Positions 1-64,000 of a stretch of 64,000 bases of DNA are shown one piece after another. Origin of the DNA: Lactobacillus sp. MRS-253-APC-2B. GTDB lineage: Bacteria > Bacillota > Bacilli > Lactobacillales > Lactobacillaceae. Numbering within the stretch: position 1 is the stretch's first letter; each line of letters begins with the position of its first letter. The translations under genes and the position numbers were made by a program. The notes beneath the pieces were generated by a model. That model was not told where the DNA came from. It made no database searches and saw only the letters and a program-made list of their open reading frames with translations. The stretch is from the NCBI RefSeq assembly GCF_012843675.1, contig NZ_JABAFO010000003.1:62001-126000 (forward strand), in the 5' to 3' direction.

Positions 1-257
1 GGCGTGATGACCTTAGCATAAGTCAGCTGCTTGTTTAGATAGCGCAGTCGGCTTTCTAGGTGCCGCAGCTCCCGTTTAGCAGTACTGTACTCAGTATTTT
101 CAGAAAGATCGCCCAGTGCCCGAGCGGCCTTGAGACGAGCAATTTTTTCGGGGCGCTGCTTTTTAAGGGTTTCAATTTGATCTTCAATTTGGCGGTAGCC
201 AGCAGCTGTCATTTCTTGATAGTAGAAGTCTGGTACCTTGATTTTTTTGGATGGCAT
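1..257 (-). CDS. greA: GreA/GreB-family transcription elongation factor, N-terminal part (cut by window edge)
   Basis: Reading the minus strand from an ATG at 257 gives about 85 residues that continue past the window start. The hallmark LGDLSENTEY stretch and a charged heptad-rich region (RQIEDQIETLKKQ, then KRELRHLESRLRYL) match the GreA N-terminal coiled coil, which enters the RNA polymerase secondary channel and stimulates cleavage of backtracked transcripts. A ribosome binding site (TTGGAGGAAAT) precedes the ATG. The C-terminal FKBP-like domain is outside the window, so a GreA paralogue cannot be excluded. It is divergent from the unknown gene starting at 363. Confidence 0.85.
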   Translation of the reverse strand, partial: MPSKKIKVPDFYYQEMTAAGYRQIEDQIETLKKQRPEKIARLKAARALGDLSENTEYSTAKRELRHLESRLRYLNKQLTYAKVIT

Positions 258-362
258 TTGATTTCCTCCAATTTTATAAGCTGTAAGCGAACGTGTGTAC
301 TAAGTAATTATGTTATGATAGTTAATGAAATTCAAGTTGAAGCAACAGGAGTGAAATTTTTG

Positions 363-1442
363 ATGGATTATCAACAGAATCAGGCCCACGTACAAGCATT
401 CTTAGTCGACGCGGCGTTTGATCGGTTGTCAAAAAATCAACAGGAGCATGCACAAAGTATTTTGCAGCAGGTCAATCAACTGATGGCAGATCGTCACCAG
501 CTCGACGACTGCCATTGGACGAGTGCAGCGCTGGCAGCTGTTTTGGATCATGAACTGTACCAGGATGGTCAGGCATCATATCGCCAGGTGATTTCGACAA
601 TCCCGGTTTTAAAAGCCTACCAGAAGTTTTTAAAAACTGATCAAGAAAAAGAACTAGCGCAAACCATGGACGAGCATCGCAAGACTATGCAGGCCAATTG
701 GAAAGCAGCTGCTGATAAGTCGGATACCAAACCAGCAGCAAAGACGCCACAGAAATGGACGCCAGAAAGCTATCTGGCCTGGCAAAAAACAATGGTTGCC
801 GTGGCGCCTGAGTCGAATCTGCTTAAAAATGTTGAGGGATTGGATGAGACCGATGAGCAGTATCTGATTGATGAGTTTTTGACCTTGATGAATCAAGAAG
901 CACATCAATGGCCTGATACATGGACCTTTGATGCCTTGCAGCAGGTCTTGGGAATGACGATGCCGCTTGATCCACATATCAAACCATATCAAATCATTAG
1001 AATCGTAGCCTTGTTTGATGCCTTTTTTGCCTATCTGCATCAGCAAAACGATCTTGACGATGATCAGTATCAATTGGCTAAACGAACGCTTTTGCATATG
1101 CAGCCGGCCCAAGAAGCCCTGGCCTCGCTGAATCGTAAGGATCGTTTGACGCAGCTGGTAATGTCTTTAGCCCAGGCAGAAGGCGTTGACACCAGCAATT
1201 ATGAAAATGCCCAGAGGTGGATGGCTACGCACCGAACGCTTTTGACCAGCTTTGTAGGGACGATCATGCATCCATGGCGTGATTACGATGCGCGTGAACA
1301 AAACAATGAGATGGCCAAGCGGGTGGCTGAAAAGAAAATGGCACCGCAAGCCTCAACCGTTAAGAACGCAAACAGCAAAAAACACCCACCAGTCGGCATT
1401 TCATTTCGAAATCGGCGTCAAAAGAGTCGTCGCAAGCATTAA
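363..1442 (+). CDS. hypothetical protein, 359 aa, function unknown
   Basis: I chose the ATG at 363 because AGGAG lies about 9 bases upstream. The frame stays open back to position 60, but that part is antisense to greA and has no ribosome site. The product is soluble, mostly helical and rich in Gln/Ala. It has a Lys/Ala/Pro linker (around residues 115-135) between two helical halves and a strongly basic C-terminus ending in RRQKSRRKH. There is no signal peptide or membrane segment. I do not recognise the family; the basic tail suggests nucleic-acid binding, which is only inference. The 108-aa gene 17 bases downstream is probably cotranscribed. Confidence 0.7.
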   Translation: MDYQQNQAHVQAFLVDAAFDRLSKNQQEHAQSILQQVNQLMADRHQLDDCHWTSAALAAVLDHELYQDGQASYRQVISTIPVLKAYQKFLKTDQEKELAQTMDEHRKTMQANWKAAADKSDTKPAAKTPQKWTPESYLAWQKTMVAVAPESNLLKNVEGLDETDEQYLIDEFLTLMNQEAHQWPDTWTFDALQQVLGMTMPLDPHIKPYQIIRIVALFDAFFAYLHQQNDLDDDQYQLAKRTLLHMQPAQEALASLNRKDRLTQLVMSLAQAEGVDTSNYENAQRWMATHRTLLTSFVGTIMHPWRDYDAREQNNEMAKRVAEKKMAPQASTVKNANSKKHPPVGISFRNRRQKSRRKH

Positions 1443-1459
1443 GCCAAGGGGGATTTTTT

Positions 1460-1786
1460 ATGAGTATTCAGATTCCAGAAAACATGGAAGAAGTTGCAAT
1501 GAAGATTGCGCAGTACCAGGTTCATGGTCAGCATCTGGAAATGGATGACGTCATTAAGGATGCCGTGCGCGATACCTTGCAGGAGTTTATGGATGAGGCC
1601 TTAGAGGGTCATTATGACGATGTTGCCTGGGCAGGCGAAAATCTAGTGGTGACCGACGTCATGGGTGAAAGGCTTGGGATGGCTGCGCCAATTCGTGACA
1701 GTTTTATCGAAGACTTCAAGACCGATGCTGATGAATTGGTACTGCGTTTGGAACAGCAGGCAGCTCAGATCGTTGGTGGCCGCTAA
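1460..1786 (+). CDS. hypothetical acidic protein, 108 aa
   Basis: A small acidic protein (start MSIQIPENMEEVAMK) begins 17 bases after the preceding gene, with an AAGGGGGA ribosome site. It appears all-helical with amphipathic segments and has no membrane segment or known motif. The tight spacing to the basic 359-aa protein suggests an operon and perhaps a complex of the acidic with the basic partner. That is inference only; I do not recognise either family. Confidence 0.65.
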   Translation: MSIQIPENMEEVAMKIAQYQVHGQHLEMDDVIKDAVRDTLQEFMDEALEGHYDDVAWAGENLVVTDVMGERLGMAAPIRDSFIEDFKTDADELVLRLEQQAAQIVGGR

Positions 1787-1885
1787 GCTGCAGCAGTCAA
1801 CAATGGCTTGACATGACCTTAACTAATGACGAGGGATCTTGCTAAGCAGTTGGATCGCTCATTATTAATCTTGATTGCTTATGCA

Positions 1886-1926
1886 ATAAAAAACGTCGAA
1901 TCAGCTTGCTGACTCGGCGTTTTTAT
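1886..1926. terminator. bidirectional intrinsic terminator
   Basis: A 13-bp stem (1893-1905 with 1908-1920, two G-U wobbles) is flanked by an A-tract on the left and a T-tract on the right. It can end both the rightward pair (363-1786) and the leftward gene at 1931-2155. Confidence 0.75.
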
Positions 1927-1930
1927 TTGT

Positions 1931-2155
1931 CTAGAGATGTTCTTTGACGTCATAGGGCTGAGCTTTGGCGTGGTCAGCTGGTAAGGCGTCCTTGGCATAA
2001 AAGATGGCATATTCCTCATCATCAGGACCTTTGGCGATTACCAGGTCATCGATTTTGCGCTCTTTTTTAAAAATCTGTCCCTTGCGTACGGCTTCATTGT
2101 AGTCATGAATATTGGCAATCGAGTCGCCGGGATTAAAGAAGATTCTTGTCTCCAT
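1931..2155 (-). CDS. hypothetical small protein, 74 aa
   Basis: The small minus-strand gene starts METRIFFNPGDSIAN, with GGAGGTGTCAAT just upstream of the ATG. It is charged and soluble, with no transmembrane segment. The repeated short beta-like stretches suggest a compact fold, but I do not recognise a family. It lies downstream of the tyrosine phosphatase (stop at 2215) and could be read from the same transcript, although it has its own strong ribosome site. Confidence 0.6.
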   Translation of the reverse strand: METRIFFNPGDSIANIHDYNEAVRKGQIFKKERKIDDLVIAKGPDDEEYAIFYAKDALPADHAKAQPYDVKEHL

Positions 2156-2214
2156 ATTGACACCTCCATCAGCGTTAGATTCCAGAAAACGCTTGCTTTT
2201 GGTTTATTATACCA

Positions 2215-3006
2215 TTAGTCGCGGTACTTATGACGCAATACCTGCAGATCAGAGTCAGAAAGCTGCATGACTTCTTTAAGATACTGGGCAACGGAGCCGC
2301 TGATTTTTTGGATGGCATCCTGGGCCGTCTGTAGGTATTCACGCTTAACACTGGCCATATCAAGCGAATTTTGGATGTAGTTTGACGAAAAATGACTAGC
2401 AGTCAGTTTCTGCTTGATGTCTTGCTGAACGTCTTTAACGAGCTCATTGGTCAGCAGGTAGTCTTTGATGATGACATCAGGCTGCACTTCTAAGGCGTTT
2501 AACAGCAGGTAGGCGCCAATACCGGTCCGATCCTTGCCGGCAGTACAGTGAAACAGGACGGGGCGATCAGCCGGTGCGCTTAGCAGCTGTTGGAAAAATT
2601 CGCGGTAGGCCTGTTGTGGACCAGGTTCAGCGACCATTTCATGATAGACAGTGCGCATGTGCTGGCGGCCACGTGTCGGATCAGCATTCAATTCATCGCT
2701 AAAAGATGAGATTGGCTGTGAAGCTCTGGTTTCGTCGGTTGAAAAAATAGGGTTAGCGATATATTCGGCAACGTCTGGAACTTGGTCAGGCTCTTTTTTG
2801 GTTTCTCGTGGCGAGCGTAGATCAATATCTTTGGCTACTTTTAGATCAGATAAATACTGCAGGTCTTGGCTGGTTAAGTGATGCAGACTGCCAGAACGCA
2901 GTAGACGACGCCATTTGACGGTATGACCGTCGATAGTCTGATAACCGCCGAGATCGCGATAGTTGTAGCCGTCATTGATTGGCAGCTGACGGGTTGGCGT
3001 TGACAT
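2215..3006 (-). CDS. tyrosine-protein phosphatase (Y_phosphatase3 type)
   Basis: This 263-aa protein has the cysteine-phosphatase P-loop HCTAGKDRTG in its middle and the family's N-terminal NYRDLGGYQT signature. The Cys/Arg of the loop form the phosphate site. Members dephosphorylate phosphotyrosine or phosphoinositides; the substrate here is unknown. A GTG at 3015 is in frame, but AAGGGG sits 8 bases before the ATG at 3006, so I use the latter. The start lies just past the stop of the SGNH esterase (3012), so the two genes are translationally close and probably form an operon. Confidence 0.85.
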   Translation of the reverse strand: MSTPTRQLPINDGYNYRDLGGYQTIDGHTVKWRRLLRSGSLHHLTSQDLQYLSDLKVAKDIDLRSPRETKKEPDQVPDVAEYIANPIFSTDETRASQPISSFSDELNADPTRGRQHMRTVYHEMVAEPGPQQAYREFFQQLLSAPADRPVLFHCTAGKDRTGIGAYLLLNALEVQPDVIIKDYLLTNELVKDVQQDIKQKLTASHFSSNYIQNSLDMASVKREYLQTAQDAIQKISGSVAQYLKEVMQLSDSDLQVLRHKYRD

Positions 3007-3011
3007 AAAAA

Positions 3012-3980
3012 TCACCCCTTGATTTGATTTAAAAGCTCAGCCAAAACGGGTACCAGATGCTGGGCAATCTGCATGGAGCCTTTTTGATCGGGATGCAGGC
3101 CATCAGTAAACGACTGGCACCAGTTTTTGGTAGGAATGAACATAGTATGACATTCAAGTGCGGTTTCTTCAATAATATCGGCATAGGTCTGGGCAAATGG
3201 AACCATCAGCGCGATCGGCACGCCAGGATAGGCATGTTGAACCTGTTTGACAAAATCACGATAGGCGGCCTGAAATCGCACATTAGAAAAGCGTCGATCA
3301 TTAACGCCTAGATTGATCAAGACCAGCTCGGGCAGAACATCGGGCTGCCAGGTCGTCTTGGCATCGATGTGAGCAAAAAACTGTGCGGCAGGTGGTACGT
3401 TGCCAACGGCAGATCTTAAGACGCCGCCTGCCGAATAAGCAATTCGATCAACGTCGAGATTCAACTCATCGCTGATTAGACCAACGTAGCAGCTTTCGGG
3501 ACGATAGTCGGTACTAGGGCGGCGTCCATTGACCCAGCAGCCGGCTGTAATTGAGTCGCCAATAATTGCGATGCGTTTTAGCGGCTTGGCTGGCGTAATT
3601 GTGGCGTGATCGGCAAACTCAATTTCAGCCAATGCCAGACCTTGATTGCCAAGCCAAACGTCATCAAGATCGGTGTTGCCGGCGGTCATGATCTCAATAT
3701 CAGCCTGGTTAGGCAGTTTTAGTTCAAATGACGACTCCTGTACTGACCAGCGCTGCCAAGGACCACGATTAACGCGTACGGCCCAGGATTGTGGCGGCAG
3801 CTGCGGGTTGCCGTTGTTCAAGACGTTGATTTTTAATTTAGGACTGTTTTGAACGTGGAACTTAATCAAACTGCCGAGGTTGGTGGTATAGAGAACAGAT
3901 CTGCCGTTCAATTGGCGAATGGCCCAGCGTCCCAGCAGGCGAGTTTGTTTTTTTAACTGATCGGGGAGAAGTTTTGTCAT
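3012..3980 (-). CDS. two-domain SGNH/GDSL hydrolase, probable carbohydrate esterase
   Basis: This 322-aa protein has an N-terminal beta-rich domain (about residues 1-130) followed by an SGNH hydrolase domain. Block I is GDSITAG, the Asn block lies in LGVNDRRFSN and the catalytic Asp-x-x-His is DGLHPD near the C-terminus. This architecture resembles CE2-type acetyl-xylan esterases and related sugar-ester deacetylases. There is no signal peptide, so it probably acts on imported acetylated sugars. That substrate is an inference. It is the first gene of a likely two-gene operon with the phosphatase. Confidence 0.8.
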   Translation of the reverse strand: MTKLLPDQLKKQTRLLGRWAIRQLNGRSVLYTTNLGSLIKFHVQNSPKLKINVLNNGNPQLPPQSWAVRVNRGPWQRWSVQESSFELKLPNQADIEIMTAGNTDLDDVWLGNQGLALAEIEFADHATITPAKPLKRIAIIGDSITAGCWVNGRRPSTDYRPESCYVGLISDELNLDVDRIAYSAGGVLRSAVGNVPPAAQFFAHIDAKTTWQPDVLPELVLINLGVNDRRFSNVRFQAAYRDFVKQVQHAYPGVPIALMVPFAQTYADIIEETALECHTMFIPTKNWCQSFTDGLHPDQKGSMQIAQHLVPVLAELLNQIKG

Positions 3981-4101
3981 GATGAGTCCTTTCCGTGGCT
4001 TGCAAGGTTGTTAAGTAAAATTTATTTTAACATGAAAAACGGCGCAAACGGTTGTTAAATAAGGATTGTTAAAAAGTCCACAAACGCCTTAAAAATAATA
4101 A

Positions 4102-4147
4102 TGTAAGCGCTTATTGACAAAACGACAGGTTAAGCGTAAGCTAATAT
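4102..4147 (+). promoter_or_regulatory. galK promoter with overlapping cre-like site
   Basis: A cre-like sequence TGTAAGCGCTTATT (4102-4115) runs into a -35 TTGACA (4114-4119). A weak -10 TAAGCT (4137-4142) follows after 17 bp; an alternative TAATAT lies at 4142-4147. The layout predicts CcpA repression by overlap with the -35 box. It is read by eye and the -10 assignment is uncertain. Confidence 0.5.
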
Positions 4148-4165
4148 TTAGTAAAAGTTTACTAA
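4148..4165. promoter_or_regulatory. palindromic operator, probably for GalR
   Basis: TTAGTAAAAGTTTACTAA is a palindrome with 8-bp arms around a 2-bp centre. It lies between the galK promoter and the start codon. A LacI-type regulator (galR) is encoded at the end of the same cluster, and LacI-family operators have this form, so local repression relieved by galactose is the likely logic. Confidence 0.65.
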
Positions 4166-4187
4166 CCGTTTATGGAGGTAGCTAGAG

Positions 4188-5357
4188 ATGGATAAGCAAG
4201 AATTACTGAAAGAATACCAAGATGTTTTTAAGGGTGAAGCTAAGGACGTTTTCTTCTCACCAGGTCGAATCAACGTGATCGGTGAACACACGGACTACAA
4301 TGGTGGTCACGTCTTCCCATGTGCTATCAGCCTGGGAACGTTTGGCGTCTACGGTCCACGTGATGATGACAAGGTTCAGCTCTACTCAGCCAATATGGAA
4401 GGCAGCTCAGTCGTAGAGTTCAGCATCAACGATGAAAAGCCGGAAACCGAAGACGGTAAGACCTGGACGAACTACTTTAAGGGGATGCTGGTCTACTTAA
4501 AGCAAGCCGGCTACAAGATCGACCACGGCTTTAACCTGCTGGTCCACGGCAACCTGCCATATGGTGCCGGTCTTTCTTCATCAGCTTCCATTGAGCTTTT
4601 GATGGGTAATCTGTTAAAAGATGAATTTGATCTGGACATTGACGAAATCTCACTGGTTAAGTTGGGTCAAAAGACGGAAAACGATTTTGTTGGCTTAAAC
4701 TCAGGGATCATGGACCAATTTGCCGTTGGGATGGGTAAAAAAGACAATGCCATTTTCCTTGACTGCAGCACTTTGGAATACCAGTACCTGCCATTGAAGC
4801 TGGGCGACTACGAAATCGTCATCATGAGTACCAACAAGAAGCACTCTCTGGCTGGCTCCAAGTACAACGAACGCGTTGAACAATGTGAAGAAGCCGTTAA
4901 GCGCTTGAACCAAAAACTGAACATTAAGAAGCTCGGTGAACTGGACGAAAATACGTTTGATGAGTACTCCTACCTGATCAACGATGACGTCTTGATCCGT
5001 CGGGCACGTCATGCGGTTGCTGAAAACCAGCGGACGCTGCGGGCAATCGAAGCTATGAAGGCGGGCGATCTTGAAAAGCTGGGTCGTTTGATCAACGCTT
5101 CGCACGTCTCACTGCACTTTGACTACGAAGTAACTGGCAAGGAACTGGACACGTTGGCTGAAACGGCTTGGGAACAGCCTGGCTGTCTGGGTGCGCGGAT
5201 GGTCGGCGGTGGTTTTGCCGGCAGTGCCATTGCCATCGTAAAGAAGGACCAATCCGCTGCCTTCAAAGAAAACGTCGGCAAGGTTTACCGCGAAACGATC
5301 GGCTACGACGCCAGCTTCTATGACGCCGAGATCGTTGATGGTCCTCACAAGATTTAG
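4188..5357 (+). CDS. galK: galactokinase
   Basis: GalK phosphorylates alpha-D-galactose to galactose-1-phosphate with ATP, the first step of the Leloir pathway. The 389-aa length is typical. It shows the galactokinase signature GRINVIGEHTDYNGG (about residues 26-40), the GHMP ATP loop LPYGAGLSSSAS (about 123-134) and the C-terminal GGGFAGSAIA motif. GGAGG precedes the ATG. It is the first gene of galK-galT-galR, with a promoter, cre-like site and palindromic operator upstream. Codon use is strongly biased, suggesting high expression when induced. Confidence 0.97.
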   Translation: MDKQELLKEYQDVFKGEAKDVFFSPGRINVIGEHTDYNGGHVFPCAISLGTFGVYGPRDDDKVQLYSANMEGSSVVEFSINDEKPETEDGKTWTNYFKGMLVYLKQAGYKIDHGFNLLVHGNLPYGAGLSSSASIELLMGNLLKDEFDLDIDEISLVKLGQKTENDFVGLNSGIMDQFAVGMGKKDNAIFLDCSTLEYQYLPLKLGDYEIVIMSTNKKHSLAGSKYNERVEQCEEAVKRLNQKLNIKKLGELDENTFDEYSYLINDDVLIRRARHAVAENQRTLRAIEAMKAGDLEKLGRLINASHVSLHFDYEVTGKELDTLAETAWEQPGCLGARMVGGGFAGSAIAIVKKDQSAAFKENVGKVYRETIGYDASFYDAEIVDGPHKI

Positions 5358-5393
5358 CATTGCGGTTCAGTTTTTGAGAAAGAGGTTTGCAAC

Positions 5394-6848
5394 ATGGAAC
5401 TCATTGAAGGATTTGCAGAAAAGGCAATTGCCAGCGGTGCTTTTCAGCCAATGGACAAGATCTATGTGATGAACAAGATTCGGGCGCTGGTTGGCGATGA
5501 AGATGTCGAGGCCCAATCAGATACGCCACTGGCCAGTCAACTGGTTGAATTGGCGGTTAAGCGTGGCAAGATTGAAGACGGTCAAACAGCACGTGAGATC
5601 TTAAACGATCAATTATACGATCTGCTGACGCCAACGCCATCGCGGGTCAATGATACATTCTGGCAAAAGCATGAACAAACGCCAGAAAAAGCGACGGACT
5701 GGTTTTACGATCTGTGTACCAGCAATGACTACGTAAAGGTATCCGCAATCAAGAAAAATATTGAGTTTACCAAAAAGGTCAATGATGGTAATGAACTGGA
5801 GATTACAATCAACCTTTCCAAGCCAGAAAAAGACCCTAAGGCGATCGCTGCCGCTGCTCATGATACGCAAAAGAAGTATCCGCAATGTGCACTCTGCATG
5901 GAAAATGAAGGATACTTGGGACGTCTGGGACATGCAGCCCGCAGCAACCACCGGATTATTCGGATGACGATTGGCGGTAAGCAATGGGGCTTCCAGTACT
6001 CGCCATATGCCTACTTCCATGAACACTGCATTTTCTTGGATGCCAAGCATGAACCAATGGAGATCAACCAGCAGACCTTGATCAATTTGATTGAAATCGA
6101 AAAACAGCTGCCACACTACTTTGTCGGCAGCAACGCCGATCTGCCAATCGTTGGCGGTTCCATGCTGGCCCATGAGCACTATCAAGGTGGCCGACACACC
6201 TTCCCAATGATGAAGGCCCCAATCAAACAAGAACTGAATTTTAAAGACTACCCGGACGTTAAAGCCGGCATCGTTGACTGGCCAATGAGTGATCTGCGTT
6301 TGACCAGTACCAACGACCAGGCTTTGATTCAACTGGGGACGCATATCATTGATGTCTGGGATCACTATGACGATCCAGAACTTTCATTGAAAGCCTTTGA
6401 TGGTGAAACGCGGCACCACACCGTAACGCCGATCATGCACCGCAATGGTGAAGAATTTGTTCTTGACTTGGTTTTGCGAGACAATAATACTAGTAAAGAG
6501 TACCCACTGGGCATCTTCCACCCACATGAAAAGCTCTGGCACATCAAAAAGGAAAATATCGGTCTGATCGAAGTCATGGGCCGAGCCATCCTGCCAGCTC
6601 GTTTGAAGAGTGAATTAGAAGAAGTCAAGAAGTACTGGCTCAATGAACCAAACAAGATTGCCGACAGCCATCTGCCATGGGCTAAAGAAGTTCAGGCACG
6701 GCATGATGACATTAATGCTGACAACGTTGAAGAGATTTTGGAACAAGAAGTTGCTCAAGTCTTTGGCGATGTCTTGGCAGATGCCGGCGTCTTCAAACGC
6801 GATGCCCAGGGTCAAGCTGGCTGGCAGCGGTTCGTTGAACAACTGTAA
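5394..6848 (+). CDS. galT: UTP/UDP-glucose--hexose-1-phosphate uridylyltransferase (Firmicute type)
   Basis: GalT exchanges UMP between UDP-glucose and galactose-1-phosphate, giving glucose-1-phosphate and UDP-galactose. The 484-aa product belongs to the long Firmicute GalT class, recognisable by CALCMENEGYLGR, ANHRII-like SNHRIIRM, the EHYQGGRH stretch and a conserved histidine-rich core. It starts 36 bases after galK with an AAAGAGG ribosome site, so the two are cotranscribed. No galE lies nearby; the epimerase that returns UDP-galactose to UDP-glucose must be elsewhere. Confidence 0.95.
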   Translation: MELIEGFAEKAIASGAFQPMDKIYVMNKIRALVGDEDVEAQSDTPLASQLVELAVKRGKIEDGQTAREILNDQLYDLLTPTPSRVNDTFWQKHEQTPEKATDWFYDLCTSNDYVKVSAIKKNIEFTKKVNDGNELEITINLSKPEKDPKAIAAAAHDTQKKYPQCALCMENEGYLGRLGHAARSNHRIIRMTIGGKQWGFQYSPYAYFHEHCIFLDAKHEPMEINQQTLINLIEIEKQLPHYFVGSNADLPIVGGSMLAHEHYQGGRHTFPMMKAPIKQELNFKDYPDVKAGIVDWPMSDLRLTSTNDQALIQLGTHIIDVWDHYDDPELSLKAFDGETRHHTVTPIMHRNGEEFVLDLVLRDNNTSKEYPLGIFHPHEKLWHIKKENIGLIEVMGRAILPARLKSELEEVKKYWLNEPNKIADSHLPWAKEVQARHDDINADNVEEILEQEVAQVFGDVLADAGVFKRDAQGQAGWQRFVEQL

Positions 6849-6879
6849 CCAATTTTGACCAAGGAAAGGATGGTTTTGA

Positions 6880-7866
<987 letters not shown>

Positions 7867-7902
7867 TCCAAAAATCCTAAGTTACACACAAAAATAATTG
7901 CA

Positions 7903-7941
7903 GACTCTCGCTTGGCATTAAGCCGGCGAGAGTTTTTATTT
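7903..7941 (+). terminator. terminator of the gal operon
   Basis: The stem ACTCTCGC...GCGAGAGT (7904-7911 with 7926-7933) is followed by TTTTTATTTT, right after galR. Confidence 0.85.
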
Positions 7942-8045
7942 TGTAAAAGATTTTAAATTTTGTAATAAATTCATTTACAAAAAGTAAGTAATCGGTTAAA
8001 GTATAGAAAACATACACAACAGACAATCAATCATGAGGTGATAAT

Positions 8046-8648
8046 ATGACCAACGAATTTACTAAACTGCAGGCTAAGCGCCGTTCTATCTACAACCTGG
8101 GCAAAAACGTCAAGGAAGACAAACAGATGCTGGTTAATCTGATTGAAGAAGCCATCGAACAGTCGCCATCTGCTTTTAACAGTCAGACGGTCCGGGCTGT
8201 AATCACGTTTGGCGAAGATTCCGATAAGGTCTGGGACATTGTTTTGGCTGAATTGCGCAAGGTAGTCAAAGACGATGCTGCGTTTGCCAAGACGGAAGCT
8301 AAGGTCAACAGTTTTAAAGCGTTCGGGACCATCCTTTACTTTACCGAAACGGCAACCGTCAAGCAACTGGAAAATGATTTTCCTTCATATGCGGCTAACT
8401 TTGCCGGCTGGGCTGAGCAGGCACTTGGCGGCGCTCAACAGGCAGTTTGGGAAGCCCTGTCTGTTCAAGGCCTAGGCGCATCGCTGCAGCACTATAACCC
8501 GCTGATTGATGAAGCGATTGCCAAGGCGTTTGATATTCCAGAGACTTGGCAGCTGCGGGCAGAGATGCCATTTGGATCGGTTGACGCACCAGCCGGCGAA
8601 AAAGACGTCATGCCTGCTGAAAAGCGGTTTAAGGTATTTGGCGCTTAA
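8046..8648 (+). CDS. nitroreductase family protein (HBN1/FRP-like)
   Basis: This 200-aa flavin reductase-fold protein carries the family features RRSIYNLG near the N-terminus, SPSAFNSQTVR (FMN phosphate region) and WEALSVQGLGASLQHYNP in the second half. It is the short nitroreductase type found in yeasts and lactobacilli. It would use FMN and NAD(P)H to reduce nitro compounds, quinones or similar substrates in the cytosol. The physiological substrate is unknown. AGGTGATA precedes the ATG, and its own terminator follows, so it is monocistronic between galR and msrB. Confidence 0.88.
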   Translation: MTNEFTKLQAKRRSIYNLGKNVKEDKQMLVNLIEEAIEQSPSAFNSQTVRAVITFGEDSDKVWDIVLAELRKVVKDDAAFAKTEAKVNSFKAFGTILYFTETATVKQLENDFPSYAANFAGWAEQALGGAQQAVWEALSVQGLGASLQHYNPLIDEAIAKAFDIPETWQLRAEMPFGSVDAPAGEKDVMPAEKRFKVFGA

Positions 8649-8662
8649 TAAGCTTAATAATA

Positions 8663-8693
8663 GAGCGATCTGAAAAATTCAGGTCGCTTTTTT
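8663..8693 (+). terminator. terminator after nitroreductase gene
   Basis: The stem AGCGATCTGAA...TTCAGGTCGCT with a short loop is followed by TTTTTTA. Confidence 0.85.
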
Positions 8694-8805
8694 AGTAGTA
8701 GGCATATTTTTACGCTAATCCGATGCCAAATGATACAATGACCAAAATCAAAATGCTGAATGACAAGCAATCAATCGTTTGGCAAGTACGAAATGAGGAA
8801 TTGAG

Positions 8806-9231
8806 ATGACTGACAAAAACAAGCTGACTGAAATGCAGTATCGCGTCACGCAAGAGGCCGCTACTGAACCACCGTTTACTGGTAAATATGATCACTTTTT
8901 TGAAAAAGGCATCTATGTTGACGTTGTTAGTGGCGAGCCGCTGTTTTCTTCATTGGATAAGTTCGATTCAGGTTGTGGCTGGCCGGCGTTTACCAGACCA
9001 ATCACCAAGCTGAAAGAAAAACGCGATCAGTCATTTGGCATGGAAAGAACCGAAGTACGCAGTCTGCAGGCTGATTCGCATCTGGGGCACGTTTTTTGTG
9101 ATGGACCACTGGATCAAGGTGGGCTGCGCTACTGCATTAATTCGGCGGCTTTGCGCTTTATTCCGTATGACCAGTTAAAAGAAGCCGGCTATGGTGAGTA
9201 TCGCAGCCTATTTGAAGCAGATGATAAGTAA
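8806..9231 (+). CDS. msrB: peptide-methionine (R)-S-oxide reductase MsrB
   Basis: MsrB reduces methionine-R-sulfoxide in proteins. The 141-aa length is normal for a single-domain enzyme. It shows [11 protein letters not shown] (around residue 55), GHVFCDGP and the catalytic [13 protein letters not shown] with Cys near residue 110. The two CxxC zinc-binding pairs of the zinc-containing subclass are absent, placing it in the zinc-free group. It stands alone; msrA is not adjacent. The ATG at 8806 follows GAGGAATTGAG. Confidence 0.93.
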
Positions 9232-9242
9232 CATACATAAAT

Positions 9243-9280
9243 AAAAACCGTACCGGCAGCTGTCAGTACGGTTTATTTAT
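9243..9280. terminator. bidirectional terminator between msrB and melA
   Basis: The stem AACCGTAC...GTACGGTT is flanked by A- and T-rich tracts, between two convergent genes. Confidence 0.8.
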
Positions 9281-9291
9281 TGTTGATGCTA

Positions 9292-11505
9292 TTAGTCAAC
9301 GGCTTTGACGATAAACATATCAGCGTGGAAATCAGATGGTGCTTTTGGCGATTGCAGACGGCTCATGACACGTGGTACGAAATAGCCGGCATTCATCAAT
9401 TCGGCACCGGAGAAGACTTCCTGGCCATCATTGACCGTGTAGCGACGTTCTGGATCCAAGCCTTTAAAGTAATAGCGGATGTAGGCAGGGTTGGCTCCGT
9501 TTAGAATCTGATAGCGCATGCCAATGGCCGTTTTCTGATCAGGGCTGACGGTTTCCCAGCCATAGACGTTTTCGTTGGTGTCTGGCGTTTCTAGACGATA
9601 GAACGTTCCAAACTGGAAGAGCTTGCGATACTTCTTGTAAAAGGCGACCTGCTGCTTGATTTCGGCCTGTTCCTCATCACTAAGCTTAGTGACGTCCAGC
9701 TCATAGCCAAAGGCACCGAAGTAGGCGACTTTAGCGCGCATATCAATTGAGGTCAACCGGCCAACCTGATCATTTGGTACAGCTGAAACGTGGGCACCCC
9801 ACATTGAAGGCGTGTAGCCATAAGAGGTACCGTCTTGAATCTTGATGCGCTCAACGGCGTCAGTGTCATCGCTGCACCAGGCTTGTGGCGCATAGTACAT
9901 CATCCCGAGGTCAAAGCGGCCACCACCAGATGCACACGATTCAAACAAGACGTTCGGAAAGGCTTTGGTCAGGCGGTCATAGAGGTCATAGACACCCAGA
10001 ATATAGCGGTGCGAGAATTCCAATTGCTGATCGAAAGGCAGGTCGGCACCATACATTTCGGTGATGTTACGGTTCATGTCCCACTTGATGTAATCCAGCT
10101 TGGCATCTTGAATGATGTGGCTCATCAATTCAAACAAGTAGTCAACGACTTCCTTGCGGCTCATATCCAAGACGAATTGATGACGAGCCGGCGTCTGGCC
10201 GCGACCTGGCGTCTTGATCATCCATTCAGGGTGCGTTTCATAAAGCTTGCTGTCGATTGAGATCATTTCTGGTTCAAACCACAGCCCAAACTTCATGTCC
10301 AGATCATGGACGCGTTTGGCAAAGCCGGCAATGCCGTTGTTGAATTTCTTTTCGTCTACGAACCAATCACCCAAGCTAGAGCGATCGTTGTCACGGTGAC
10401 CAAACCAGCCATCGTCAAGTACAAACATTTCGATGCCTAATTCCTTGGCCCGTTCAACGATTGGCATCAGCTTGTCTTCCGTAAAGTCCATGAACGTGGC
10501 TTCCCAGTTGTTGATTAAAATTGGCCGTTCTTGATGGGCAAAGTGCGGGTTGATCAAGTGTTGAGCATAAAAGACACCCAATTGCTGAGAGAGCGCGTTA
10601 AAGCCGTTGTCAGTATAGCTGAGAATAGCCTCTGGCGTTTGGAACGACTGACCTTCAGCGAGCTTCCAGCCAAATTCATCAGGGTTGATACCGATCAAAA
10701 CGCGCGTGGTATCAAATTGGTCAACTTCGACCGAATCCAAAAAGTTGCCTGAGTAGACAAAGTTAAAGCCAAAAACAGCCCCTTGGTTATTGTCAGTGTG
10801 TGGCCGGGCCAGCATAAAGAATGGATTTTCCTGATGACTGGAAGCCGTCCGCAGACTCGAAATGCTTTGCGTACCTGGTCGCAGATGGCTGCGATGCAGA
10901 TGCCGTTCACGCGACCAGGAGCCGGCAAATTGGATAAAGTCGTAGTCTGCATCTGGCAGATCCAATTGCGCACTCAAGGCACGGTTCAAAAAGACGGTCT
11001 TACCGTGGTTGACAAACGTTGCACTGCGCACGATCACGTCTTCATCGGCAAAAACGGTATAGTGCAACTGCAGTTCCAGGTCGCCATCCATTAATTTAAC
11101 GGTCAGCGTTTGTGAATCATTGCTGTCATCGGCAAACGTTGAAGGCAGCTTTTCAAGGCGTTCCTTGCCGTCTTTGATTTCATAGTCGCGGTATTGGAAT
11201 TCCGAGGTCCGTGAGCCGTTTGGATACGTGATCTGAAAAGCAGGATAGCGGTAGTCGCCCTTGCCCAATCCAGCGTATTCCTGCTTTAGCAGCTCAGCTT
11301 GAAACTCAACGTCTTCATCGGTACGCGTGTTGGTACAGTCGTGTTCTTCACGCGTGTTGAGATTGGCATAGTCGTCTTTGAAGGGGATCTTTGGACCATA
11401 GTAGAGCTGTCCCAGTGACCCATCCTCGATAACGTGGAAGACATAGCTGGTGTGCTTGGTCTGCAGGTGAAACAGTTGATTGTTGGCATTAACTTGGATA
11501 CTCAT
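9292..11505 (-). CDS. melA: alpha-galactosidase (GH36)
   Basis: MelA hydrolyses terminal alpha-1,6-galactosyl residues of melibiose, raffinose and stachyose. The 737-aa length is typical of bacterial GH36. The nucleophile region is DYIKWDMNRNI and the acid/base Asp lies in SCASGGGRFDLG...WCSDDTDAVERI. There is no signal peptide, so it acts on imported sugar. I start at the ATG at 11505 (MSIQVNANN), preceded by GGAGGAA; an in-frame ATG at 11520 overlaps that site. It lies downstream of lacS, but a terminator stands between them. Confidence 0.95.
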   Translation of the reverse strand: MSIQVNANNQLFHLQTKHTSYVFHVIEDGSLGQLYYGPKIPFKDDYANLNTREEHDCTNTRTDEDVEFQAELLKQEYAGLGKGDYRYPAFQITYPNGSRTSEFQYRDYEIKDGKERLEKLPSTFADDSNDSQTLTVKLMDGDLELQLHYTVFADEDVIVRSATFVNHGKTVFLNRALSAQLDLPDADYDFIQFAGSWSRERHLHRSHLRPGTQSISSLRTASSHQENPFFMLARPHTDNNQGAVFGFNFVYSGNFLDSVEVDQFDTTRVLIGINPDEFGWKLAEGQSFQTPEAILSYTDNGFNALSQQLGVFYAQHLINPHFAHQERPILINNWEATFMDFTEDKLMPIVERAKELGIEMFVLDDGWFGHRDNDRSSLGDWFVDEKKFNNGIAGFAKRVHDLDMKFGLWFEPEMISIDSKLYETHPEWMIKTPGRGQTPARHQFVLDMSRKEVVDYLFELMSHIIQDAKLDYIKWDMNRNITEMYGADLPFDQQLEFSHRYILGVYDLYDRLTKAFPNVLFESCASGGGRFDLGMMYYAPQAWCSDDTDAVERIKIQDGTSYGYTPSMWGAHVSAVPNDQVGRLTSIDMRAKVAYFGAFGYELDVTKLSDEEQAEIKQQVAFYKKYRKLFQFGTFYRLETPDTNENVYGWETVSPDQKTAIGMRYQILNGANPAYIRYYFKGLDPERRYTVNDGQEVFSGAELMNAGYFVPRVMSRLQSPKAPSDFHADMFIVKAVD

Positions 11506-11533
11506 ATTAAATTCCTCCATGAATAAATGACAA

Positions 11534-11567
11534 ACAAAAAGCCCGACTGCTGCAGTCGAGCTTTTTT
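11534..11567 (-). terminator. terminator between lacS and melA
   Basis: Read leftward, AGCTCGACTGCAGCAGTCGGGCT followed by TTTTTG forms a strong hairpin just after the lacS stop and before the melA start. It should reduce read-through from lacS into melA. Confidence 0.8.
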
Positions 11568-11604
11568 AAGGCCAACCGACTTTTTGATCATTCAATTAGT
11601 CTAA

Positions 11605-13563
11605 TTAGTCTTTTTTGACTTCGATTTGCATAATGGTGTCGCCAACCTTGACTTCGCCATCTTTCTTGACGTAGGTCAAAGTATACTTAGGTGCCTTTTC
11701 GGACTTGGTAAAGGCAATCATAACCGTATCGTCATGACCAGCCTTCTTGATTGCCGGTGCCCAGAATTCCATCAGCTTTTCGCCGGCTGCAACGTGCTGG
11801 CCTTTGACGACATAGTTGATAAATCCAGTCCCACGCATCTGCACCGTATCAACACCGACGTGAATCAGAACCGGAACGCCATTGTTGGTTTCCAGACCGA
11901 TTGCGTGACGAGTAGTCGGGAAGTCTGCAACCACAGTTCCTGAGAATGGTGCAAAGACTTGCCCATCAGATGGCTTGATGGCAATACCAAGCCCCATCGT
12001 GCCATCAGCAAATGGCTTAGAGCCTACCTGAGACAGTGGCATCAAAGTACCGCTGACTGGTGCCTTGAAGTCGATGACCAGATCTTCAGCCAGGTTGGCA
12101 TCTTCAGCCAGTTCTTCCCGAACGCTGTCATTGCCTTCCAGGTGTTGGTGCCAAGATTGTTCCAGTTCGTCAACGATTTGAGCGTGCATCTTCTCATCCA
12201 GCTTAACCTTGCTCTTGAAGCACAGGACACCTAAAAGAATCAGAATTGCAGGAACGGCGAACATCATAAGCTTGAAGATTCCCGCACCGTGAGCCGTAAT
12301 GTCGGATGCCGTAGCACCAGAGATCATGCCAGCAGCCGTAGCTGTCATCCCAACGACACCGCCGGCAACGGCACCACCGAACTTGTCCAGCAGTGGACGA
12401 ACGGAAAGCGTAACGGCTTCGTCACGGTGACCAAGCTTCAATTGACCGTATTCAACCGAGTCAGTGATGATCATCAAAACAACCATGAAGATCAGTGGCT
12501 GTGGCAGCATGTAAATGGCACCACCAAGAATAACCATTGGCAGAGATTGACCGGCAAAGGCAAAGATTGCCAAACCAATCAACAGAACCAGGATTGAGTA
12601 ATAGAAGACCTTCATCCGACTGAACTTCTTAGCCAGAGCAGGGAACAGAGCAACCGTAACGGCACCAATAACGCCGTTGATTAGTGCATACAGCGTGTAG
12701 GTGCTTGCCCGACCCAGAATATAGGTGAAGTAGTACAGTTGGAAGGAATTAACGATTTGAACCCCAGTCGTGTAAACCAGGTAGGTAACAGCAATTGCCA
12801 TTAATTGGTCGTTGTGGAGCAGAACCCCAAAGACCTTCTTGAAAGTCGTGTTTTCCTTGTTTTCACGCAGTTCGTTCTTCTTTTCGTGCGTGAAAACACC
12901 AACTCCGCAGGCCGTGATTGCGGAAATCGCGGCAACGATTGCGGCAAAGGCAAACCAACCGCGGCTGTCACCGGAACCACCATTTGAGGAGAGCGAGAAT
13001 GCCAAAACGATTGGCATAACGACCACGCCGACCAGCTGACCACCAAGCGTGGAGCCAACCCGGGCAAAGGTAGCCGTCTTTTCACGTTCTGCCGAGTCAA
13101 ATGAGATGGCAGGGATCATTGACCAGAAAGCCACGTCGTTAAAGGAATAGAAGATATCCATCGTAATATATAAAATTGCAAATACGACGAGGTACAAAAC
13201 TGGATTCTTGTAGGTCAGACCCCACAGATTAGTGAACAGCAGGGAAATTGCAACGGCAGAAACGATACCACCGGCAACAACCCATGGCTTAAAGTGACCC
13301 CATTTAGTATCGGTCTTATCGATAACGTTACCGATAAATGGGTCAATTACCAATTCAACGATCCGCAGCACCATGATGGTAATCGTAATGAAAGAAACCA
13401 TGTGAGCTGCTTGGCCACCGCTGTTGCTGTTGAACAGGTGACCGGTAACAAACATCATAAAGTACGTTGACAGCATCCCGTAGAACATATCGTGCCCGAA
13501 AGCACCAAATGAATATGCTACTCGAGAAGCCATCGATTGTGATTTGGAACTCGCCTCATTCAT
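11605..13563 (-). CDS. lacS: GPH-family galactoside permease with C-terminal EIIA domain (LacS/RafP type)
   Basis: This 652-aa protein couples a 12-segment glycoside-pentoside-hexuronide transporter (about residues 1-460) to a PTS EIIA-like domain (about 490-652). The phosphorylatable His lies in VPVLIHVGVDTVQ, and FAPFSGTVV is typical of EIIA-Glc folds. LacS proteins import lactose, melibiose or raffinose with protons or by exchange for galactose; HPr phosphorylation of the EIIA domain tunes transport. Pairing with melA suggests an alpha-galactoside substrate. GGAGG precedes the ATG, and two cre-like sites lie upstream. Confidence 0.94.
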   Translation of the reverse strand: MNEASSKSQSMASRVAYSFGAFGHDMFYGMLSTYFMMFVTGHLFNSNSGGQAAHMVSFITITIMVLRIVELVIDPFIGNVIDKTDTKWGHFKPWVVAGGIVSAVAISLLFTNLWGLTYKNPVLYLVVFAILYITMDIFYSFNDVAFWSMIPAISFDSAEREKTATFARVGSTLGGQLVGVVVMPIVLAFSLSSNGGSGDSRGWFAFAAIVAAISAITACGVGVFTHEKKNELRENKENTTFKKVFGVLLHNDQLMAIAVTYLVYTTGVQIVNSFQLYYFTYILGRASTYTLYALINGVIGAVTVALFPALAKKFSRMKVFYYSILVLLIGLAIFAFAGQSLPMVILGGAIYMLPQPLIFMVVLMIITDSVEYGQLKLGHRDEAVTLSVRPLLDKFGGAVAGGVVGMTATAAGMISGATASDITAHGAGIFKLMMFAVPAILILLGVLCFKSKVKLDEKMHAQIVDELEQSWHQHLEGNDSVREELAEDANLAEDLVIDFKAPVSGTLMPLSQVGSKPFADGTMGLGIAIKPSDGQVFAPFSGTVVADFPTTRHAIGLETNNGVPVLIHVGVDTVQMRGTGFINYVVKGQHVAAGEKLMEFWAPAIKKAGHDDTVMIAFTKSEKAPKYTLTYVKKDGEVKVGDTIMQIEVKKD

Positions 13564-13615
13564 AATCTAGCCTTCCTCCTTGAAAAGACATTTACTTAAA
13601 ACTCTCTGGAATTAT

Positions 13616-13629
13616 ATTAAGCGCTTTCA
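13616..13629 (-). promoter_or_regulatory. cre-like site upstream of lacS
   Basis: Read on the minus strand, TGAAAGCGCTTAAT matches the cre consensus except near the last bases. It lies about 55 bp upstream of the lacS ATG, a suitable place for CcpA control. A second, weaker match (TGGAAACGTTTTGA, minus strand) lies at 13689-13702. Confidence 0.55.
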
Positions 13630-14031
13630 AGAATTAAATCAATAAAAAATAGTAAAAAATTTAGTTAAAAAGACTTGTTAAAAAATGATCAAAACGTTTC
13701 CAACGCGACATAACGGTCTTTGTAGCACAGATAAAAAATGATAAAAAAATTGGCGAACCTTATCAATTGTTAGTGGTACTAATTTTCGGAAATCAATCAA
13801 AAACACCCTTGCGAAATCGTTTACAATAAACGCAAAATACGGACTCTATATACGTTGTTACCGAACGAATAAACTAAATCCAAAAATAATTGTTCACTTT
13901 TTATAAATAACAGTGTAAAATAAGCTTTCGGATATAGATGAACTTAATTTGTGAGTGAAATAACGATACGAAAACAAGAGCTTTTGGCATCTTGCAGCCG
14001 CAATAGTTTGAACAATAAATTCAAGATAAGC

Positions 14032-14063
14032 GGGTCTGATCGGGAATGATCCCGGTGAGACCC
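14032..14063 (+). promoter_or_regulatory. strong hairpin in the leader of the symporter gene
   Basis: GGGTCT...AGACCC encloses an inner stem (TCGGGA with TCCCGG), followed by TTTAATT. It may be a weak terminator or a structural part of the 5' UTR. No T-box or known riboswitch motif is visible. Confidence 0.45.
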
Positions 14064-14160
14064 TTTAATTGGAAATGATTTTTGGCGGTCGGTTATTTGA
14101 ACATGAACTTATTAATGCATCGTTATTGCAATCCAAATTAACGGAAGGATGGAATATCGC

Positions 14161-15438
14161 ATGAAACGTTATCGCTTTGCTCGACTGTCACTGGGCTGGC
14201 AGATTATGATCGGACTCGTCTTGGGGATTATCGTTGGGGCTATGACCTACCAAAATACTGGTGCCATCAAGGTAATGCAGAGCCTGGGTACGATTTTTCT
14301 ACGGCTGATTCAGATGATCGTAATGCCGATTGTGATCTCATGTTTAACGGTCGGGATTGCCAATATTGGTGACATTAAGAAACTAGGCCGGATTGGGGTT
14401 AAAACGCTGATCTACTTTGAAGTTTTAACGACAATCGCGCTTTTGCTGGGGATGATCGTCGGCAACGTCTTGCATCCTGGTACCTACATCAACATTCACG
14501 ATCTACATGCCTCGGATATTTCACAGTATCTGACGACTGCCAAATCGGCATCCAAGCATAGTGGCATCTGGGACCTTTTGATCTCAATCGTGCCAACCAA
14601 CATCTTTAAGTCGATTGCAGACGGTGACATGCTGCCAGTAATCTTTTTCTCGGTCTTCTTTGGTTTGGGCGTGGCCTCACTGGGCGAAAGCGGCAAGATC
14701 ATCATCGACTTTATGAATGCCGTTTCCGAAACGATGTTCAAAGTTACCAACTGGGTAATGAAGTTCTCGCCAATTGGGGTCTTTGGGCTGATCGGGATGA
14801 CGATTGCCGAAATGGGTCTCAAGGCGCTGCTGCCATTAGGATTGTTTGTTGTAATTGCCTATGCAACGATGGTTATCTTCGTGGTTGTCGTTTTGGGTAT
14901 CGTGGCCAAGATTTTCCATCTGCGCTACTGGAAGACGATGCACGTTGTTATGGAAGAAATCGCAATTGCCTTTTCAACGGCCAGCTCAGAGGCTACGCTG
15001 CCACGGCTGATGGCTAAGACCCAAAAGATGGGGGTCGACAAAGGGATTGCCTCATTCGTTATTCCAACCGGCTACACGTTCAACCTGGATGGTTCGGCAA
15101 TCTATCAAGCACTGGCCGCACTGTTTTTGGCTCAGGCTTATGGCATTCATTTGACGATTGCCCACCAGATTACGCTGCTGGTTGTCTTGATGATTACCTC
15201 TAAGGGGATGGCCGGGGTGCCAGGGGCATCATTTGTTGTCTTGTTGGCTTCGGTATCAACAATTGGTGTGCCAGTTGCCGGATTGACGTTTATTGCCGGT
15301 ATCGATCGATTCGTTGATATGGGACGGACGGCTGTCAACGTGGTCGGCAACACGATTGCTACGCTGGTTATCGGTCAATCCGAAAAATCATTGGATCACG
15401 AAAAATACAATCAATATCTGGATAACTACCAAGGTTAA
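14161..15438 (+). CDS. dicarboxylate/amino acid:cation symporter (DAACS family)
   Basis: This 425-aa membrane protein of the glutamate/aspartate transporter family shows the re-entrant-loop signatures AFSTASSEATLPRLM, PTGYTFNLDGSAIYQ, SKGMAGVPGASFVVL and DRFVDMGRTAVNVVGN. These line the substrate and Na+/H+ sites. It is probably a glutamate/aspartate importer (GltP-like), although short-chain dicarboxylates are possible. The ATG at 14149 sits one base after GGAAGG, too close, so I use 14161. It ends in its own terminator and is monocistronic. Confidence 0.88.
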   Translation: MKRYRFARLSLGWQIMIGLVLGIIVGAMTYQNTGAIKVMQSLGTIFLRLIQMIVMPIVISCLTVGIANIGDIKKLGRIGVKTLIYFEVLTTIALLLGMIVGNVLHPGTYINIHDLHASDISQYLTTAKSASKHSGIWDLLISIVPTNIFKSIADGDMLPVIFFSVFFGLGVASLGESGKIIIDFMNAVSETMFKVTNWVMKFSPIGVFGLIGMTIAEMGLKALLPLGLFVVIAYATMVIFVVVVLGIVAKIFHLRYWKTMHVVMEEIAIAFSTASSEATLPRLMAKTQKMGVDKGIASFVIPTGYTFNLDGSAIYQALAALFLAQAYGIHLTIAHQITLLVVLMITSKGMAGVPGASFVVLLASVSTIGVPVAGLTFIAGIDRFVDMGRTAVNVVGNTIATLVIGQSEKSLDHEKYNQYLDNYQG

Positions 15439-15442
15439 AAAT

Positions 15443-15477
15443 AAAGCATCGCTATAAATCTCAGCGATGCTTTTTTG
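15443..15477 (+). terminator. terminator after the symporter gene
   Basis: The stem GCATCGCT...AGCGATGC is followed by TTTTTT. Confidence 0.85.
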
Positions 15478-15514
15478 TATAATTAGTTATACATGAGTTT
15501 ATAGGAGGAAAATA

Positions 15515-17311
15515 ATGGAAAAACAGCTTAAGCGCAGTGAAGTGCCCCAAGAGCTCAAGTGGGACCTGACGCTGCTTTACAAATCTGATGACGCAATGGA
15601 AACAGCACTGCAAGAAACCGAAAAAAAAGCGGCAGCCTTGGCCAAAACTGCCGGCAGCTTTGCCAGTGACGGCAAGACGTTTTTAAAGAACCTGAACGAA
15701 AATAAAGCCATCAGCGAAGAATTAGAGCGCGAATTCGTTTATGGGATGCTGCGCCGCGACAGTGATACAACGGACTCGATGGCCGTAACGCTGTACGGGA
15801 TGGTCGTTAATGCTGCTACTAAGATTGAGGCCGAGCTGGCATTCGTTCAACCAGAGATTACGGCAATCAGTGATAACGACTTTAAAAAATTGATGCAAAG
15901 TGAGCCGGGACTGACTGAGTATCAGTATGAAATGACCAAACTGCGGCGGCAAAAAAAGCACGTCCTTTCTAAAGCCGAAGAAACGCTGCTAAGCCGCTTG
16001 AACAAGTCGTTGGATAGTGCTGAAGAAATCTACAACACGCTCAATGATGCCGACTTGAAGTTTGGCAAGGTGCATGATGAAAACGGCCAGCTGGTTGAGC
16101 TGACACATGGCAACCGTAGTCAATTCAATGAGTCGCAAAACCGTGCCGTGCGCAAGGAAGCCGTTTTGGCCTACGAAAAACCGTACCATGAACTGCGCAA
16201 TACATTTGCCCAGACTTTGAACAGCTTTATCGGCACTGAAAATGCGCTAGCTCAGGTTCGTCATTATCCAAGTGCACGGGCAGCGGCTTTAGGAGCCAAT
16301 AATATTCCTGAAAGTGTCTATGATACCTTGGTAAAAACCGTCAATCAGCATCTGGATCTGGTCTATCGCTGGTATGCGCTCAAGAAACGTGTTTTAGGCT
16401 TGGATAAAATGTACAAATATGATGTTAATGTACCATTAGCTGGTGAAGATATGCTCAAGACGACTTTTGAGCAGGGTAAGCAGCTGACCTGGGATGCGCT
16501 GCAGGTGATGGGACCAGAATATCTTAAGGGGCTAAAAGATGAATTTGATCATCGCTGGATCGATGCGGCCGAAAATATTGGCAAGCGTTCCGGTGGCTAT
16601 CAAGTCGGTGTCTACACGGCTAATCCATTTATTTTACTAAACTGGACCGATAAACTTTACAGTACGTTCGTTTTGGCGCATGAGTCCGGTCATGCCATGC
16701 ATAGTTGGCTGGCTCAGCAGGTGCAGCCTTCCGAGTATGCCGATGCCCCCATTTTTTTGGCTGAGGTCGCCTCAACGTTTAATGAAAACATTTTGACCGA
16801 CTATCTGCTGGAAAAATATCAAGATGATCCTAAAAAGCGGATCTTTATTTTGGAACAATACATTACCGGTTTTATCGGTACGATCTATCGGCAGACGCAA
16901 TTTGCTGAATTTGAGGATGCCGCCTACAAGGCTGAACAAAGTGGCCAAACGCTGACGGCCGATTTTTTAGATGAGCTGAGTGGTAAGCTAGTTAATAAGT
17001 ACTACGGACCTACAATTGAAGAAACCGGGACACGAACGCAGAGCTGGGCCTATGTACCGCATTTTTACATGAACTATTATGTTTACCAGTATGCAACGTC
17101 ATGGGCAATTTCAACGGCGCTTTCTGAAGCGGTCTGGCAGCGTGAGCCGGGCGCCTTGGATCGTTATTTGGACCTGTTACGCGCGGGTGGCAGTGATGAT
17201 CCGGTAACGCTTTTAAAGCGCGCAGGCATTGATGTAACCGACAGTGCCTACCTAGAACGGGCCTTTGCCTTGTTTGAAAAGCGCCTGGATCAAATCGAAA
17301 AGCTGCTCTAA
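15515..17311 (+). CDS. pepF: oligoendopeptidase F
   Basis: PepF is a cytosolic M3B zinc peptidase that cleaves oligopeptides of roughly 7-17 residues, part of the proteolytic system of lactic acid bacteria. The 598-aa length fits. The zinc site is HESGH (residues 389-393), with a downstream Glu in FLAEVASTFNENIL. TATACATGAG and an AGGAGGAAA ribosome site lie directly upstream. It is flanked by terminators on both sides and so is transcribed alone. Confidence 0.94.
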   Translation: MEKQLKRSEVPQELKWDLTLLYKSDDAMETALQETEKKAAALAKTAGSFASDGKTFLKNLNENKAISEELEREFVYGMLRRDSDTTDSMAVTLYGMVVNAATKIEAELAFVQPEITAISDNDFKKLMQSEPGLTEYQYEMTKLRRQKKHVLSKAEETLLSRLNKSLDSAEEIYNTLNDADLKFGKVHDENGQLVELTHGNRSQFNESQNRAVRKEAVLAYEKPYHELRNTFAQTLNSFIGTENALAQVRHYPSARAAALGANNIPESVYDTLVKTVNQHLDLVYRWYALKKRVLGLDKMYKYDVNVPLAGEDMLKTTFEQGKQLTWDALQVMGPEYLKGLKDEFDHRWIDAAENIGKRSGGYQVGVYTANPFILLNWTDKLYSTFVLAHESGHAMHSWLAQQVQPSEYADAPIFLAEVASTFNENILTDYLLEKYQDDPKKRIFILEQYITGFIGTIYRQTQFAEFEDAAYKAEQSGQTLTADFLDELSGKLVNKYYGPTIEETGTRTQSWAYVPHFYMNYYVYQYATSWAISTALSEAVWQREPGALDRYLDLLRAGGSDDPVTLLKRAGIDVTDSAYLERAFALFEKRLDQIEKLL

Positions 17312-17315
17312 AACA

Positions 17316-17352
17316 CAAAACAGCTGTGGCCAATGTGGTCGCAGCTGTTTAT
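17316..17352. terminator. bidirectional terminator between pepF and the Lrp gene
   Basis: AAACAGCTG...CAGCTGTTT forms the stem ends around an inner GGCC/GGTC pairing; convergent genes lie on either side. Confidence 0.75.
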
Positions 17353-17363
17353 TATGATTGCTT

Positions 17364-17825
17364 TTATGACTCTTTAACTGCTTCTGGCTGAGGTAATTTA
17401 ACGCCACGGTGATCGACGCTGGTTGAAAAGACGATCTGGGTGCTGGTCTTGCCAAAGCGCTGCTGAATCTCATTGATAAAGTCATCGAGATCTGAGGTCG
17501 AAGGAAATACAACTTCCATAACCTCAGAAAAATCCCCGGTAACACAATTGCATTCGATTACGTTGGGAACCTGAGCAATATAAGGATAGAATTCCTTTTT
17601 TTGGCGTGGTTCCAGCTGCAACTGAACGAAGGCCTTGACGTGGTAGTCCAGCTTTTCGAGATTGACGCTGGTGTGAAAGCCAGTGATGATGCCGGACTTT
17701 TCCAGTTTGTTGATGCGAGCGGCAATGGCTGGTGAGGAAATATAGCAGGCGGCGGAAAGTTCTTTTAACGATACGCGGGCATTTTCCTGTAGCATGTTGA
17801 TAATTTGACGATCGATCTTGTCCAA
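17364..17825 (-). CDS. Lrp/AsnC-family transcriptional regulator
   Basis: This 153-aa regulator has an N-terminal winged helix-turn-helix (DKIDRQIINMLQENARVSLKEL, about residues 2-45, with SSPAIAARINKLE as recognition part) and a C-terminal RAM ligand domain (FVQLQLEPRQKKEF, then VTGDFSEVMEVV). Family members sense amino acids and often control amino acid metabolism or transport. The target is not evident; the neighbouring pepF is convergent. AGGAGTGG precedes the ATG. Confidence 0.9.
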   Translation of the reverse strand: MDKIDRQIINMLQENARVSLKELSAACYISSPAIAARINKLEKSGIITGFHTSVNLEKLDYHVKAFVQLQLEPRQKKEFYPYIAQVPNVIECNCVTGDFSEVMEVVFPSTSDLDDFINEIQQRFGKTSTQIVFSTSVDHRGVKLPQPEAVKES

Positions 17826-18014
17826 TGAAATCCACTCCTTTTAACTAATCACAAATTAATGTCTTTAAATTGTGAAAAAATACAATGTAAATGGTTTATT
17901 GTCAAAATAGTTTAGCTAATTATTGCTTTTTACCATATAAAAATCAAATGATTCCGCTATCATTATGGTACAATAAGGATAACAATTAAGTCGTGTGAAT
18001 TGGAGGTCATAACT

Positions 18015-18509
18015 ATGAATCAAGAATATCAAAACATTCTCGTCCCAGTTGACGGATCCAAGCAAGCTGAACGGGCACTGAACAAGGCGATTGCGGTTGC
18101 AAAGCGTAACGATGCACATATCGACATTTTAAACGTTATCGACACGCGGGCAATGGCATACAACTTTGCTGGCATGTCAGACAGCAGCATTGCCTACCAG
18201 CTGGTCGACAAGTCAAAGGACTACTTAGATGAGCTTTACGACAACGCTAAGCAAAAGCAGAGCTTTGACAACATCGACATCCACATTCGTCTGGGAAACC
18301 CGAAGACGGTTATTTCCTTTGATTTCCCACGCGATCACCAAAATGATCTGATCATGATGGGTGCCTGTGGGCTGACGCGTCTGCAGCGGGCAATGGTTGG
18401 TTCAGTTACGTCCTTTGTTAAGCGGAATGCCCCAGTTGACGTACTGGTTGTGCGGACCGACTTAAACAACGAGGTACCAGCTGACGACAAGGACGCTAAG
18501 AAAAAATAA
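18015..18509 (+). CDS. universal stress protein UspA family
   Basis: This 164-aa single-domain Usp protein has N-terminal NILVPVDGSKQAERAL and the nucleotide-binding motif MGACGLTRLQRAMVGSVTSFV (Gly-x2-Gly-x9-Gly-Ser). It is therefore predicted to bind ATP. A TTG at 18000 is in frame, but GGAGGT lies between it and the ATG at 18015, which I take as the start. The mobile element is inserted downstream of this gene. A second Usp gene of the same type is at 54.0 kb. Confidence 0.92.
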   Translation: MNQEYQNILVPVDGSKQAERALNKAIAVAKRNDAHIDILNVIDTRAMAYNFAGMSDSSIAYQLVDKSKDYLDELYDNAKQKQSFDNIDIHIRLGNPKTVISFDFPRDHQNDLIMMGACGLTRLQRAMVGSVTSFVKRNAPVDVLVVRTDLNNEVPADDKDAKKK

Positions 18510-18684
18510 GCTTAATTAAATAAACCATTCCAAGGTCGTAATTCGAGTTATCGGGTTACGGCTTTTTGATATTTTAACACTCATTTTGATATGTGACGAT
18601 TATGTTTTTAATAAAACCCTAATTTTGAATTTTAAAATGCCTTAATATCAGTGTTTTCAATAGATATATGACTATGAAAAAACA

Positions 18685-18709
18685 CTGAGGGACATAAAAG
18701 GGGAAAATC
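18685..18709. repeat. left attachment site (attL) of the mobile element
   Basis: The core AAAAGGGGAAAATC (18696-18709) recurs exactly at 30253-30266. The upstream flanks are also similar (CTGAGGG here, TTGAGGG there). The core overlaps the integrase stop codon (TGA on the minus strand, 18708-18710), which is typical of int genes lying next to their att site. Confidence 0.75.
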
Positions 18710-19847
18710 AGATATCAAAATCATTAATCAGACCGCTGAACTGCTCAGCGGTCTTTTTTGTTATATGCAAGTAGATCTGCCTCGTGATTGCTGAATCCTT
18801 ATGACCTAATCGCTTTGAAATCAGTTCGATCGGCATACCTTTTTCAGCTAATTTTGAAGCATGCGTATGACGGAAGATATGAGTTGATAGTGGCTTAGTC
18901 ATACCAAGGGCATTTTGGACTTTTTTAAGGTGATTATCTATTGAAAGGGGGTGAAGAAAAATGCCGGTTTTAGTTTCTCTACTAAACAGAATGTCATCTG
19001 GTTGTTTATCCAAGCTGTACTGCTGATAGATCTTAACCGCTTTTTCAGGAAGAAGAATAGTACGATTGCTACTTTGGGTTTTAGGAGTGTCACTGATTGT
19101 AAAATCGGTCTTTAGTCTCTTTGAATACTCCAATGTGCAATTAATTTTGACGTACCATTTATCATCTTGCTGAAATACCTTTTTGACTTGAAGCGCTAGT
19201 ATCTCGCCGATACGCATACCTGTAAGGTACTGCCACAGTAAGGCATCAGCATAGATTGGATTAATTTCTCGAACAGCATTTAAAACGCTCATTGCTTCAT
19301 CATCTTCCAAGTATTTATCTTCAATATCCTTAGCAGAATTGTTGCGTTTCCGATTAATCTCAAGTCGGCCGATTGGGGCTGCTATATAGTCATGTCGATA
19401 CGCATAACGCATTAGCTGATTGAGTTTGTTCTTGATCATTCCAGTGTAGGCGTTTTTATAGCCATGCTGATAAAGCAGAGCTTCTAGTGTGTTGACAAGA
19501 TATTTATTGGTTATTTTGGAAACGAGAATCTGCATATTGAAGTTTTTCTGGATTATTCCCTTGATAGTCTGCCATGAAGCAAATGAAGAGGGCTTAACGG
19601 TTTGATGATAGTACTGATTGAACTCTTCAATCAACTCGCCAAAAGTAACGCCTTCTTTGATATGGCCGTCCTGAAGCCGCCGGAGTTTTTCTTCGATCCG
19701 TTTATTCAGGGCTCGCTGAGCTAACTTCCGCGTGGAGTTCGTCTCCTTATCCATCGTGATTGAGACGCGTGTGTACTTCAGCGTCAATGGGTTTTTGAAT
19801 TGTTCGACAAATTTGACTTTGCCGGTTTTCGTGGGTTCAGTCCACAT
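18708..19847 (-). CDS. int: site-specific tyrosine integrase
   Basis: This 379-aa phage-type integrase has an N-terminal arm-binding region, a SAM-like core-binding domain (about residues 65-160) and a catalytic domain. The catalytic residues are Arg212 in TGMRIGEIL, His323-x-x-Arg326 in HIFRHTHASKL, His349 in RLGHKDS and Tyr359 in RQIYLHI. All are present, so it should be active. It reads towards and ends in attL. It resembles integrases of Tn916/phage-like elements of lactobacilli. No excisionase gene is next to it. Confidence 0.93.
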   Translation of the reverse strand: MWTEPTKTGKVKFVEQFKNPLTLKYTRVSITMDKETNSTRKLAQRALNKRIEEKLRRLQDGHIKEGVTFGELIEEFNQYYHQTVKPSSFASWQTIKGIIQKNFNMQILVSKITNKYLVNTLEALLYQHGYKNAYTGMIKNKLNQLMRYAYRHDYIAAPIGRLEINRKRNNSAKDIEDKYLEDDEAMSVLNAVREINPIYADALLWQYLTGMRIGEILALQVKKVFQQDDKWYVKINCTLEYSKRLKTDFTISDTPKTQSSNRTILLPEKAVKIYQQYSLDKQPDDILFSRETKTGIFLHPLSIDNHLKKVQNALGMTKPLSTHIFRHTHASKLAEKGMPIELISKRLGHKDSAITRQIYLHITKKTAEQFSGLINDFDI

Positions 19848-19987
19848 GATTGATCCTTCTTTCTATGAATTTACGGCTGCCGGGCACGCGCATAGGTTGA
19901 AGAACCAATCGTAATTATATCTAGATGTCAAAACAATACAACTTTCGCCACAAAACATTATTAAAGAGTAAACAAAAGCAGGCAATA

Positions 19988-20020
19988 AAAAAAGCTGAGT
20001 GGTGCAACACTCAGCAAGCC
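19988..20020 (-). terminator. hairpin with minus-strand T-tract between int and the primase gene
   Basis: GCTGAGTG...CACTCAGC is a perfect 8-bp stem. On the minus strand it is followed by TTTTTTT, so it would stop leftward transcripts before int. It may insulate int. Confidence 0.6.
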
Positions 20021-20057
20021 GGCCTAATGATATTGCTCTTTAGAAAGGAAGAACAAT

Positions 20058-21716
20058 ATGTACAGTAATAATTATAACCAATTTAAGCATCAAAATGAAG
20101 AGGATCAATTAGCTTTAAACGTTGATACTACAAAAAATGAGGAATTAAACATTCAATCAGAACCATATACGATTAGTTATCTGCTGCAACAATTAAAACA
20201 AGCACGTGTGCAATATCTGGCAACAAAAAATGATAGTAATGACAACAGTGATAATGAAAAGAATAAGAAAAAGGTTTACCGTTTGAGTCCGCTTGAAACA
20301 GCCTACATTATAACCGAATATTGTCATTTTTGTTGGTTTGATAATGGTGATGATGAACGATTACATTTATCTACTTATGATCCAGAAGCAGGTATCTATC
20401 GTGATGGTGAGCGTCAGTTGAGACGATTTATTTTTGCGGTTGAACCATCCTACAAAGAAAGTGGGGCAACAGACGTGATTTATAAGCTTAAACAAATTAA
20501 AGGTGGTATGGTTCCGGTAAATCCGATGAGTAATCCAAGGTATGTTCCTGTGGGAAACGGAATTGTAGATCTTCAGCAGAAAATTATCTTGCCATATGGT
20601 CCAAATTGGTTTATCAAGACAAAGATTGAGACACCATTACCTACTGCGGAATATGGTAGCGGTCGAGTTCTTAAGCCAGTACCTTTATTGAGACCAAAGG
20701 AACCAGTATTTAAAAATCTCGATGGTACAAATTGGACCTTTAATAATTGGCTAGGATCAATTGCTTGTGATGACGAAGAAATCATAACTGTCTTATGGCA
20801 AGTACTACATGTGGTTTGCAACACTAATAAGGCACTCAAGTTGCACAAAGCAATTTTTCTACTTGGTAATGCTACTGGGAATAATGGTAAAGGTACGTTT
20901 CAGATGTTAGTTAAAAATCTAGTAGGTTATCATAATTTTGGATTGAAAAAAGTAGCCCAGTTCGAAAAACGTTTTGCTATGGAATCATTGGTTAATAAAT
21001 CAGTAATTATTGGCGATGATAACCCAGCAAATATAGTAATTCAAGATAAGTCAAATTTTAACAGTGTTATTACAGGCGATGAAGTTACTGTAGAACCAAA
21101 GGGACAGCCAGAATATCCTGCACAAATTCATGCGGTTGTAATTCAAAGCTGTAATAAGATGCCTCGCTTTGAAGATGATACTGGTGTCTATCGCCGATTA
21201 TTGATTGTGCCTTTTAATGCAGATTTTAATGGTACTGTTGAAAACACAGCAATCAAAGATCAGTATTTGGCTGATAAAAAGCTACTGCAATATGTGTTAT
21301 ATACGGCGCTAATAGAAAAAGGTAACTTTAAGAACTACTTAAATGCCACGGCTTCAATTAATGCATTGAATCAATATGAACACACTAACAATAGCGTATG
21401 GACGTTTATTGATGATGTATTTATTGATGCTAGTGCAGCACCATGGCTACAAGATATGAAGCGGATTCCAGAAGCCTATTTATACGGAATTTGGGTGAAC
21501 TATGCTAAGGAATACGGTTATCGGGTTGGTAACCAAAGTGATTTTCTTGAAAAGGCATTAACTAGGTTAAACAAGCTATTTCCGGAACGACAATATCAGC
21601 GGTCTAAGGTACGAACGCTAAAGGTAGACCAACAAATCATTAAGGATCATCAACAAGATGATTTAGGAAATGTACCAAAAAAGTTTCCAGATGTAAACCA
21701 ATCCATTATTTATTAA
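20058..21716 (+). CDS. SF3 helicase / P4-type phage-plasmid primase C-terminal protein
   Basis: This 552-aa protein has a D5-N-like region and a superfamily 3 helicase domain. Walker A is GNATGNNGKGT (residues 270-280), Walker B is around IIGDDN (about 315), and motif C with the arginine sensor lies in VVIQSCNKMPRFEDDTGVYRRLLIVPF. Proteins of this type unwind origins of phages, satellites and integrative elements. An archaeo-eukaryotic primase active site is not evident in the N-terminal 150 residues, so it is mainly a helicase. The repeat cluster directly downstream is a likely origin. Codon use is AT-rich. Confidence 0.88.
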   Translation: MYSNNYNQFKHQNEEDQLALNVDTTKNEELNIQSEPYTISYLLQQLKQARVQYLATKNDSNDNSDNEKNKKKVYRLSPLETAYIITEYCHFCWFDNGDDERLHLSTYDPEAGIYRDGERQLRRFIFAVEPSYKESGATDVIYKLKQIKGGMVPVNPMSNPRYVPVGNGIVDLQQKIILPYGPNWFIKTKIETPLPTAEYGSGRVLKPVPLLRPKEPVFKNLDGTNWTFNNWLGSIACDDEEIITVLWQVLHVVCNTNKALKLHKAIFLLGNATGNNGKGTFQMLVKNLVGYHNFGLKKVAQFEKRFAMESLVNKSVIIGDDNPANIVIQDKSNFNSVITGDEVTVEPKGQPEYPAQIHAVVIQSCNKMPRFEDDTGVYRRLLIVPFNADFNGTVENTAIKDQYLADKKLLQYVLYTALIEKGNFKNYLNATASINALNQYEHTNNSVWTFIDDVFIDASAAPWLQDMKRIPEAYLYGIWVNYAKEYGYRVGNQSDFLEKALTRLNKLFPERQYQRSKVRTLKVDQQIIKDHQQDDLGNVPKKFPDVNQSIIY

Positions 21717-21733
21717 AAGGTTATCAAAAAAAT

Positions 21734-21891
21734 GGTAACGCGGTAACGATATCGCCTAATCCGTTGGGAGAGTAAGGTTCAATCACGTTACCGATTGAGT
21801 AACGCTAGGTAACGTTACCGTACGTTACCAATTGAGTAACGCTGAATTCCCATGGGAGAGTAAGCATGAACGCAAACGTTACCGCGTTACC
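21734..21891. repeat. iteron-like cluster, candidate replication origin
   Basis: Ten copies of the hexamer GTAACG (or its complement CGTTAC) fall within 158 bp. Two 22-bp direct repeats with one mismatch lie at 21785-21806 and 21822-21843, and the palindrome GGTAACGTTACC is at 808-819 of the same kilobase. TGGGAGAGTAAG also occurs twice (21765-21776, 21853-21864). The position right after an SF3 helicase gene suggests an origin recognised by it. Confidence 0.65.
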
Positions 21892-21907
21892 TAATTTGTA
21901 ATTGTTC

Positions 21908-21990
21908 TCCGGCGTGGTCGCCGGAATACCCATCAATGAGAACGGTGTTGCGTACCGCAAACCTAGCCTCATTGATGGGTTAATTGATAA
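21908..21990 (+). repeat. oriT-like inverted-repeat unit, copy A (upstream of mobC)
   Basis: It contains three hairpins: CCGGCG-TGGT-CGCCGG (21909-21924), a long-range stem ACCCATCAATGAG/CTCATTGATGGGT (21928-21940 with 21968-21980) and a small TTGCG-TAC-CGCAA in its loop. The placement directly before mobC is where origins of transfer lie in pC221-type mobilization modules. A near-identical copy in inverse orientation lies at 24282-24360. Confidence 0.65.
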
Positions 21991-22047
21991 TAAAAATGTC
22001 TGCTGAAAAACTATAAGTCAGCATGCTATCGAATAGGAGGAAAAAGT

Positions 22048-22386
22048 ATGCCAAGATCGGACAATCATCAGGTCAACATTCGTGTTAATGAGGCAGAATA
22101 CGCCAAAATTCAAGCCTCAGCGCAAATGATGGGCCTTTCTGTACCAAAGTATTGCAAGCATCTTATAATGCAATCCAAGCTAAGGGAGCCGAAGTTTTCT
22201 GAAGATGAATATCACCAGATAAGGGTCGACTTATTGCGTATTGGGAATAACATAAACCAGATGGCTCGGCGGCTGAATCAAGCTTACAATGAGAGCGAAA
22301 TCACATCAGAAGAATTGGCTATATTAAACATCACATTGAGCAAGCTAGATGATGAGGTGGCAATGGTATGGCAACAATTAAGATGA
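22048..22386 (+). CDS. mobC: mobilization accessory protein MobC
   Basis: This 112-aa protein has an N-terminal ribbon-helix-helix (NHQVNIRVNEAEYAKIQASAQ) and the MobC-family C-terminal part LLRIGNNINQMARRLN. MobC binds near oriT and helps the relaxase open the strands. AGGAGGAAA precedes the ATG. Its 3' end overlaps the relaxase start by 19 bases, as is usual for these pairs. The oriT-like unit lies immediately upstream. Confidence 0.9.
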   Translation: MPRSDNHQVNIRVNEAEYAKIQASAQMMGLSVPKYCKHLIMQSKLREPKFSEDEYHQIRVDLLRIGNNINQMARRLNQAYNESEITSEELAILNITLSKLDDEVAMVWQQLR

Positions 22387-23825
22387 ATCGTGCTAAGAGT
22401 GCAGCCGCAGCTATCAGCTATGCGTTGGGAAAGAATCGCCTAAAGCAGGATACAAAGGACTGGCTGATAGAACATGGTTGCCCCTCAGAGAGTCTAAAAA
22501 ATAATGATCGGGCAGTGGTTAGAAGTGGGATCAATGTCAGCCCGACTCATGCTAAGGTTCAGATGAAGGTAGTTAGGAATCATGCTAATGGTGATACTGT
22601 CAAGAATCAGGCTATCAGAATCATTCAATCATTCTCACCTGATGATCTGGATATCACGAAGCCTGAGAATTGGCAAAAATGCAACGATATTGGTTATGAG
22701 TTTGCGCGGCGTGCTTTTGGTGGCAGTAAGTTTGATGATACAGACTATCCGCCATATCAAATTGCTATCTATACCCATGTTGATGGAAAAGGACATAAGC
22801 TGCATAACCATATCATTATCAACAAGACCAATCTCGATGACAATAAGCAATGGCACGTTGAAAATTTGAATGATGAATGGCTTTCATTCCGCGATATTAA
22901 CGATGAGGTTTGCCGTGAATTTGGCTTGAAAATTCCACAAGAGCGTTCAAAGCAGGTCAAAAAGACTATTAGCGAACGGGAACTTGAGCTTAAAGGCCAG
23001 TATGTATGGAAAAATGACTTACGCTCGCGGATTGATCAAGCACTGGACGAAATTCAGAAGAATAATATCAGTCTGGAAGAAGCCTTGAAATCCAGAGAGG
23101 TTGACTTGAGGCGGCGTGGTCAAAACGGCATATCATTTGCCTTTGTTGATGATGAAGGCAAGAAGCGGATCAGCCGTGGCCAACGTTTAGGAACTAAATA
23201 TGAAAGGAAGACTATTGATGACTACGAACAAGGAATTCAACAACAACGACAGCAACAGCAAGCAGATGAGCCAAGAAATGAACCAGATTCAAGAGGAGTT
23301 CATGCAATCGCTAGACGACAAGCAATTCAATCAGTACGTTACCATCAACAACATCTGGAACGAAGCCTTAGCGAAGCAAGATCAAGAGCTGACCGAATTA
23401 GAAAACGAAAACAAGCAGTTGCTAAGCTTATTAAGGCAATTCAACGAGCAATTGACCGATCACTTGCCATCATAAAGCAGCTCAAGGCTAACCAAGGACT
23501 CCTTCATGAAAGGATAAGGCAATCTAATGCCAATAGGGGTAGGAAATTCGGAACGGTAATCAATGGTCAATGGCAAGTACTGTCAGAACATGACGTGATC
23601 AGTCGGGCGCTGAATATCATTCAACAAAAATATGAGTCAGATCAGGCAATGGAAACAGTGGTTGACTATCTGCGCAACCAAAATTCCAATTCGCCAGAGA
23701 AACGGCTGAACATGGCGATTAAGATATTGGAAAATAAGGAACATCTCAAGCTTCAAGAAATTGACAAGAGTAGTTCTGTTACGCCGCCAAAGCCTTTTAT
23801 CAAGAAAAAGGCCAAGGAGCGCTAG
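22368..23825 (+). CDS. mobA: MobA relaxase (MOBP type)
   Basis: This 485-aa relaxase nicks oriT and pilots the transferred strand. The probable catalytic Tyr is residue 18 (AAAISYALG). The metal-binding triad is His137, His146 and His148 in HVDGKGHKLHNHIIIN. The N-terminal part aligns by eye with pC221/MobA-type enzymes; the C-terminal half is a basic, Gln-rich coiled coil. GAGGTG is 8 bases upstream of the ATG. A second reading frame inside it encodes a MobB-like protein (23218-23475). Confidence 0.92.
   Translation: MATIKMNRAKSAAAAISYALGKNRLKQDTKDWLIEHGCPSESLKNNDRAVVRSGINVSPTHAKVQMKVVRNHANGDTVKNQAIRIIQSFSPDDLDITKPENWQKCNDIGYEFARRAFGGSKFDDTDYPPYQIAIYTHVDGKGHKLHNHIIINKTNLDDNKQWHVENLNDEWLSFRDINDEVCREFGLKIPQERSKQVKKTISERELELKGQYVWKNDLRSRIDQALDEIQKNNISLEEALKSREVDLRRRGQNGISFAFVDDEGKKRISRGQRLGTKYERKTIDDYEQGIQQQRQQQQADEPRNEPDSRGVHAIARRQAIQSVRYHQQHLERSLSEARSRADRIRKRKQAVAKLIKAIQRAIDRSLAIIKQLKANQGLLHERIRQSNANRGRKFGTVINGQWQVLSEHDVISRALNIIQQKYESDQAMETVVDYLRNQNSNSPEKRLNMAIKILENKEHLKLQEIDKSSSVTPPKPFIKKKAKER
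23218..23475 (+). CDS. mobB: MobB-like protein nested within mobA in another frame
   Basis: This 85-aa ORF lies wholly inside mobA in a different frame. It has an ATG preceded by AAGGAAG. It reads as a well-behaved acidic coiled-coil protein (SQEMNQIQEEFMQSLDD, then ELTELENENKQLLSLLRQF) rather than frame noise. Nested mobB/mbeB/mbeD genes are known in ColE1 and in staphylococcal pC221-type plasmids, where they aid mobilization. Assignment is by position and composition, not by sequence identity. Confidence 0.65.
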   Translation: MTTNKEFNNNDSNSKQMSQEMNQIQEEFMQSLDDKQFNQYVTINNIWNEALAKQDQELTELENENKQLLSLLRQFNEQLTDHLPS

Positions 23826-23858
23826 CAATAATAGAATAAGGAAACAGAGGTATTAAAC

Positions 23859-24281
23859 ATGACATCACGGTATGATATTGCAACAATCAAAAAGCAGCTG
23901 GCCGCAGCCGAACAGCATGACAAGGAAATCTACGGCGAAAAAGTACGGAAACTGCTACTGGAGAAGACCAATCTTGATAGCTTAAAGGACGTACTCCATG
24001 ATTATGACATCATTGTTAAGCCCAAAAAATCAAAAGAAAAGCCGTCTAACCAATCCAATGAGGCTAAGATGGCTGAGCAGAGCAAAGGTGCAGGAAGTAC
24101 ATCTCAGGAGCAAGCGGTCAGCATGACTGATGCCTTAGATGGTAACGGCAACTCGGTAATTAATGATGAAGAATGGGTATCTGATGACAAAGATGAAGTC
24201 GATGATGATGATTACATCGATGAAGTTCAAGATAATGATAATTTTGATTGGGGAATGGGAGAGCAAGATAATAATAATTAA
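23859..24281 (+). CDS. hypothetical protein with very acidic C-terminus, 140 aa
   Basis: The N-terminal half is charged and helical (ATIKKQLAAAEQHDKEIYGEK). A low-complexity Lys/Ser/Gln linker follows, then a tail dominated by Asp/Glu and Asn (DDKDEVDDDDYIDEVQD). AAACAGAGG lies upstream. It is the last gene of the mob module and ends directly before the second oriT-like copy. I do not recognise the family. DNA mimicry or an accessory transfer role would be speculation. Confidence 0.65.
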   Translation: MTSRYDIATIKKQLAAAEQHDKEIYGEKVRKLLLEKTNLDSLKDVLHDYDIIVKPKKSKEKPSNQSNEAKMAEQSKGAGSTSQEQAVSMTDALDGNGNSVINDEEWVSDDKDEVDDDDYIDEVQDNDNFDWGMGEQDNNN

Positions 24282-24360
24282 TCACCCGTCAATGGGGTTA
24301 GGTTTGCGGTACACGCAACACCGTTCTCATTGACGGGTATTCCGGCGACCATGCCGGACA
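24282..24360 (-). repeat. oriT-like inverted-repeat unit, copy B (inverted relative to copy A)
   Basis: Its reverse complement matches copy A over about 75 bp. It keeps the same hairpins, including ACCCGTCAATG/CATTGACGGGT (24284-24294 with 24328-24338). The stem carries a compensated change from copy A (A-T pair replaced by G-C), so the pairing is conserved even where the sequence is not. Confidence 0.7.
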
Positions 24361-24392
24361 AAAGCGTCCCATGATATTAGCAGGAACTGAAT

Positions 24393-24482
24393 GATGCCTG
24401 AACGCTCATTACTCAATCGCGTTCCTGCTTAGCGTTCTAAGCTCTCAACGATCGCTTTTCGCTCACGTTGCTAGCAAGAACG
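24393..24482 (+). repeat. 90-bp direct repeat, copy 1
   Basis: It is nearly identical to 24536-24625, with about 53 bp between them. Each copy ends with an imperfect hairpin bounded by GTTCT and AGAAC. Confidence 0.75.
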
Positions 24483-24535
24483 GCGGATCATTACATTTCT
24501 AATGCTTTAAAATTCAAACCTTCGCATGAGAATAT

Positions 24536-24625
24536 GACGCCTGAACGCTCATTATTCAATCGCGTTCCTGCTTTGCGTTCTAAGCTCTCAACGATCGCTT
24601 TTCGCTCACGTTGCTAGCAAGAACG
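24536..24625 (+). repeat. 90-bp direct repeat, copy 2 (with a diverged third copy after it)
   Basis: It matches copy 1 over its full length with a few differences. A third, diverged copy begins around 24633 (AACGCTCATTATTCAATCGC is shared) and decays after about 40 bases. Confidence 0.7.
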
Positions 24626-25086
24626 AAGCACCTTAACGCTCATTATTCAATCGCGTTCTTGTGCTAGTGTTCTAAATGGCCAAGCTTCGCTAACCGCTCG
24701 CTTGCCAATTAAGAACACTATATTGAAGGCAAGCACCCCCCTTTGTAGACTATTACATAGTCCACACGGCTGCTTGCAAGAGGGACTGCTTCGCTCCCCC
24801 TTGACCCCCTCAGACAAACTTTTAAGCAAAAAGTTTGATCAAAAAGCTCGGCCTAATCGACTCTTCAAGTCAATTACTAGCCTCGCTAACGACAACAATT
24901 TGCGCGAAATGATTTCATCATTTCAGCAAAAAAGTTGTCGTTTTTTCGTTCTGCAGCTATGAGCGAATATGCTTCATACAGCTTGCAGTCAATCATTAGG
25001 TCATCATATGAAAACCGCTACCTTAATTTCAGGTAGTGACCATACCTAATGCTAGAAGCTTTATCTTCCAACATGGTGCCGAATGA

Positions 25087-25113
25087 TATAATTACACTAG
25101 TTTGATTTAAGGA
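25087..25113 (+). promoter_or_regulatory. promoter and ribosome site of the restriction-modification gene
   Basis: An extended -10, TGATATAAT (25084-25092, TATAAT at 25087-25092), is followed by AAGGAG 10 bases before the ATG at 25123. The -35 is weak. Confidence 0.6.
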
Positions 25114-25122
25114 GTTTTTCAG

Positions 25123-26193
25123 ATGAAACGTGGTGTTGAAGCAACCGAAGCCAAGACAAGACAACAACTTGCAAAAGAATTTGTTGATACTTGGACTCAG
25201 CCTGATAAGGGTAAGGAAGATGCAGATCGTCAAACATTTTGGAACGATTTATTGCATCGAGTGTATGGAATCGTTAATTATTATGACTATGTAACCTATG
25301 AGAAGGACGTTCGTGTTAAGGATAGTATGGGTAAGATAACCACCAAGCGAATTGATGGCTATATTCCAAGTACAAGGACAATGATTGAGCAAAAAGGACG
25401 AGGACGTGCCTTAGATAAGCCTGAACCGCAGTCTGATGGGGTAATGCTGACTCCATATGAGCAGGCAAAGCGATATGCTAACTTCCTACCAAATTCAGAA
25501 CAACCAAGATGGATTATTGTTTCTAATTTTGATCAGATTGATATCCATGATATGGATCACCCTCTTGATGAACCAAAAACTATCATGCTTACTGAATTGC
25601 CAAAGCATTTTAAAGACCTGGAATTCATGGTGGATATCCATAAGCAACAGATTATCAATGAAGAGCAGGTATCATTTAAGGCTGGCGAGCTGGTAGCTAA
25701 AATCTATAATGAGTTGGCAAAGGCATACGCTGAGCATGCTGATTTGAGTGATACGCATATCCAGAGGAGCCTGAATGTTCTAATTGTTCGCTTAGTTTTT
25801 CTGCTGTACGTTGATGATACTCAATTATTTGGCAATGAAGATATGTTTCAAGCCTTTCTGGAGCGTCGAGAGCCACGTGATATTCGGCGCGACCTGATTA
25901 GCCTGTTTGAGGTACTAAACACACCTTTAAATGAACGAGATCCATTTATGGACGAGGAATTTGCGGCCTTTCCATACGTCAATGGGGGTATGTTTGCCAA
26001 TGAGGATATAGTAGTTCCACAATTCACTCAAGAACTCAGAGATCTGATCCTTGATGATGCTAGTCGTGGATTCAATTGGTCAGGCATTAGCCCAACGATT
26101 TTTGGGGCCGTATTTGAATCAACTTTAAACCCTGAAACGCGGCGTTCTGGGGGTATGCATTATACCTCGGTAGAGAATGCTCATGTACGGTAA
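25123..26193 (+). pseudogene. N-terminal fragment of a type IIL-like restriction/DNA methyltransferase, interrupted by tet(W)
   Basis: The first 350 or so residues match the nuclease and helical parts of single-chain class I DNA methyltransferases of the MmeI/YeeA kind. The N-terminal nuclease-like part includes RIDGYIPSTRTMIEQKG. The region ends with ISPTIFGAVFESTLNP and GGMHYTSVEN, which in intact proteins leads straight into the SAM-binding motif DPACGSG. Here the frame stops after a few foreign residues (AHVR), so the methyltransferase core is missing. The C-terminal part is found beyond tet(W) at 28813-29604. The gene is probably inactive. Confidence 0.85.
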
Positions 26194-26515
26194 AGAAGCA
26201 AGCAACCGAAAACAATAGATAGACCGCCAGCACTACACTATTCCGAACCAAAGACCAAAAGATAAGCATTTTGAGAAAATCTAAACTTTTGGATTTTCCT
26301 ACAATGCCGACTACGGCGGAATCCCTCCCACTCCTTATATATTTCTTTCTGTATACATTGAATTTGTATTTAGTAAAATGCAGACAACACCACGGATCGG
26401 CTTTTGGCTGGACAATTCCAACCAAACACCGCAGCAGACAGTAGAAACCATTCTGAACGTTAGGAAGCCGGTATGATTGTTACATATAAGGGGAAGAAAA
26501 ATTTCTTTTAGATAC
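26194..26515. other. non-coding upstream part of the tet(W) module
   Basis: About 320 bp separate the broken methyltransferase gene and the tet(W) promoter. I see no gene, transposase remnant or terminal inverted repeat. The left junction lies near 26175-26190. Confidence 0.55.
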
Positions 26516-26544
26516 TTGTTTTCCTAAAACTGATGTGATATAAT
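26516..26544 (+). promoter_or_regulatory. tet(W) promoter
   Basis: The -35 TTGTTT (26516-26521), 17-bp spacer and -10 TATAAT (26539-26544) carry a TG extension. It drives the leader peptide and tet(W). Confidence 0.8.
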
Positions 26545-26573
26545 AATTCAATTCCAGAAAAGGAGTAAAAAAT

Positions 26574-26597
26574 ATGCGGCAAGGTATTATTAAATAA
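26574..26597 (+). CDS. tet(W) leader peptide, 7 aa
   Basis: ATG to TAA encodes MRQGIIK, preceded by AAGGAG. Ribosomal-protection genes of the tet(M)/tet(O)/tet(W) group have a short leader peptide upstream of attenuator hairpins. Tetracycline-slowed or non-translating ribosomes alter folding and allow read-through. The structure here appears complete. Confidence 0.7.
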   Translation: MRQGIIK

Positions 26598-26765
26598 AAC
26601 TATAATCAAATAGTGGGAACAAAGGATTATGATAGTCCCTTTTGTAGGGGCTTAGTTTTTTGTACCCAATTTAAGAATACTTTTGCCTTATCAATTTTGA
26701 CATATCCCCAAAAACAGCACTCACAAACAGGTGTATGCTGTATATGTGTATGTCCGCAAATTATC

Positions 26766-26805
26766 ATCCCCAGTGGTAAAAGTATTTTACTGCTGGGGAT
26801 TTTTA
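26766..26805 (+). terminator. attenuator hairpin before tet(W)
   Basis: ATCCCCAG...CTGGGGAT with an inner GGTAAAA/TTTTAC pairing is followed by TTTTTA. It lies between the leader peptide and the tet(W) start and is the expected attenuation terminator. Confidence 0.75.
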
Positions 26806-26838
26806 TGCCCTTCGGGGCAGTAAAGGGAGGACAATCAC

Positions 26839-28758
26839 ATGAAAATAATCAATATTGGAATTCTTGCCCATGTAGACGCTGGAAAGACGACCTTGACGGA
26901 GAGCCTGCTATATGCCAGCGGAGCCATTTCAGAACCGGGGAGCGTCGCAAAAGGGACAACGAGGACGGACACCATGTTTTTGGAGCGGCAGCGTGGGATT
27001 ACCATTCAAGCGGCAGTCACTTCCTTCCAGTGGCACAGATGTAAAGTCAACATTGTGGATACGCCCGGCCACATGGATTTTTTGGCGGAGGTGTACCGCT
27101 CTTTGGCTGTTTTAGATGGGGCCATCTTGGTGATCTCCGCTAAAGATGGCGTGCAGGCCCAGACCCGTATTCTGTTCCATGCCCTGCGGAAAATGAACAT
27201 TCCCACCGTTATCTTTATCAACAAGATCGACCAGGCTGGCGTTGATTTGCAGAGCGTGGTTCAGTCTGTTCGGGATAAGCTCTCCGCCGATATTATCATC
27301 AAGCAGACGGTGTCGCTGTCCCCGGAAATAGTCCTGGAGGAAAATACCGACATAGAAGCATGGGATGCGGTCATCGAAAATAACGATAAATTATTGGAAA
27401 AGTATATCGCAGGAGAACCAATCAGCCGGGAAAAACTTGTGCGGGAGGAACAGCGGCGGGTTCAAGACGCCTCCCTGTTCCCGGTCTATTATGGCAGCGC
27501 CAAAAAGGGCCTTGGCATTCAACCGTTGATGGATGCGGTGACAGGGCTGTTCCAACCGATTGGGGAACAGGGGAGCGCCGCCCTATGCGGCAGCGTTTTC
27601 AAGGTGGAGTATACAGATTGCGGCCAGCGGCGTGTCTATCTACGGCTATACAGCGGAACGCTGCGCCTGCGGGATACGGTGGCCCTGGCCGGGAGAGAAA
27701 AGCTGAAAATCACAGAGATGCGTATTCCATCCAAAGGGGAAATTGTTCGGACAGACACCGCTTATCCGGGTGAAATTGTTATCCTTCCCAGCGACAGCGT
27801 GAGGTTAAACGATGTATTAGGGGACCCAACCCGGCTCCCTCGTAAAAGGTGGCGTGAGGACCCCCTCCCCATGCTGCGGACGTCGATTGCGCCGAAAACG
27901 GCAGCGCAAAGAGAACGGCTGCTGGACGCTCTTACGCAACTTGCGGATACTGACCCGCTTTTGCGCTACGAGGTGGATTCCATCACCCATGAGATCATTC
28001 TTTCTTTTTTGGGCCGGGTGCAGTTGGAGGTTGTTTCCGCTTTGCTGTCGGAAAAATACAAGCTTGAAACAGTGGTAAAGGAACCCACCGTCATTTATAT
28101 GGAGCGGCCGCTCAAAGCAGCCAGCCACACCATCCATATCGAGGTGCCGCCCAACCCGTTTTGGGCATCCATCGGACTGTCTGTTACACCACTCCCGCTT
28201 GGCTCCGGTGTACAATACGAGAGCCGGGTTTCGCTGGGATACTTGAACCAGAGTTTTCAAAACGCTGTCAGGGATGGTATCCGTTACGGGCTGGAGCAGG
28301 GCTTGTTCGGCTGGAACGTAACGGACTGTAAGATTTGCTTTGAATACGGGCTTTATTACAGTCCGGTCAGCACGCCGGCGGACTTCCGCTCATTGGCCCC
28401 GATTGTATTGGAACAGGCATTGAAGGAATCAGGGACGCAACTGCTGGAACCCTATCTCTCCTTCACCCTCTATGCGCCCCGGGAATATCTTTCCAGGGCT
28501 TATCATGATGCACCGAAATACTGTGCCACCATCGAAACGGTCCAGGTAAAAAAGGATGAAGTTGTCTTTACTGGCGAGATTCCCGCCCGCTGTATACAGG
28601 CATACCGTACTGATCTGGCCTTTTACACCAACGGGCAGAGCGTATGCCTTACAGAACTGAAAGGGTATCAGGCCGCTGTCGGCAAGCCAGTCATCCAGCC
28701 CCGCCGTCCAAACAGCCGCCTGGACAAGGTGCGCTATATGTTTCAGAAGATAATGTAA
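26839..28758 (+). CDS. tet(W): ribosomal protection protein Tet(W), tetracycline resistance
   Basis: Tet(W) is an EF-G-like GTPase that removes tetracycline from the ribosome. The 639-aa length is exact for the family. G motifs are [10 protein letters not shown] (G1, residues 10-19), RGITIQAA (G2), DTPGHMDF (G3) and NKID (G4). The C-terminal EF-G domains IV-V are present and the frame is intact. I recognise it as Tet(W) rather than Tet(O/M) by extensive recalled identity. Base composition is clearly more GC-rich than its surroundings, fitting a recent origin from another genus. GGGAGG precedes the ATG. Confidence 0.97.
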
Positions 28759-28812
28759 CGTCTTGCGCAATGCAAGCGTTCATTGCTGGCTATTGCGAAA
28801 TATCATTGATAA

Positions 28813-29604
28813 AATCAGTATCAGAATGGAGGACATCTTATTTTGTCGCAAGAAGAGGCAGACAAGCTTATAGATACCGAACCTAAGGCAAAAAAATATA
28901 TAAAAAGATTCATGATGGGCAACGAATTTTTAAATGACATTCCTAGGTATTGTTTATGGTTAGTTGGTATCTCACCTAAAGAATTAAGGAGTATGCCACT
29001 AGTTTTAAAACACGTTGAAAAATGTAGAGAAAATCGCTTGTCGGGTGCAGCAGATAGGCAAAAGTTAGCAGCAACACCACATCTATTTCGCGAAACTAGA
29101 AATCCTGATAATTTTATTGCAATTCCCGTTGTATCTTCGGAACGAAGGGCATATATTCCAATGGATTACTTATCATCAGATGTAATTGCAGGTAATAAAC
29201 TATTTATTTTACCTGATGCTACTAAGTATGATTTTGGTATCTTAGAATCTATTGTTCATATGTCATGGATGCGTATGGTAGCAGGCAGACTGGAAACTCG
29301 TTATAGTTATTCTAAAACTTTGGTATATAATGACTTTTCATGGCCAAATGTTAATAAAATGCAACGCGATAGGATTACTGAGACCGCCCAAAGTATCTTG
29401 GACGCACGAAAGCTCTATCCTGATAGCTCATTGGCTGATTTATATGACCCGTTGACGATGCCAATTGAACTTCGGAAAGCACATGAAGCTAATGATAAGG
29501 CCGTATTACAAGCTTATGGACTTAAGCCGAGTGCTACCGAAGCCGAGATAGTGCAGCATCTATTCAAGATGTACGAGAAGCTAACTGCCAAGGATGATAA
29601 ATAG
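28813..29604 (+). pseudogene. C-terminal fragment of the type IIL-like restriction/DNA methyltransferase
   Basis: The frame opens at 28813 and reads NGGHLILSQEEADKLI, then RFMMGNEFLNDIPRYCLWLVG and FIAIPVVSSERRAYIPMDYLSSDVIAG. These are the conserved target-recognition region of MmeI/YeeA-type methyltransferases. It is the continuation of the gene broken at 26193, with the SAM and catalytic (NPPF) segment absent. A TTG at 28843 behind GGAGG could still start translation of a 253-aa target-recognition fragment. Whether it is made is unknown. Confidence 0.85.
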
Positions 29605-29645
29605 CTATATTCTCACTTTCTGGTCTGTAGATGGTATAATCATTA

Positions 29646-29812
29646 GTAATGAATTGGGGCTTGATATGGTCAGCTGAGGACCCACATTAAACTAAAAACC
29701 GCTGACTCGTTGCTTGTTTCTGGGAATCAGCTTTGCTGTACGTCAAGCGTTAAGTAAAAACCTTATAGATACAGGAGTCATTCAATCATGAATGGCTCTT
29801 TTTTTGCTATGA
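29646..29812 (+). ncRNA. candidate small RNA downstream of the methyltransferase remnant
   Basis: An extended -10 TGGTATAAT ends at 29640, and a strong terminator (GAGTCATTC...GAATGGCTC then TTTTTTT) lies at 29774-29812. Between them are possible stems (GTCAGC with GCTGAC) and no ORF longer than a few codons. The function is unknown. Confidence 0.45.
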
Positions 29813-30242
29813 GTGATTTTGAAATGATCAACAGCTCAGGTAGACTGATTTCAGAACGTCTCAGAGCCGATTTAAGATCTATTTTTAGCCTATGAAGACA
29901 GAAATTTGTACTGTTTAAGAGATCTTAAATATCGAGTCTCTATCTTATATAGCGATCCTCAATTGTCGCTTGCCTATACTTCTATTAAGATGTGACACCC
30001 TTTATATAGCCAATTATCTTAAAATCAGAATAAAGTTTTATTGAAAAACTAGTGGCATTTGTTCTTTGATTAGGGGTAAATATGCTATACTAATCGCAAC
30101 CAATTAACTCGGTTGTTGATTGGATAATAAAAACCGTTACCCTCATTGTGGTAACGGCCATGCCCGACAGTTTGATTCAGTTATTTTTTCCTATTAACCG
30201 CCAAGATTGGCCGTAAGGTTCTTCAGTATTCTTTAAGGGATA

Positions 30243-30266
30243 TTGAGGGGGAAAAAGGGGAAAATC
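30243..30266. repeat. right attachment site (attR)
   Basis: AAAAGGGGAAAATC at 30253-30266 is identical to the attL core, with a similar 5' flank (TTGAGGG). Confidence 0.75.
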
Positions 30267-30455
30267 TATAACATTTCATGACGTTATATGATGATCTGAT
30301 TGGTCGAGAAAACTTATAATATCAGCGATTTGATAGCATATGATGATATATGTTTTACCCTTTTAAGGTATTAATAAATTTCTCATCTTTTCTTGCCAAG
30401 GTGCTGACTTCTCCCATATAATTAACTCGCATCAAACTATTTTGGAGGGATATTT

Positions 30456-31046
30456 ATTTATACGATTCGCAAGGCCGAGCCAGAAGACGCCGGCCAGATA
30501 GTACCGTTAATGTCTTTGATTTATGATGAAATGGAGCTGGAGGAGTTTGAATCGGTTCCCGATGAAGACCCCCAGAGGATGATTTATAATGCTTACCGCG
30601 ACCGAGCACTGCTTGGCTATGTGGCAACCACGTTTGTCGCAGAAGTCGATGGTCGAGTCGTGGGGATGGCGTTTGGCTATCCAGACAACAACGAAACTGC
30701 GGTCAACCGAGTATATCAAGAAGCCGCGGCCCCAATTCCATCAATTCGCGATGTTGATTTCTTCGCGGATCCGGAGTCATTTGCCAACGAGTTTTATCTG
30801 GATTCACTGGCAGTTGATGCCGATTATCGTGGTATGGGGATCGCAACGGCTTTGATTGATGCGATTATTAAACATGCCGCTGCTTTGGAATATGAAACGA
30901 TCGGTTTAAATGTCGACGTCGCCAATCCAAAGGCAGAACGGCTATACCGTCGCTTGGGATTTGACGATGCAGGTCAAATTATGATTGGTGATCACTGGTA
31001 TCGCCACCTGCAACGATCAACTTTCCAAGTCTTGTCAACCGAATAA
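30456..31046 (+). CDS. GNAT-family N-acetyltransferase with probable ATT start
   Basis: The 196-aa GNAT protein begins IYTIRKAEPEDAGQIVPLM when read from an ATT at 30456. GGAGGG lies 7 bases upstream of that codon. The first ATG (30510) would remove the first beta strand, which is conserved in the family. The acetyl-CoA site is VDADYRGMGIATAL, and the end has VANPKAERLYRRLGF. Substrate unknown. The start is therefore either a rare ATT initiation or a point mutation of an ATG. It is the first host gene after the element. Confidence 0.8.
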   Translation: MYTIRKAEPEDAGQIVPLMSLIYDEMELEEFESVPDEDPQRMIYNAYRDRALLGYVATTFVAEVDGRVVGMAFGYPDNNETAVNRVYQEAAAPIPSIRDVDFFADPESFANEFYLDSLAVDADYRGMGIATALIDAIIKHAAALEYETIGLNVDVANPKAERLYRRLGFDDAGQIMIGDHWYRHLQRSTFQVLSTE

Positions 31047-31052
31047 CGAAAT

Positions 31053-31085
31053 GAGCGTCCGATAGATTTATCTGGGCGCCTTTTA
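31053..31085 (+). terminator. terminator after the GNAT gene
   Basis: GCGTCCGATA...TATCTGGGCGC forms a stem followed by CTTTTAC. Confidence 0.6.
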
Positions 31086-31119
31086 CATATCTTTGGAACT
31101 TGGGACTATCTAAAATAAA

Positions 31120-31312
31120 AAAGCGCTGATCAAAACCGGCGCGGAAAAAGTTAAATACTATTTCATCATTTTACGAATCAAACTAGTAAACTTTTTGATT
31201 GATTTTTTAAGTGTTTATTAGGCACAACAATGATTAAGATGCACCAATAATGCAATTGGGACACCTCCCAACTAGCACGATTTCAGAGTGGTTTCTCTGG
31301 TGTGCGATTACT
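31120..31312 (-). ncRNA. candidate type I toxin mRNA (Fst/par-like)
   Basis: A minus-strand transcript is predicted from an extended -10 TGATATACT (31321-31313) to a hairpin near 31120-31145. It has GGAGGTG followed after 6 bases by a TTG that opens a 25-codon hydrophobic ORF (31253 down to 31176, containing YWCILIIVVP). The ORF is short for an Fst toxin and may be decayed. Confidence 0.4.
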
Positions 31313-31334
31313 AGTATATCATTTTTATTTATGC

Positions 31335-31434
31335 TATAATATTGCCACAATGATTAAGATGCTGGTGTGCAAATTGGAATCAGTTGGTTACTTATTCCGA
31401 GCCGACAGGACATCTGAAAAGATGCCCTTTTTTT
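31335..31434 (+). ncRNA. candidate antitoxin small RNA opposite the toxin transcript
   Basis: An extended -10 TGCTATAAT (31332-31340) drives a transcript of about 90 nt that ends in a hairpin plus T-tract (31406-31434). Its 5' end carries CAATGATTAAGATGC (31348-31362), identical to 31228-31242. It is therefore complementary to the start region of the toxin mRNA. Confidence 0.5.
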
Positions 31435-31469
31435 ATACCTTTTGAAAAAATGCAATAACTGATAGTAGT

Positions 31470-31508
31470 CCTCCGTGAGATTTAAGAGTCGTCACGGAGG
31501 CTTTTTTC
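31470..31508 (+). terminator. intrinsic terminator (rightward)
   Basis: CCTCCGTGA...TCACGGAGG is a perfect 9-bp stem followed by CTTTTTT. Confidence 0.75.
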
Positions 31509-31510
31509 GT

Positions 31511-31545
31511 AAAAAAAGCGCCGATCAATAACGATCGGCGCTTTA
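31511..31545. terminator. terminator of gnd
   Basis: AAGCGCCGATC...GATCGGCGCTT is flanked by A7 and TTT. Read leftward it ends gnd with a seven-T tract. Confidence 0.85.
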
Positions 31546-31566
31546 AAATCAAGCTTAGATTGATTT

Positions 31567-33006
31567 CTATTGTTCAACGTACCAGCTGTAGTGGAAGTTG
31601 CCTGGGCGGTCAACACGTTCGTACGTGTGAGCACCGAAGTAGTCACGTTGTGCTTGCAACAGGTTGGCAGGCAGAACTTCAGCACGGTAGGAGTCGTAGT
31701 AGTTGATGGCAGCAGCCAGGGATGGTACAGGAATACCAGCGTTGATGGCCATGGATACGACTTCACGCGTAGCCTTTTGGTACTTCTTGGCAATGTCCTT
31801 GAAGTAGTCGTCCAACAGCAGGTTCTTCAGTTCAGGATCCTTTTCAAAGGCATCCGTGATCTTTTGCAGGAATTGAGCACGGATGATGCATCCTTCACGC
31901 CAGATTTGAGCCAGTTCACCAAACTTCAGGTTCCAGTCGTAGCGTTCGGAGTCGATCCGCATTTGTTCGAAACCTTGTGCGTAGCTCATAACTTTACCGA
32001 AGTAGAGGGCTTCACGAACCTTTTCAACCAGTTCCTTCTTTTGGTCTTCAGAAACAGTTGGTTTTTCAACATCTTCTGGCAGAACCTTGCTTGCAGCAAC
32101 ACGTTCGTCCTTCAGCATGGAGATGTAACGAGCATAAACGGCTTCCGTGATAACGGATTGTGGAGCGCCACCGTCAAGGGCAGTTTCAGAACTCCACTTA
32201 CCAGTACCCTTGTTGGCACCACGGTCAAGGATCATGTCAACGATTGGCTTGGACTTGTCTTCGCCCAAGTCGTCCTTGCGAGTCAGAATGTCGGCAGTGA
32301 TTTCAACCAGGTAGCTGTCCAATTCGCCCTTGTTCCATTCAGCAAAGATGTCAGCCATTTCATCAACGGAAAGACCCAGAACGTTACGCATAAAGTTGTA
32401 GCTTTCGTCGATCAGTTCTTCGTCACCGTATTCGATACCGTTGTGAACCATCTTTACGTAGTGGCCGGCACCGTTAGGACCAATGTAGGAAACGCATGGC
32501 TTGCCGTCTTCAGCCTTGGCAGCGATTTGCGTCAGGATAGGTTCAACCAGGTCATAGGCTTCCTTTTGGCCACCAGGCATCAGGGAAGGACCTTGCAGGG
32601 CACCCAGTTCACCACCAGAAACACCCATGCCGATGAAGTTGATGCCGGATTCGTCCAGCTTAGCGTTCCGTGCCATCGTGTCGTGGAAGTTGGTGTTACC
32701 ACCGTCGATCAGCACGTCACCCTTGTCCAGCAATGGCAGGAGTTCTTCAATAACAGCGTCAGTTGGCTTGCCGGCCTTAACCATCATCAGGATTCGACGA
32801 GGCTTTTCCAGAGAGTTGACGAATTCTTCAACCGTGTAGCTAGGAATCAGCTTTTTGTCGCTGTGGTCACGCATCATTTCATCGGTACGTGAACGACTAC
32901 GGTTGTATACACCAACAGTAAAGCCGCGGCTTTCAATGTTCAGTGCCAGGTTCTTGCCCATAACGGCCAAACCAACAACACCAATTTGCGCTTTTTGATC
33001 TGACAT
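31567..33006 (-). CDS. gnd: 6-phosphogluconate dehydrogenase, decarboxylating
   Basis: Gnd oxidises 6-phosphogluconate to ribulose-5-phosphate, CO2 and NAD(P)H, the CO2-forming step of heterolactic fermentation. The 479-aa length is typical. It has the Rossmann start [37 protein letters not shown] and the active-site Lys segment [18 protein letters not shown]. Codon bias is strong, as for a highly expressed gene. AAGGAGTG is upstream. zwf lies directly upstream on the same strand with a 225-bp gap, so the two pentose-phosphate genes are linked. Confidence 0.97.
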
Positions 33007-33230
33007 TGTGTTGTCACACTCCTTAAAAACTTAATTACATCATTTACAGAAACTATTATACCAGAAAGCGCTAAAAGTTGAAGAAATATTTGCTAAACCT
33101 TGCACAATCTTTACATTAAACTAATCGATAAAATATGAAAAATTAAGTAAAAAGCTCAATCAACTGAAAAACAATTGTTTGAGCTTTAAGTAAAAATTTT
33201 TCACAAAACCGATTAAATCGATCTTTGATT

Positions 33231-34709
33231 TTAGTGATTCAGATGGTAAACCCATTGACGGCCATCGCGAGCCAACAGTTCATCAGAAGCAGCTGGGCCC
33301 ATTGAACCAGGCGTGTAGTTAGGGAATTGAGGTTCTTCAATGTCCCAAAGCTTGCGGATAACGTCAACGAACTTCCATGCGTAGGCAATTTCAGCCCATG
33401 ATGCAAAGTTGGTGTGGTTGCCTTCCAGTGCATCGTGGAAGAGACGTTCGTATGGTTCTGGTGATTCGTTCTTGGCTTCGTCGCTTTGCAGGTACTTCAA
33501 GTCAACTGGTTCAGTGGTAAAGCCTTGACCGGCGCGCTTAGCGTTCAAACGCAGTGAGAAGCCGGAGTTTGGTTCAACAAAGATCGTCAAAACGTTGGAG
33601 TTCAGAGATTGTTCGCTCTTCATCCGTGGGTTGGCAAAGATGTCGATCAGTGGCTTCTTGAAGACAACATCGATGCGGGTGAACTTGTCAGCCAGCTTCT
33701 TACCAGTCCGTACGTAGAAAGGAACGCCAGACCAGCGGTAGTTGTCAAACATCAATTTGGCAGCGACGAAAGTTTCCGTAATGGAGTTTGGATCAACACC
33801 ATCTTCATTACGGTAGGCATTCGTGTCGTCACCGGCACCGTATTGGCCACGAACAAAGTTGGCAGCTGCTTCTGATGGCGTGTAGACCCGCAGTGAGCGC
33901 AGTGCCTTGATCTTTTCAACCCGGACGTCGGAGTCGGTAAAGGCAACTGGTTGTTCCATTGCCAGTTGAGCAACGATTTGCATGATGTGGTTTTGTACCA
34001 TGTCACGCAGAGCACCGGATTGGTCGTAGTAGCCGGCACGTTCTTCAACACCCAGCTTTTCGCTCAGCGTAACTTGAATGTTGTCGATGTAGCGGTTGTT
34101 CCACAATGATTCGATGATCGTGTTGCCAAAACGCAGTGCTTGGATGTTTTGAACCATTTCCTTACCCAGGTAGTGGTCAATCCGGAAGATCTGGTTTTCG
34201 TTGAACGTTTGTGACAGTTCGTCGTTCAGCTTCTTAGCTGATTCGTAGTCACGACCAAATGGCTTTTCGATAACCAGACGATTGAAGCCATCCTTAGTCA
34301 GCAGGTCTTGGTTCTTCAGGTTCAAGGCAATCGTGCCAAAGAATTGAGGAGCCATGGACATGTAGAACAGGCGGTTGCCTTCAGCGCCAAATTGCTCGTC
34401 CAGTTCTTCCAGGCGTTGCTTAAGCACAGTGTAGTGTTCAGGCTTGGTAACGTCATGGGATTGGAAGAAGAAGTGCTTAGCAAATGCCTGAGCCTGACCT
34501 TCTTCGTTTTCCATACCGTTAACGGACTTCAGCACCATTTGTTGGAAGTCCTCATCGCTCAGCGGACGCCGAGAAGTACCGAGCAGAGCAAAATGTTCTG
34601 CCAGGTAGCCTTTCTTGTAAAGGTTGAATAATGATGGGTACAGCTTGCGTTGTGCAAGGTCGCCGGCTGCCCCGAACAGCGTAATTAAAGCTTTATTTTC
34701 CTTAGCCAA
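33231..34709 (-). CDS. zwf: glucose-6-phosphate 1-dehydrogenase
   Basis: Zwf oxidises glucose-6-phosphate to 6-phosphogluconolactone and is the entry to the phosphoketolase pathway. The product has the NADP-binding GAAGDLAQRKLYPSLF and the substrate signature RIDHYLGKEMVQN. AAGGAG overlaps an in-frame GTG at 34718 but is ideally spaced (8 bases) for the TTG at 34709, so I use that start, giving 492 aa. Highly biased codons. It is followed by gnd in the same direction. Confidence 0.96.
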   Translation of the reverse strand: MAKENKALITLFGAAGDLAQRKLYPSLFNLYKKGYLAEHFALLGTSRRPLSDEDFQQMVLKSVNGMENEEGQAQAFAKHFFFQSHDVTKPEHYTVLKQRLEELDEQFGAEGNRLFYMSMAPQFFGTIALNLKNQDLLTKDGFNRLVIEKPFGRDYESAKKLNDELSQTFNENQIFRIDHYLGKEMVQNIQALRFGNTIIESLWNNRYIDNIQVTLSEKLGVEERAGYYDQSGALRDMVQNHIMQIVAQLAMEQPVAFTDSDVRVEKIKALRSLRVYTPSEAAANFVRGQYGAGDDTNAYRNEDGVDPNSITETFVAAKLMFDNYRWSGVPFYVRTGKKLADKFTRIDVVFKKPLIDIFANPRMKSEQSLNSNVLTIFVEPNSGFSLRLNAKRAGQGFTTEPVDLKYLQSDEAKNESPEPYERLFHDALEGNHTNFASWAEIAYAWKFVDVIRKLWDIEEPQFPNYTPGSMGPAASDELLARDGRQWVYHLNH

Positions 34710-35157
34710 AATGTTCACTCCTTCTGAAAATATCAGAAAATCACTCTAACGCTTAAATTATATACTTTTATGTTCAAAACTGCACTAGAAAGCGTCCCCA
34801 CTTTTTGTCAAAATTTAAAATGGACCACGCCAACAAAAAGCGCGTTCTGGGGTTTTGTCAAACGCTTATCAAGTAATGGTATAGGCCGAAATAAAATTTT
34901 ATTTTCAAGTTCAGCATTGATTTGACGTTAAAGCAATCGCTTGCACAAGTTGGAATTTTTAGTAAAAAAGAAAGGCAATTCGTCATGTCCCTAAAAGAAC
35001 GTGTTTCCTTGCCTTTTCTCAAAAAACGCCGAAAATCAGCTTACGACTGATTTTCAGCGTTTGAACTGCCAGTCAGCTATTGCGCTGAGGCATTATTATC
35101 TATACGTGGTTAAGCGGTTGAGTTAATTCCCAGCTCCTGCGGAAAATTTTATTTCAA
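34710..35157. other. 448-bp intergenic region upstream of zwf
   Basis: It holds the zwf promoter region, a hairpin (GAAAGGCAA with TTGCCTTTTC, about 34970-35020) and one copy of a repeated intergenic element (35015-35140). No protein gene is seen. Confidence 0.6.
35015..35140 (-). repeat. intergenic repeated element, copy 1
   Basis: Its reverse complement matches the sequence at 47963-48137, sharing GGGAATTAACTCAAC, then GATAATAATGCCTCAGCGCA and GGCAGTTCAAACGCTGA. Both copies end in a terminator-like hairpin made of GAAAATC/GATTTTC and a T-tract. Copy 2 has an extra block in the middle. Confidence 0.75.
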
Positions 35158-36324
35158 TTAGTCAACGTATGGCTTGCGCTCGCTTAAAACACCAAAAATA
35201 GTGAAGACAGCAGCAACCAGCATGGTAGTCAATTCTCCAGTAAACCATGAGCCACTGGCAGCCTTAAGATTACCAACGACCATCGGACCAACTGCGGCCA
35301 GCAGATAGCCTAATGATTGAGCCATGCCAGACAGTTTACCCGTATCAACCGGGGTTTTGGTCTTTAAGCTGAATAAGGTCATGATCAAGGCAAACGTTGA
35401 TGAGGTTCCAATTGCCAAGAACAGGCTGACAAAGACAAACCAGCCAAAGCTATGGAATGGCAGCATCAAGCCAAGATAGCCCAAAATCGTGAAGATACCG
35501 GCACCGAGAATCAGCGGTGTCCGGTTACTCAGCTTGGTTGCCCATAACGGTGCCAGAAAGGCTCCTGGCATGGAGAACAGCTGGAACAGTCCGGCAATCA
35601 GGCTGGATTGATTATTGCTCAATCCGGCGCTGATGGCAATTGATGGCAGCCAAGCGACTGTCGTGTAAAAGACAAATGATGACAGACCAAAGTAGACCAA
35701 GATCAGCCAGGCTGTCTTGTTTTTCCACATGTTAATGCCAGCGCTTGCAGATTCGCTGGTTCCGCGCCGGTTGAAGCGCAGATTTGGCAGCCATAATACC
35801 AATGTTGCCAAAACCATCATGCTGAGGAGCATTACCGAGAACTGCCAGCTGCTGCTTTGAGCAATTGGCGTGATGGCGTAGGCACCGATGGCCGAGAACA
35901 GGGCTAAAGAAACGTTGTAAAGACTGGTCATTGACCCGATTCGATCAGGCAGGTTCTCAGTAATGATGGCTGGTAAAAGCACGTTTAAAAAGGTAATGCC
36001 AACCCCAACGAGCAGGGTACCAATCATTAGCGAAGAATAGCTGAGAATGCGCAGCCAGGAACCAGCAAAAAGAATCAGCAAAGCGATTGCGATCGTTAAC
36101 TCATTGCCCAAACGTTGACCGATCGTTGGCACTACGACTGCAATCAGACCAAAGCAGATCAAGGGAATCGTAGTCAGAATGCCCAGGCTGGTAGTGGCCA
36201 CGTGAAACGAAGCAGCAATACTGCCAACGATTGAGGGAATCGAGGTTATCGGCGTCCGCATGCAGGCGCCTAGCAGGAAAATGCCTAAAATCAAAAAGGC
36301 GCTATGTTTGCGTGTGTTGTTCAA
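35158..36324 (-). CDS. MFS transporter, CynX/NimT-like
   Basis: This 388-aa, 12-segment major facilitator begins with LGACMRTPITSIPSIVG, the hallmark of the CynX/NimT (cyanate, 2-nitroimidazole) subfamily. The function of such proteins in lactobacilli is not established; export of small toxic compounds is likely. The start is a TTG, preceded by AAGGAA at 7 bases. It stands alone between two divergent or unrelated genes. Confidence 0.82.
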   Translation of the reverse strand: MNNTRKHSAFLILGIFLLGACMRTPITSIPSIVGSIAASFHVATTSLGILTTIPLICFGLIAVVVPTIGQRLGNELTIAIALLILFAGSWLRILSYSSLMIGTLLVGVGITFLNVLLPAIITENLPDRIGSMTSLYNVSLALFSAIGAYAITPIAQSSSWQFSVMLLSMMVLATLVLWLPNLRFNRRGTSESASAGINMWKNKTAWLILVYFGLSSFVFYTTVAWLPSIAISAGLSNNQSSLIAGLFQLFSMPGAFLAPLWATKLSNRTPLILGAGIFTILGYLGLMLPFHSFGWFVFVSLFLAIGTSSTFALIMTLFSLKTKTPVDTGKLSGMAQSLGYLLAAVGPMVVGNLKAASGSWFTGELTTMLVAAVFTIFGVLSERKPYVD

Positions 36325-36579
36325 AAGATCATTCCTTTCTTGATTTAGTAGTTGGTTATTTGTTTTCGCTTTTTTCTAAGACCACGTCATTGTAACATGA
36401 ATCTGCACAAAGTTTAACGATTTACATGCAACAAAATCAAGATGAACGTCAAAATGCAGTATTCGTCGCAATAAACGACCATTCGCGCTTATCTAGCTCT
36501 TTTTTGAATCGAAGTCGTGATTTGACGAATGACCTATGGCTCCCTATAATTTAAAAGAACACTTTATCGGAGGAAAACT

Positions 36580-37011
36580 ATGACGGCAAAAATCTATCCG
36601 TATTTGACTTTTGAAAATGCGCGTGAAGCCATGCACTATTACGTGGAACAGTTTGGCGCCGAAATCATTTACCGTCAGCCGCTTTCAGCAGCACAAGCCG
36701 AGAGTTTGGGACTGGCACTGGATGATTTGGATGCTACAACGGCACATGGCGAGTTTTCAATTGTCGGACAGAAAATCGTCTGTGCCGATGCAACGATGGG
36801 CAATCCCCAGACCTCTTCTTTAATTTCGCTGCTTTTGGATTTTGGTGGTGATGAGGCTGGTGCCAAGGCATTGTTTGAGCGCCTGGCTGCAAGTGACGCT
36901 CAGCGCGTGACCTTACCTTTTGGCTCTCATGAACTAGGCGGTAATTTAGGTCAGATTGTTGACCAGTATGGGATTACCTGGCTGATCAGCGCGGGTATTC
37001 CGCAAGAATAG
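36580..37011 (+). CDS. VOC-family (PhnB-like) protein
   Basis: This 143-aa protein has paired beta-alpha-beta-beta-beta modules as in glyoxalase/bleomycin-resistance folds. It begins YPYLTFENAREAMHYYVEQFGAE, typical of PhnB-like 3-demethylubiquinone-methyltransferase-related proteins. The ending GGNLGQIVDQYGITWLIS is also family-like. The enzymatic role is unknown. TCGGAGG precedes the ATG. Confidence 0.82.
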   Translation: MTAKIYPYLTFENAREAMHYYVEQFGAEIIYRQPLSAAQAESLGLALDDLDATTAHGEFSIVGQKIVCADATMGNPQTSSLISLLLDFGGDEAGAKALFERLAASDAQRVTLPFGSHELGGNLGQIVDQYGITWLISAGIPQE

Positions 37012-37028
37012 ATTTTCTGAAACAAATA

Positions 37029-37066
37029 AAAGCGAATCTCGTCATTTTGACCAGATTCGCTTTTTA
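37029..37066. terminator. bidirectional terminator, VOC gene / aldo-keto reductase
   Basis: AGCGAATCT...AGATTCGCT is flanked by A- and T-tracts between convergent genes. Confidence 0.8.
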
Positions 37067-37067
37067 A

Positions 37068-37961
37068 TTATCTGAAACTTTCTGGATCGGCAATGACGTT
37101 ATCGATGCCATTAGGATTGCCTGACCATTTGAATTTATCGTACCAGATGGCATGTTCTTCAGTATCCAATGAATCGATCTGGATGCATTCTTCTGGCGAC
37201 AGCTCAAAATCAAAGATATCCGCGTTTTCTTTCATGCGATCAGGATGCGTGGTCTTGGGAATTACAATCAGATCATGTTGAATGGCCCAGCGCAACTCAA
37301 TCTGGGCAGGGGTTTTTTGATGGGAGTGTGCAATCTTTTCGATGATCGGTTCATGCAAAAGTCGACCATTACCCAATGGCGACCAGGCTTCCATCTGAAT
37401 GCCATGCTGCTGGCAGAAGTTGACAATGGCTGGTTGGTGAATCTTGGGATTAAACTCGATTTGATTGATGGCCGGCGTAATTTTGGCATGATCCAATAAA
37501 TCGCTCATTCGCTCAACATTAAAGTTGCAGACACCGATTGCTTTGGCCTGCCCATTTGCATAGATTTTTTCCATGGCCTGCCAGGTCTGATTGTAAAGGC
37601 CATTGACCGGCCAGTGCATCAGTAAAAGATCAACATAATCAGTCTGCAGTGCTTTAAGCTGGCCTTCAAATCCTTTGCGTACCCGGTCATAGCTGCCTTG
37701 ATCGCCATTATAGATCTTGGTGGTTAAAAAAATACTTTGCCGCGTTCGACCGGTTGAATTAAAGGCATCTTGCATCCCTTGGCCAACCGCGCTTTCATTG
37801 CCATACTGCTTGGCTGTATCTAATAAGACATAGCCATTTGCCAAGGCATCACTAACCATTTTTCGGGTGACGTCAAGAGGAGTTTTCCAAACGCCCAGAC
37901 CGACTTGAGGCATTAAGAGCCCGTTATTTAACTGGATTTTTGGCTGTAGGTTCTGATTCAT
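37068..37961 (-). CDS. aldo/keto reductase
   Basis: This 297-aa (alpha/beta)8 NADPH-dependent reductase has signature 1 GYVLLDTAKQYGNESAVG (catalytic Asp and Tyr), LTTKIYNG with the Lys, and LLLMHWPV with the His. All four catalytic residues are visible. It resembles 2,5-diketo-gluconate/methylglyoxal reductase-type AKR5 enzymes. The substrate is probably a broad range of aldehydes. Confidence 0.9.
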   Translation of the reverse strand: MNQNLQPKIQLNNGLLMPQVGLGVWKTPLDVTRKMVSDALANGYVLLDTAKQYGNESAVGQGMQDAFNSTGRTRQSIFLTTKIYNGDQGSYDRVRKGFEGQLKALQTDYVDLLLMHWPVNGLYNQTWQAMEKIYANGQAKAIGVCNFNVERMSDLLDHAKITPAINQIEFNPKIHQPAIVNFCQQHGIQMEAWSPLGNGRLLHEPIIEKIAHSHQKTPAQIELRWAIQHDLIVIPKTTHPDRMKENADIFDFELSPEECIQIDSLDTEEHAIWYDKFKWSGNPNGIDNVIADPESFR

Positions 37962-38043
37962 GTTAATTCATCTCCGTTTTATAATGACTGATTGCAGCCC
38001 ATTGCTATTATAAAACTGATTGTGCACGTGAAACTAAGAAAAA

Positions 38044-38072
38044 TAAAAAAGCATGGCCACGCTAGCCATGCC
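38044..38072 (-). terminator. terminator of nrdI
   Basis: Read leftward, GCATGGC...GCCATGC is followed by TTTTTTATTT. Confidence 0.75.
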
Positions 38073-38086
38073 ATAAATCCAATTAT

Positions 38087-38545
38087 CTAGGCGTTGACCT
38101 GTTGCCAGCGCTTGGTCAGAATTGCGTAGATTTGTTCAATATCTTGACTGGTACCGCGCAGCTCATAGTCAGCCAAAAATGGTACCTTGAACTCGTAGGA
38201 ATACTTACGGGCAGTCAGACAGTATTGTTCGTTAAAGTTACGGTTGCCGCTGCCAACGATCCCCAGGCATTTTTTGGCATTGTCGTTTTCAGCGATATAT
38301 TCGCCTAAGGCATTGGTCATCAGTTCTTTAACGCCCGAATCAAAACCATTGCCGCCATCCAGATAGGTTGGTACAAAGGCAAAGAAGGGCTCGGTTTCAG
38401 CAGCTGGCAGCGTCTGGTCGGTAATTTCCTTAAGATTAATGGTAGGCAGCTGCTCGTTAAAACTGTGCTGTTGTTGGGCATAGGCCTGCAGACGAGTTAA
38501 AAAAGAGCGAGTATTGCCCTCAATGGAGATAAACAGAATGTTCAT
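38087..38545 (-). CDS. nrdI: flavodoxin-like NrdI
   Basis: NrdI is the flavoprotein that supplies oxidant for assembly of the dimanganese-tyrosyl radical cofactor in class Ib ribonucleotide reductase (NrdF). This 152-aa protein has the FMN loop SIEGNTRSF and the family's GSGNRNFNEQYCLTARKYS and FELRGT-like YELRGTSQDI. It is not beside nrdEF here; only a remnant of nrdF exists in the window (51.1 kb). The gene is monocistronic. Confidence 0.9.
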   Translation of the reverse strand: MNILFISIEGNTRSFLTRLQAYAQQQHSFNEQLPTINLKEITDQTLPAAETEPFFAFVPTYLDGGNGFDSGVKELMTNALGEYIAENDNAKKCLGIVGSGNRNFNEQYCLTARKYSYEFKVPFLADYELRGTSQDIEQIYAILTKRWQQVNA

Positions 38546-38701
38546 ATCGTTTGCGTCCTCTTTCTTATTAATAGTCGATAACCTATATTTTAGCTGATTT
38601 TTTTAACAGTTGATACTGTCTTTTTCATGAGATTTTATCGATAGGTTTGTTGGATCAATCAAGTTATAATAAATTTAAAGCACTGAAAGGAATGATTTGC
38701 C

Positions 38702-39565
38702 GTGGTTGAAATAGCTATTCATAATTTGACGATTGAGGCAGAAAATGGCAGTCAACTGTCAAATGTCGATATGACGCTGCAATCGCCTAATGTTGCTGCT
38801 TTTTGCAGTGATGATCCGCTGTTTGGCGAGACACTGTTTGCATTGCTGCGTAAACGTGGCCAGCCAACCAGCGGCACGATTCAAATCAACGGCCAGCCAT
38901 TAAAAACATTGCGTCATCCTGAAAAGATAATCGGTATGCTGGATGATCTTAAAATCAAGGATCATTGGCTGATTCAAAAGGCCATTCGCCAAGCGCAAAA
39001 AAGCAGTGATCATTCGATTGATGATGAGCAGGCTGAACTGATCTTAAAACAGTTTGCTCTTGATGGGCAACATTCAATCGGTAGCTTGAGTTTGGATCAA
39101 AAAATCACGCTGCGAATTATTTTACTGCTGGTTAAACAGCCCAATGTAATTCTGCTTGATCATGCCACGGATCAACTGGCGCCGCGCCATGCCAGAGCAG
39201 TTTGGCAGCTGTTGCGCAGCTATGCTCAAAAAACCGATGCTCTGATTTTGATGACCAGCAGCAATATGACCACCATGATGAGCTGTGCTGATGATATCTA
39301 CTACTTTAGCCGCGGTTATCTGACCTCAACGCGTCACCTGCATCCGCGAACCGGCGTTGACTGCGTAATCACGGTTTTTGGGACTGGTTTTCCGATTGAA
39401 ACGGCACAAAGACTTGGGGCTCATATCTTAGAAGAGGCCCCTGAAGAAACACGTTTTTTGTATGCCGGCAATATTCAAGCAATCTTGCCATTGCTGGAGC
39501 AAAGCACGATCACTGATGTCCGGATAGAGGATGCCACGGTCGAAGACGAATTGATGACCTATTAG
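38702..39565 (+). CDS. degenerate ABC-transporter-type ATPase domain protein
   Basis: The 287-aa protein has the fold order of an ABC ATPase, but the key motifs are lost. The Walker A position reads CSDDPLFGETL with no Gly-x-Gly-Lys. The signature reads LSLDQ rather than LSGGQ. Walker B reads VILLDHATD, with His in place of the catalytic Glu. It is therefore unlikely to hydrolyse ATP. The start is a GTG with AAGGAA upstream. It is followed by a Rossmann-type protein 20 bases later, suggesting an operon. The role is unknown. Confidence 0.7.
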   Translation: MVEIAIHNLTIEAENGSQLSNVDMTLQSPNVAAFCSDDPLFGETLFALLRKRGQPTSGTIQINGQPLKTLRHPEKIIGMLDDLKIKDHWLIQKAIRQAQKSSDHSIDDEQAELILKQFALDGQHSIGSLSLDQKITLRIILLLVKQPNVILLDHATDQLAPRHARAVWQLLRSYAQKTDALILMTSSNMTTMMSCADDIYYFSRGYLTSTRHLHPRTGVDCVITVFGTGFPIETAQRLGAHILEEAPEETRFLYAGNIQAILPLLEQSTITDVRIEDATVEDELMTY

Positions 39566-39584
39566 ATCTAATGAGGTGATTTTT

Positions 39585-40109
39585 ATGAATCGAATCGTAT
39601 TGATTGGCCAGCGTACCGATAGATTGATTGAGCAGCTGCATGAACGGTTGCCAGAAGCCATCGTTGAACCAAGTTTTCATTTTAAGCTGCAGAGCCAGGA
39701 TACATTATGCTGGCTGCCCATGGCAAATGATCCAGTTGATCAAGATGTCTATGACCTGGTTGATTTAATTGATGACAGTCATGAGACACCTAAAAAGATC
39801 GTTATGCTCTCGATTGCCGGGACTGCCGATGACGCAGCCAAAGAACAGCTAGAATCTTGGTATGGCAAATCAGCGCTCGATACGGTTTTGGCTCATCAGT
39901 ATGCCATCAAGATGATTGATGAGCTGGAATTTCCATATGTGATCGTACGCTCTTTACCGATTGTTCCACGCGAAACCGCCTTAAAGATCGTTGATGAAGG
40001 TCAGCCATTGACGGGACAAGCAGTTGGTTTAAAACAAGCGGCGCAGGTTTTAAAAGCGGCCTTAATGACTGACCGCTATTACAATCAGTCAATTGGTATT
40101 GAAGACTAG
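39585..40109 (+). CDS. NAD(P)-binding Rossmann-like protein, 174 aa
   Basis: It starts MNRIVLIGQRTDRLIEQL with an ATG 6 bases after AGGTGA. An in-frame GTG at 39576 overlaps that site. The layout, including PYVIVRSLPIVP in the middle and a final LKAALMTDRYYNQSIGIED, is like short NmrA/atypical SDR proteins. The usual GxxGxxG loop is weak (IGQRTDRL), so cofactor binding is doubtful. It probably forms an operon with the degenerate ABC protein. Confidence 0.6.
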   Translation: MNRIVLIGQRTDRLIEQLHERLPEAIVEPSFHFKLQSQDTLCWLPMANDPVDQDVYDLVDLIDDSHETPKKIVMLSIAGTADDAAKEQLESWYGKSALDTVLAHQYAIKMIDELEFPYVIVRSLPIVPRETALKIVDEGQPLTGQAVGLKQAAQVLKAALMTDRYYNQSIGIED

Positions 40110-40210
40110 AATCAAAATGCTTTGATGAGTAGCTGAGTGTCTTGATGCGGTATACTTGTTTTTAAAACTAGTAACATGATTAGACTATCCATTGAAATGG
40201 GGGACTCTAA

Positions 40211-40729
40211 ATGACAAGCTTTGAACGCTGGCAAGCTAATCTGAGCAAAATCCAGCTGCCACATTGGGATGAATTGCCTGACCTAGATCTGTATGTTGAT
40301 CAGGTCGTGGCGCTGGTCAATGATCGTGCTCTGGGACTGGGAATTGCACCGATTACCAAGTCTATGATCAATAACTATGTCAAAAAGGGCATCATCATGG
40401 CCCCAGTGAAAAAGAAGTACTCACGCTACCAGTTGGCGGCCGTGATTATGGTTGCCATGCTCAAGGGCAGTTTTTCGATACCTTCAATTCATGAAGGTAT
40501 CAAGCAGGTGACGATCAACAACTATCCGCAGCAAGCCTATGACCGCTTCGTTGATCTGATGAATGCACGACTGCGTAATGAACCAGCGCCAGCTGACAAC
40601 CAGCTAGATGCAGTTAATGACCAATTGATCGGTTACGTTGTCGAAACGCTGTTTAATCGCATGCAGGCGGCTGAGCTTTTAAAAAACATGAAAGAAGCAC
40701 AACAGCCACGTGACGTTAAAAAAGGCTAG
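40211..40729 (+). CDS. DUF1836 domain protein
   Basis: This 172-aa protein has the DUF1836 pattern, with ITKSMINNYVKKGIIMAPVKKKYSRYQLAAVIMVAMLK in the middle. That stretch resembles a MerR-like winged helix. The family is found across Firmicutes and is thought to be DNA-binding, but its function is not established. GGGGGAC precedes the ATG. Its stop overlaps the stop of the opposite gene in a shared CTAG. Confidence 0.8.
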   Translation: MTSFERWQANLSKIQLPHWDELPDLDLYVDQVVALVNDRALGLGIAPITKSMINNYVKKGIIMAPVKKKYSRYQLAAVIMVAMLKGSFSIPSIHEGIKQVTINNYPQQAYDRFVDLMNARLRNEPAPADNQLDAVNDQLIGYVVETLFNRMQAAELLKNMKEAQQPRDVKKG

Positions 40730-41547
40730 TCAAGTTTTTGAGCCAGCTCGGTCAGATAGGCGTGACTCTGCAGCTGTTCTTGGCAATTGCCTTGATCTTT
40801 TAGATTGATCTCATAGATGCTGGTGGCATTTGGATTCAATCGTGGCAAAACTTCGCGCCAGTCAATTTTGCCGGTTCCCAAAGTCAGACTGTCATGAGTC
40901 TGGCCCATTGAATCAACCAAGTGATAATGAACGATCTGATCCTTAAGATGGCTCAGTGATCCTTGCAGACCAAGGTTGTCGCCATGCAGCCAGATAAAAC
41001 AATGCGAGGTGTCAAAGGCCAAACGATAATGATGCCTCAAGATCTCGTCTTCCATGACTGGATCACCATAGGAAAAAACCGGGGCAATCGAATTTTCAAA
41101 CATAATGTGTTCACCACCGGCCTTAGCGAATCGATCCAACCGATCAAACGCTGCCTGCTGAGCCGTTTGTAGATCGGGATAACAATCGATATATTCAGTC
41201 GTTTCCTGAGCATAGGCGCCGTGGATCAGGCATTGGACGTCAAGATCTTTGGCCAATCTGATCAATTGCATCGTAGTATCTTCGATGAATCGGTATAATT
41301 TTGGAAACTGCTTTTCAGGAGCTACGATCTCGGCATGGGTCTGACCAAACTTCATCGGATGATGCAGTACGATCTTTTTGACGCCATGATTCTGCACGTA
41401 CTGAACGGCCTCATATAAATGCTGATAGCCATCGGGCGTGAAGTCGTTGACATCAGTATAAAATTCGTAAACGTCGGGATGATGCTGCAGTCGATCGTCA
41501 ATCTGGGCCAGATTACTGCTGCCCTTTAGTCCAAGCAGTATCTTCAT
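40726..41547 (-). CDS. sugar phosphate isomerase/epimerase family protein (TIM barrel)
   Basis: This 273-aa AP-endonuclease-2-like TIM barrel has metal-ligand-type segments IVLHHPMKF, IHGAYAQE, MFENSIAP, AFDTSHCFIW and YHLVDSMGQTHDSLTLGTGKIDW. The last is typical of xylose-isomerase-like enzymes. The substrate is unknown; it could be an inosose, hydroxypyruvate or tagatose-type isomerase or epimerase. I start at 41547 (MKILLGLKG), with GGAGGG upstream. Confidence 0.8.
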   Translation of the reverse strand: MKILLGLKGSSNLAQIDDRLQHHPDVYEFYTDVNDFTPDGYQHLYEAVQYVQNHGVKKIVLHHPMKFGQTHAEIVAPEKQFPKLYRFIEDTTMQLIRLAKDLDVQCLIHGAYAQETTEYIDCYPDLQTAQQAAFDRLDRFAKAGGEHIMFENSIAPVFSYGDPVMEDEILRHHYRLAFDTSHCFIWLHGDNLGLQGSLSHLKDQIVHYHLVDSMGQTHDSLTLGTGKIDWREVLPRLNPNATSIYEINLKDQGNCQEQLQSHAYLTELAQKLD

Positions 41548-41676
41548 TGTTAAATCGCCCTCCTCTTTAAACAAATTATCGTTTTAATTATATGCCAGTT
41601 GTGAGGCGTTGCCTTGAATTATGTTTCATTGCTGATCGAGTTTATTATGGCAAAATTAAAAAAATCTCATTTTATC

Positions 41677-41705
41677 TTGAATTTCTAATTTTAAGGTCCT
41701 ATAAT
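41677..41705 (+). promoter_or_regulatory. promoter of the nhaC leader
   Basis: The -35 TTGAAT (41677-41682), 17-bp spacer and -10 TATAAT (41700-41705) form a good vegetative promoter. Confidence 0.75.
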
Positions 41706-41740
41706 GGGGCCAACAAATTTGATTACGGAGATGAAATCAT

Positions 41741-41788
41741 GATCCAAGTATTTTCTAAGGCAACGTCTTATCAACGCTATCTGTAAAA
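41741..41788 (+). CDS. 15-aa leader peptide upstream of nhaC
   Basis: ATG to TAA encodes MIQVFSKATSYQRYL. CGGAG is 8 bases before the ATG, and the promoter start point is about 30 bases upstream. Downstream are two strong hairpins before nhaC, so this looks like an attenuator leader peptide. It has two Tyr and one Arg near its end; what the ribosome would sense is unknown. Confidence 0.6.
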
Positions 41789-41834
41789 GATAGTGGTTGT
41801 ATTCGTTATGGATGCAGGCACAAAACAGCTTGTA

Positions 41835-41930
41835 TCCGCGGAAGCTTGGCATGATGCCGCCGCGGTTTTACGTGGCGACTGATGATTCATCTGAATGGCC
41901 GTCACGAAGCAGCGTGGCGGTTTTTATTTT
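41835..41930 (+). promoter_or_regulatory. attenuator hairpins upstream of nhaC
   Basis: Hairpin 1 pairs CCGCGG (41835-41840) with CCGCGG (41859-41864) around GGCAT/ATGCC. Hairpin 2, CCGTCACG (41899-41906) with CGTGGCGG (41913-41920), is followed by TTTTTATTTT and is a terminator. CGTGGCG also occurs at 41871-41877 and could pair with CCGTCACG instead, forming an antiterminator. Confidence 0.65.
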
Positions 41931-41948
41931 GGAAAGGATGAATGGCAA

Positions 41949-43334
41949 ATGGAGAATCAACAGCTAAGAATGACGGAAAGTCTGGGCGTAATCGTTGTTA
42001 TGTTTTTGATTTTAGGAACCTTGATCATCAAATACAAGATGAGTCCCCAGATTCCGATCCTGTGCGTCTTTACGCTGCTTTTATTTTATGGTCGGTTGCG
42101 TGGCTTTGCCTGGGATCAGATTATTGATGGCATTGCTGAAGGGATCAAGCCAGGGATTATTCCGATGATGATCTTTATGATGATCGGCCTGTTGATCAGT
42201 ACCTGGTTGGCATCGGGCACGATTGCAACGATTATGGTCATCGGTTTTGATTTGATTTCAGTCAAGTTCTTTATTCCCACCGTCTTTTTAACTTGCGGCA
42301 TTGTAGGAATTATCGTAGGCAATGCCTTTACGACGATTTCGACTTTAGGATTGGCCTTTATGGGGATTGGTCACGTGCTGGGCTTTAGTGATGCCATGAC
42401 GGCGGGCGCAATCGTTGCCGGCGGCTTTTTGGGCAACAACCTGTCACCATTGTCTGATACTTCCAATTTGACGACCAGTCTGATTGGCAATCGGGTTCCC
42501 GAGCACTTGAAAAACACTGCCAAGTCCGCGGTTCCTGCCGCCTTGATTGCTGCTGTCATCTATGCTGTGATTGGTTTTAGAAGTACCAGTGCCGATCTGT
42601 CACGCGCTGATGTTATCAGTAAGGCGCTCAAGGCCAGTTTCCATGTTGGGGCCTGGTCGCTGCTGCCAATTTTGGTGCTTTTGATCATGTCGCTGCGGCA
42701 GGTGCCAGCAATTCCAACGTTGCTGGCGGGCTCATTTACAGCTTTGGTTTTAGCCAAAATCTGGACGCCGTCGCTGTCATTTGCGCAGATCAGCAATCTG
42801 TTAATGAACGGTTTTCAGATGCACGGCAGCAAGCTGCTTAATACATTGATGTCTGGCGGCGGGATTGCCCACATGCTTAATTCAATTGCCCTAATCTTAT
42901 GTGCTCTTTCGATGGGTGGGCTTTTGATGCAATATGGGGTGGTTGATCAATTGCTACTTGCCTTACAAAAATTGGTGAACACGCCATTTAAGCTAGTCTT
43001 GGCAACCATTGTCAGTGGGGTAGCCGTCAACGTAATGATCGGCGAAGAATATCTTTCTGAGATTTTGCCAGGAACGGCCTTTAAATCAGCCTACGAAGAA
43101 CAGCATCTTTCCAAAAACATGCTGACGCGCTCATTGGTAGCTGGTGGTGCCGACATCAATCCATTGGTACCATGGAGCGTTAGCGGGATCTTTATTGCCG
43201 GTACGCTGAGTCTGCATGATTATGGCTACGTTGCCTTTACGCTCTACCCGTTGCTTAACCCATTGGTAACTTTGATTCTGGCGGCATTGTCAGGAAGAAG
43301 ACAGCGGAAAAATCAAAAGCAGGCATTGGCTTAA
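41949..43334 (+). CDS. nhaC: Na+/H+ antiporter NhaC family
   Basis: This 461-aa membrane protein has about 12 segments. The NhaC motifs are visible: GFLGNNLSPLSDTSNLTTSL, VAVNVMIGEEYLSEI and SGGGIAHMLNSIAL. It could exchange Na+ for H+, or malate/lactate or an amine like other NhaC-family members. AAGGATG lies before the ATG at 41949; the in-frame ATG at 41895 lies inside the terminator hairpin and is rejected. Expression seems to depend on the leader upstream. Confidence 0.88.
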   Translation: MENQQLRMTESLGVIVVMFLILGTLIIKYKMSPQIPILCVFTLLLFYGRLRGFAWDQIIDGIAEGIKPGIIPMMIFMMIGLLISTWLASGTIATIMVIGFDLISVKFFIPTVFLTCGIVGIIVGNAFTTISTLGLAFMGIGHVLGFSDAMTAGAIVAGGFLGNNLSPLSDTSNLTTSLIGNRVPEHLKNTAKSAVPAALIAAVIYAVIGFRSTSADLSRADVISKALKASFHVGAWSLLPILVLLIMSLRQVPAIPTLLAGSFTALVLAKIWTPSLSFAQISNLLMNGFQMHGSKLLNTLMSGGGIAHMLNSIALILCALSMGGLLMQYGVVDQLLLALQKLVNTPFKLVLATIVSGVAVNVMIGEEYLSEILPGTAFKSAYEEQHLSKNMLTRSLVAGGADINPLVPWSVSGIFIAGTLSLHDYGYVAFTLYPLLNPLVTLILAALSGRRQRKNQKQALA

Positions 43335-43337
43335 TAC

Positions 43338-43369
43338 AAAAAGCGCACCTCGGTTGAAGTGCGCTTTTG
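43338..43369. terminator. bidirectional terminator between nhaC and pepD
   Basis: AAAGCGCAC...GTGCGCTTTT forms a stem between convergent genes. Confidence 0.85.
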
Positions 43370-43372
43370 TTA

Positions 43373-44806
43373 TTAAAGGTTTTTATCCATGATGAAGGTC
43401 AGTTTGGAAAGTTCTAGGCCGTGCATGATCAGCTGGCTCATCAATTCCTTGGTGCGCTTGGCCATTTCAGCAACCATCTCATGCGTCTTTTCGCTTAGTA
43501 CGTCGCTGGCGGCATTGTTGTCCATGCCCTTGACCAAAGGAGCCGTTTCGTCGATCCACTTGTAGAAATATTGACGGGCATCCTTTAGGTAGTCCAGATC
43601 AGCTTGCAGGAACTCAGCGTGATGGCTTTCAACAATCATCGAAAGGGCTCGGTACATCCAGTAGGCACTCTTGAGATTCATATTGAGCTCTTTAGGCGTG
43701 TTCTTGTAGCTGGCATCTACGTCAGCCGCATTGCCAAAGAATGGTACGTAAGGCGTAAACGTAGGAATCCCAAAGCTCATCCACATAATCGTAGAGGCCG
43801 CTTCTGGCAGATCAGGCCGAACTTGTAGAATGTGTGAGTTTTGGGTCCGATTCAACGAGATTGGCCTAAACATGTGCTTTTCTTCGTCAGTACCATGACC
43901 CAGCGGATCATAAGGCGTGTTTTGGTAGTGGCTGCTCAAAACTTCTTGAACGTCTTCTAAGGTAATCTTGTGGTCTGCTTTCATAACAAATGGTAGATCA
44001 AAGTCCAGTGGGTTCATCTCGACATCTGGACTCAAGACCTTGTGTCCGTACCATTGACGTGGCGTATTGTAGTGCTGGTCAAAGACTGTTGCCGTACCAA
44101 AGATGTGCCGGAAGTTCCAGCCATCACGATCAGGATTCAAGTGGTGCTCGTCAACGAATTCGCGAATCGTATCGTCCCACATAAAGTTTTCAGGATCGTT
44201 GAAGTCGACTTCTTGAATGGCGATTCGATTGCCGGTTACCGCATAGCAGTCATCGGGAATGCGCTGAGCGACCCAGTGGTGACCGGTGATGATCTCCATG
44301 TACCAGACATCGTTTTTGTCACTGAAAATTACGCCATTGCCTTCTGCCGAGCCGTACTTTTTGATCAGCTGGCCCAGGTACCGTACCCCTTCTTTAGCAC
44401 TGTTGATAAATGGCAGGGTAGCGGCCACGATCAAGTCCTCGTTAATACCGGTATCCTCAACCAATGGATCAAATGCCAAGACGCGCTCGTTGGAATAGGT
44501 ACTTTCCGTAGCACTCATGCCAACATTTTTTTCATTAAAACCGCTTTCGTCAAAGACACCTTCCGTTTTGTAGTTGACGTTTGGCGTCCCTTGGTAGCGA
44601 TAGCCATCAGCAGGACGGTCAACTACGCATTTGTTGAGGTAGGCCTTAACCTGGTTTGGCTGATTATGATATGCCGGATAGGTAACAAAACGCTGTGGGG
44701 TCAAGGGACCAAACGTATCGTCATTTCTAGCAGCCATAGTCGAGCCATCGATGGTAGCATTTTTGCCGACCAGAACCGTGGTGCAGGCAGACAGATTTTT
44801 CTTCAT
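43373..44806 (-). CDS. pepD: C69-family dipeptidase
   Basis: PepD hydrolyses dipeptides with broad specificity and is one of the intracellular peptidases of lactobacilli. The 477-aa length fits. The nucleophile is Cys8 (MKKNLSACTTVLVGK), with the Ntn-like motif SMAARNDDT following. Some members mature by cutting before the Cys. The ATG has AGAAGG upstream. It is monocistronic and convergent with nhaC. Confidence 0.93.
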   Translation of the reverse strand: MKKNLSACTTVLVGKNATIDGSTMAARNDDTFGPLTPQRFVTYPAYHNQPNQVKAYLNKCVVDRPADGYRYQGTPNVNYKTEGVFDESGFNEKNVGMSATESTYSNERVLAFDPLVEDTGINEDLIVAATLPFINSAKEGVRYLGQLIKKYGSAEGNGVIFSDKNDVWYMEIITGHHWVAQRIPDDCYAVTGNRIAIQEVDFNDPENFMWDDTIREFVDEHHLNPDRDGWNFRHIFGTATVFDQHYNTPRQWYGHKVLSPDVEMNPLDFDLPFVMKADHKITLEDVQEVLSSHYQNTPYDPLGHGTDEEKHMFRPISLNRTQNSHILQVRPDLPEAASTIMWMSFGIPTFTPYVPFFGNAADVDASYKNTPKELNMNLKSAYWMYRALSMIVESHHAEFLQADLDYLKDARQYFYKWIDETAPLVKGMDNNAASDVLSEKTHEMVAEMAKRTKELMSQLIMHGLELSKLTFIMDKNL

Positions 44807-44886
44807 TTTGCTAAACCTTCTTTTTCTACAAAGATTCCTAATTGTGTTATAAAAACAATTTTAAGCATATTGGCATGGCAGGTCAA

Positions 44887-45627
44887 TTATCCCAGGCGAC
44901 TCAGCAGGCTTAGAATTCCCAGCATCAATAGATTGATTAAAAGAGCAAAGATCATCGACCAGTAAAATGGCGCCAGCCAGTTCTGCAGCGTTTGGGCAAC
45001 AAGGGGTCCCGTTGTAAACTGACTGAGAATCAAAGCCGTGATCAAAAAAACTGCCAATAGCATCATCAGTCCCGTGGCCGAATTTTCCAGATCGGCGCTG
45101 CTGAGATCAAAGCCGCCAATGGCAATATTGGCAATCAGAATCAGCCATAGAATCAGACGGCCTGCCGTTAGCTGAATTTGTGGAATCTCGGTCTGAGCAA
45201 TAACGGCCTGCCAGAGTTCAAAAATGCCCGGTACCAGCCACTGAGTCAAACCAATAATTGCCAGAGTACAGCCGACTACCGGCGCAATACCGATAAAGAC
45301 GTTGCCGACGCGCTGATAGAAGCTGTGCTCGTTCCAGGCATGGTTGACATATCCCAGGGCATTGTCGCCAGGATTGCTGGGATTGGGGATATGCAATAGA
45401 CGAAAACTGACGATTTGATGGCCAAACAGCAATGCCATTAGCAGATGACTCAATTCATGAATGATTACACCGACGCCGCCAAGGATAATCTGGGCATAAA
45501 ACCCGCCGATGACAACGGTCAAGACCTTGTTGCGGCGACTGATCAAGACGGTGATGGTCCCCAAAAGCACTGGAATCAATACCAAAAAGAGTGCCAGGGC
45601 ACCCAGAATTCTAAAATAATTATTCAT
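44887..45627 (-). CDS. M50-like membrane metalloprotease
   Basis: This 246-aa polytopic protein has the zinc motif HELSH in GVGVIIHELSHLLMAL (about residues 53-68) and several hydrophobic segments. No PDZ domain is seen. Such small M50 proteins may cleave membrane-bound regulators, but the substrate is unknown. Its start lies 5 bases after the ybaK stop, so the two are probably cotranscribed. Confidence 0.8.
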   Translation of the reverse strand: MNNYFRILGALALFLVLIPVLLGTITVLISRRNKVLTVVIGGFYAQIILGGVGVIIHELSHLLMALLFGHQIVSFRLLHIPNPSNPGDNALGYVNHAWNEHSFYQRVGNVFIGIAPVVGCTLAIIGLTQWLVPGIFELWQAVIAQTEIPQIQLTAGRLILWLILIANIAIGGFDLSSADLENSATGLMMLLAVFLITALILSQFTTGPLVAQTLQNWLAPFYWSMIFALLINLLMLGILSLLSRLG

Positions 45628-45632
45628 AATGC

Positions 45633-46133
45633 TTAGTGCTGCTGCAGATCGGCAAACTGGGCGTGCACCAGTTCAGCCAGATCTTTGGCATTGAGGGCAA
45701 CGGAGCGACCAATCTGACCGGATGAGACATAGATCGTTTCGCTGATTTTGGCATCATTATCAATAAAGATGGGGTATTTGTGCTTTTCCCAGATGCCGAC
45801 GGGCGTGTTGGCACCATGGACGTAACCAGTCGTTTTCAGCAGATCCTTTAGCGGTACCATATCGACTTTTTTGTTGCCAGAAACTCGCGCCAATGCTTTT
45901 TCATCAAGATGACTGTCAATGGGTACCACGCCAACCAATGGTCCAGTCGTAGGGCCTTTCAAAACCAGTGTCTTATAGATGAGGTGCTCGTCAATGCCCA
46001 GATGATCAACCTTTAGTGATCGCACGTCACCATCTTCAACCGTGGGGAAAATCACTTGTTGATAAGGCACGTGGTTTTTATCTAAAATTTGTTCGACTTG
46101 TGTTTTTTTGATGCGTTGCTTTTTTTTGCTCAT
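45633..46133 (-). CDS. ybaK: Cys-tRNA(Pro)/Cys-tRNA(Cys) deacylase YbaK
   Basis: This 166-aa YbaK/EbsC-type editing protein hydrolyses mischarged Cys-tRNA(Pro) in trans. The family motifs are TLVLKGPTTGPLVGVVPIDSHLDEKALAR with the catalytic Lys, and GYVHGANTPVGIWEKHKYPIFID. The N-terminus is very Lys-rich (MSKKKQRIKKTQ). AAGGAGAAG precedes the ATG. It leads the two-gene unit with the M50 protein. Confidence 0.93.
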   Translation of the reverse strand: MSKKKQRIKKTQVEQILDKNHVPYQQVIFPTVEDGDVRSLKVDHLGIDEHLIYKTLVLKGPTTGPLVGVVPIDSHLDEKALARVSGNKKVDMVPLKDLLKTTGYVHGANTPVGIWEKHKYPIFIDNDAKISETIYVSSGQIGRSVALNAKDLAELVHAQFADLQQH

Positions 46134-46396
46134 AAACTTCTCCTTGTGATTAAAGTACCGGCCAGCTGATCATTATAACAGCAAGCTTATTATGCCATGT
46201 TTTACCATGAATTGATAACGGGATGAAGTAGGGCCCAATTATAGATTGAGTCTTAAAATTTGCGGCTTTCACAAATCTGGGACGGACCAATCAATCGAAA
46301 AATAGTAACCAATTATCAAGAGATTTGATATACTATGAACTGATTTAGATATTAACAGTTAAGACAGGGTCGATGAACCGATCGAGGGGTAATGAC

Positions 46397-47125
46397 ATGG
46401 CAGACTTAGTATACCGCTCAGTAATGCGCGATATAAAACATAAGATACTCAATGGCGATTATGCGAATATGAAACTTCCCGATGAACGTACCCTCAGCAG
46501 CAACTATGCAGTAAGCCGAAGTTCCATTAAACGGGCCTTGGGTATTCTGGCGCAGCAGGGTATCATCTTTAAAAAACGCGGCTCGGGAACCTTTATCAAC
46601 CCGCTCTACTTAAAAAATCAAGCAATGTTTCGCTATGAGGGCAGCAACCTGGGAATCACCGACAGCTTTAAGCTTGATGGCAAAGAGCAGGGCATCAAGC
46701 TTTTAAATTATCAGGTCGTGCCTGCCAGTCAAGAGATTCAGCAGGATCTGTTTTTAAATGACAATGACTTTGTTTACCAGATTAAGCGCCTGCGTCTGAT
46801 TGACGATCAGCCGTTCATGATCGAGACTGGCTATATTCCAATCAAAATCATGCCGACGCTTTCGCCAGCCGTGGTAGAAGGATCCATTTTCAATTATTTA
46901 GAAGAATCGCAAAATAAGACTGTGACGCGTTCGTTTATGACGATTTCGGTCGCGCCTTCCAGTGAAGAGGACCAAAAAGAACTGCATCTTGCACCGACGG
47001 AACCTGTTGGAGTAATGGAAGGGGTCTTTTTCCTGGATGATGGAACGCCGTTTGAGGTCTCAAATATGCGCGTGCATTATCAATATATGAAATACAATAC
47101 TTTTGTCAATCTTAACCAGGATTAG
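46397..47125 (+). CDS. GntR/HutC-family transcriptional regulator
   Basis: This 242-aa regulator has a GntR winged helix (YRSVMRDIKHKILNGDY, then LPDERTLSSNYAVSRSSIKRALGILAQQGII) and a UTRA ligand domain with YQIKRLRLIDDQPFMIETGYIP. HutC-type regulators sense sugars, fatty acids or histidine-related ligands. I start at the ATG at 46397, 7 bases after GAGGGG; an in-frame ATG at 46373 is also possible. The HAD gene follows with only 10 bases between. Confidence 0.9.
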   Translation: MADLVYRSVMRDIKHKILNGDYANMKLPDERTLSSNYAVSRSSIKRALGILAQQGIIFKKRGSGTFINPLYLKNQAMFRYEGSNLGITDSFKLDGKEQGIKLLNYQVVPASQEIQQDLFLNDNDFVYQIKRLRLIDDQPFMIETGYIPIKIMPTLSPAVVEGSIFNYLEESQNKTVTRSFMTISVAPSSEEDQKELHLAPTEPVGVMEGVFFLDDGTPFEVSNMRVHYQYMKYNTFVNLNQD

Positions 47126-47135
47126 AGGGATTAAT

Positions 47136-47939
47136 TTGATTAAGGCAATCGCTGTCGATATGGATGGTACCTTTCTAAACTCGCAAAGCACGTTTGATCG
47201 ACCATTATTTGAAAAGGTCTATGCTCAGCTGCAGACAAAAAATGTTGAGTTTGTCGTTGCCAGCGGTAATCCAATCTATCAGCTGGTTGAAAGACGCTTC
47301 CCCAAAGAAGCCGAGGGAATGGCCTTCGTTGCCGAAAATGGCGTTGAGCTGGTCGATCGTGGTCAAGAGATTTATTGCGGTCGCTTTACTGAAGAACAGG
47401 TCGCTACCTTGGTTGACTTTTTTCGCTCAATTCCAGGTGGACATCTGATTATTTCCGGTCGTCATCATGCATTTGCGTTCGTTGATGAGGATCCGATTTT
47501 TGTCAAGCGCGTCCAGTCGCACTACATTCATATGAAAAAAATTCAATCATTAGCTGAAATTGATGATCAGGTAGTCAAGTTTATGATGGACGTTCCGCCC
47601 AAAGAAACCCGGAACTGGATGGATGAGGTTATCAATCGCTTTGGCGACATCGTGCATCCAGTTTCAAGCGGCTATGGCAACATGGATCTGATTATTCCCG
47701 GACTGGACAAGGCAACCGGCTTGAAACGATTGTTGGATGAACGGGGCTGGCAGCCCAGTCAGCTGATGGCATTTGGCGATGGTCAAAACGACGCTACCAT
47801 GCTCAAGCTGGCTGGCGAAAGCTATGCAATGGCCAAAAGTGCTCCTGAAGCTATTGCAGCGGCTAAATTTCGCTGTGGCAGCAATGATGAGAATGGTGTC
47901 TTAAACAAGATCATCGAACGATTTGATATGAATGTTTAG
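47136..47939 (+). CDS. HAD-superfamily Cof-type phosphatase
   Basis: This 267-aa HAD hydrolase has DMDGTFL (motif I, nucleophile Asp), VVASGNP (motif II), KATGLKRLL with the Lys (motif III) and FGDGQNDATML (motif IV). Cof-type enzymes dephosphorylate sugar phosphates or pyridoxal phosphate. The start is a TTG (LIKAIAVDMDG) with GAGGGA 5 bases upstream. It is coupled to the GntR regulator, so the regulator may sense its substrate. Confidence 0.9.
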   Translation: MIKAIAVDMDGTFLNSQSTFDRPLFEKVYAQLQTKNVEFVVASGNPIYQLVERRFPKEAEGMAFVAENGVELVDRGQEIYCGRFTEEQVATLVDFFRSIPGGHLIISGRHHAFAFVDEDPIFVKRVQSHYIHMKKIQSLAEIDDQVVKFMMDVPPKETRNWMDEVINRFGDIVHPVSSGYGNMDLIIPGLDKATGLKRLLDERGWQPSQLMAFGDGQNDATMLKLAGESYAMAKSAPEAIAAAKFRCGSNDENGVLNKIIERFDMNV

Positions 47940-48413
47940 ACAAATTAATAGCAGTATTAAAGAGGCTGGGAATTAACTCAACCTCTTAACTACGTATGGA
48001 TAATAATGCCTCAGCGCAGTAGCTGGCTGGCAGTTCAAACGCTGATAAATCAGCATTTGACCGACCTAGCCATCCTTGCGGAGGTTCGAAGGCAAACTCC
48101 GAAAATCGGTTGCAAGCTGATTTTCGGAGTTTTTTCTCACTCTCTTTTTCGTTTCTTAGTAAAAATTTAGAGCGAAAACCCCGCCTTTTTTAAAGAAATT
48201 CTGCTAAAATTTGGGTGTTCAATCAATTGAGGCAGCTTTGGTAAAGCCTTTTATAGCAAAGGCTGAATTGGATTTTTGATAATTGGACCGTATCAATTTT
48301 CAAAAAGGTTGACTTTTAGAAAAAATCCTATATCATAGATAGCGTAAATTGATTGAGGTTTACGAGACGTTATAGTCAGAACGTAGTTATTTTATTTAAG
48401 GAGTGTAATATCG
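47940..48413. other. 474-bp intergenic region upstream of the phosphoketolase gene
   Basis: It contains copy 2 of the intergenic repeat (47963-48137) and the phosphoketolase promoter region. TTGACT (48309-48314) and TATCAT (48331-48336) lie 16 bp apart. No gene is seen. Confidence 0.6.
47963..48137 (+). repeat. intergenic repeated element, copy 2
   Basis: It shares most of its length with the reverse complement of 35015-35140. An extra block (about 48055-48095) precedes the terminal hairpin ACTCCGAAAATC...GATTTTCGGAGT plus T-tract, a strong intrinsic terminator. Confidence 0.75.
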
Positions 48414-50813
48414 ATGGCAGTAAATTACGATTCCAAGGAATACTTGGAAACTGTTGACGCTTACTGGCGGGCAGCCAACTACCTTTCTGTTGGTACGCTG
48501 TTCCTGATGCACAACCCACTGCTGCGTCGCGAACTGAAGCCTTCCGACGTTAAGCCAAAGCCAATTGGTCACTGGGGTACGATTGTTCCTCAAAACTTCA
48601 TTTATGCACACTTGAACCGTGTTATTAAGAAGTACAATGTAAACATGTTCTACATTGAAGGTTCAGGTCACGGTGGCCAAGTTATGGTCAACAACTCTTA
48701 CCTGGACGGTTCCTACACGGAAATCTACCCAGAAATCACCCAAGACGAAGCTGGTATGGCTAAGCTGTTCAAGCACTTCTCCTTCCCAGGTGGTACTGCT
48801 TCACACGCTGCTCCTGAAACGCCAGGTTCGCTGCACGAAGGTGGGGAACTGGGTTACTCCCTGTCCCACGGTGTAGGTGCAATTCTGGACAACCCAGACC
48901 AAATTGCCGCTGTTGAAATTGGTGACGGTGAAGCCGAAACTGGTCCTCTGGCCGCTTCTTGGTTCTCTGACAAGTTCATCAACCCAATCAAGGATGGTGC
49001 TGTTCTGCCTATCCTGCAAATCAACGGTTTCAAGATCTCCAACCCAACGATCCTGGCTCGTATGAGCGACGAAGAACTTACTAAGTACTTCGAAGGTATG
49101 GGCTGGAAGCCATACTTCGTTTCCGCTTACAACGGCGAAGGCTTTGATGGCTACAAGGACACCATGGAAATTCACGAAGAAATGGCTAAGACGATGGATG
49201 CTGCTATCGAAGACATCCTGGCTATCCAAAAGCACGCTCGTGAAACTGGTGACGACTCCATGCCACAATGGCCAATGGTAATCCTGCGTGCACCTAAGGG
49301 TTGGACTGGTCCTAAGAAGGACTTGGATGGCAACCCAATCGAAAACTCCTTCCGTGCTCACCAAATTCCAATTCCAGTCGCACAAGACGACATGGAACAC
49401 AAGGACATGCTGATCAACTGGCTGAAGTCCTACAAGCCGGAAGAACTGTTTGACGAAAACGGTGCTCCAGTTGCCAAGGTTACGGCTAACACGCCAGAAG
49501 GCAACAAGCGGATGGCTATGAACCCAATCACTAACGGTGGTTTGGATCCTAAGCCACTGGTAATGCCAGACTACCGCAAGTACGCTGTTGACGTACAAGG
49601 TCACGGTGTCGTTAAGAAGCAAGACATGATTGAATGGGGCAAGTACCTGGACGAAATGTTCCAACTGAACCCAGACAACTTCCGTGGCTTCGGTCCTGAC
49701 GAATCCAAGTCCAACCGTCTGTACGCTGTTTTGGACAACGACAAGCGTCAATGGATGGAAGACATCCACGAACCAAACGACGAAGACCTGGCACACCAAG
49801 GTCGGATGATCGACTCACAACTTTCTGAACACCAAGCAGAAGGTTGGCTGGAAGGTTACACGCTGACTGGTCGTCACGGTTTCTTCGCTACTTACGAATC
49901 ATTCGGTCGTGTTGTTGACTCCATGCTGACTCAACACCTGAAGTGGATGCGTAAGGCTAAGGAACAATACTGGCGTCATGACTACCCAGCATTGAACTTT
50001 GTTGACACTTCTACGGTATTCCAACAAGACCACAACGGTTACACTCACCAAGATCCAGGTCTGTTGACTCACCTGTACGAAAAGGAACGTGCTGACCTGG
50101 TTAAGGAATACCTGCCAGCCGACACTAACGAACTGCTGGCTGTATCCGACAAGGCCTTCAACGACCGCGAATGCATCAACGTCTTCGTTACGTCCAAGCA
50201 CCCACGTCTGCAATGGTTCTCCATCGACGAAGCTACTAACATCGTTAACCACGGTCTGGGCTACGTTGACTGGGCATCTACTGACCAAGGCGCTGAACCA
50301 GATGTTGTCTTCGTATCTGCTGGTACGGAACCAACTGAAGAAGCTCTGGCAGCTATCGACATTCTGCACGACAACTTCCCAGAACTGAAGATTCGTTACA
50401 TCAACGTTGTTGAAATCATGAAGCTGATGACGCCTGACAAGAACGCTGAAGGTCTGACTGACGAAGAATTCGACCGTTACTTCACGGCTGACAAGCCAGT
50501 TATCTTCGCATGGCACGGCTTCCGTGACATGATTCAAAGCCTGTTCTTTGACCGTCACAACCACAACGTTCACATTCACAGCTACCAAGAAAATGGTGAC
50601 ATCACGACGCCATTTGACATGCGTGTGCTGAACGAACTTGACCGGTTCCACCTGGCTAAGGACGCTATCTTGAGCGTACCTGGTTACGAACAAAAGGCTG
50701 CTGCCTTCGTAAACGAAATGGACAACATGGTTGACAAGCACAACCACTACATCCGTACTGAAGGTAAGGACCTGCCAGAAGTTGAAGACTGGACTTGGAA
50801 GGGTCTGAAGTAA
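48414..50813 (+). CDS. xpkA: xylulose-5-phosphate/fructose-6-phosphate phosphoketolase
   Basis: This TPP enzyme splits xylulose-5-phosphate with phosphate into acetyl phosphate and glyceraldehyde-3-phosphate, the defining step of heterolactic fermentation. The 799-aa length is typical. The TPP/Mg motif [14 protein letters not shown] lies around residue 170. Other family marks are [37 protein letters not shown] and [19 protein letters not shown]. Codon use is extremely biased, a sign of very high expression. TAAGGAGTG precedes the ATG, and a strong terminator follows. Confidence 0.98.
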
Positions 50814-50844
50814 TTTAACTTCGCTCGACTAAAACCTTAATATG

Positions 50845-50882
50845 AAAACCGTCCGATTCATTTGAGTCGGGCGGTTTTTGTT
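50845..50882 (+). terminator. terminator of xpkA
   Basis: AAACCGTCCGA...TCGGGCGGTTT is followed by TTG and a second T-tract. Confidence 0.85.
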
Positions 50883-51012
50883 TTTACAGTTCCATGCGAA
50901 AACCGTTAAGCAGATCTCGTAAAATTGGATTGATTGAAGTCTGCTCATTAATTTTGATTGGGATTAAAAGGTTTATTAACCAAAGGTGCAGTAAAGCAAT
51001 TATCCAAAAAAT

Positions 51013-51066
51013 TAAACAGCGCTGAACCAAGCTTGCTAAAAGCCTGATTCAGCGCTGTTTTTTTAA
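51013..51066. terminator. strong terminator between xpkA and the nrdF remnant
   Basis: AACAGCGCTGAA...TTCAGCGCTGTT is a perfect 12-bp stem followed by TTTTT. Read leftward it ends in TTTAATTTTTT, so it could also terminate the nrdF fragment. Confidence 0.8.
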
Positions 51067-51111
51067 TAATATTGAAACCGTCATTCAAGACTAGGCGTGA
51101 TAGATTGCTGA

Positions 51112-51291
51112 CTAAAAATCATAGTCGTCATCAGTCATCGCCTCGGCATCACCCATTAAATAGTCGGCACCGACTTGACTGAAGAAGTCGTGGTTGGCAG
51201 TCTTAGTTGAAATGCCGTTCATGACGATTGGATTAATGTCTTCAATGTCCGCATGCTCAAAGATTGATTCAAAATAATGACACCTTCTTGA
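51112..51291 (-). pseudogene. nrdF: remnant of nrdF (class Ib ribonucleotide reductase beta chain), C-terminus only
   Basis: The minus strand encodes about 59 codons ending in NHDFFSQVGADYLMGDAEAMTDDDYDF. This matches the NrdF C-terminal tail (NHDFFSGSGSSYVMG...D-aromatic-F) that docks on NrdE. An in-frame stop lies just upstream at 51292-51294, and no start codon or ribosome site is present. The rest of nrdF is missing. It is a recombination scar of an nrd operon; functional class Ib genes are presumably elsewhere. Confidence 0.75.
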
Positions 51292-51301
51292 TTAATATCA
51301 A
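51288..51301. promoter_or_regulatory. FNR/CRP-type palindromic operator
   Basis: TTGATTAATATCAA is a perfect match to the FNR consensus TTGAT-N4-ATCAA. It lies 58 bp upstream of the FNR-family gene at 51359, close to a putative -10 (TATACT near 51325). It suggests autoregulation. Confidence 0.7.
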
Positions 51302-51358
51302 TTTTTATTGAGACAAATAAGAATATACTATTATTACCAACTTAAAGGGGCGACCAAT

Positions 51359-52018
51359 ATGACAGATCACATTCACCATCATCAGCATCTCTGCGTTTCC
51401 ACCGTACCGCTGTTTAATCAGCTGGCCTTGTCTGATCAGCAAAAAGTTGAAAGTTTGGTACGGCGTCATCGTTTTAGTCGTGGTGATCAGATTTTGGCAC
51501 CAGGTGAAAAAGAGCAGATGATCATTGTTGAAAGTGGCGCCGTTAAGATCTACCAGCTTTCATTATCAGGACAAGAGCATATGTTGAGAATGCTGGCAGC
51601 CGGCGAGCATGAAGGTGAGGCATGGCTGTTTGGCATCGAAAACGTCGATACTTTTGCCCAAGCTGAGCGTACCTCTGAGATTTGTACCATTTCATATGAA
51701 GATTTTGCTCAACTGTTAAACCAATATCCGTCCATTGCGATGCGGCTTTTACAGCTGACCTTAAAGAAAAATCATCAGTTGGCTGCTCAAAACCATCTTT
51801 TGGGATTGGATTCGATTGAAGAGCGGCTTAAGGATTATTTAAAAGAAGAAATGCAGGCTCAGCACTCACGTGAATTTACCTTACCGATGAAATTAAAGGA
51901 CCTGGCAACCTATCTTGGTACTACGCCTGAGACTATTTCACGCAAGATTCAAGTGCTTGAGCGGCAAGGGTTAATCAGACATTCGGTACGTAAGATTCAG
52001 ATTCTGGCTGATTTTTAG
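51359..52018 (+). CDS. CRP/FNR-family transcriptional regulator
   Basis: This 219-aa protein has a cyclic-nucleotide-binding-like fold and a C-terminal helix-turn-helix (MKLKDLATYLGTTPETISRKIQVLERQGLI). The N-terminus is His-rich (MTDHIHHHQHLC) with a single Cys before VPLFNQL, and another Cys near residue 109 (EICTIS). It lacks the four-Cys iron-sulfur cluster of E. coli FNR and looks more like the redox/thiol FLP type of lactobacilli. AAAGGGGC precedes the ATG at 51359. A perfect FNR box is upstream. Confidence 0.88.
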   Translation: MTDHIHHHQHLCVSTVPLFNQLALSDQQKVESLVRRHRFSRGDQILAPGEKEQMIIVESGAVKIYQLSLSGQEHMLRMLAAGEHEGEAWLFGIENVDTFAQAERTSEICTISYEDFAQLLNQYPSIAMRLLQLTLKKNHQLAAQNHLLGLDSIEERLKDYLKEEMQAQHSREFTLPMKLKDLATYLGTTPETISRKIQVLERQGLIRHSVRKIQILADF

Positions 52019-52117
52019 GGTGAATCAGCAGGCGGCTAAATTTTGCCAGTCACAAAAGAATCGCCGATTTAGCAAGCTTAACCGTTGATTTTTAGACAAT
52101 TCCCGTAGTAATACTTA

Positions 52118-52131
52118 TGCAACCGCTTAAA
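52118..52131 (+). promoter_or_regulatory. cre-like site upstream of ptsI
   Basis: TGCAACCGCTTAAA matches cre at 12 of 14 positions. It lies about 30 bp upstream of a TATAAT (around 52160) that would serve ptsI. Confidence 0.4.
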
Positions 52132-52228
52132 TAATGGTGGAAATGCAAATGATAACGGTTTATAATATACGAAGTTAATATATGTCAAACGGTTGACATT
52201 TAGAGAATTGATGAGGGGGACAAAAATT

Positions 52229-53962
52229 ATGCCACAAATCATTAAAGGGATTGCCGCCAGTGACGGTATTGGAATTGCTAAAGCATATCTGTTGATTGAT
52301 CCGGATCTGAGTTTTGAAAAGAAAAAGATTAATGATCCAGTCGCCGAATACGATCGGGTAGAAAAAGCCTTTAGTGCTTCAATTGCCGATCTGGCCACCA
52401 TCAAGCAAAATGCCAAGAACCGTTTGAGCGATGAAGAACTGGAAGTCTTTGATGCCCACATTGCCATCTTGTCCGACCCGGAAATGAAGAGTCAGATCAA
52501 AGATGAGATTGAAAGTCAGCACGTTTCCGCCGAAGAAGCCATGACGGATGTGACGACTAATTTTGCCAACGTCCTGGCCGCTATGACCGACAACAAGTAC
52601 ATGCAGGAACGGGCCGCTGACGTGAAGGACGTTGCTAAGCGGGCACTGAGTCATCTGTTGGGCAAACAGCTGCCAGACATCGCCTCCATCAGCGAGCCGG
52701 TCATAATTATTGCCAAGGAGATCACCCCATCCGATACCTCGCAGATGGATGCCAAATTCGTCAAGGGGCTGGCAACCGATCTGGGTGGGCGGACCAGTCA
52801 CGCGGCCATCATGGCACGGACGCTGCGGATTCCAGCCGTGGTAGGCTCCGAAAACGTTACGAGTTCGGTTAAGAGTGGCGACATGGTAATCGTTGACGGT
52901 CTGCACGGCAACATCATCATTGATCCAAGCCAGGCTGAGATCGATGAGTACCAAAAGAAGGCCACGGCATTTGAAAAAGAGCGTGCCGAATGGGCCAAAT
53001 TAGTGGACGCCCCATCCGTTTCAAAAGACGGCAAGCACTTTGAGATCGCGGCCAACATTGGGACTCCCGATGACGTGGCGGATGCCGTTAAGCAGGGTGC
53101 CGATGGGGTCGGTCTGTTCCGGTCCGAATTCCTGTACATGAGCAGCGACCATCTCCCAACCGAAGACGAGCAGTTTGAAGCCTACAAGAAGGCCGTTGTT
53201 GGCATGAAGGGCAAGCCGGTTGTCGTGCGGACGCTGGATATCGGTGGTGACAAGCCGTTGGACTACCTGCCGCTGCCAGAGGAAATGAATCCGTTCCTGG
53301 GCTATCGGGCAATTCGAATCTGCCTGCACCGCCCAGACATCTTCAAGACGCAATTGCGGGCCTTGATTCGGGCTTCCGAGTTCGGTCCGGTTGAGATCAT
53401 GTTCCCAATGATCGCCACGCTGGCTGAACTGCGTCAGGCTAAGTCAATCTACCAGGAATGCAAGGACGAGCTGCAAAAGGATCATCCCGGCCTAGGCGAC
53501 AACGTCAAGATCGGGATGATGATCGAAGTGCCGCTGGCTGCCCTGTACGCCGATCAATTGGCCAAAGAGGTCGACTTCTTCAGTATCGGGACCAACGACC
53601 TGATTCAGTACTGCTTTGCGGCTGACCGTGGCAACGATGCCGTCTCCTACTTGTACCAGCCATTGAACCCCGCCTTTTTGCGGCTGATCAAGCACGTGAT
53701 TGACGCCGCTCACGCCAACAACACCAAGGCGGCCATGTGTGGTGAAATGGCCGGTGATCAGCTGGCTATGCCATTATTGCTGGGCATGGGGCTGGATGAG
53801 TATTCCATGAGTGCCAGCTCGATTCTGCGGACGCGGAGCATGATGAAGGATCTGGACACCAAGGAATGTGCCAAGTGGGCCAACGACGCCATTAACCTAT
53901 GCTATACGGCAGATGAGGTTGAGGAAATGGTAAAGACACGGCTCGGCTTGAACCTGGATTAA
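52229..53962 (+). CDS. ptsI: phosphoenolpyruvate-protein phosphotransferase (Enzyme I)
   Basis: Enzyme I transfers phosphate from PEP to HPr. The 577-aa length is right. The active His lies in LGGRTSHAAIMARTL (about residue 190), and the PEP site includes GDKPLDYLPLPEEMNPFLGYRAIR and GTNDLIQYCFAADR. I start at the ATG at 52229 after GAGGGGG; the frame runs further back without a ribosome site. ptsH (HPr) does not precede it, unlike in most Firmicutes. The cell may use Enzyme I mainly for HPr-based regulation, including of LacS. Confidence 0.95.
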   Translation: MPQIIKGIAASDGIGIAKAYLLIDPDLSFEKKKINDPVAEYDRVEKAFSASIADLATIKQNAKNRLSDEELEVFDAHIAILSDPEMKSQIKDEIESQHVSAEEAMTDVTTNFANVLAAMTDNKYMQERAADVKDVAKRALSHLLGKQLPDIASISEPVIIIAKEITPSDTSQMDAKFVKGLATDLGGRTSHAAIMARTLRIPAVVGSENVTSSVKSGDMVIVDGLHGNIIIDPSQAEIDEYQKKATAFEKERAEWAKLVDAPSVSKDGKHFEIAANIGTPDDVADAVKQGADGVGLFRSEFLYMSSDHLPTEDEQFEAYKKAVVGMKGKPVVVRTLDIGGDKPLDYLPLPEEMNPFLGYRAIRICLHRPDIFKTQLRALIRASEFGPVEIMFPMIATLAELRQAKSIYQECKDELQKDHPGLGDNVKIGMMIEVPLAALYADQLAKEVDFFSIGTNDLIQYCFAADRGNDAVSYLYQPLNPAFLRLIKHVIDAAHANNTKAAMCGEMAGDQLAMPLLLGMGLDEYSMSASSILRTRSMMKDLDTKECAKWANDAINLCYTADEVEEMVKTRLGLNLD

Positions 53963-53973
53963 ATATAACTGCA

Positions 53974-54015
53974 CAAAAAAGACATGTTTCCGAACTGGAG
54001 ACATGTCTTTTTATT
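53974..54015. terminator. bidirectional terminator between ptsI and the Usp gene
   Basis: AAAGACATGT...ACATGTCTTT with A- and T-tracts, between convergent genes. Confidence 0.85.
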
Positions 54016-54030
54016 GTGAGTAAATAATTG

Positions 54031-54489
54031 TTATTTTTGCGTACGAGCCACCATAACGTCAGGCTTGGCAACGCGAATTACATAGCCGGTAACCGAGCCT
54101 AAAACGATCCGCTCAAAAGCTGATAGGCCAGTTGAGCCGATTACGATCAAGTCATTGTTGTGGTCCTTAGGAAAGTCGCGACCAATTACCTGCTTGGGAT
54201 TGCCAAAGCGAACGTGGATGGCAACGTCGGTTACACCGGCATCGATTGCTTTTTGCTTGAGATCTTCCAAGCGTTCTTGCGTCGTTTTCACCAGGTCATA
54301 GGTCTGATCCGGTGAAAGTGAGCTGGCTGGTGCATAGCCATCAGAAAGCTGCGTTACCTGCACGACGTTTAAGATGTCTAAGTGAGCATCGCAGGTTTTA
54401 GCCATGGCAATGCCTTTTTCCAAAACTTGTGCCGTAACTTTTGAGCCGTCAACTGGTACTAAAATGTTGTGATATTGTCCGTCTGCCAT
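54031..54489 (-). CDS. universal stress protein UspA family (second copy in window)
   Basis: This 152-aa Usp protein begins YHNILVPVDGSKVTAQVLEKG and has the ATP-loop IGSTGLSAFERIVLGSVTGYVIR. It is a clear paralogue of the Usp at 18.0 kb, with conserved length and order of motifs. GGAGGGAAA precedes the ATG. It is transcribed alone, towards ptsI. Confidence 0.92.
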   Translation of the reverse strand: MADGQYHNILVPVDGSKVTAQVLEKGIAMAKTCDAHLDILNVVQVTQLSDGYAPASSLSPDQTYDLVKTTQERLEDLKQKAIDAGVTDVAIHVRFGNPKQVIGRDFPKDHNNDLIVIGSTGLSAFERIVLGSVTGYVIRVAKPDVMVARTQK

Positions 54490-54623
54490 TATTTTCCCTC
54501 CTGAATCTTGTTAGTTTAAGTATACAATATTTTTGGCCGGCAATCGGCAGAGTAATTGAGGTTTACAGCGCTTTCTAGTAGAATGGTCTTGTTGCCAAGC
54601 AAATTATGAGGAGAATTTTTAAA

Positions 54624-55031
54624 ATGAAGAAAGTATCGAACAATGTCGTCAAAGTGATTGCCATTTCTACGGTTACGATGCTGATTGCGCTGACCTTGGA
54701 GCTGCTGATGTATCACCAGCATGGCACGTCACTGGTCAGCAGCACGGTTTTATGGCGAGCAGGGCTGATCGTTGCTCTTTCGGTGGTCGTTGACTTTTTA
54801 GCGGCCCTGGACTGGCGATTTGACGGTTATGTAACGGTATTGGTGATGCTCTACTATGCAGCTGCTGACTGGGGAGCCTTCGAGGTGGTGCGGCCCAAGG
54901 CTTCCGTATATGGGATGTTCGTTCAGGTACTGGCAATTCTGGGGATTATTTTATGCATTGCTGGGATCTGGTATGGTATGAAGCAGCGTCACTACTACTC
55001 AATTCAAGAAATCAACAAAATGGGGCGATAA
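54624..55031 (+). CDS. hypothetical membrane protein, 135 aa
   Basis: This protein has about four hydrophobic segments (VIAISTVTMLIALTLELLM, AGLIVALSVVVDFLAAL, YVTVLVMLYYAAADW and VLAILGIILCIAGIWYGM). It starts MKKVSNNVVK, with GAGGAGA about 10 bases upstream of the ATG. I do not recognise a family. The next gene begins 4 bases after its stop, so they form an operon. Confidence 0.65.
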   Translation: MKKVSNNVVKVIAISTVTMLIALTLELLMYHQHGTSLVSSTVLWRAGLIVALSVVVDFLAALDWRFDGYVTVLVMLYYAAADWGAFEVVRPKASVYGMFVQVLAILGIILCIAGIWYGMKQRHYYSIQEINKMGR

Positions 55032-55034
55032 GCA

Positions 55035-55502
55035 ATGGAATTAACGGTTAATGACTATCTGGCCCAGCTTGATAAGGCAAAAACGCAAACTGATTCAACC
55101 GATGCAGTCGGTATTCAACAGGCTGACATCCTTACAAAAGGGCTGCAGTTCGTGATCAACCAGCTTGATGCCGGCTATCTGGCTCGCTATGTCTGGCAAG
55201 TTGCCATGCCAACCGGCGATCCGCTTGAAGTCGCTTTAGAAACCAATTTGATCAATATTCCAATGGCTGAGGCTACCCGTCTTGATCCCAAGCTTTTGGA
55301 AGGCAATGATGCTAAGCCGGTTAATCTGTACATGGTAGCTTCAGGAGCCGATTTGAATGCTTCAGAGCTACGGATTGATCAGTTGGCCTCTGCTGAAGAA
55401 CTGAGTGATTCAGTTAAGACTTTGGTTGAAAAGATGCAGACCTGGATTGCCAAACAGCTGGCCCAAACTAACGAGCATCGTGCCGCCAAGGCAACCGAAT
55501 AG
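55035..55502 (+). CDS. hypothetical cytosolic protein, 155 aa
   Basis: A soluble, acidic protein (MELTVNDYLAQLDKAKTQTD) with an alpha/beta appearance and no membrane segment. It follows the small membrane protein by 3 bases, using GGGGCGATAAGC as a ribosome site, so translation is probably coupled. I do not recognise the family. The structured RNA candidate starts right after its stop. Confidence 0.6.
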   Translation: MELTVNDYLAQLDKAKTQTDSTDAVGIQQADILTKGLQFVINQLDAGYLARYVWQVAMPTGDPLEVALETNLINIPMAEATRLDPKLLEGNDAKPVNLYMVASGADLNASELRIDQLASAEELSDSVKTLVEKMQTWIAKQLAQTNEHRAAKATE

Positions 55503-55503
55503 T

Positions 55504-55532
55504 TTGCATGCAGGCTTTAAATGTGCTATTCT
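55504..55532 (+). promoter_or_regulatory. promoter of the structured RNA candidate
   Basis: The -35 TTGCAT (55504-55509), 17-bp spacer and -10 TATTCT (55527-55532) have a TG extension (TGC). Confidence 0.6.
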
Positions 55533-55538
55533 AACCAT

Positions 55539-55740
55539 TGCGATGAGTCGAGAGGTCAGGCAGCCGACCCTTGTTTGGCTGCCCCGCGCGAGCGGAAATG
55601 ACATTTCGAGCGAAGCCCATAACTTGCCGGATTGCAAGGGGCTTGGCAATGGCGAAAGTGGACGTTCGCTGTTAGCCTGAGATAGTATCAATACGCAGAA
55701 AGACCGTCGAAGGAGAAATCCTTCGGCGGTCTTTTGTTTT
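55539..55740 (+). ncRNA. structured non-coding RNA candidate, about 200 nt (possibly 6S-like / lacto-usp type)
   Basis: It has its own promoter and ends in a strong terminator (GACCGTCGAAGG...CCTTCGGCGGTC then TTTTGTTTT, 55699-55740). A closing stem TCAGGC/GCCTGA encloses hairpins GCAGCC/GGCTGC, GAAAT/ATTTC, AAGCCC/GGGCTT with an inner TTGC/GCAA, and GCGAA/TTCGC. There is no ORF. It is about 1 kb from a usp gene. The fold recalls the lacto-usp RNA family, which some consider a 6S RNA; this naming is from memory and tentative. Confidence 0.6.
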
Positions 55741-55745
55741 GCCAT

Positions 55746-56603
55746 TTAGTGAGCTAGGTAGATCTGTTCATCAATCAGGTCAAATGAATGCAGATGCTCA
55801 TTGACTTTTTGCAACTCGGCATCCTGAGTGAGCTGGGCGTTTTGCCAGAATTTAGCGGAATTGGTAGCCCCGTTCTTTTCGCCAATCACCAACAGCTTGA
55901 CTTCAGGATAATCGTTGCGCAGCAGTTGCAGGACTTCCCAGTCGATCTCCACTTTGTCTGGTGACCAGGACATAATGACGTAATCAACCTGGCTGCCGTA
56001 TTTTTTAATGGCAGTTAAGGCATCCAATGGCTCAATGGTAGTCACGGGATGCTTGCCGGTCTCGTTTTCATGAGTCCAGTCAGTACTGTCGGTGGCATAG
56101 ATTGTCTGTGCTGGTCGTAGATTTCTCAGCCCACCTGAAATATAGCCATTGCCGGCCATGATCTCAAGCGTTGGTCGACCGTGTAGATATTCAGAAAGAG
56201 CTTTGATGTATGGCGCATTGACATAAGACCACATGCCATAGGTTTCTTCCAGATAGTCGCGGTAGTCTCGCAACAGCTGATCCAGTTTGGGCAAGGCAGC
56301 AACGTAGCGGTCCCAGAGCTGATCACCTTCTGGATTACCTTGTGGATACTGCTCATTGACCTTTTGAAAGATGATGTCTTGAATATTGTCTGGCAGCATA
56401 AGTTTAGGCAATGGCTGGGGTAAAAGACCGTTTTTAATCAAGCGGTCGCTTTCCAAGACGTTGTTGATCAAAAACTTGATCTGCGGAAAGTCTTCAAACA
56501 GATCGCGATAGGCCATCAGCTGTTCGATATAGGGCTGCTTTTTAACGACTTTGTGGGCTTTTTTGACTTGTTTTTTGAGTTTCTTTAATTGTTTAGGATT
56601 CAT
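55746..56603 (-). CDS. SAM-dependent methyltransferase-like protein
   Basis: This 285-aa protein has a helical N-terminal half and a Rossmann-like C-terminal half with LEIMAGNGYISGGLRNL (motif I) and YVIMSWSPDKVEIDW. The pattern is that of uncharacterised SAM methyltransferases of lactobacilli. The substrate is unknown. It starts with a very Lys-rich helix (MNPKQLKKLKKQVKKAHK) that might bind RNA. It is 10 bases downstream of the XRE regulator gene, so the two form an operon. Confidence 0.75.
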   Translation of the reverse strand: MNPKQLKKLKKQVKKAHKVVKKQPYIEQLMAYRDLFEDFPQIKFLINNVLESDRLIKNGLLPQPLPKLMLPDNIQDIIFQKVNEQYPQGNPEGDQLWDRYVAALPKLDQLLRDYRDYLEETYGMWSYVNAPYIKALSEYLHGRPTLEIMAGNGYISGGLRNLRPAQTIYATDSTDWTHENETGKHPVTTIEPLDALTAIKKYGSQVDYVIMSWSPDKVEIDWEVLQLLRNDYPEVKLLVIGEKNGATNSAKFWQNAQLTQDAELQKVNEHLHSFDLIDEQIYLAH

Positions 56604-56613
56604 TGAAAGCTCC

Positions 56614-57024
56614 TTAAAACTTGAGATTCAGCTGTTCCTGCTTGCCATAGAAGGTATCGGTCTCGTTGCGATGGCTGCGTCCCTGCAGATAGCCATTAAT
56701 CAACTGGAAAATCTCATAACGGTCCTGGCTGGTTAAAACGGTATTCTCAAACAGCAGGTCTTGGTTTGAGAAAAACATCTTGGCCAAATCATGTTCATCA
56801 CGTTCCGTTTTGCCGCACAGGTAGTCCATGCTGACATCGAAAAACTCGGCTAATTTGCGGGCCTCAATATATGAAGGGGTCCGAATGCCACGTTCCCAGT
56901 TGCCGATCTGAGATGGCGTGTTGGGTTTTTCATCGGGTCCCAGGTGTTCGTTCAACGCTTGGGCAAGTTCTTTTAAGGTGATTTTTTGGCCCCGTCTTAG
57001 GGCACGAAGACGTTCTGGAAACAT
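56614..57024 (-). CDS. XRE-family transcriptional regulator
   Basis: This 136-aa protein has an N-terminal helix-turn-helix (RLRALRRGQKITLKELAQALNEHLG, then NTPSQIGNWERGIRTPSYIEARKLAEFFDVSMDYLCG). The C-terminal part is short and without a known sensor domain. It is cotranscribed with the methyltransferase-like gene. The ATG has AGGAAGTGAGC upstream. Targets are unknown. Confidence 0.88.
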   Translation of the reverse strand: MFPERLRALRRGQKITLKELAQALNEHLGPDEKPNTPSQIGNWERGIRTPSYIEARKLAEFFDVSMDYLCGKTERDEHDLAKMFFSNQDLLFENTVLTSQDRYEIFQLINGYLQGRSHRNETDTFYGKQEQLNLKF

Positions 57025-57164
57025 ACGCTCACTTCCTAGGTTAATTTCTTATGATTATTTTATCATTGATTGAGTAACGGAGAGTGTAAAAAAATTTCGA
57101 CAATCAAAATAAAATCTGCTAAACTGTTAGTCATTGTGATTTTGAGTAAAAGAGGGATTTTATT

Positions 57165-58124
57165 TTGCAAAAACAACCCAAGAAGCATCATTGGCTGCGC
57201 TGGCTGATTGGCCTGGCAGTTACGCTTTTGATTGTGATTTTTGCTGCTGGGGGCTATTTCTTTCATGTAGCAATGGTACCAGGGCACAAGGACTTCATTA
57301 GCAGCAATACCAAAATCGTTAAAAGCGATCCATTATACAAGCAGAAAAAATGGTTTCAAGACGTACATAAGACACGTTGGACGATTAAGTCGGCAACCGG
57401 TAATTATCGTTTGGATGCCTGGTATGTACCAGCTGAAAAAAAGACCAACAAGAGCGTTTTGATTGCACATGGCTTTATGGGTAACAAAGATCAAATGGGG
57501 GCCTATGCCGCGCTTTTTCATCAACTAGGCTATAATGTCCTGGTTCCTGATGCCAGAGCCCAGGGACAAAGCCAAGGTAAATACATCGGCTATGGCTGGC
57601 CAGAACGCTATGATGAGCGTAAATGGATCAATAAGCTGATCAAATACAATGGTCAAGACAGTCAAATCGTAATGTTTGGCGTCAGCATGGGTGGGGCGAC
57701 AACCATGATGACCAGTGGCATCAAGCTGCCTCATCAAGTCAAAGCCTTTGTAGAAGACTGCGGCTATTCCAGCTTGGCCACCGAGATTGACTATGAGGCT
57801 CAGAATCTTTATCACTTGCCGTGGCTGGTACGTAAGCCTTTGGAAGGGTCATTGAGCATTATCAATCGTGTTGCCAATGGCTTTTATCTGCATGATGCCA
57901 GTTCAACGGCAATGTTAAAAAAGAATCACCGGCCAATGCTGTTTATTCACGGTGCTAATGATGATTTCGTACCAACACGGATGGTTTATCAAAACTATCA
58001 AGCAACCAAGGGACCAAAACGGCTCTGGGTCGTTAAAGGAGCTGCACATGCCAAGTCGTTTGCTACGCATCCAAAAGCTTATCAAAAGCATGTTCAAGAC
58101 TTCTTGAATCAATACGTAAAATAA
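57165..58124 (+). CDS. membrane-anchored alpha/beta hydrolase
   Basis: This 319-aa protein has an N-terminal membrane anchor (about residues 8-32, LRWLIGLAVTLLIVIFAAGGYFF) and an alpha/beta hydrolase domain. The nucleophile elbow is GVSMGG, the oxyanion region GFMGNKDQMG and the His is in VKGAAHAKS. An Asp is available in GANDDFVPT. It resembles YqkD/FrsA-like extracellular-facing hydrolases. The substrate is unknown. The start is a TTG with AGAGGGA upstream. Confidence 0.85.
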   Translation: MQKQPKKHHWLRWLIGLAVTLLIVIFAAGGYFFHVAMVPGHKDFISSNTKIVKSDPLYKQKKWFQDVHKTRWTIKSATGNYRLDAWYVPAEKKTNKSVLIAHGFMGNKDQMGAYAALFHQLGYNVLVPDARAQGQSQGKYIGYGWPERYDERKWINKLIKYNGQDSQIVMFGVSMGGATTMMTSGIKLPHQVKAFVEDCGYSSLATEIDYEAQNLYHLPWLVRKPLEGSLSIINRVANGFYLHDASSTAMLKKNHRPMLFIHGANDDFVPTRMVYQNYQATKGPKRLWVVKGAAHAKSFATHPKAYQKHVQDFLNQYVK

Positions 58125-58126
58125 GA

Positions 58127-58166
58127 AAATCCCAATGATCGGTGCAGAGATCATTGGGTTTTTTTG
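58127..58166 (+). terminator. terminator after the hydrolase gene
   Basis: CCCAATGATC...GATCATTGGG is followed by TTTTTTT. Confidence 0.85.
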
Positions 58167-58177
58167 ACTGTTCATAA

Positions 58178-58211
58178 AAAATCCCTGCCTCGTAAAGAGA
58201 CAAGGATTAAT
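58178..58211 (-). terminator. terminator of the DUF4870 gene
   Basis: Read leftward, AATCCTTGTCTC...GAGGCAGGGATT is followed by TTTTTATG. Confidence 0.7.
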
Positions 58212-58216
58212 CGTAA

Positions 58217-58576
58217 CTAAAACTCGTGATCGTTATCTTGTGGCTTACGGCCCAACAGCACGGCAACTCCCATGGCAATGTTGTAGATTAAAAGTACTAG
58301 AGCCAGCAGCAGTGCAAAGGCTGCCAGAATGCTGAACAAACCGCCTAAGTGAGCCAGATTCTGCATGTTGGCTGCTCCAATGATTACAAAAATCGCAATC
58401 ATGTACAGGAGAGGGAAGATCTGACTCCAAAAGGCCTTGACAGCGTTTTGGCGCACCTCGTTGAAACCTTGATATTTTGCGATAATCCAGACGATCAATG
58501 GAAAGATGACCGGCAAAAAGAAAATACTGAAATAGGCTAGCGCACTGACAATTCGCTGACCGAATTTGTTATCCAT
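58217..58576 (-). CDS. DUF4870 membrane protein
   Basis: This 119-aa protein has three to four hydrophobic segments, with LAYFSIFFLPVIFPLIVWIIAKYQ and VRQNAVKAFWSQI, the pattern of DUF4870/Tic20-like small membrane proteins. Function is unknown. GGAGGATTCC precedes the ATG. Confidence 0.8.
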   Translation of the reverse strand: MDNKFGQRIVSALAYFSIFFLPVIFPLIVWIIAKYQGFNEVRQNAVKAFWSQIFPLLYMIAIFVIIGAANMQNLAHLGGLFSILAAFALLLALVLLIYNIAMGVAVLLGRKPQDNDHEF

Positions 58577-58620
58577 GAATTGGAATCCTCCAAATATTTT
58601 CTTTGATTATACCTAATCTT

Positions 58621-59274
58621 TCATGGTAGGGCAAATGTGATGATTTGTATCAAAATAATACTAACGATTAATATTAACCAGTCACGAGTCGTTAATGCAA
58701 TCTGATGAACGCTGGTCCGCGCACGATCCTCAACGTAGCCGTGTGATTCCATGGCCTGTGCCAGCTGATCCGACCAGGTGATGGCATGCAGGATTGCCTT
58801 GAAATAAAGCGTTGGCGACCACCAAGACAAATAGATGCCTCGCATTTGACCAGCCGCGCGAATCGTTTTAACCGTCATTTTAATCCGAGGAATCAGATTG
58901 ACGGCCGCCAGCGTTCCATAGGCAAACTTGCTGGGCAGATGCAGATTTTGTTCCAAAGAGCGGGTCAGCTCCAAGGGACTGGTGGTCTGCGTAATAGCCG
59001 CGCCGGTAAAAACATAGACATAGATTCGTGAAAATAGGACCCAGGCATAAAAATAGTCATGACCAGGGCTGAACCAGGCAATCGTAATAAATACCGCGAT
59101 TGCGGGAAATAATGGCATTAAAAACAGCCAGCCAAACAAGCGGGGCCGAATGCGCTTAGTCAAAAGATAGATTATGGTAACGGCGATTAAGACCAGATTA
59201 ATCGTTAAATGGCGCGTAAACGAAACTTCTAAGGCAATGATCAGCACCAACAACAGTTTAAAACTTGGATTCAT
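58621..59274 (-). CDS. ECF transporter transmembrane subunit (EcfT/CbiQ type; YkoC-like)
   Basis: This 217-aa membrane protein is the T component that couples ATP hydrolysis to movement of the S component. It has about five hydrophobic segments and the coupling motifs LAAVNLIPRIKMTVKTIRAAGQMRG and WSDQLAQAMESHGYV. Its ATG directly adjoins the stop of the ATPase gene, so the three ECF genes are one operon read leftward from the TPP riboswitch. It is the last gene of the unit. Confidence 0.9.
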   Translation of the reverse strand: MNPSFKLLLVLIIALEVSFTRHLTINLVLIAVTIIYLLTKRIRPRLFGWLFLMPLFPAIAVFITIAWFSPGHDYFYAWVLFSRIYVYVFTGAAITQTTSPLELTRSLEQNLHLPSKFAYGTLAAVNLIPRIKMTVKTIRAAGQMRGIYLSWWSPTLYFKAILHAITWSDQLAQAMESHGYVEDRARTSVHQIALTTRDWLILIVSIILIQIITFALP

Positions 59275-60660
59275 TTAAAATTCCTCCCGATAGCTGAGCC
59301 GACCGTCTGCGAGTTTTACGTGCCGATCAATCAGCTTTTCCAGCCCCTCCAGCTGGTGGCTGATAATAATCATCGTTTGCGGATAGATTTTCTGGCTGGT
59401 CTTGATCAGATCAACGACATTATGCAGCGAATGAAAGTCAAGACCGCTAAAAGGCTCATCCAACAGCAGAACTGGCTGCCCCATCATCAGCATTAAAAGC
59501 AGCTGCAGCTTTTTTTGCTGACCGCCAGAAAGCGAGTAGACCACGCGATCCTGCAATTTGCTCAAGCCAAGCAGCCTAAGTGCCGCGGTCAGGTGTTCAT
59601 CATCAAAATAAGGATTTTGGCCTTTTTTTAGACTCAGCGCCAATTCTTCTTTAACCGTCACGTTAAGAAACTGGTCGACGGCATGCTGGAAAACATAGCC
59701 GACCTGTTGAGCATAGCGGCGCGGCTTGATTTTTTGACTGTCCTTACCATCATAGGAGATTATTCCCTGATAGGACGCCAGGTGAGTAATGGCCTTAAAC
59801 AATGAAGATTTCCCAGTTCCGGTCGCACCAGTCAGCAGCGTTGTCTGATTTTTGAAAAACGAAAAGTCGTTTGCCGTGATCAGCTTTTCATTGCCATGCT
59901 CAATCACCACGTTTTTGAGGGTTAGAATCGGCTGGTCGCTGGCAGTCGGCAGTTTGACATGGTGGACTGTGGCGGCCAGCTGATCGGCTGATTTAAGCAG
60001 CGCATCACTGGCAGCAGCGTCAAGCAACTGCGCATGCTGATTTTCAAAATGAATGATCTGTTTAGCCAAGCCGCGATAGCCATGCAGATCGTGATCAGCA
60101 ACGATAATCGTTTTGTGATACTTTTCCTGCAGTAAGGTCAGCTGGTGGATCAATAAGCTCCGATTATGGTTGTCAATGCTGGCAAATGGTTCGTCCAACA
60201 GCAAAATGTCGGTATCCATCGCGACTAAAACGGCTAAAGCGGCCCGCTGCTGCTCACCGCTTGACATCGTGGTCAATTGGCGATCGCATAGGTGCTCAAT
60301 GCCGCAGAATTTTAGGGCATGCTCAATGCGGGCGGGCATTTCGCTGGATGGCAGCTGGAGATTTTCCAAGGCAAATTCTAATTCATGCTGTGGCGTATCA
60401 AGCGCGAACTGCATCCCAGGATCCTGAAACATCATGGCAACCGTTAAGCCATCAGGCAGCTGAAGTTTTCCTTGCAGGATCTTGCCTCCGTATTTGGGCA
60501 AAAGTCCAGCCAACAGGCGCATCAAAGTAGATTTACCACTGCCAGAAGCCCCGTAAAAAAGCGTCCAGGAATCAGTTGGGATTTTTAGAGTAACGTCTTT
60601 TAGTGTGGTTTGTCTTGGCGTGTATGCAAAAGTCAGATTGTCGATTGCCAATTGATTCAT
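59275..60660 (-). CDS. ECF transporter double ATPase subunit (YkoD-like)
   Basis: This 461-aa protein contains two ABC ATPase domains in one chain. The first has GASGSGKST (about residue 40), Q-loop FQDPGMQF, MSSGEQQR and LLLDEPFA. The second has GATGTGKSS, FQHAVDQF, SLSGGQQKK and LLLDEPFSG. Both look catalytically intact. Such fused A components are typical of YkoEDC hydroxymethylpyrimidine/thiamine transporters. It overlaps the start of the S-component gene stop by one base. Confidence 0.93.
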   Translation of the reverse strand: MNQLAIDNLTFAYTPRQTTLKDVTLKIPTDSWTLFYGASGSGKSTLMRLLAGLLPKYGGKILQGKLQLPDGLTVAMMFQDPGMQFALDTPQHELEFALENLQLPSSEMPARIEHALKFCGIEHLCDRQLTTMSSGEQQRAALAVLVAMDTDILLLDEPFASIDNHNRSLLIHQLTLLQEKYHKTIIVADHDLHGYRGLAKQIIHFENQHAQLLDAAASDALLKSADQLAATVHHVKLPTASDQPILTLKNVVIEHGNEKLITANDFSFFKNQTTLLTGATGTGKSSLFKAITHLASYQGIISYDGKDSQKIKPRRYAQQVGYVFQHAVDQFLNVTVKEELALSLKKGQNPYFDDEHLTAALRLLGLSKLQDRVVYSLSGGQQKKLQLLLMLMMGQPVLLLDEPFSGLDFHSLHNVVDLIKTSQKIYPQTMIIISHQLEGLEKLIDRHVKLADGRLSYREEF

Positions 60661-61238
60661 CAGTCGTTAAATTCCTCGCGTTTCATGACGTGCGAGCGTT
60701 CCAGCAACCGTTCGATCAGCATTACCAAAACGCCGCAGAAGAAGAACATTGAAAGCAGCCGGCCACTAAAATAGTAGACATTTTTGAAGCCAAACTTGTT
60801 GTAGCCATTGCGGAACCAATCCCAGGCAAACGTAACGATTGTCGTGGTAATGGTCGTTGCAACTGCTCCCAGCCAGTCATAGTGCTTGTATCCGGTCAAC
60901 GTAAAGCCCAGTTCGCTGGCAATTCCTTGGACGGCGCCAGAAATCAGGTTGGCAGCTCCCCATTGATCGCCAATCAGGGCTTCACCAGCCGCACCTAAGA
61001 ATTCACCTAAAAATGGTGCACCAGGCTTTTTTAGCATAAAGCCTGCCATCGGACCAGCCATGCACCAAAGTCCCATTGTTAAGTCATTACCCATCATTGG
61101 CAGCTTGAGCGGCGTAAAGACAATGGTCAGTGCGTTGTACATAAAGGCGGCTGCCCAGTAGATCACCCCAAAGATGATACCGACCAGTGCCAGCAAAATG
61201 ATGTCGCGCAGATGAAACTTATTATTTTTTTTGGCCAT
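60660..61238 (-). CDS. ECF substrate-binding S component, YkoE family
   Basis: This 192-aa membrane protein has about six segments and matches the YkoE type (VIYWAAAFMYNALTIVFTP, then KPGAPFLGEFLGAAGEALIGDQWG, AAGE being distinctive). YkoE binds thiamine or its hydroxymethylpyrimidine precursor. A TPP riboswitch directly upstream supports that role. It is first in the operon with the fused ATPase and the T component. GGAGGGTC precedes the ATG. Confidence 0.9.
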   Translation of the reverse strand: MAKKNNKFHLRDIILLALVGIIFGVIYWAAAFMYNALTIVFTPLKLPMMGNDLTMGLWCMAGPMAGFMLKKPGAPFLGEFLGAAGEALIGDQWGAANLISGAVQGIASELGFTLTGYKHYDWLGAVATTITTTIVTFAWDWFRNGYNKFGFKNVYYFSGRLLSMFFFCGVLVMLIERLLERSHVMKREEFND

Positions 61239-61279
61239 AAATGACCCTCCTAATGATTGAAAATTTCAATCACCTGTCC

Positions 61280-61314
61280 AAAAGAAAACCCACCATGGAA
61301 GAATCCACAGTGGG
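61280..61314 (-). terminator. TPP-riboswitch expression-platform terminator
   Basis: Read leftward, CCCACTGTGG...CCATGGTGGG is followed by TTTTCTTTT, between the aptamer and the ECF S-component gene. It is the probable off-state hairpin. Confidence 0.8.
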
Positions 61315-61332
61315 GCTGATTACAACAGATTA

Positions 61333-61409
61333 TTTACCGTATCTCCCTTCGCTGGCATTAACCAGAGCAGGTTCAATGGGTATTATCTCAGCCGTATGGC
61401 ACCCCAGAC
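61333..61409 (-). promoter_or_regulatory. TPP riboswitch (THI element)
   Basis: The minus strand reads GGGGTGC, GGCTGAGA, ATACCC, GAACCTGCTCTGGTTAATGC and CAGCGAAGGGA in order. This is the complete thi-box consensus that binds thiamine pyrophosphate. It controls the ECF thiamine-precursor transporter. Confidence 0.95.
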
Positions 61410-61676
61410 ATGAATGATTGATCGTTCTCATCTTACAAAATAACTTGGTATTGTGCAAGTCGTCGCAAATTTTATCGTTGTTTAATTCGAACTTAATGCG
61501 TTACTTTTGATTGGTTGAATTGATTTTAATCAAGTTTCCTTAAAATCAGTATCCACAGGGTGATAATCATTTGATTAGCTTAGACACAATATATAGCATC
61601 TGAGACATAATTTGACCACCAGATGTCGTGGTAGAATGACGTTATTGAGTTGTGAAGATTAATAAGAGGGAGGATT

Positions 61677-62693
61677 ATGAGTAAAAATCAAAAAGGTATT
61701 CTGCTGATCAATCTTGGTACGCCCAGTGATCCAAGCGTACCAGCCGTTACCAAGTTTTTACGCCGCTTTTTGAGTGATCGTCGGGTGATTCATATGTTGC
61801 CACTGCTTTGGCAGCCGATTTTAAATCTAATGGTGCTGCCCAAGTATGCGCCTAAATCAGCAGCCAATTATGAAAGACTGTGGTCATCAGGAATTGGATC
61901 ACCGCTTTTGCATTACACGCAGCGTCAGGCTCAATTACTGGCTAAGCGTCTGCCAGAATATACGGTCCGCTATGCCATGAGCTATAGTCAGCCATTGATT
62001 GGTGCCGTTTTAAAGGAGTTTGAGTTTCAAGGTATCACTGATTTGACGATTATTCCGTTGTATCCACAATATTCAACAACGACCACGGCTTCGGTCCAAG
62101 ATGATGTTGCGCGTTTCTACAAGGATCGAAAAACGGTTCCGGAAATTAGATTTGTCAGCGACTACAGCAGCTTTTGGCCGTATATCAAAGCATTATCGAA
62201 TAAACTGCAAAAAGCCATCCTTAAAGTGAACCCGGATGCAATCGTCTTTTCATATCATGGGATTCCACTCAGCTACCAAAAGGCCGGTGACCCGTATGCA
62301 CAACGCTGCCGCCAGACGACGATGGCGGTAATTGAGCGATTGGGCCTGCATATCCCTTGCTTTCAGTCCTATCAATCGCGTTTTGGACCAGCAGAATGGC
62401 TGAAACCGGCCACCAAGGATCTTTTAACAGAATTGCCTAAACAAGGATATCAAAAGGTTTTGGTAGTAGCACCAAGTTTTGTCTCAGATTGCCTGGAGAC
62501 GATTCAAGAATTGGGTGAAGAGAACCGCGATGCCTTTTTAACAGCGGGAGGTCGCGAGTATCAGCTCCTACCGGCTTTAAATGATGATCCAGAATGGATT
62601 GAGGCACTGGCGCAATTAACGCTTTTAAACGCGGTAATGCCGGCTCAGAACACGGCTATGGATCTGCCATCAGCCTATCTGCAGACAGAATAG
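61677..62693 (+). CDS. hemH: ferrochelatase / coproporphyrin III ferrochelatase
   Basis: HemH inserts iron into a porphyrin. The 338-aa protein has INLGTPSDPSVPAV at the start, the metal-site His in FSYHGIPLSY (about residue 194) and the Glu region SDCLETIQELGEEN (about 275). Gram-positive enzymes use coproporphyrin. No other heme biosynthesis gene is near, as is usual in lactobacilli, so it probably uses imported porphyrin or protects against it. GAGGGAGG lies before the ATG. Confidence 0.92.
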   Translation: MSKNQKGILLINLGTPSDPSVPAVTKFLRRFLSDRRVIHMLPLLWQPILNLMVLPKYAPKSAANYERLWSSGIGSPLLHYTQRQAQLLAKRLPEYTVRYAMSYSQPLIGAVLKEFEFQGITDLTIIPLYPQYSTTTTASVQDDVARFYKDRKTVPEIRFVSDYSSFWPYIKALSNKLQKAILKVNPDAIVFSYHGIPLSYQKAGDPYAQRCRQTTMAVIERLGLHIPCFQSYQSRFGPAEWLKPATKDLLTELPKQGYQKVLVVAPSFVSDCLETIQELGEENRDAFLTAGGREYQLLPALNDDPEWIEALAQLTLLNAVMPAQNTAMDLPSAYLQTE

Positions 62694-62713
62694 ATCAAGA
62701 CGCCTGGAATCAA

Positions 62714-62749
62714 TAAAACCTCATCGACAAGCGCCGATGAGGTTTTTTA
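62714..62749. terminator. bidirectional terminator between hemH and the nucleoside hydrolase gene
   Basis: AAAACCTCATCG...CGATGAGGTTTTTT forms a 12-bp stem between convergent genes. Confidence 0.9.
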
Positions 62750-62757
62750 TTTAGTAA

Positions 62758-63717
62758 TTAGTGTTCTTTTAAGATGCCATTCAGACGTTCCATGAATACT
62801 TTCAAGTAACGTTCCTTGTCAACATTGACAGCAACCTTAACGTTTGGATTAGGATCGTTCAAACGTGAATTGTCACCAATCGTCCGGCCGTAGTTGTGTT
62901 CATCGTAGTTGACCTTCATAAACAGGCTGATCGTTTGAACGAAGGTTGGATCGATGGAAACGCCGACTGCCAGTGGATCGTGCAAGGCACAGCCGTTCTT
63001 ATCGATGTCCAGGTTGTAGTAGGCATCAATGTAGAAGTCGGTAATGTCAGCGTAGGCCTTGCCGGCTTTGGTACCCAGATCACGCCATTGCTGCGTTTCC
63101 TTCTTAGTCAAAAGCGTGCGCAGCGTAACGTCCAAACCAACCATCGTTAATGGCAGGTCGCTTTGCAGCACCGTGTTGGCAGCCTTGGCGTCTTGATTGA
63201 TGTTGGCTTCAGCAACGTCGGTAACGTTACCTTCAACCGTCAATGCACCACCCATGAACGTAACATTGCCGATCAGGTGAGCAATTTCAGGATCCTTTTC
63301 CAGGGCAGCGGCCAGGTTGGTCATTGGACCAGTAGGGATGATGATCAAATCCTTACCGTACTTGTGGGCGGCTTCGATGTAGAAGTCGACACCGGATTCG
63401 GCTTCAACGGCACGCTTAGGAGCTGGCAGTTCAACATCGCCAATTCCGTTGTTACCGTGAATGTCTTTAGAAACCTGCATAACTTCAAAGCTGTCGGTCG
63501 TGCTGGAGTGTGGCAGACCCTTGTAGACTGGCACATCGGTTTGACCCAGCAGCTCCAAAAGCTTCAGACTGTTTTCAGCACAGACGTCCAGCAGGTTGTT
63601 GCCGTAGGAAGCCACGATCCCGATCAGATCAACTTCTGGATCAGCAACTGCGTAAGCCAGCGCCAAAGCGTCGTCAACACCTGTGTCCAGGTCTAAAATC
63701 ATTTTCTTTTTAGCCAT
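62758..63717 (-). CDS. inosine/uridine-preferring nucleoside hydrolase
   Basis: This 319-aa protein starts KKMILDLDTGVDDALAL, the Ca2+-binding DxDxGxDD signature of ribonucleoside hydrolases, with FMGGALTVEGNVT and GCALHDPLAVG further on. It splits nucleosides to base and ribose, feeding ribose to the phosphoketolase pathway. Specificity cannot be read. GGAGGAAAT precedes the ATG, and codons are highly biased. Confidence 0.93.
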   Translation of the reverse strand: MAKKKMILDLDTGVDDALALAYAVADPEVDLIGIVASYGNNLLDVCAENSLKLLELLGQTDVPVYKGLPHSSTTDSFEVMQVSKDIHGNNGIGDVELPAPKRAVEAESGVDFYIEAAHKYGKDLIIIPTGPMTNLAAALEKDPEIAHLIGNVTFMGGALTVEGNVTDVAEANINQDAKAANTVLQSDLPLTMVGLDVTLRTLLTKKETQQWRDLGTKAGKAYADITDFYIDAYYNLDIDKNGCALHDPLAVGVSIDPTFVQTISLFMKVNYDEHNYGRTIGDNSRLNDPNPNVKVAVNVDKERYLKVFMERLNGILKEH

Positions 63718-63894
63718 TGATTGATTTCCTCCGAATGAATATTGTTAGATAACGTTTACAATTACATAATAACCAAAAACCGATTAAAACTCAAACATTG
63801 TTTTAACAACAATTAAACCGTTTTATTAAAATTGAGGCGCTAAGCCGTGGTACAATGGCTTTTGTCGTAGAAAAGATTTTTTTAAACGAGGTAA

Positions 63895-64000
<106 letters not shown>

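Follow-up and report, generated by a model that had tools for sequence, protein, structure and literature searches.

The window analysed here, that is, the whole 64,000-nucleotide stretch of the Lactobacillus sp. MRS-253-APC-2B contig, contains an MmeI-type (type IIL) restriction gene that is interrupted by tet(W). By comparison with related loci, tet(W) belongs to a remnant of IME_Rho_tet, a serine-recombinase mobilizable element of the gut described in 2026 (Sidibe, Doublet, Leclercq, Microb Genom; PMC12904643), and the interrupted gene itself lies within a separate genomic island. The features of the locus are the following:

18616..30363, strand not assigned: island that hosts the MmeI-type gene, a putative integrative mobilizable element flanked by a universal-stress-protein-like gene (identified by eye) and by a GNAT gene; its boundaries are approximate
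18708..19847, minus strand: tyrosine integrase of the island (Pfam Phage_integrase, E 3e-24)
20058..21716, plus strand: P4-family primase-like protein of the island (TIGR01613, 189 bits, cut-off 108.7)
22048..23825, plus strand: two proteins of the island, one NikA/MobC-like (22048-22386), the other a relaxase (22368-23825) (Pfam NikA-like, MobC, Relaxase)
25123..26177, plus strand: 5' piece of the MmeI-type gene, PD-(D/E)XK nuclease domain and helical spacer (Pfam MmeI_N, MmeI_hel), running to the AA core within the E-N codons of HYTSVEN
26176..28825, plus strand: IME_Rho_tet remnant, beginning with the AA core of the 5' end and closing 67 bp beyond the tet(W) stop; left edge from locus comparison, right edge from comparison with locus L025 and others
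26179..26193, plus strand: element-derived codons A-H-V-R-stop that close the 5' MmeI reading frame (translation of the joint)
26180..26198, plus strand: 19 bp within the 5' terminal inverted repeat of IME_Rho_tet
26601..26782, plus strand: leader-like region 5' of tet(W), similar to Rfam sRNA_0030 (E 6e-9, 50.9 bits, under the gathering score of 123)
26839..28758, plus strand: tet(W), ribosomal protection protein, complete, 639 aa (NF033148, 1284 bits, cut-off 1100)
28826..29604, plus strand: 3' piece of the MmeI-type gene, target-recognition domain (profile positions 34 onward) followed by the C-terminal domain (Pfam MmeI_TRD, MmeI_C), first in-frame codons N-G-G-H-L-I-L-S
28828..28845, plus strand: GGAGG (28828-28832) and TTG (28843-28845), ordinary MmeI codons by comparison with relatives

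The host island combines the attributes by which integrative mobilizable elements are recognized, namely, an integrase, a relaxase, and an empty site in relatives: in two genomes, the left flank up to 18615 abuts the right flank from 30363 (G003) or 30374 (G027). A direct repeat of 14 bp is present at 18696-18709 and 30253-30266. We infer that the island may still be able to move.

The domain matches of the two MmeI pieces are highly significant (MmeI_N, E 6e-33, and MmeI_hel, E 2e-17, for the ORF at 25123-26193; MmeI_TRD, E 6e-59, profile positions 34-206 of 207, and MmeI_C, E 8e-28, for the ORF at 28843-29604), and given that, in addition, the left junction is exact to the base, the split of the gene cannot be attributed to chance. 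Both pieces have the same best PADLOC profile (PDLC03598, 912 positions), with the 5' piece covering positions 4-315 and the 3' piece covering positions 666-911. They are also collinear with an intact MmeI-type protein of 932 aa encoded by the Limosilactobacillus fermentum plasmid pLME300 (WP_011100840), aligning with residues 3-347 (70% identity) and 681-931 (67%), respectively, in a BLASTP comparison; each piece matches once in its own genome. Thus, the proposal of the initial annotation that tet(W) separates two parts of one MmeI-type gene holds, and an origin of the fragments from two different genes is ruled out by their collinearity with the same intact proteins and the shared profile.

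The 5' piece retains the N-terminal PD-(D/E)XK nuclease domain typical of type IIL enzymes, including a nuclease-like motif (D78...E89-Q-K91; the catalytic residues of MmeI are given as D70, E80, K82 in PMC4833311). The target-recognition and C-terminal domains, which type IIL enzymes carry on the same chain, are located on the separate 3' fragment. The N6-adenine methyltransferase domain is absent from both pieces in the Pfam search and present in the intact relative, so that, judged by its domain content, the locus is a broken gene rather than a working member of the type IIL class. In the pLME300 protein, the missing stretch holds the MmeI_Mtase domain (375-631) together with the SAM motif DPACGSGNF (392) and NPPF (513), two motifs that the initial annotation had listed as missing; the net loss takes in the whole methyltransferase core. 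Between the AA core and the DGG codons, 988, 1009, and 1003 bp are lost in comparison with three relatives, that is, 329-336 codons, somewhat more than the 270-320 residues estimated previously. A search of the genome for another MmeI-family methyltransferase core, run without a positive control, gave no match. Because the 5' piece keeps the nuclease motif without methyltransferase or target recognition, the gene should no longer support either restriction or modification.

The tet(W) gene is 97.4-99.8% identical at the DNA level to eight plasmid records (matches covering at least 94% of the query). Apart from the leader-like RNA upstream of the gene, the Rfam search yielded two weak matches at chance level. 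The distance from the AA core to the tet(W) start codon is 663 bp, close to the approximately 656 bp between tet(W) and the 5' end of IME_Rho_tet reported in the text of PMC12904643. The left edge at 26176 coincides with the 5' end of this element and is identical in 22 of the 23 other loci examined (for 5 of the 23, the edge itself had served as the search query), which represent 16 unrelated sites. To the left of the shared edge, the flanks are, on average, 29% alike over the last 30 bp (maximum, 50%). One locus, L107, stops short of the left end, its match beginning at 26540. The 19 bp at 26180-26198 match the terminal inverted repeat exactly, with 0 matches expected by chance, and are mirrored at the right end of the complete copies; the repeat was taken from these complete copies, not from the published 21-bp motif.

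In all eight MmeI relatives in which the SIEN motif was found, AA is present at the insertion point in the context GA(G/A)-AA-(C/T); in a distant relative (L010/L019), E-V-N replaces I-E-N and the AA still lies within the Asn codon; and in one relative (L005, genome G032), the insertion motif was not found. Because the joint falls exactly on the 5' end of IME_Rho_tet at the AA core, the left joint is, by sequence comparison, a site-specific insertion of this element.

Five complete copies of IME_Rho_tet were found in four genomes. These are 10.8-12.1 kb long, inserted at an AA dinucleotide, share the right end ...AG(T/C)A adjoining AA, and encode serine recombinases of 538-539 aa in four copies and 470 aa in one. 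With the finding of these complete elements, the possibility that tet(W) was part of a self-moving cassette or an intron was dropped. In one complete copy (G492), the flanks, searched separately, match Pfam Maff2 positions 1-41 and 43-70 of 70, leaving only the core-holding codon between them; judged from this match, the insertion was lossless, and this is the one copy for which that is shown. Another complete copy (G803, in a permease-like target) was considered as a second loss-free insertion and dropped, with one flank matching GntP_permease weakly and the other matching no permease model in Pfam.

The copy at the MmeI locus lacks most of the element. A search of the genome for the 3' end allowing at most two mismatches retrieved nothing but the 5' end read on its reverse strand, and a reversed control pattern also gave one match. 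With the 3' terminal inverted repeat thus missing, the tet(W) copy ranks, by its sequence, as partial in the sense used in the text of PMC12904643, not as complete. The best match to the signature serine recombinase in the genome is 28% identical over 134 aa, and the signature relaxase was not found either: the relaxase near the locus is that of the host island, which is weakly similar to that of a complete copy (36% over 42 aa). A complete element of the lineage closest in sequence, in which the tail of tet(W) runs into an XRE-like ORF, was not seen; a scan of viral_contigs for the downstream sequence of that lineage returned 0 matches.

The right joint is of a different kind: it is irregular and has no site-specific end, which points to a deletion in addition to the insertion. 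The left junction is exact to the base; at the right joint, with the nearest intact MmeI gene sharing only about 70% identity, neither the precise position nor any shared bases can be fixed. The letters GGAGG and TTG near this joint had been read as a ribosome-binding site and start codon of the retained fragment. Comparison with relatives does not bear this out: these letters are in-frame codons of ...GGHLILSQEE..., where relatives read DGGALILS, DGGALILT, or DGGNLILS, and GATGGAGG occurs in both pLME300 and pLRI01. By this comparison, the TTG is not a purpose-built start, and translation from it may nevertheless occur. No promoter-like or terminator-like site was found at 28700-28900, in what is a weak test (shuffles give just 0.3-0.4).

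In the scenario that we hold to be very probable, a copy of IME_Rho_tet, with tet(W) on the left and MobC, a relaxase, and the large serine recombinase on the right, would have entered the AA in the Glu-Asn codons of HYTS(I/V)EN of an MmeI-type restriction-modification gene that was cargo of the separate integrase/relaxase island. A later deletion, with one end 67 bp downstream of the tet(W) stop and the other at the (D/N)GG codons of the target-recognition domain, would have taken away a third of the gene, about 330 codons, and the right side of the element, which measures about 8-9.5 kb in complete copies, and with it the recombinase and the right end. No intermediate was observed, neither this gene with the whole element in it nor one that has lost less, and hence the order of these two steps is one that we infer. 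The tet(W) gene and its leader would have been left whole; with the recombinase and right end absent, excision by serine recombinase should no longer work, and the module would travel only with the host island.

Several observations count against insertion followed by deletion. Besides the lack of an intermediate, the relatives in which the insertion motif is missing or altered (L005, L010/L019), and locus L107 with its short left side, the truncated copies end within about 0.45 kb of the end of tet(W), a pattern that random deletion predicts poorly. Relative to a marker close to the end of tet(W), the MmeI locus and the 12 right-truncated loci that were listed break 20 bp to at most about 443 bp downstream, at no fewer than eight different points, whereas complete copies extend about 8-9.5 kb further. 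(Two other loci, which also count against this scenario, have lost internal sequence and are not truncated on the right: L093 retains both ends, and L106 extends approximately to the right end.) Such breaks would fit a route in which a serine recombinase supplied in trans places the left end of an already right-truncated tet(W) unit base-exactly, with the right side closed by illegitimate repair that costs target DNA in the same event. If true, this would explain how truncated copies at unrelated sites combine a perfect left end with a short stub past tet(W). We consider this route unlikely: the truncated copies are perhaps not independent, given that three of them (L022, L096, L097) share a left site, and homologous recombination within tet(W) along with selection for tet(W) alone could look alike.

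The initial annotation favored replacement as the mechanism. In a one-step version of it, a tet(W) fragment would have been joined on both sides by short homology or illegitimate joining, swapping out the methyltransferase core. The net outcome is a replacement, and the right joint, with no site-specific end, would fit; however, only this joint is irregular, whereas the left one coincides with the AA core and, to the base, with the element boundary seen at 16 other unrelated sites, unlike a random joint, which makes a one-step exchange quite improbable. An assembly artefact fusing two contigs, conceivable in a draft genome of 54 contigs, is hardly credible for a region that lies entirely inside one contig, in which the element end at the left is exact to the base and the two gene pieces keep their order and share one orientation.

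Under insertion followed by deletion, the event belongs to a recently described kind, and the tet(W)-in-MmeI locus is a further case of it. According to the text of PMC12904643, partial copies of IME_Rho_tet are enriched in Lactobacillus and Limosilactobacillus, and the locus shares with them the same kind of 5' end with a terminal inverted repeat, the same tet(W) distance, and the same host group (Lactobacillaceae); the gene order published there resembles that of the complete copies compared here. The locus differs in that its copy is without relaxase, recombinase, and 3' end, and in that its target is a type IIL gene rather than the usual MAFF2 ORF reported in that text. The words restriction, truncat, and deletion are absent from the main text of PMC12904643. 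Among the matches listed, no published tet(W) inside an MmeI-type gene was found; this copy may stand in Table S1 of the same paper. Modules 99.4-99.6% identical, with the same left edge, are present in pLR581 and pTE15 of Limosilactobacillus reuteri, unnamed4 of L. oris, and Streptococcus phage phi-SsUD.1, but these copies have other left sites and other right breaks.

With this locus, the history of a tet(W) copy in gut Limosilactobacillus can be given at base level: one mobile element lies inside the defence gene of another. The initial annotation saw in it a trade of modification for resistance; because the left end of IME_Rho_tet is found at 16 other unrelated sites, the loss of the MmeI gene looks collateral, a side effect of the history of the element. 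"tet(W) cassettes" of this kind would be explicable without a transposition mechanism of their own.

In the 1.98-Mb source genome (54 contigs, with the window within contig 23), the MmeI-type (type IIL) restriction-modification gene is present in two pieces, with a complete tet(W) gene between the corresponding ORFs:

25123-26193, ORF with the MmeI N-terminal and helical-spacer domains
26839-28758, tet(W), complete, 639 residues
28843-29604, ORF with the MmeI target-recognition and C-terminal domains

As the initial annotation proposed, these are fragments of one gene: they align in order to the intact 932-aa protein of pLME300 from Limosilactobacillus fermentum (residues 3-347 with 70% identity and 681-931 with 67% identity) and share the best PADLOC profile (positions 4-315 and 666-911 of 912). 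The intact protein carries its methyltransferase domain at 375-631, with the DPACGSGNF motif at 392 and NPPF at 513. On the DNA, the AA dinucleotide where the element inserts and the DGG codons are 988 bp apart in pLME300, 1009 bp in the related gene of pLRI01 and 1003 bp in locus L003, which puts the missing part at 329-336 codons; the large loss envisaged initially, including the SAM and NPPF region, is thus borne out, and its estimate of ~270-320 residues was slightly low. Nor was a second, intact methyltransferase core of the MmeI family, on the absence of which that reading depended, found in the source genome (in a search without a positive control there). The first piece retains the nuclease motif D78...E89-Q-K91 (D70, E80 and K82 in MmeI; PMC4833311). 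Having lost the methyltransferase and the connection to target recognition, the split gene should provide neither restriction nor modification. tet(W) is complete with its leader, so tetracycline resistance is expected.

The module between the pieces (26176-28825) derives from the 5' end of IME_Rho_tet, a mobilizable element described in February 2026 (PMC12904643). That report counts 504 complete copies and 1,090 partial ones; the element has terminal inverted repeats of 21 bp and MAFF2 ORFs as its main insertion site, and in 80% of the copies with tet(W) the gene lies about 656 bp from the 5' boundary. The copy in the window matches the partial type. In a term search, the words "restriction", "truncat" and "deletion" were absent from the main text of that report, and none of the literature matches listed deals with an MmeI-type gene as the insertion site. 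The split gene is a real and well-defined finding.

On its left, the module is bounded by an end of the element. Of 23 other loci compared with the tet(W) module, 22 have their left edge at the base equivalent to 26176, the sole exception being L107, which begins inside the module; five of the loci (L090-L094) were retrieved by searching for the left edge itself and so support the break, not its frequency. The left flanks of the 22 loci form 16 groups, the window being additional, and similarity over 30 bp between flanks from different groups averages 29% (maximum 50%). One related gene, identified in L101 as a Pfam Maff2 gene, is the site common to five loci (L090, L091, L098, L101 and L104). 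Among the relatives of the split gene, GA(G/A)-AA-(C/T) occupies the position at which the element begins in the window in all eight places with the SIEN motif (L003, L004, L006, L020, L027, L028, L029 and L030, not every gene being intact); the motif was not found in the relative L005, and the distant relative L010/L019 has E-V-N at this point, with AA within the Asn codon. The 19-bp 5' repeat of IME_Rho_tet has one exact match in the window and no chance matches, and the element codons A-H-V-R plus a stop extend the first MmeI piece.

Complete copies of the element (n = 5; one each in genomes G565, G492 and G494 and two in G803) share a layout in which the same left end is followed by tet(W), further ORFs, a serine recombinase and a right end that mirrors the left, ...AG(T/C)A adjoining AA. 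MobC, relaxase and recombinase were assigned by Pfam in one G803 copy only; elsewhere, ORFs were matched by eye and recombinase ends by BLASTN. Four copies measure 10.8-12.1 kb, a range that covers these four only, the fifth (G492) being spread over two sequence stretches. In one of the G803 copies the recombinase ORF is shorter (470 aa), and there is an additional ORF that by eye is transposase-like. The G492 flanks, searched apart, cover positions 1-41 and 43-70 of the 70-position Maff2 model, so that nothing was lost and only the codon holding the core was split; loss-free insertion is claimed for this complete copy only. Together, the ends of the complete copies and the G492 flanks identify AA as the insertion core. 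In addition, the left end of IME_Rho_tet occurs on an IMG/VR contig (L092; position 709 once the contig is reversed) as a stretch of about 70 bp with 93% identity, followed by ORFs resembling MerR regulator and ABC transporter genes (by eye) and, further on, an ORF resembling one of the complete element, that is, this left end with cargo other than a tet gene.

At the right joint, the window tracks other tet(W) copies to 28825 and then runs on as ATGGAGGACATCTTATTTTGTCGC, which reads in frame N-G-G-H-L-I-L-S, corresponding to D-G-G-A-L-I-L-S and its relatives. The GGAGG and TTG initially taken for a plausible start are in-frame codons of the gene, and GATGGAGG also occurs in the MmeI-type genes of pLME300 and pLRI01, so the proposed start is not upheld. 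The 3' repeat of IME_Rho_tet was not found in the window or genome: the only match (2 mismatches) is, in both, the 5' repeat read on its reverse strand, and a reversed control pattern likewise gave one match in the genome. An IME_Rho_tet-type recombinase was not found in the source genome either (best match, 28% over 134 aa).

With a site-specific joint on one side only, the simplest reading is that IME_Rho_tet inserted into the MmeI gene first and that the deletion came afterwards; we infer this order, no intermediate having been seen. Truncated copies ending close to tet(W) sit less well with it. Complete copies extend about 8-9.5 kb beyond tet(W), whereas in the 12 right-truncated copies besides the window, the sequence in common continues past a marker close to the end of tet(W) for 20-21 bp (L097, L105, L107), 77 bp (L026), 107 bp (L025), 116 bp (L024), 147 bp (L023), 160 bp (L095), 233 bp (L103) or about 265-274 bp (L022, L096), compared with 93 bp in the window; L104 breaks somewhere before an ORF at about 443 bp that we take to be prgI-like. 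One-ended events could account for copies stopping near tet(W), yet we regard this origin as improbable; short stubs could also be explained by common descent, by recombination within tet(W) or by selection. Two further loci, L093 and L106, diverge at 76 and 289 bp from the marker, after which they match the recombinase gene; they are internal deletions. In L103 (G420 contig 16), the tet(W) upstream region is split, with its first 166 bp ~2 kb downstream of the rest on the same contig, as if rearranged; in L026, on the Corynebacterium plasmid NZ_CP069569.1, an IS3-family transposase gene interrupts the tet(W) gene.

The MmeI gene is carried by another element, not by IME_Rho_tet, and this host island encodes:

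18708-19847, tyrosine integrase
20058-21716, primase-like protein
22048-22386, NikA/MobC
22368-23825, relaxase

In the same-genus genomes G003 and G027, the site is empty, with window position 18615 joined to 30363 or 30374; a direct repeat of 14 bp is found at 18696 and again at 30253. The island relaxase is only weakly similar to that of IME_Rho_tet; it is 72% identical over 376 aa to the relaxase of a sister element (L128) on contig 12 of the same genome (about 3149-11701), which has a 379-aa integrase ORF. Each MmeI piece and tet(W) has a single match in the genome, all within the window, so the sister element carries neither; among its cargo is an ORF that by eye resembles GtrA. Ahead of the MmeI gene, the intergenic stretch 24397-24661 is marked by repeats of 31-92 nt, among them a 97% identical pair at 24391 and 24534, and a 49-nt inverted repeat links 21905-21953 with 24313-24361. 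Beside the island, in the stretch 30440-30520, the GNAT gene has a strong GGAGG with no ATG, GTG or TTG close by; the same letters, ATTTATACGATTCGC, are found at this gene in G003 and G027, so that translation may begin at a rare codon such as ATT.
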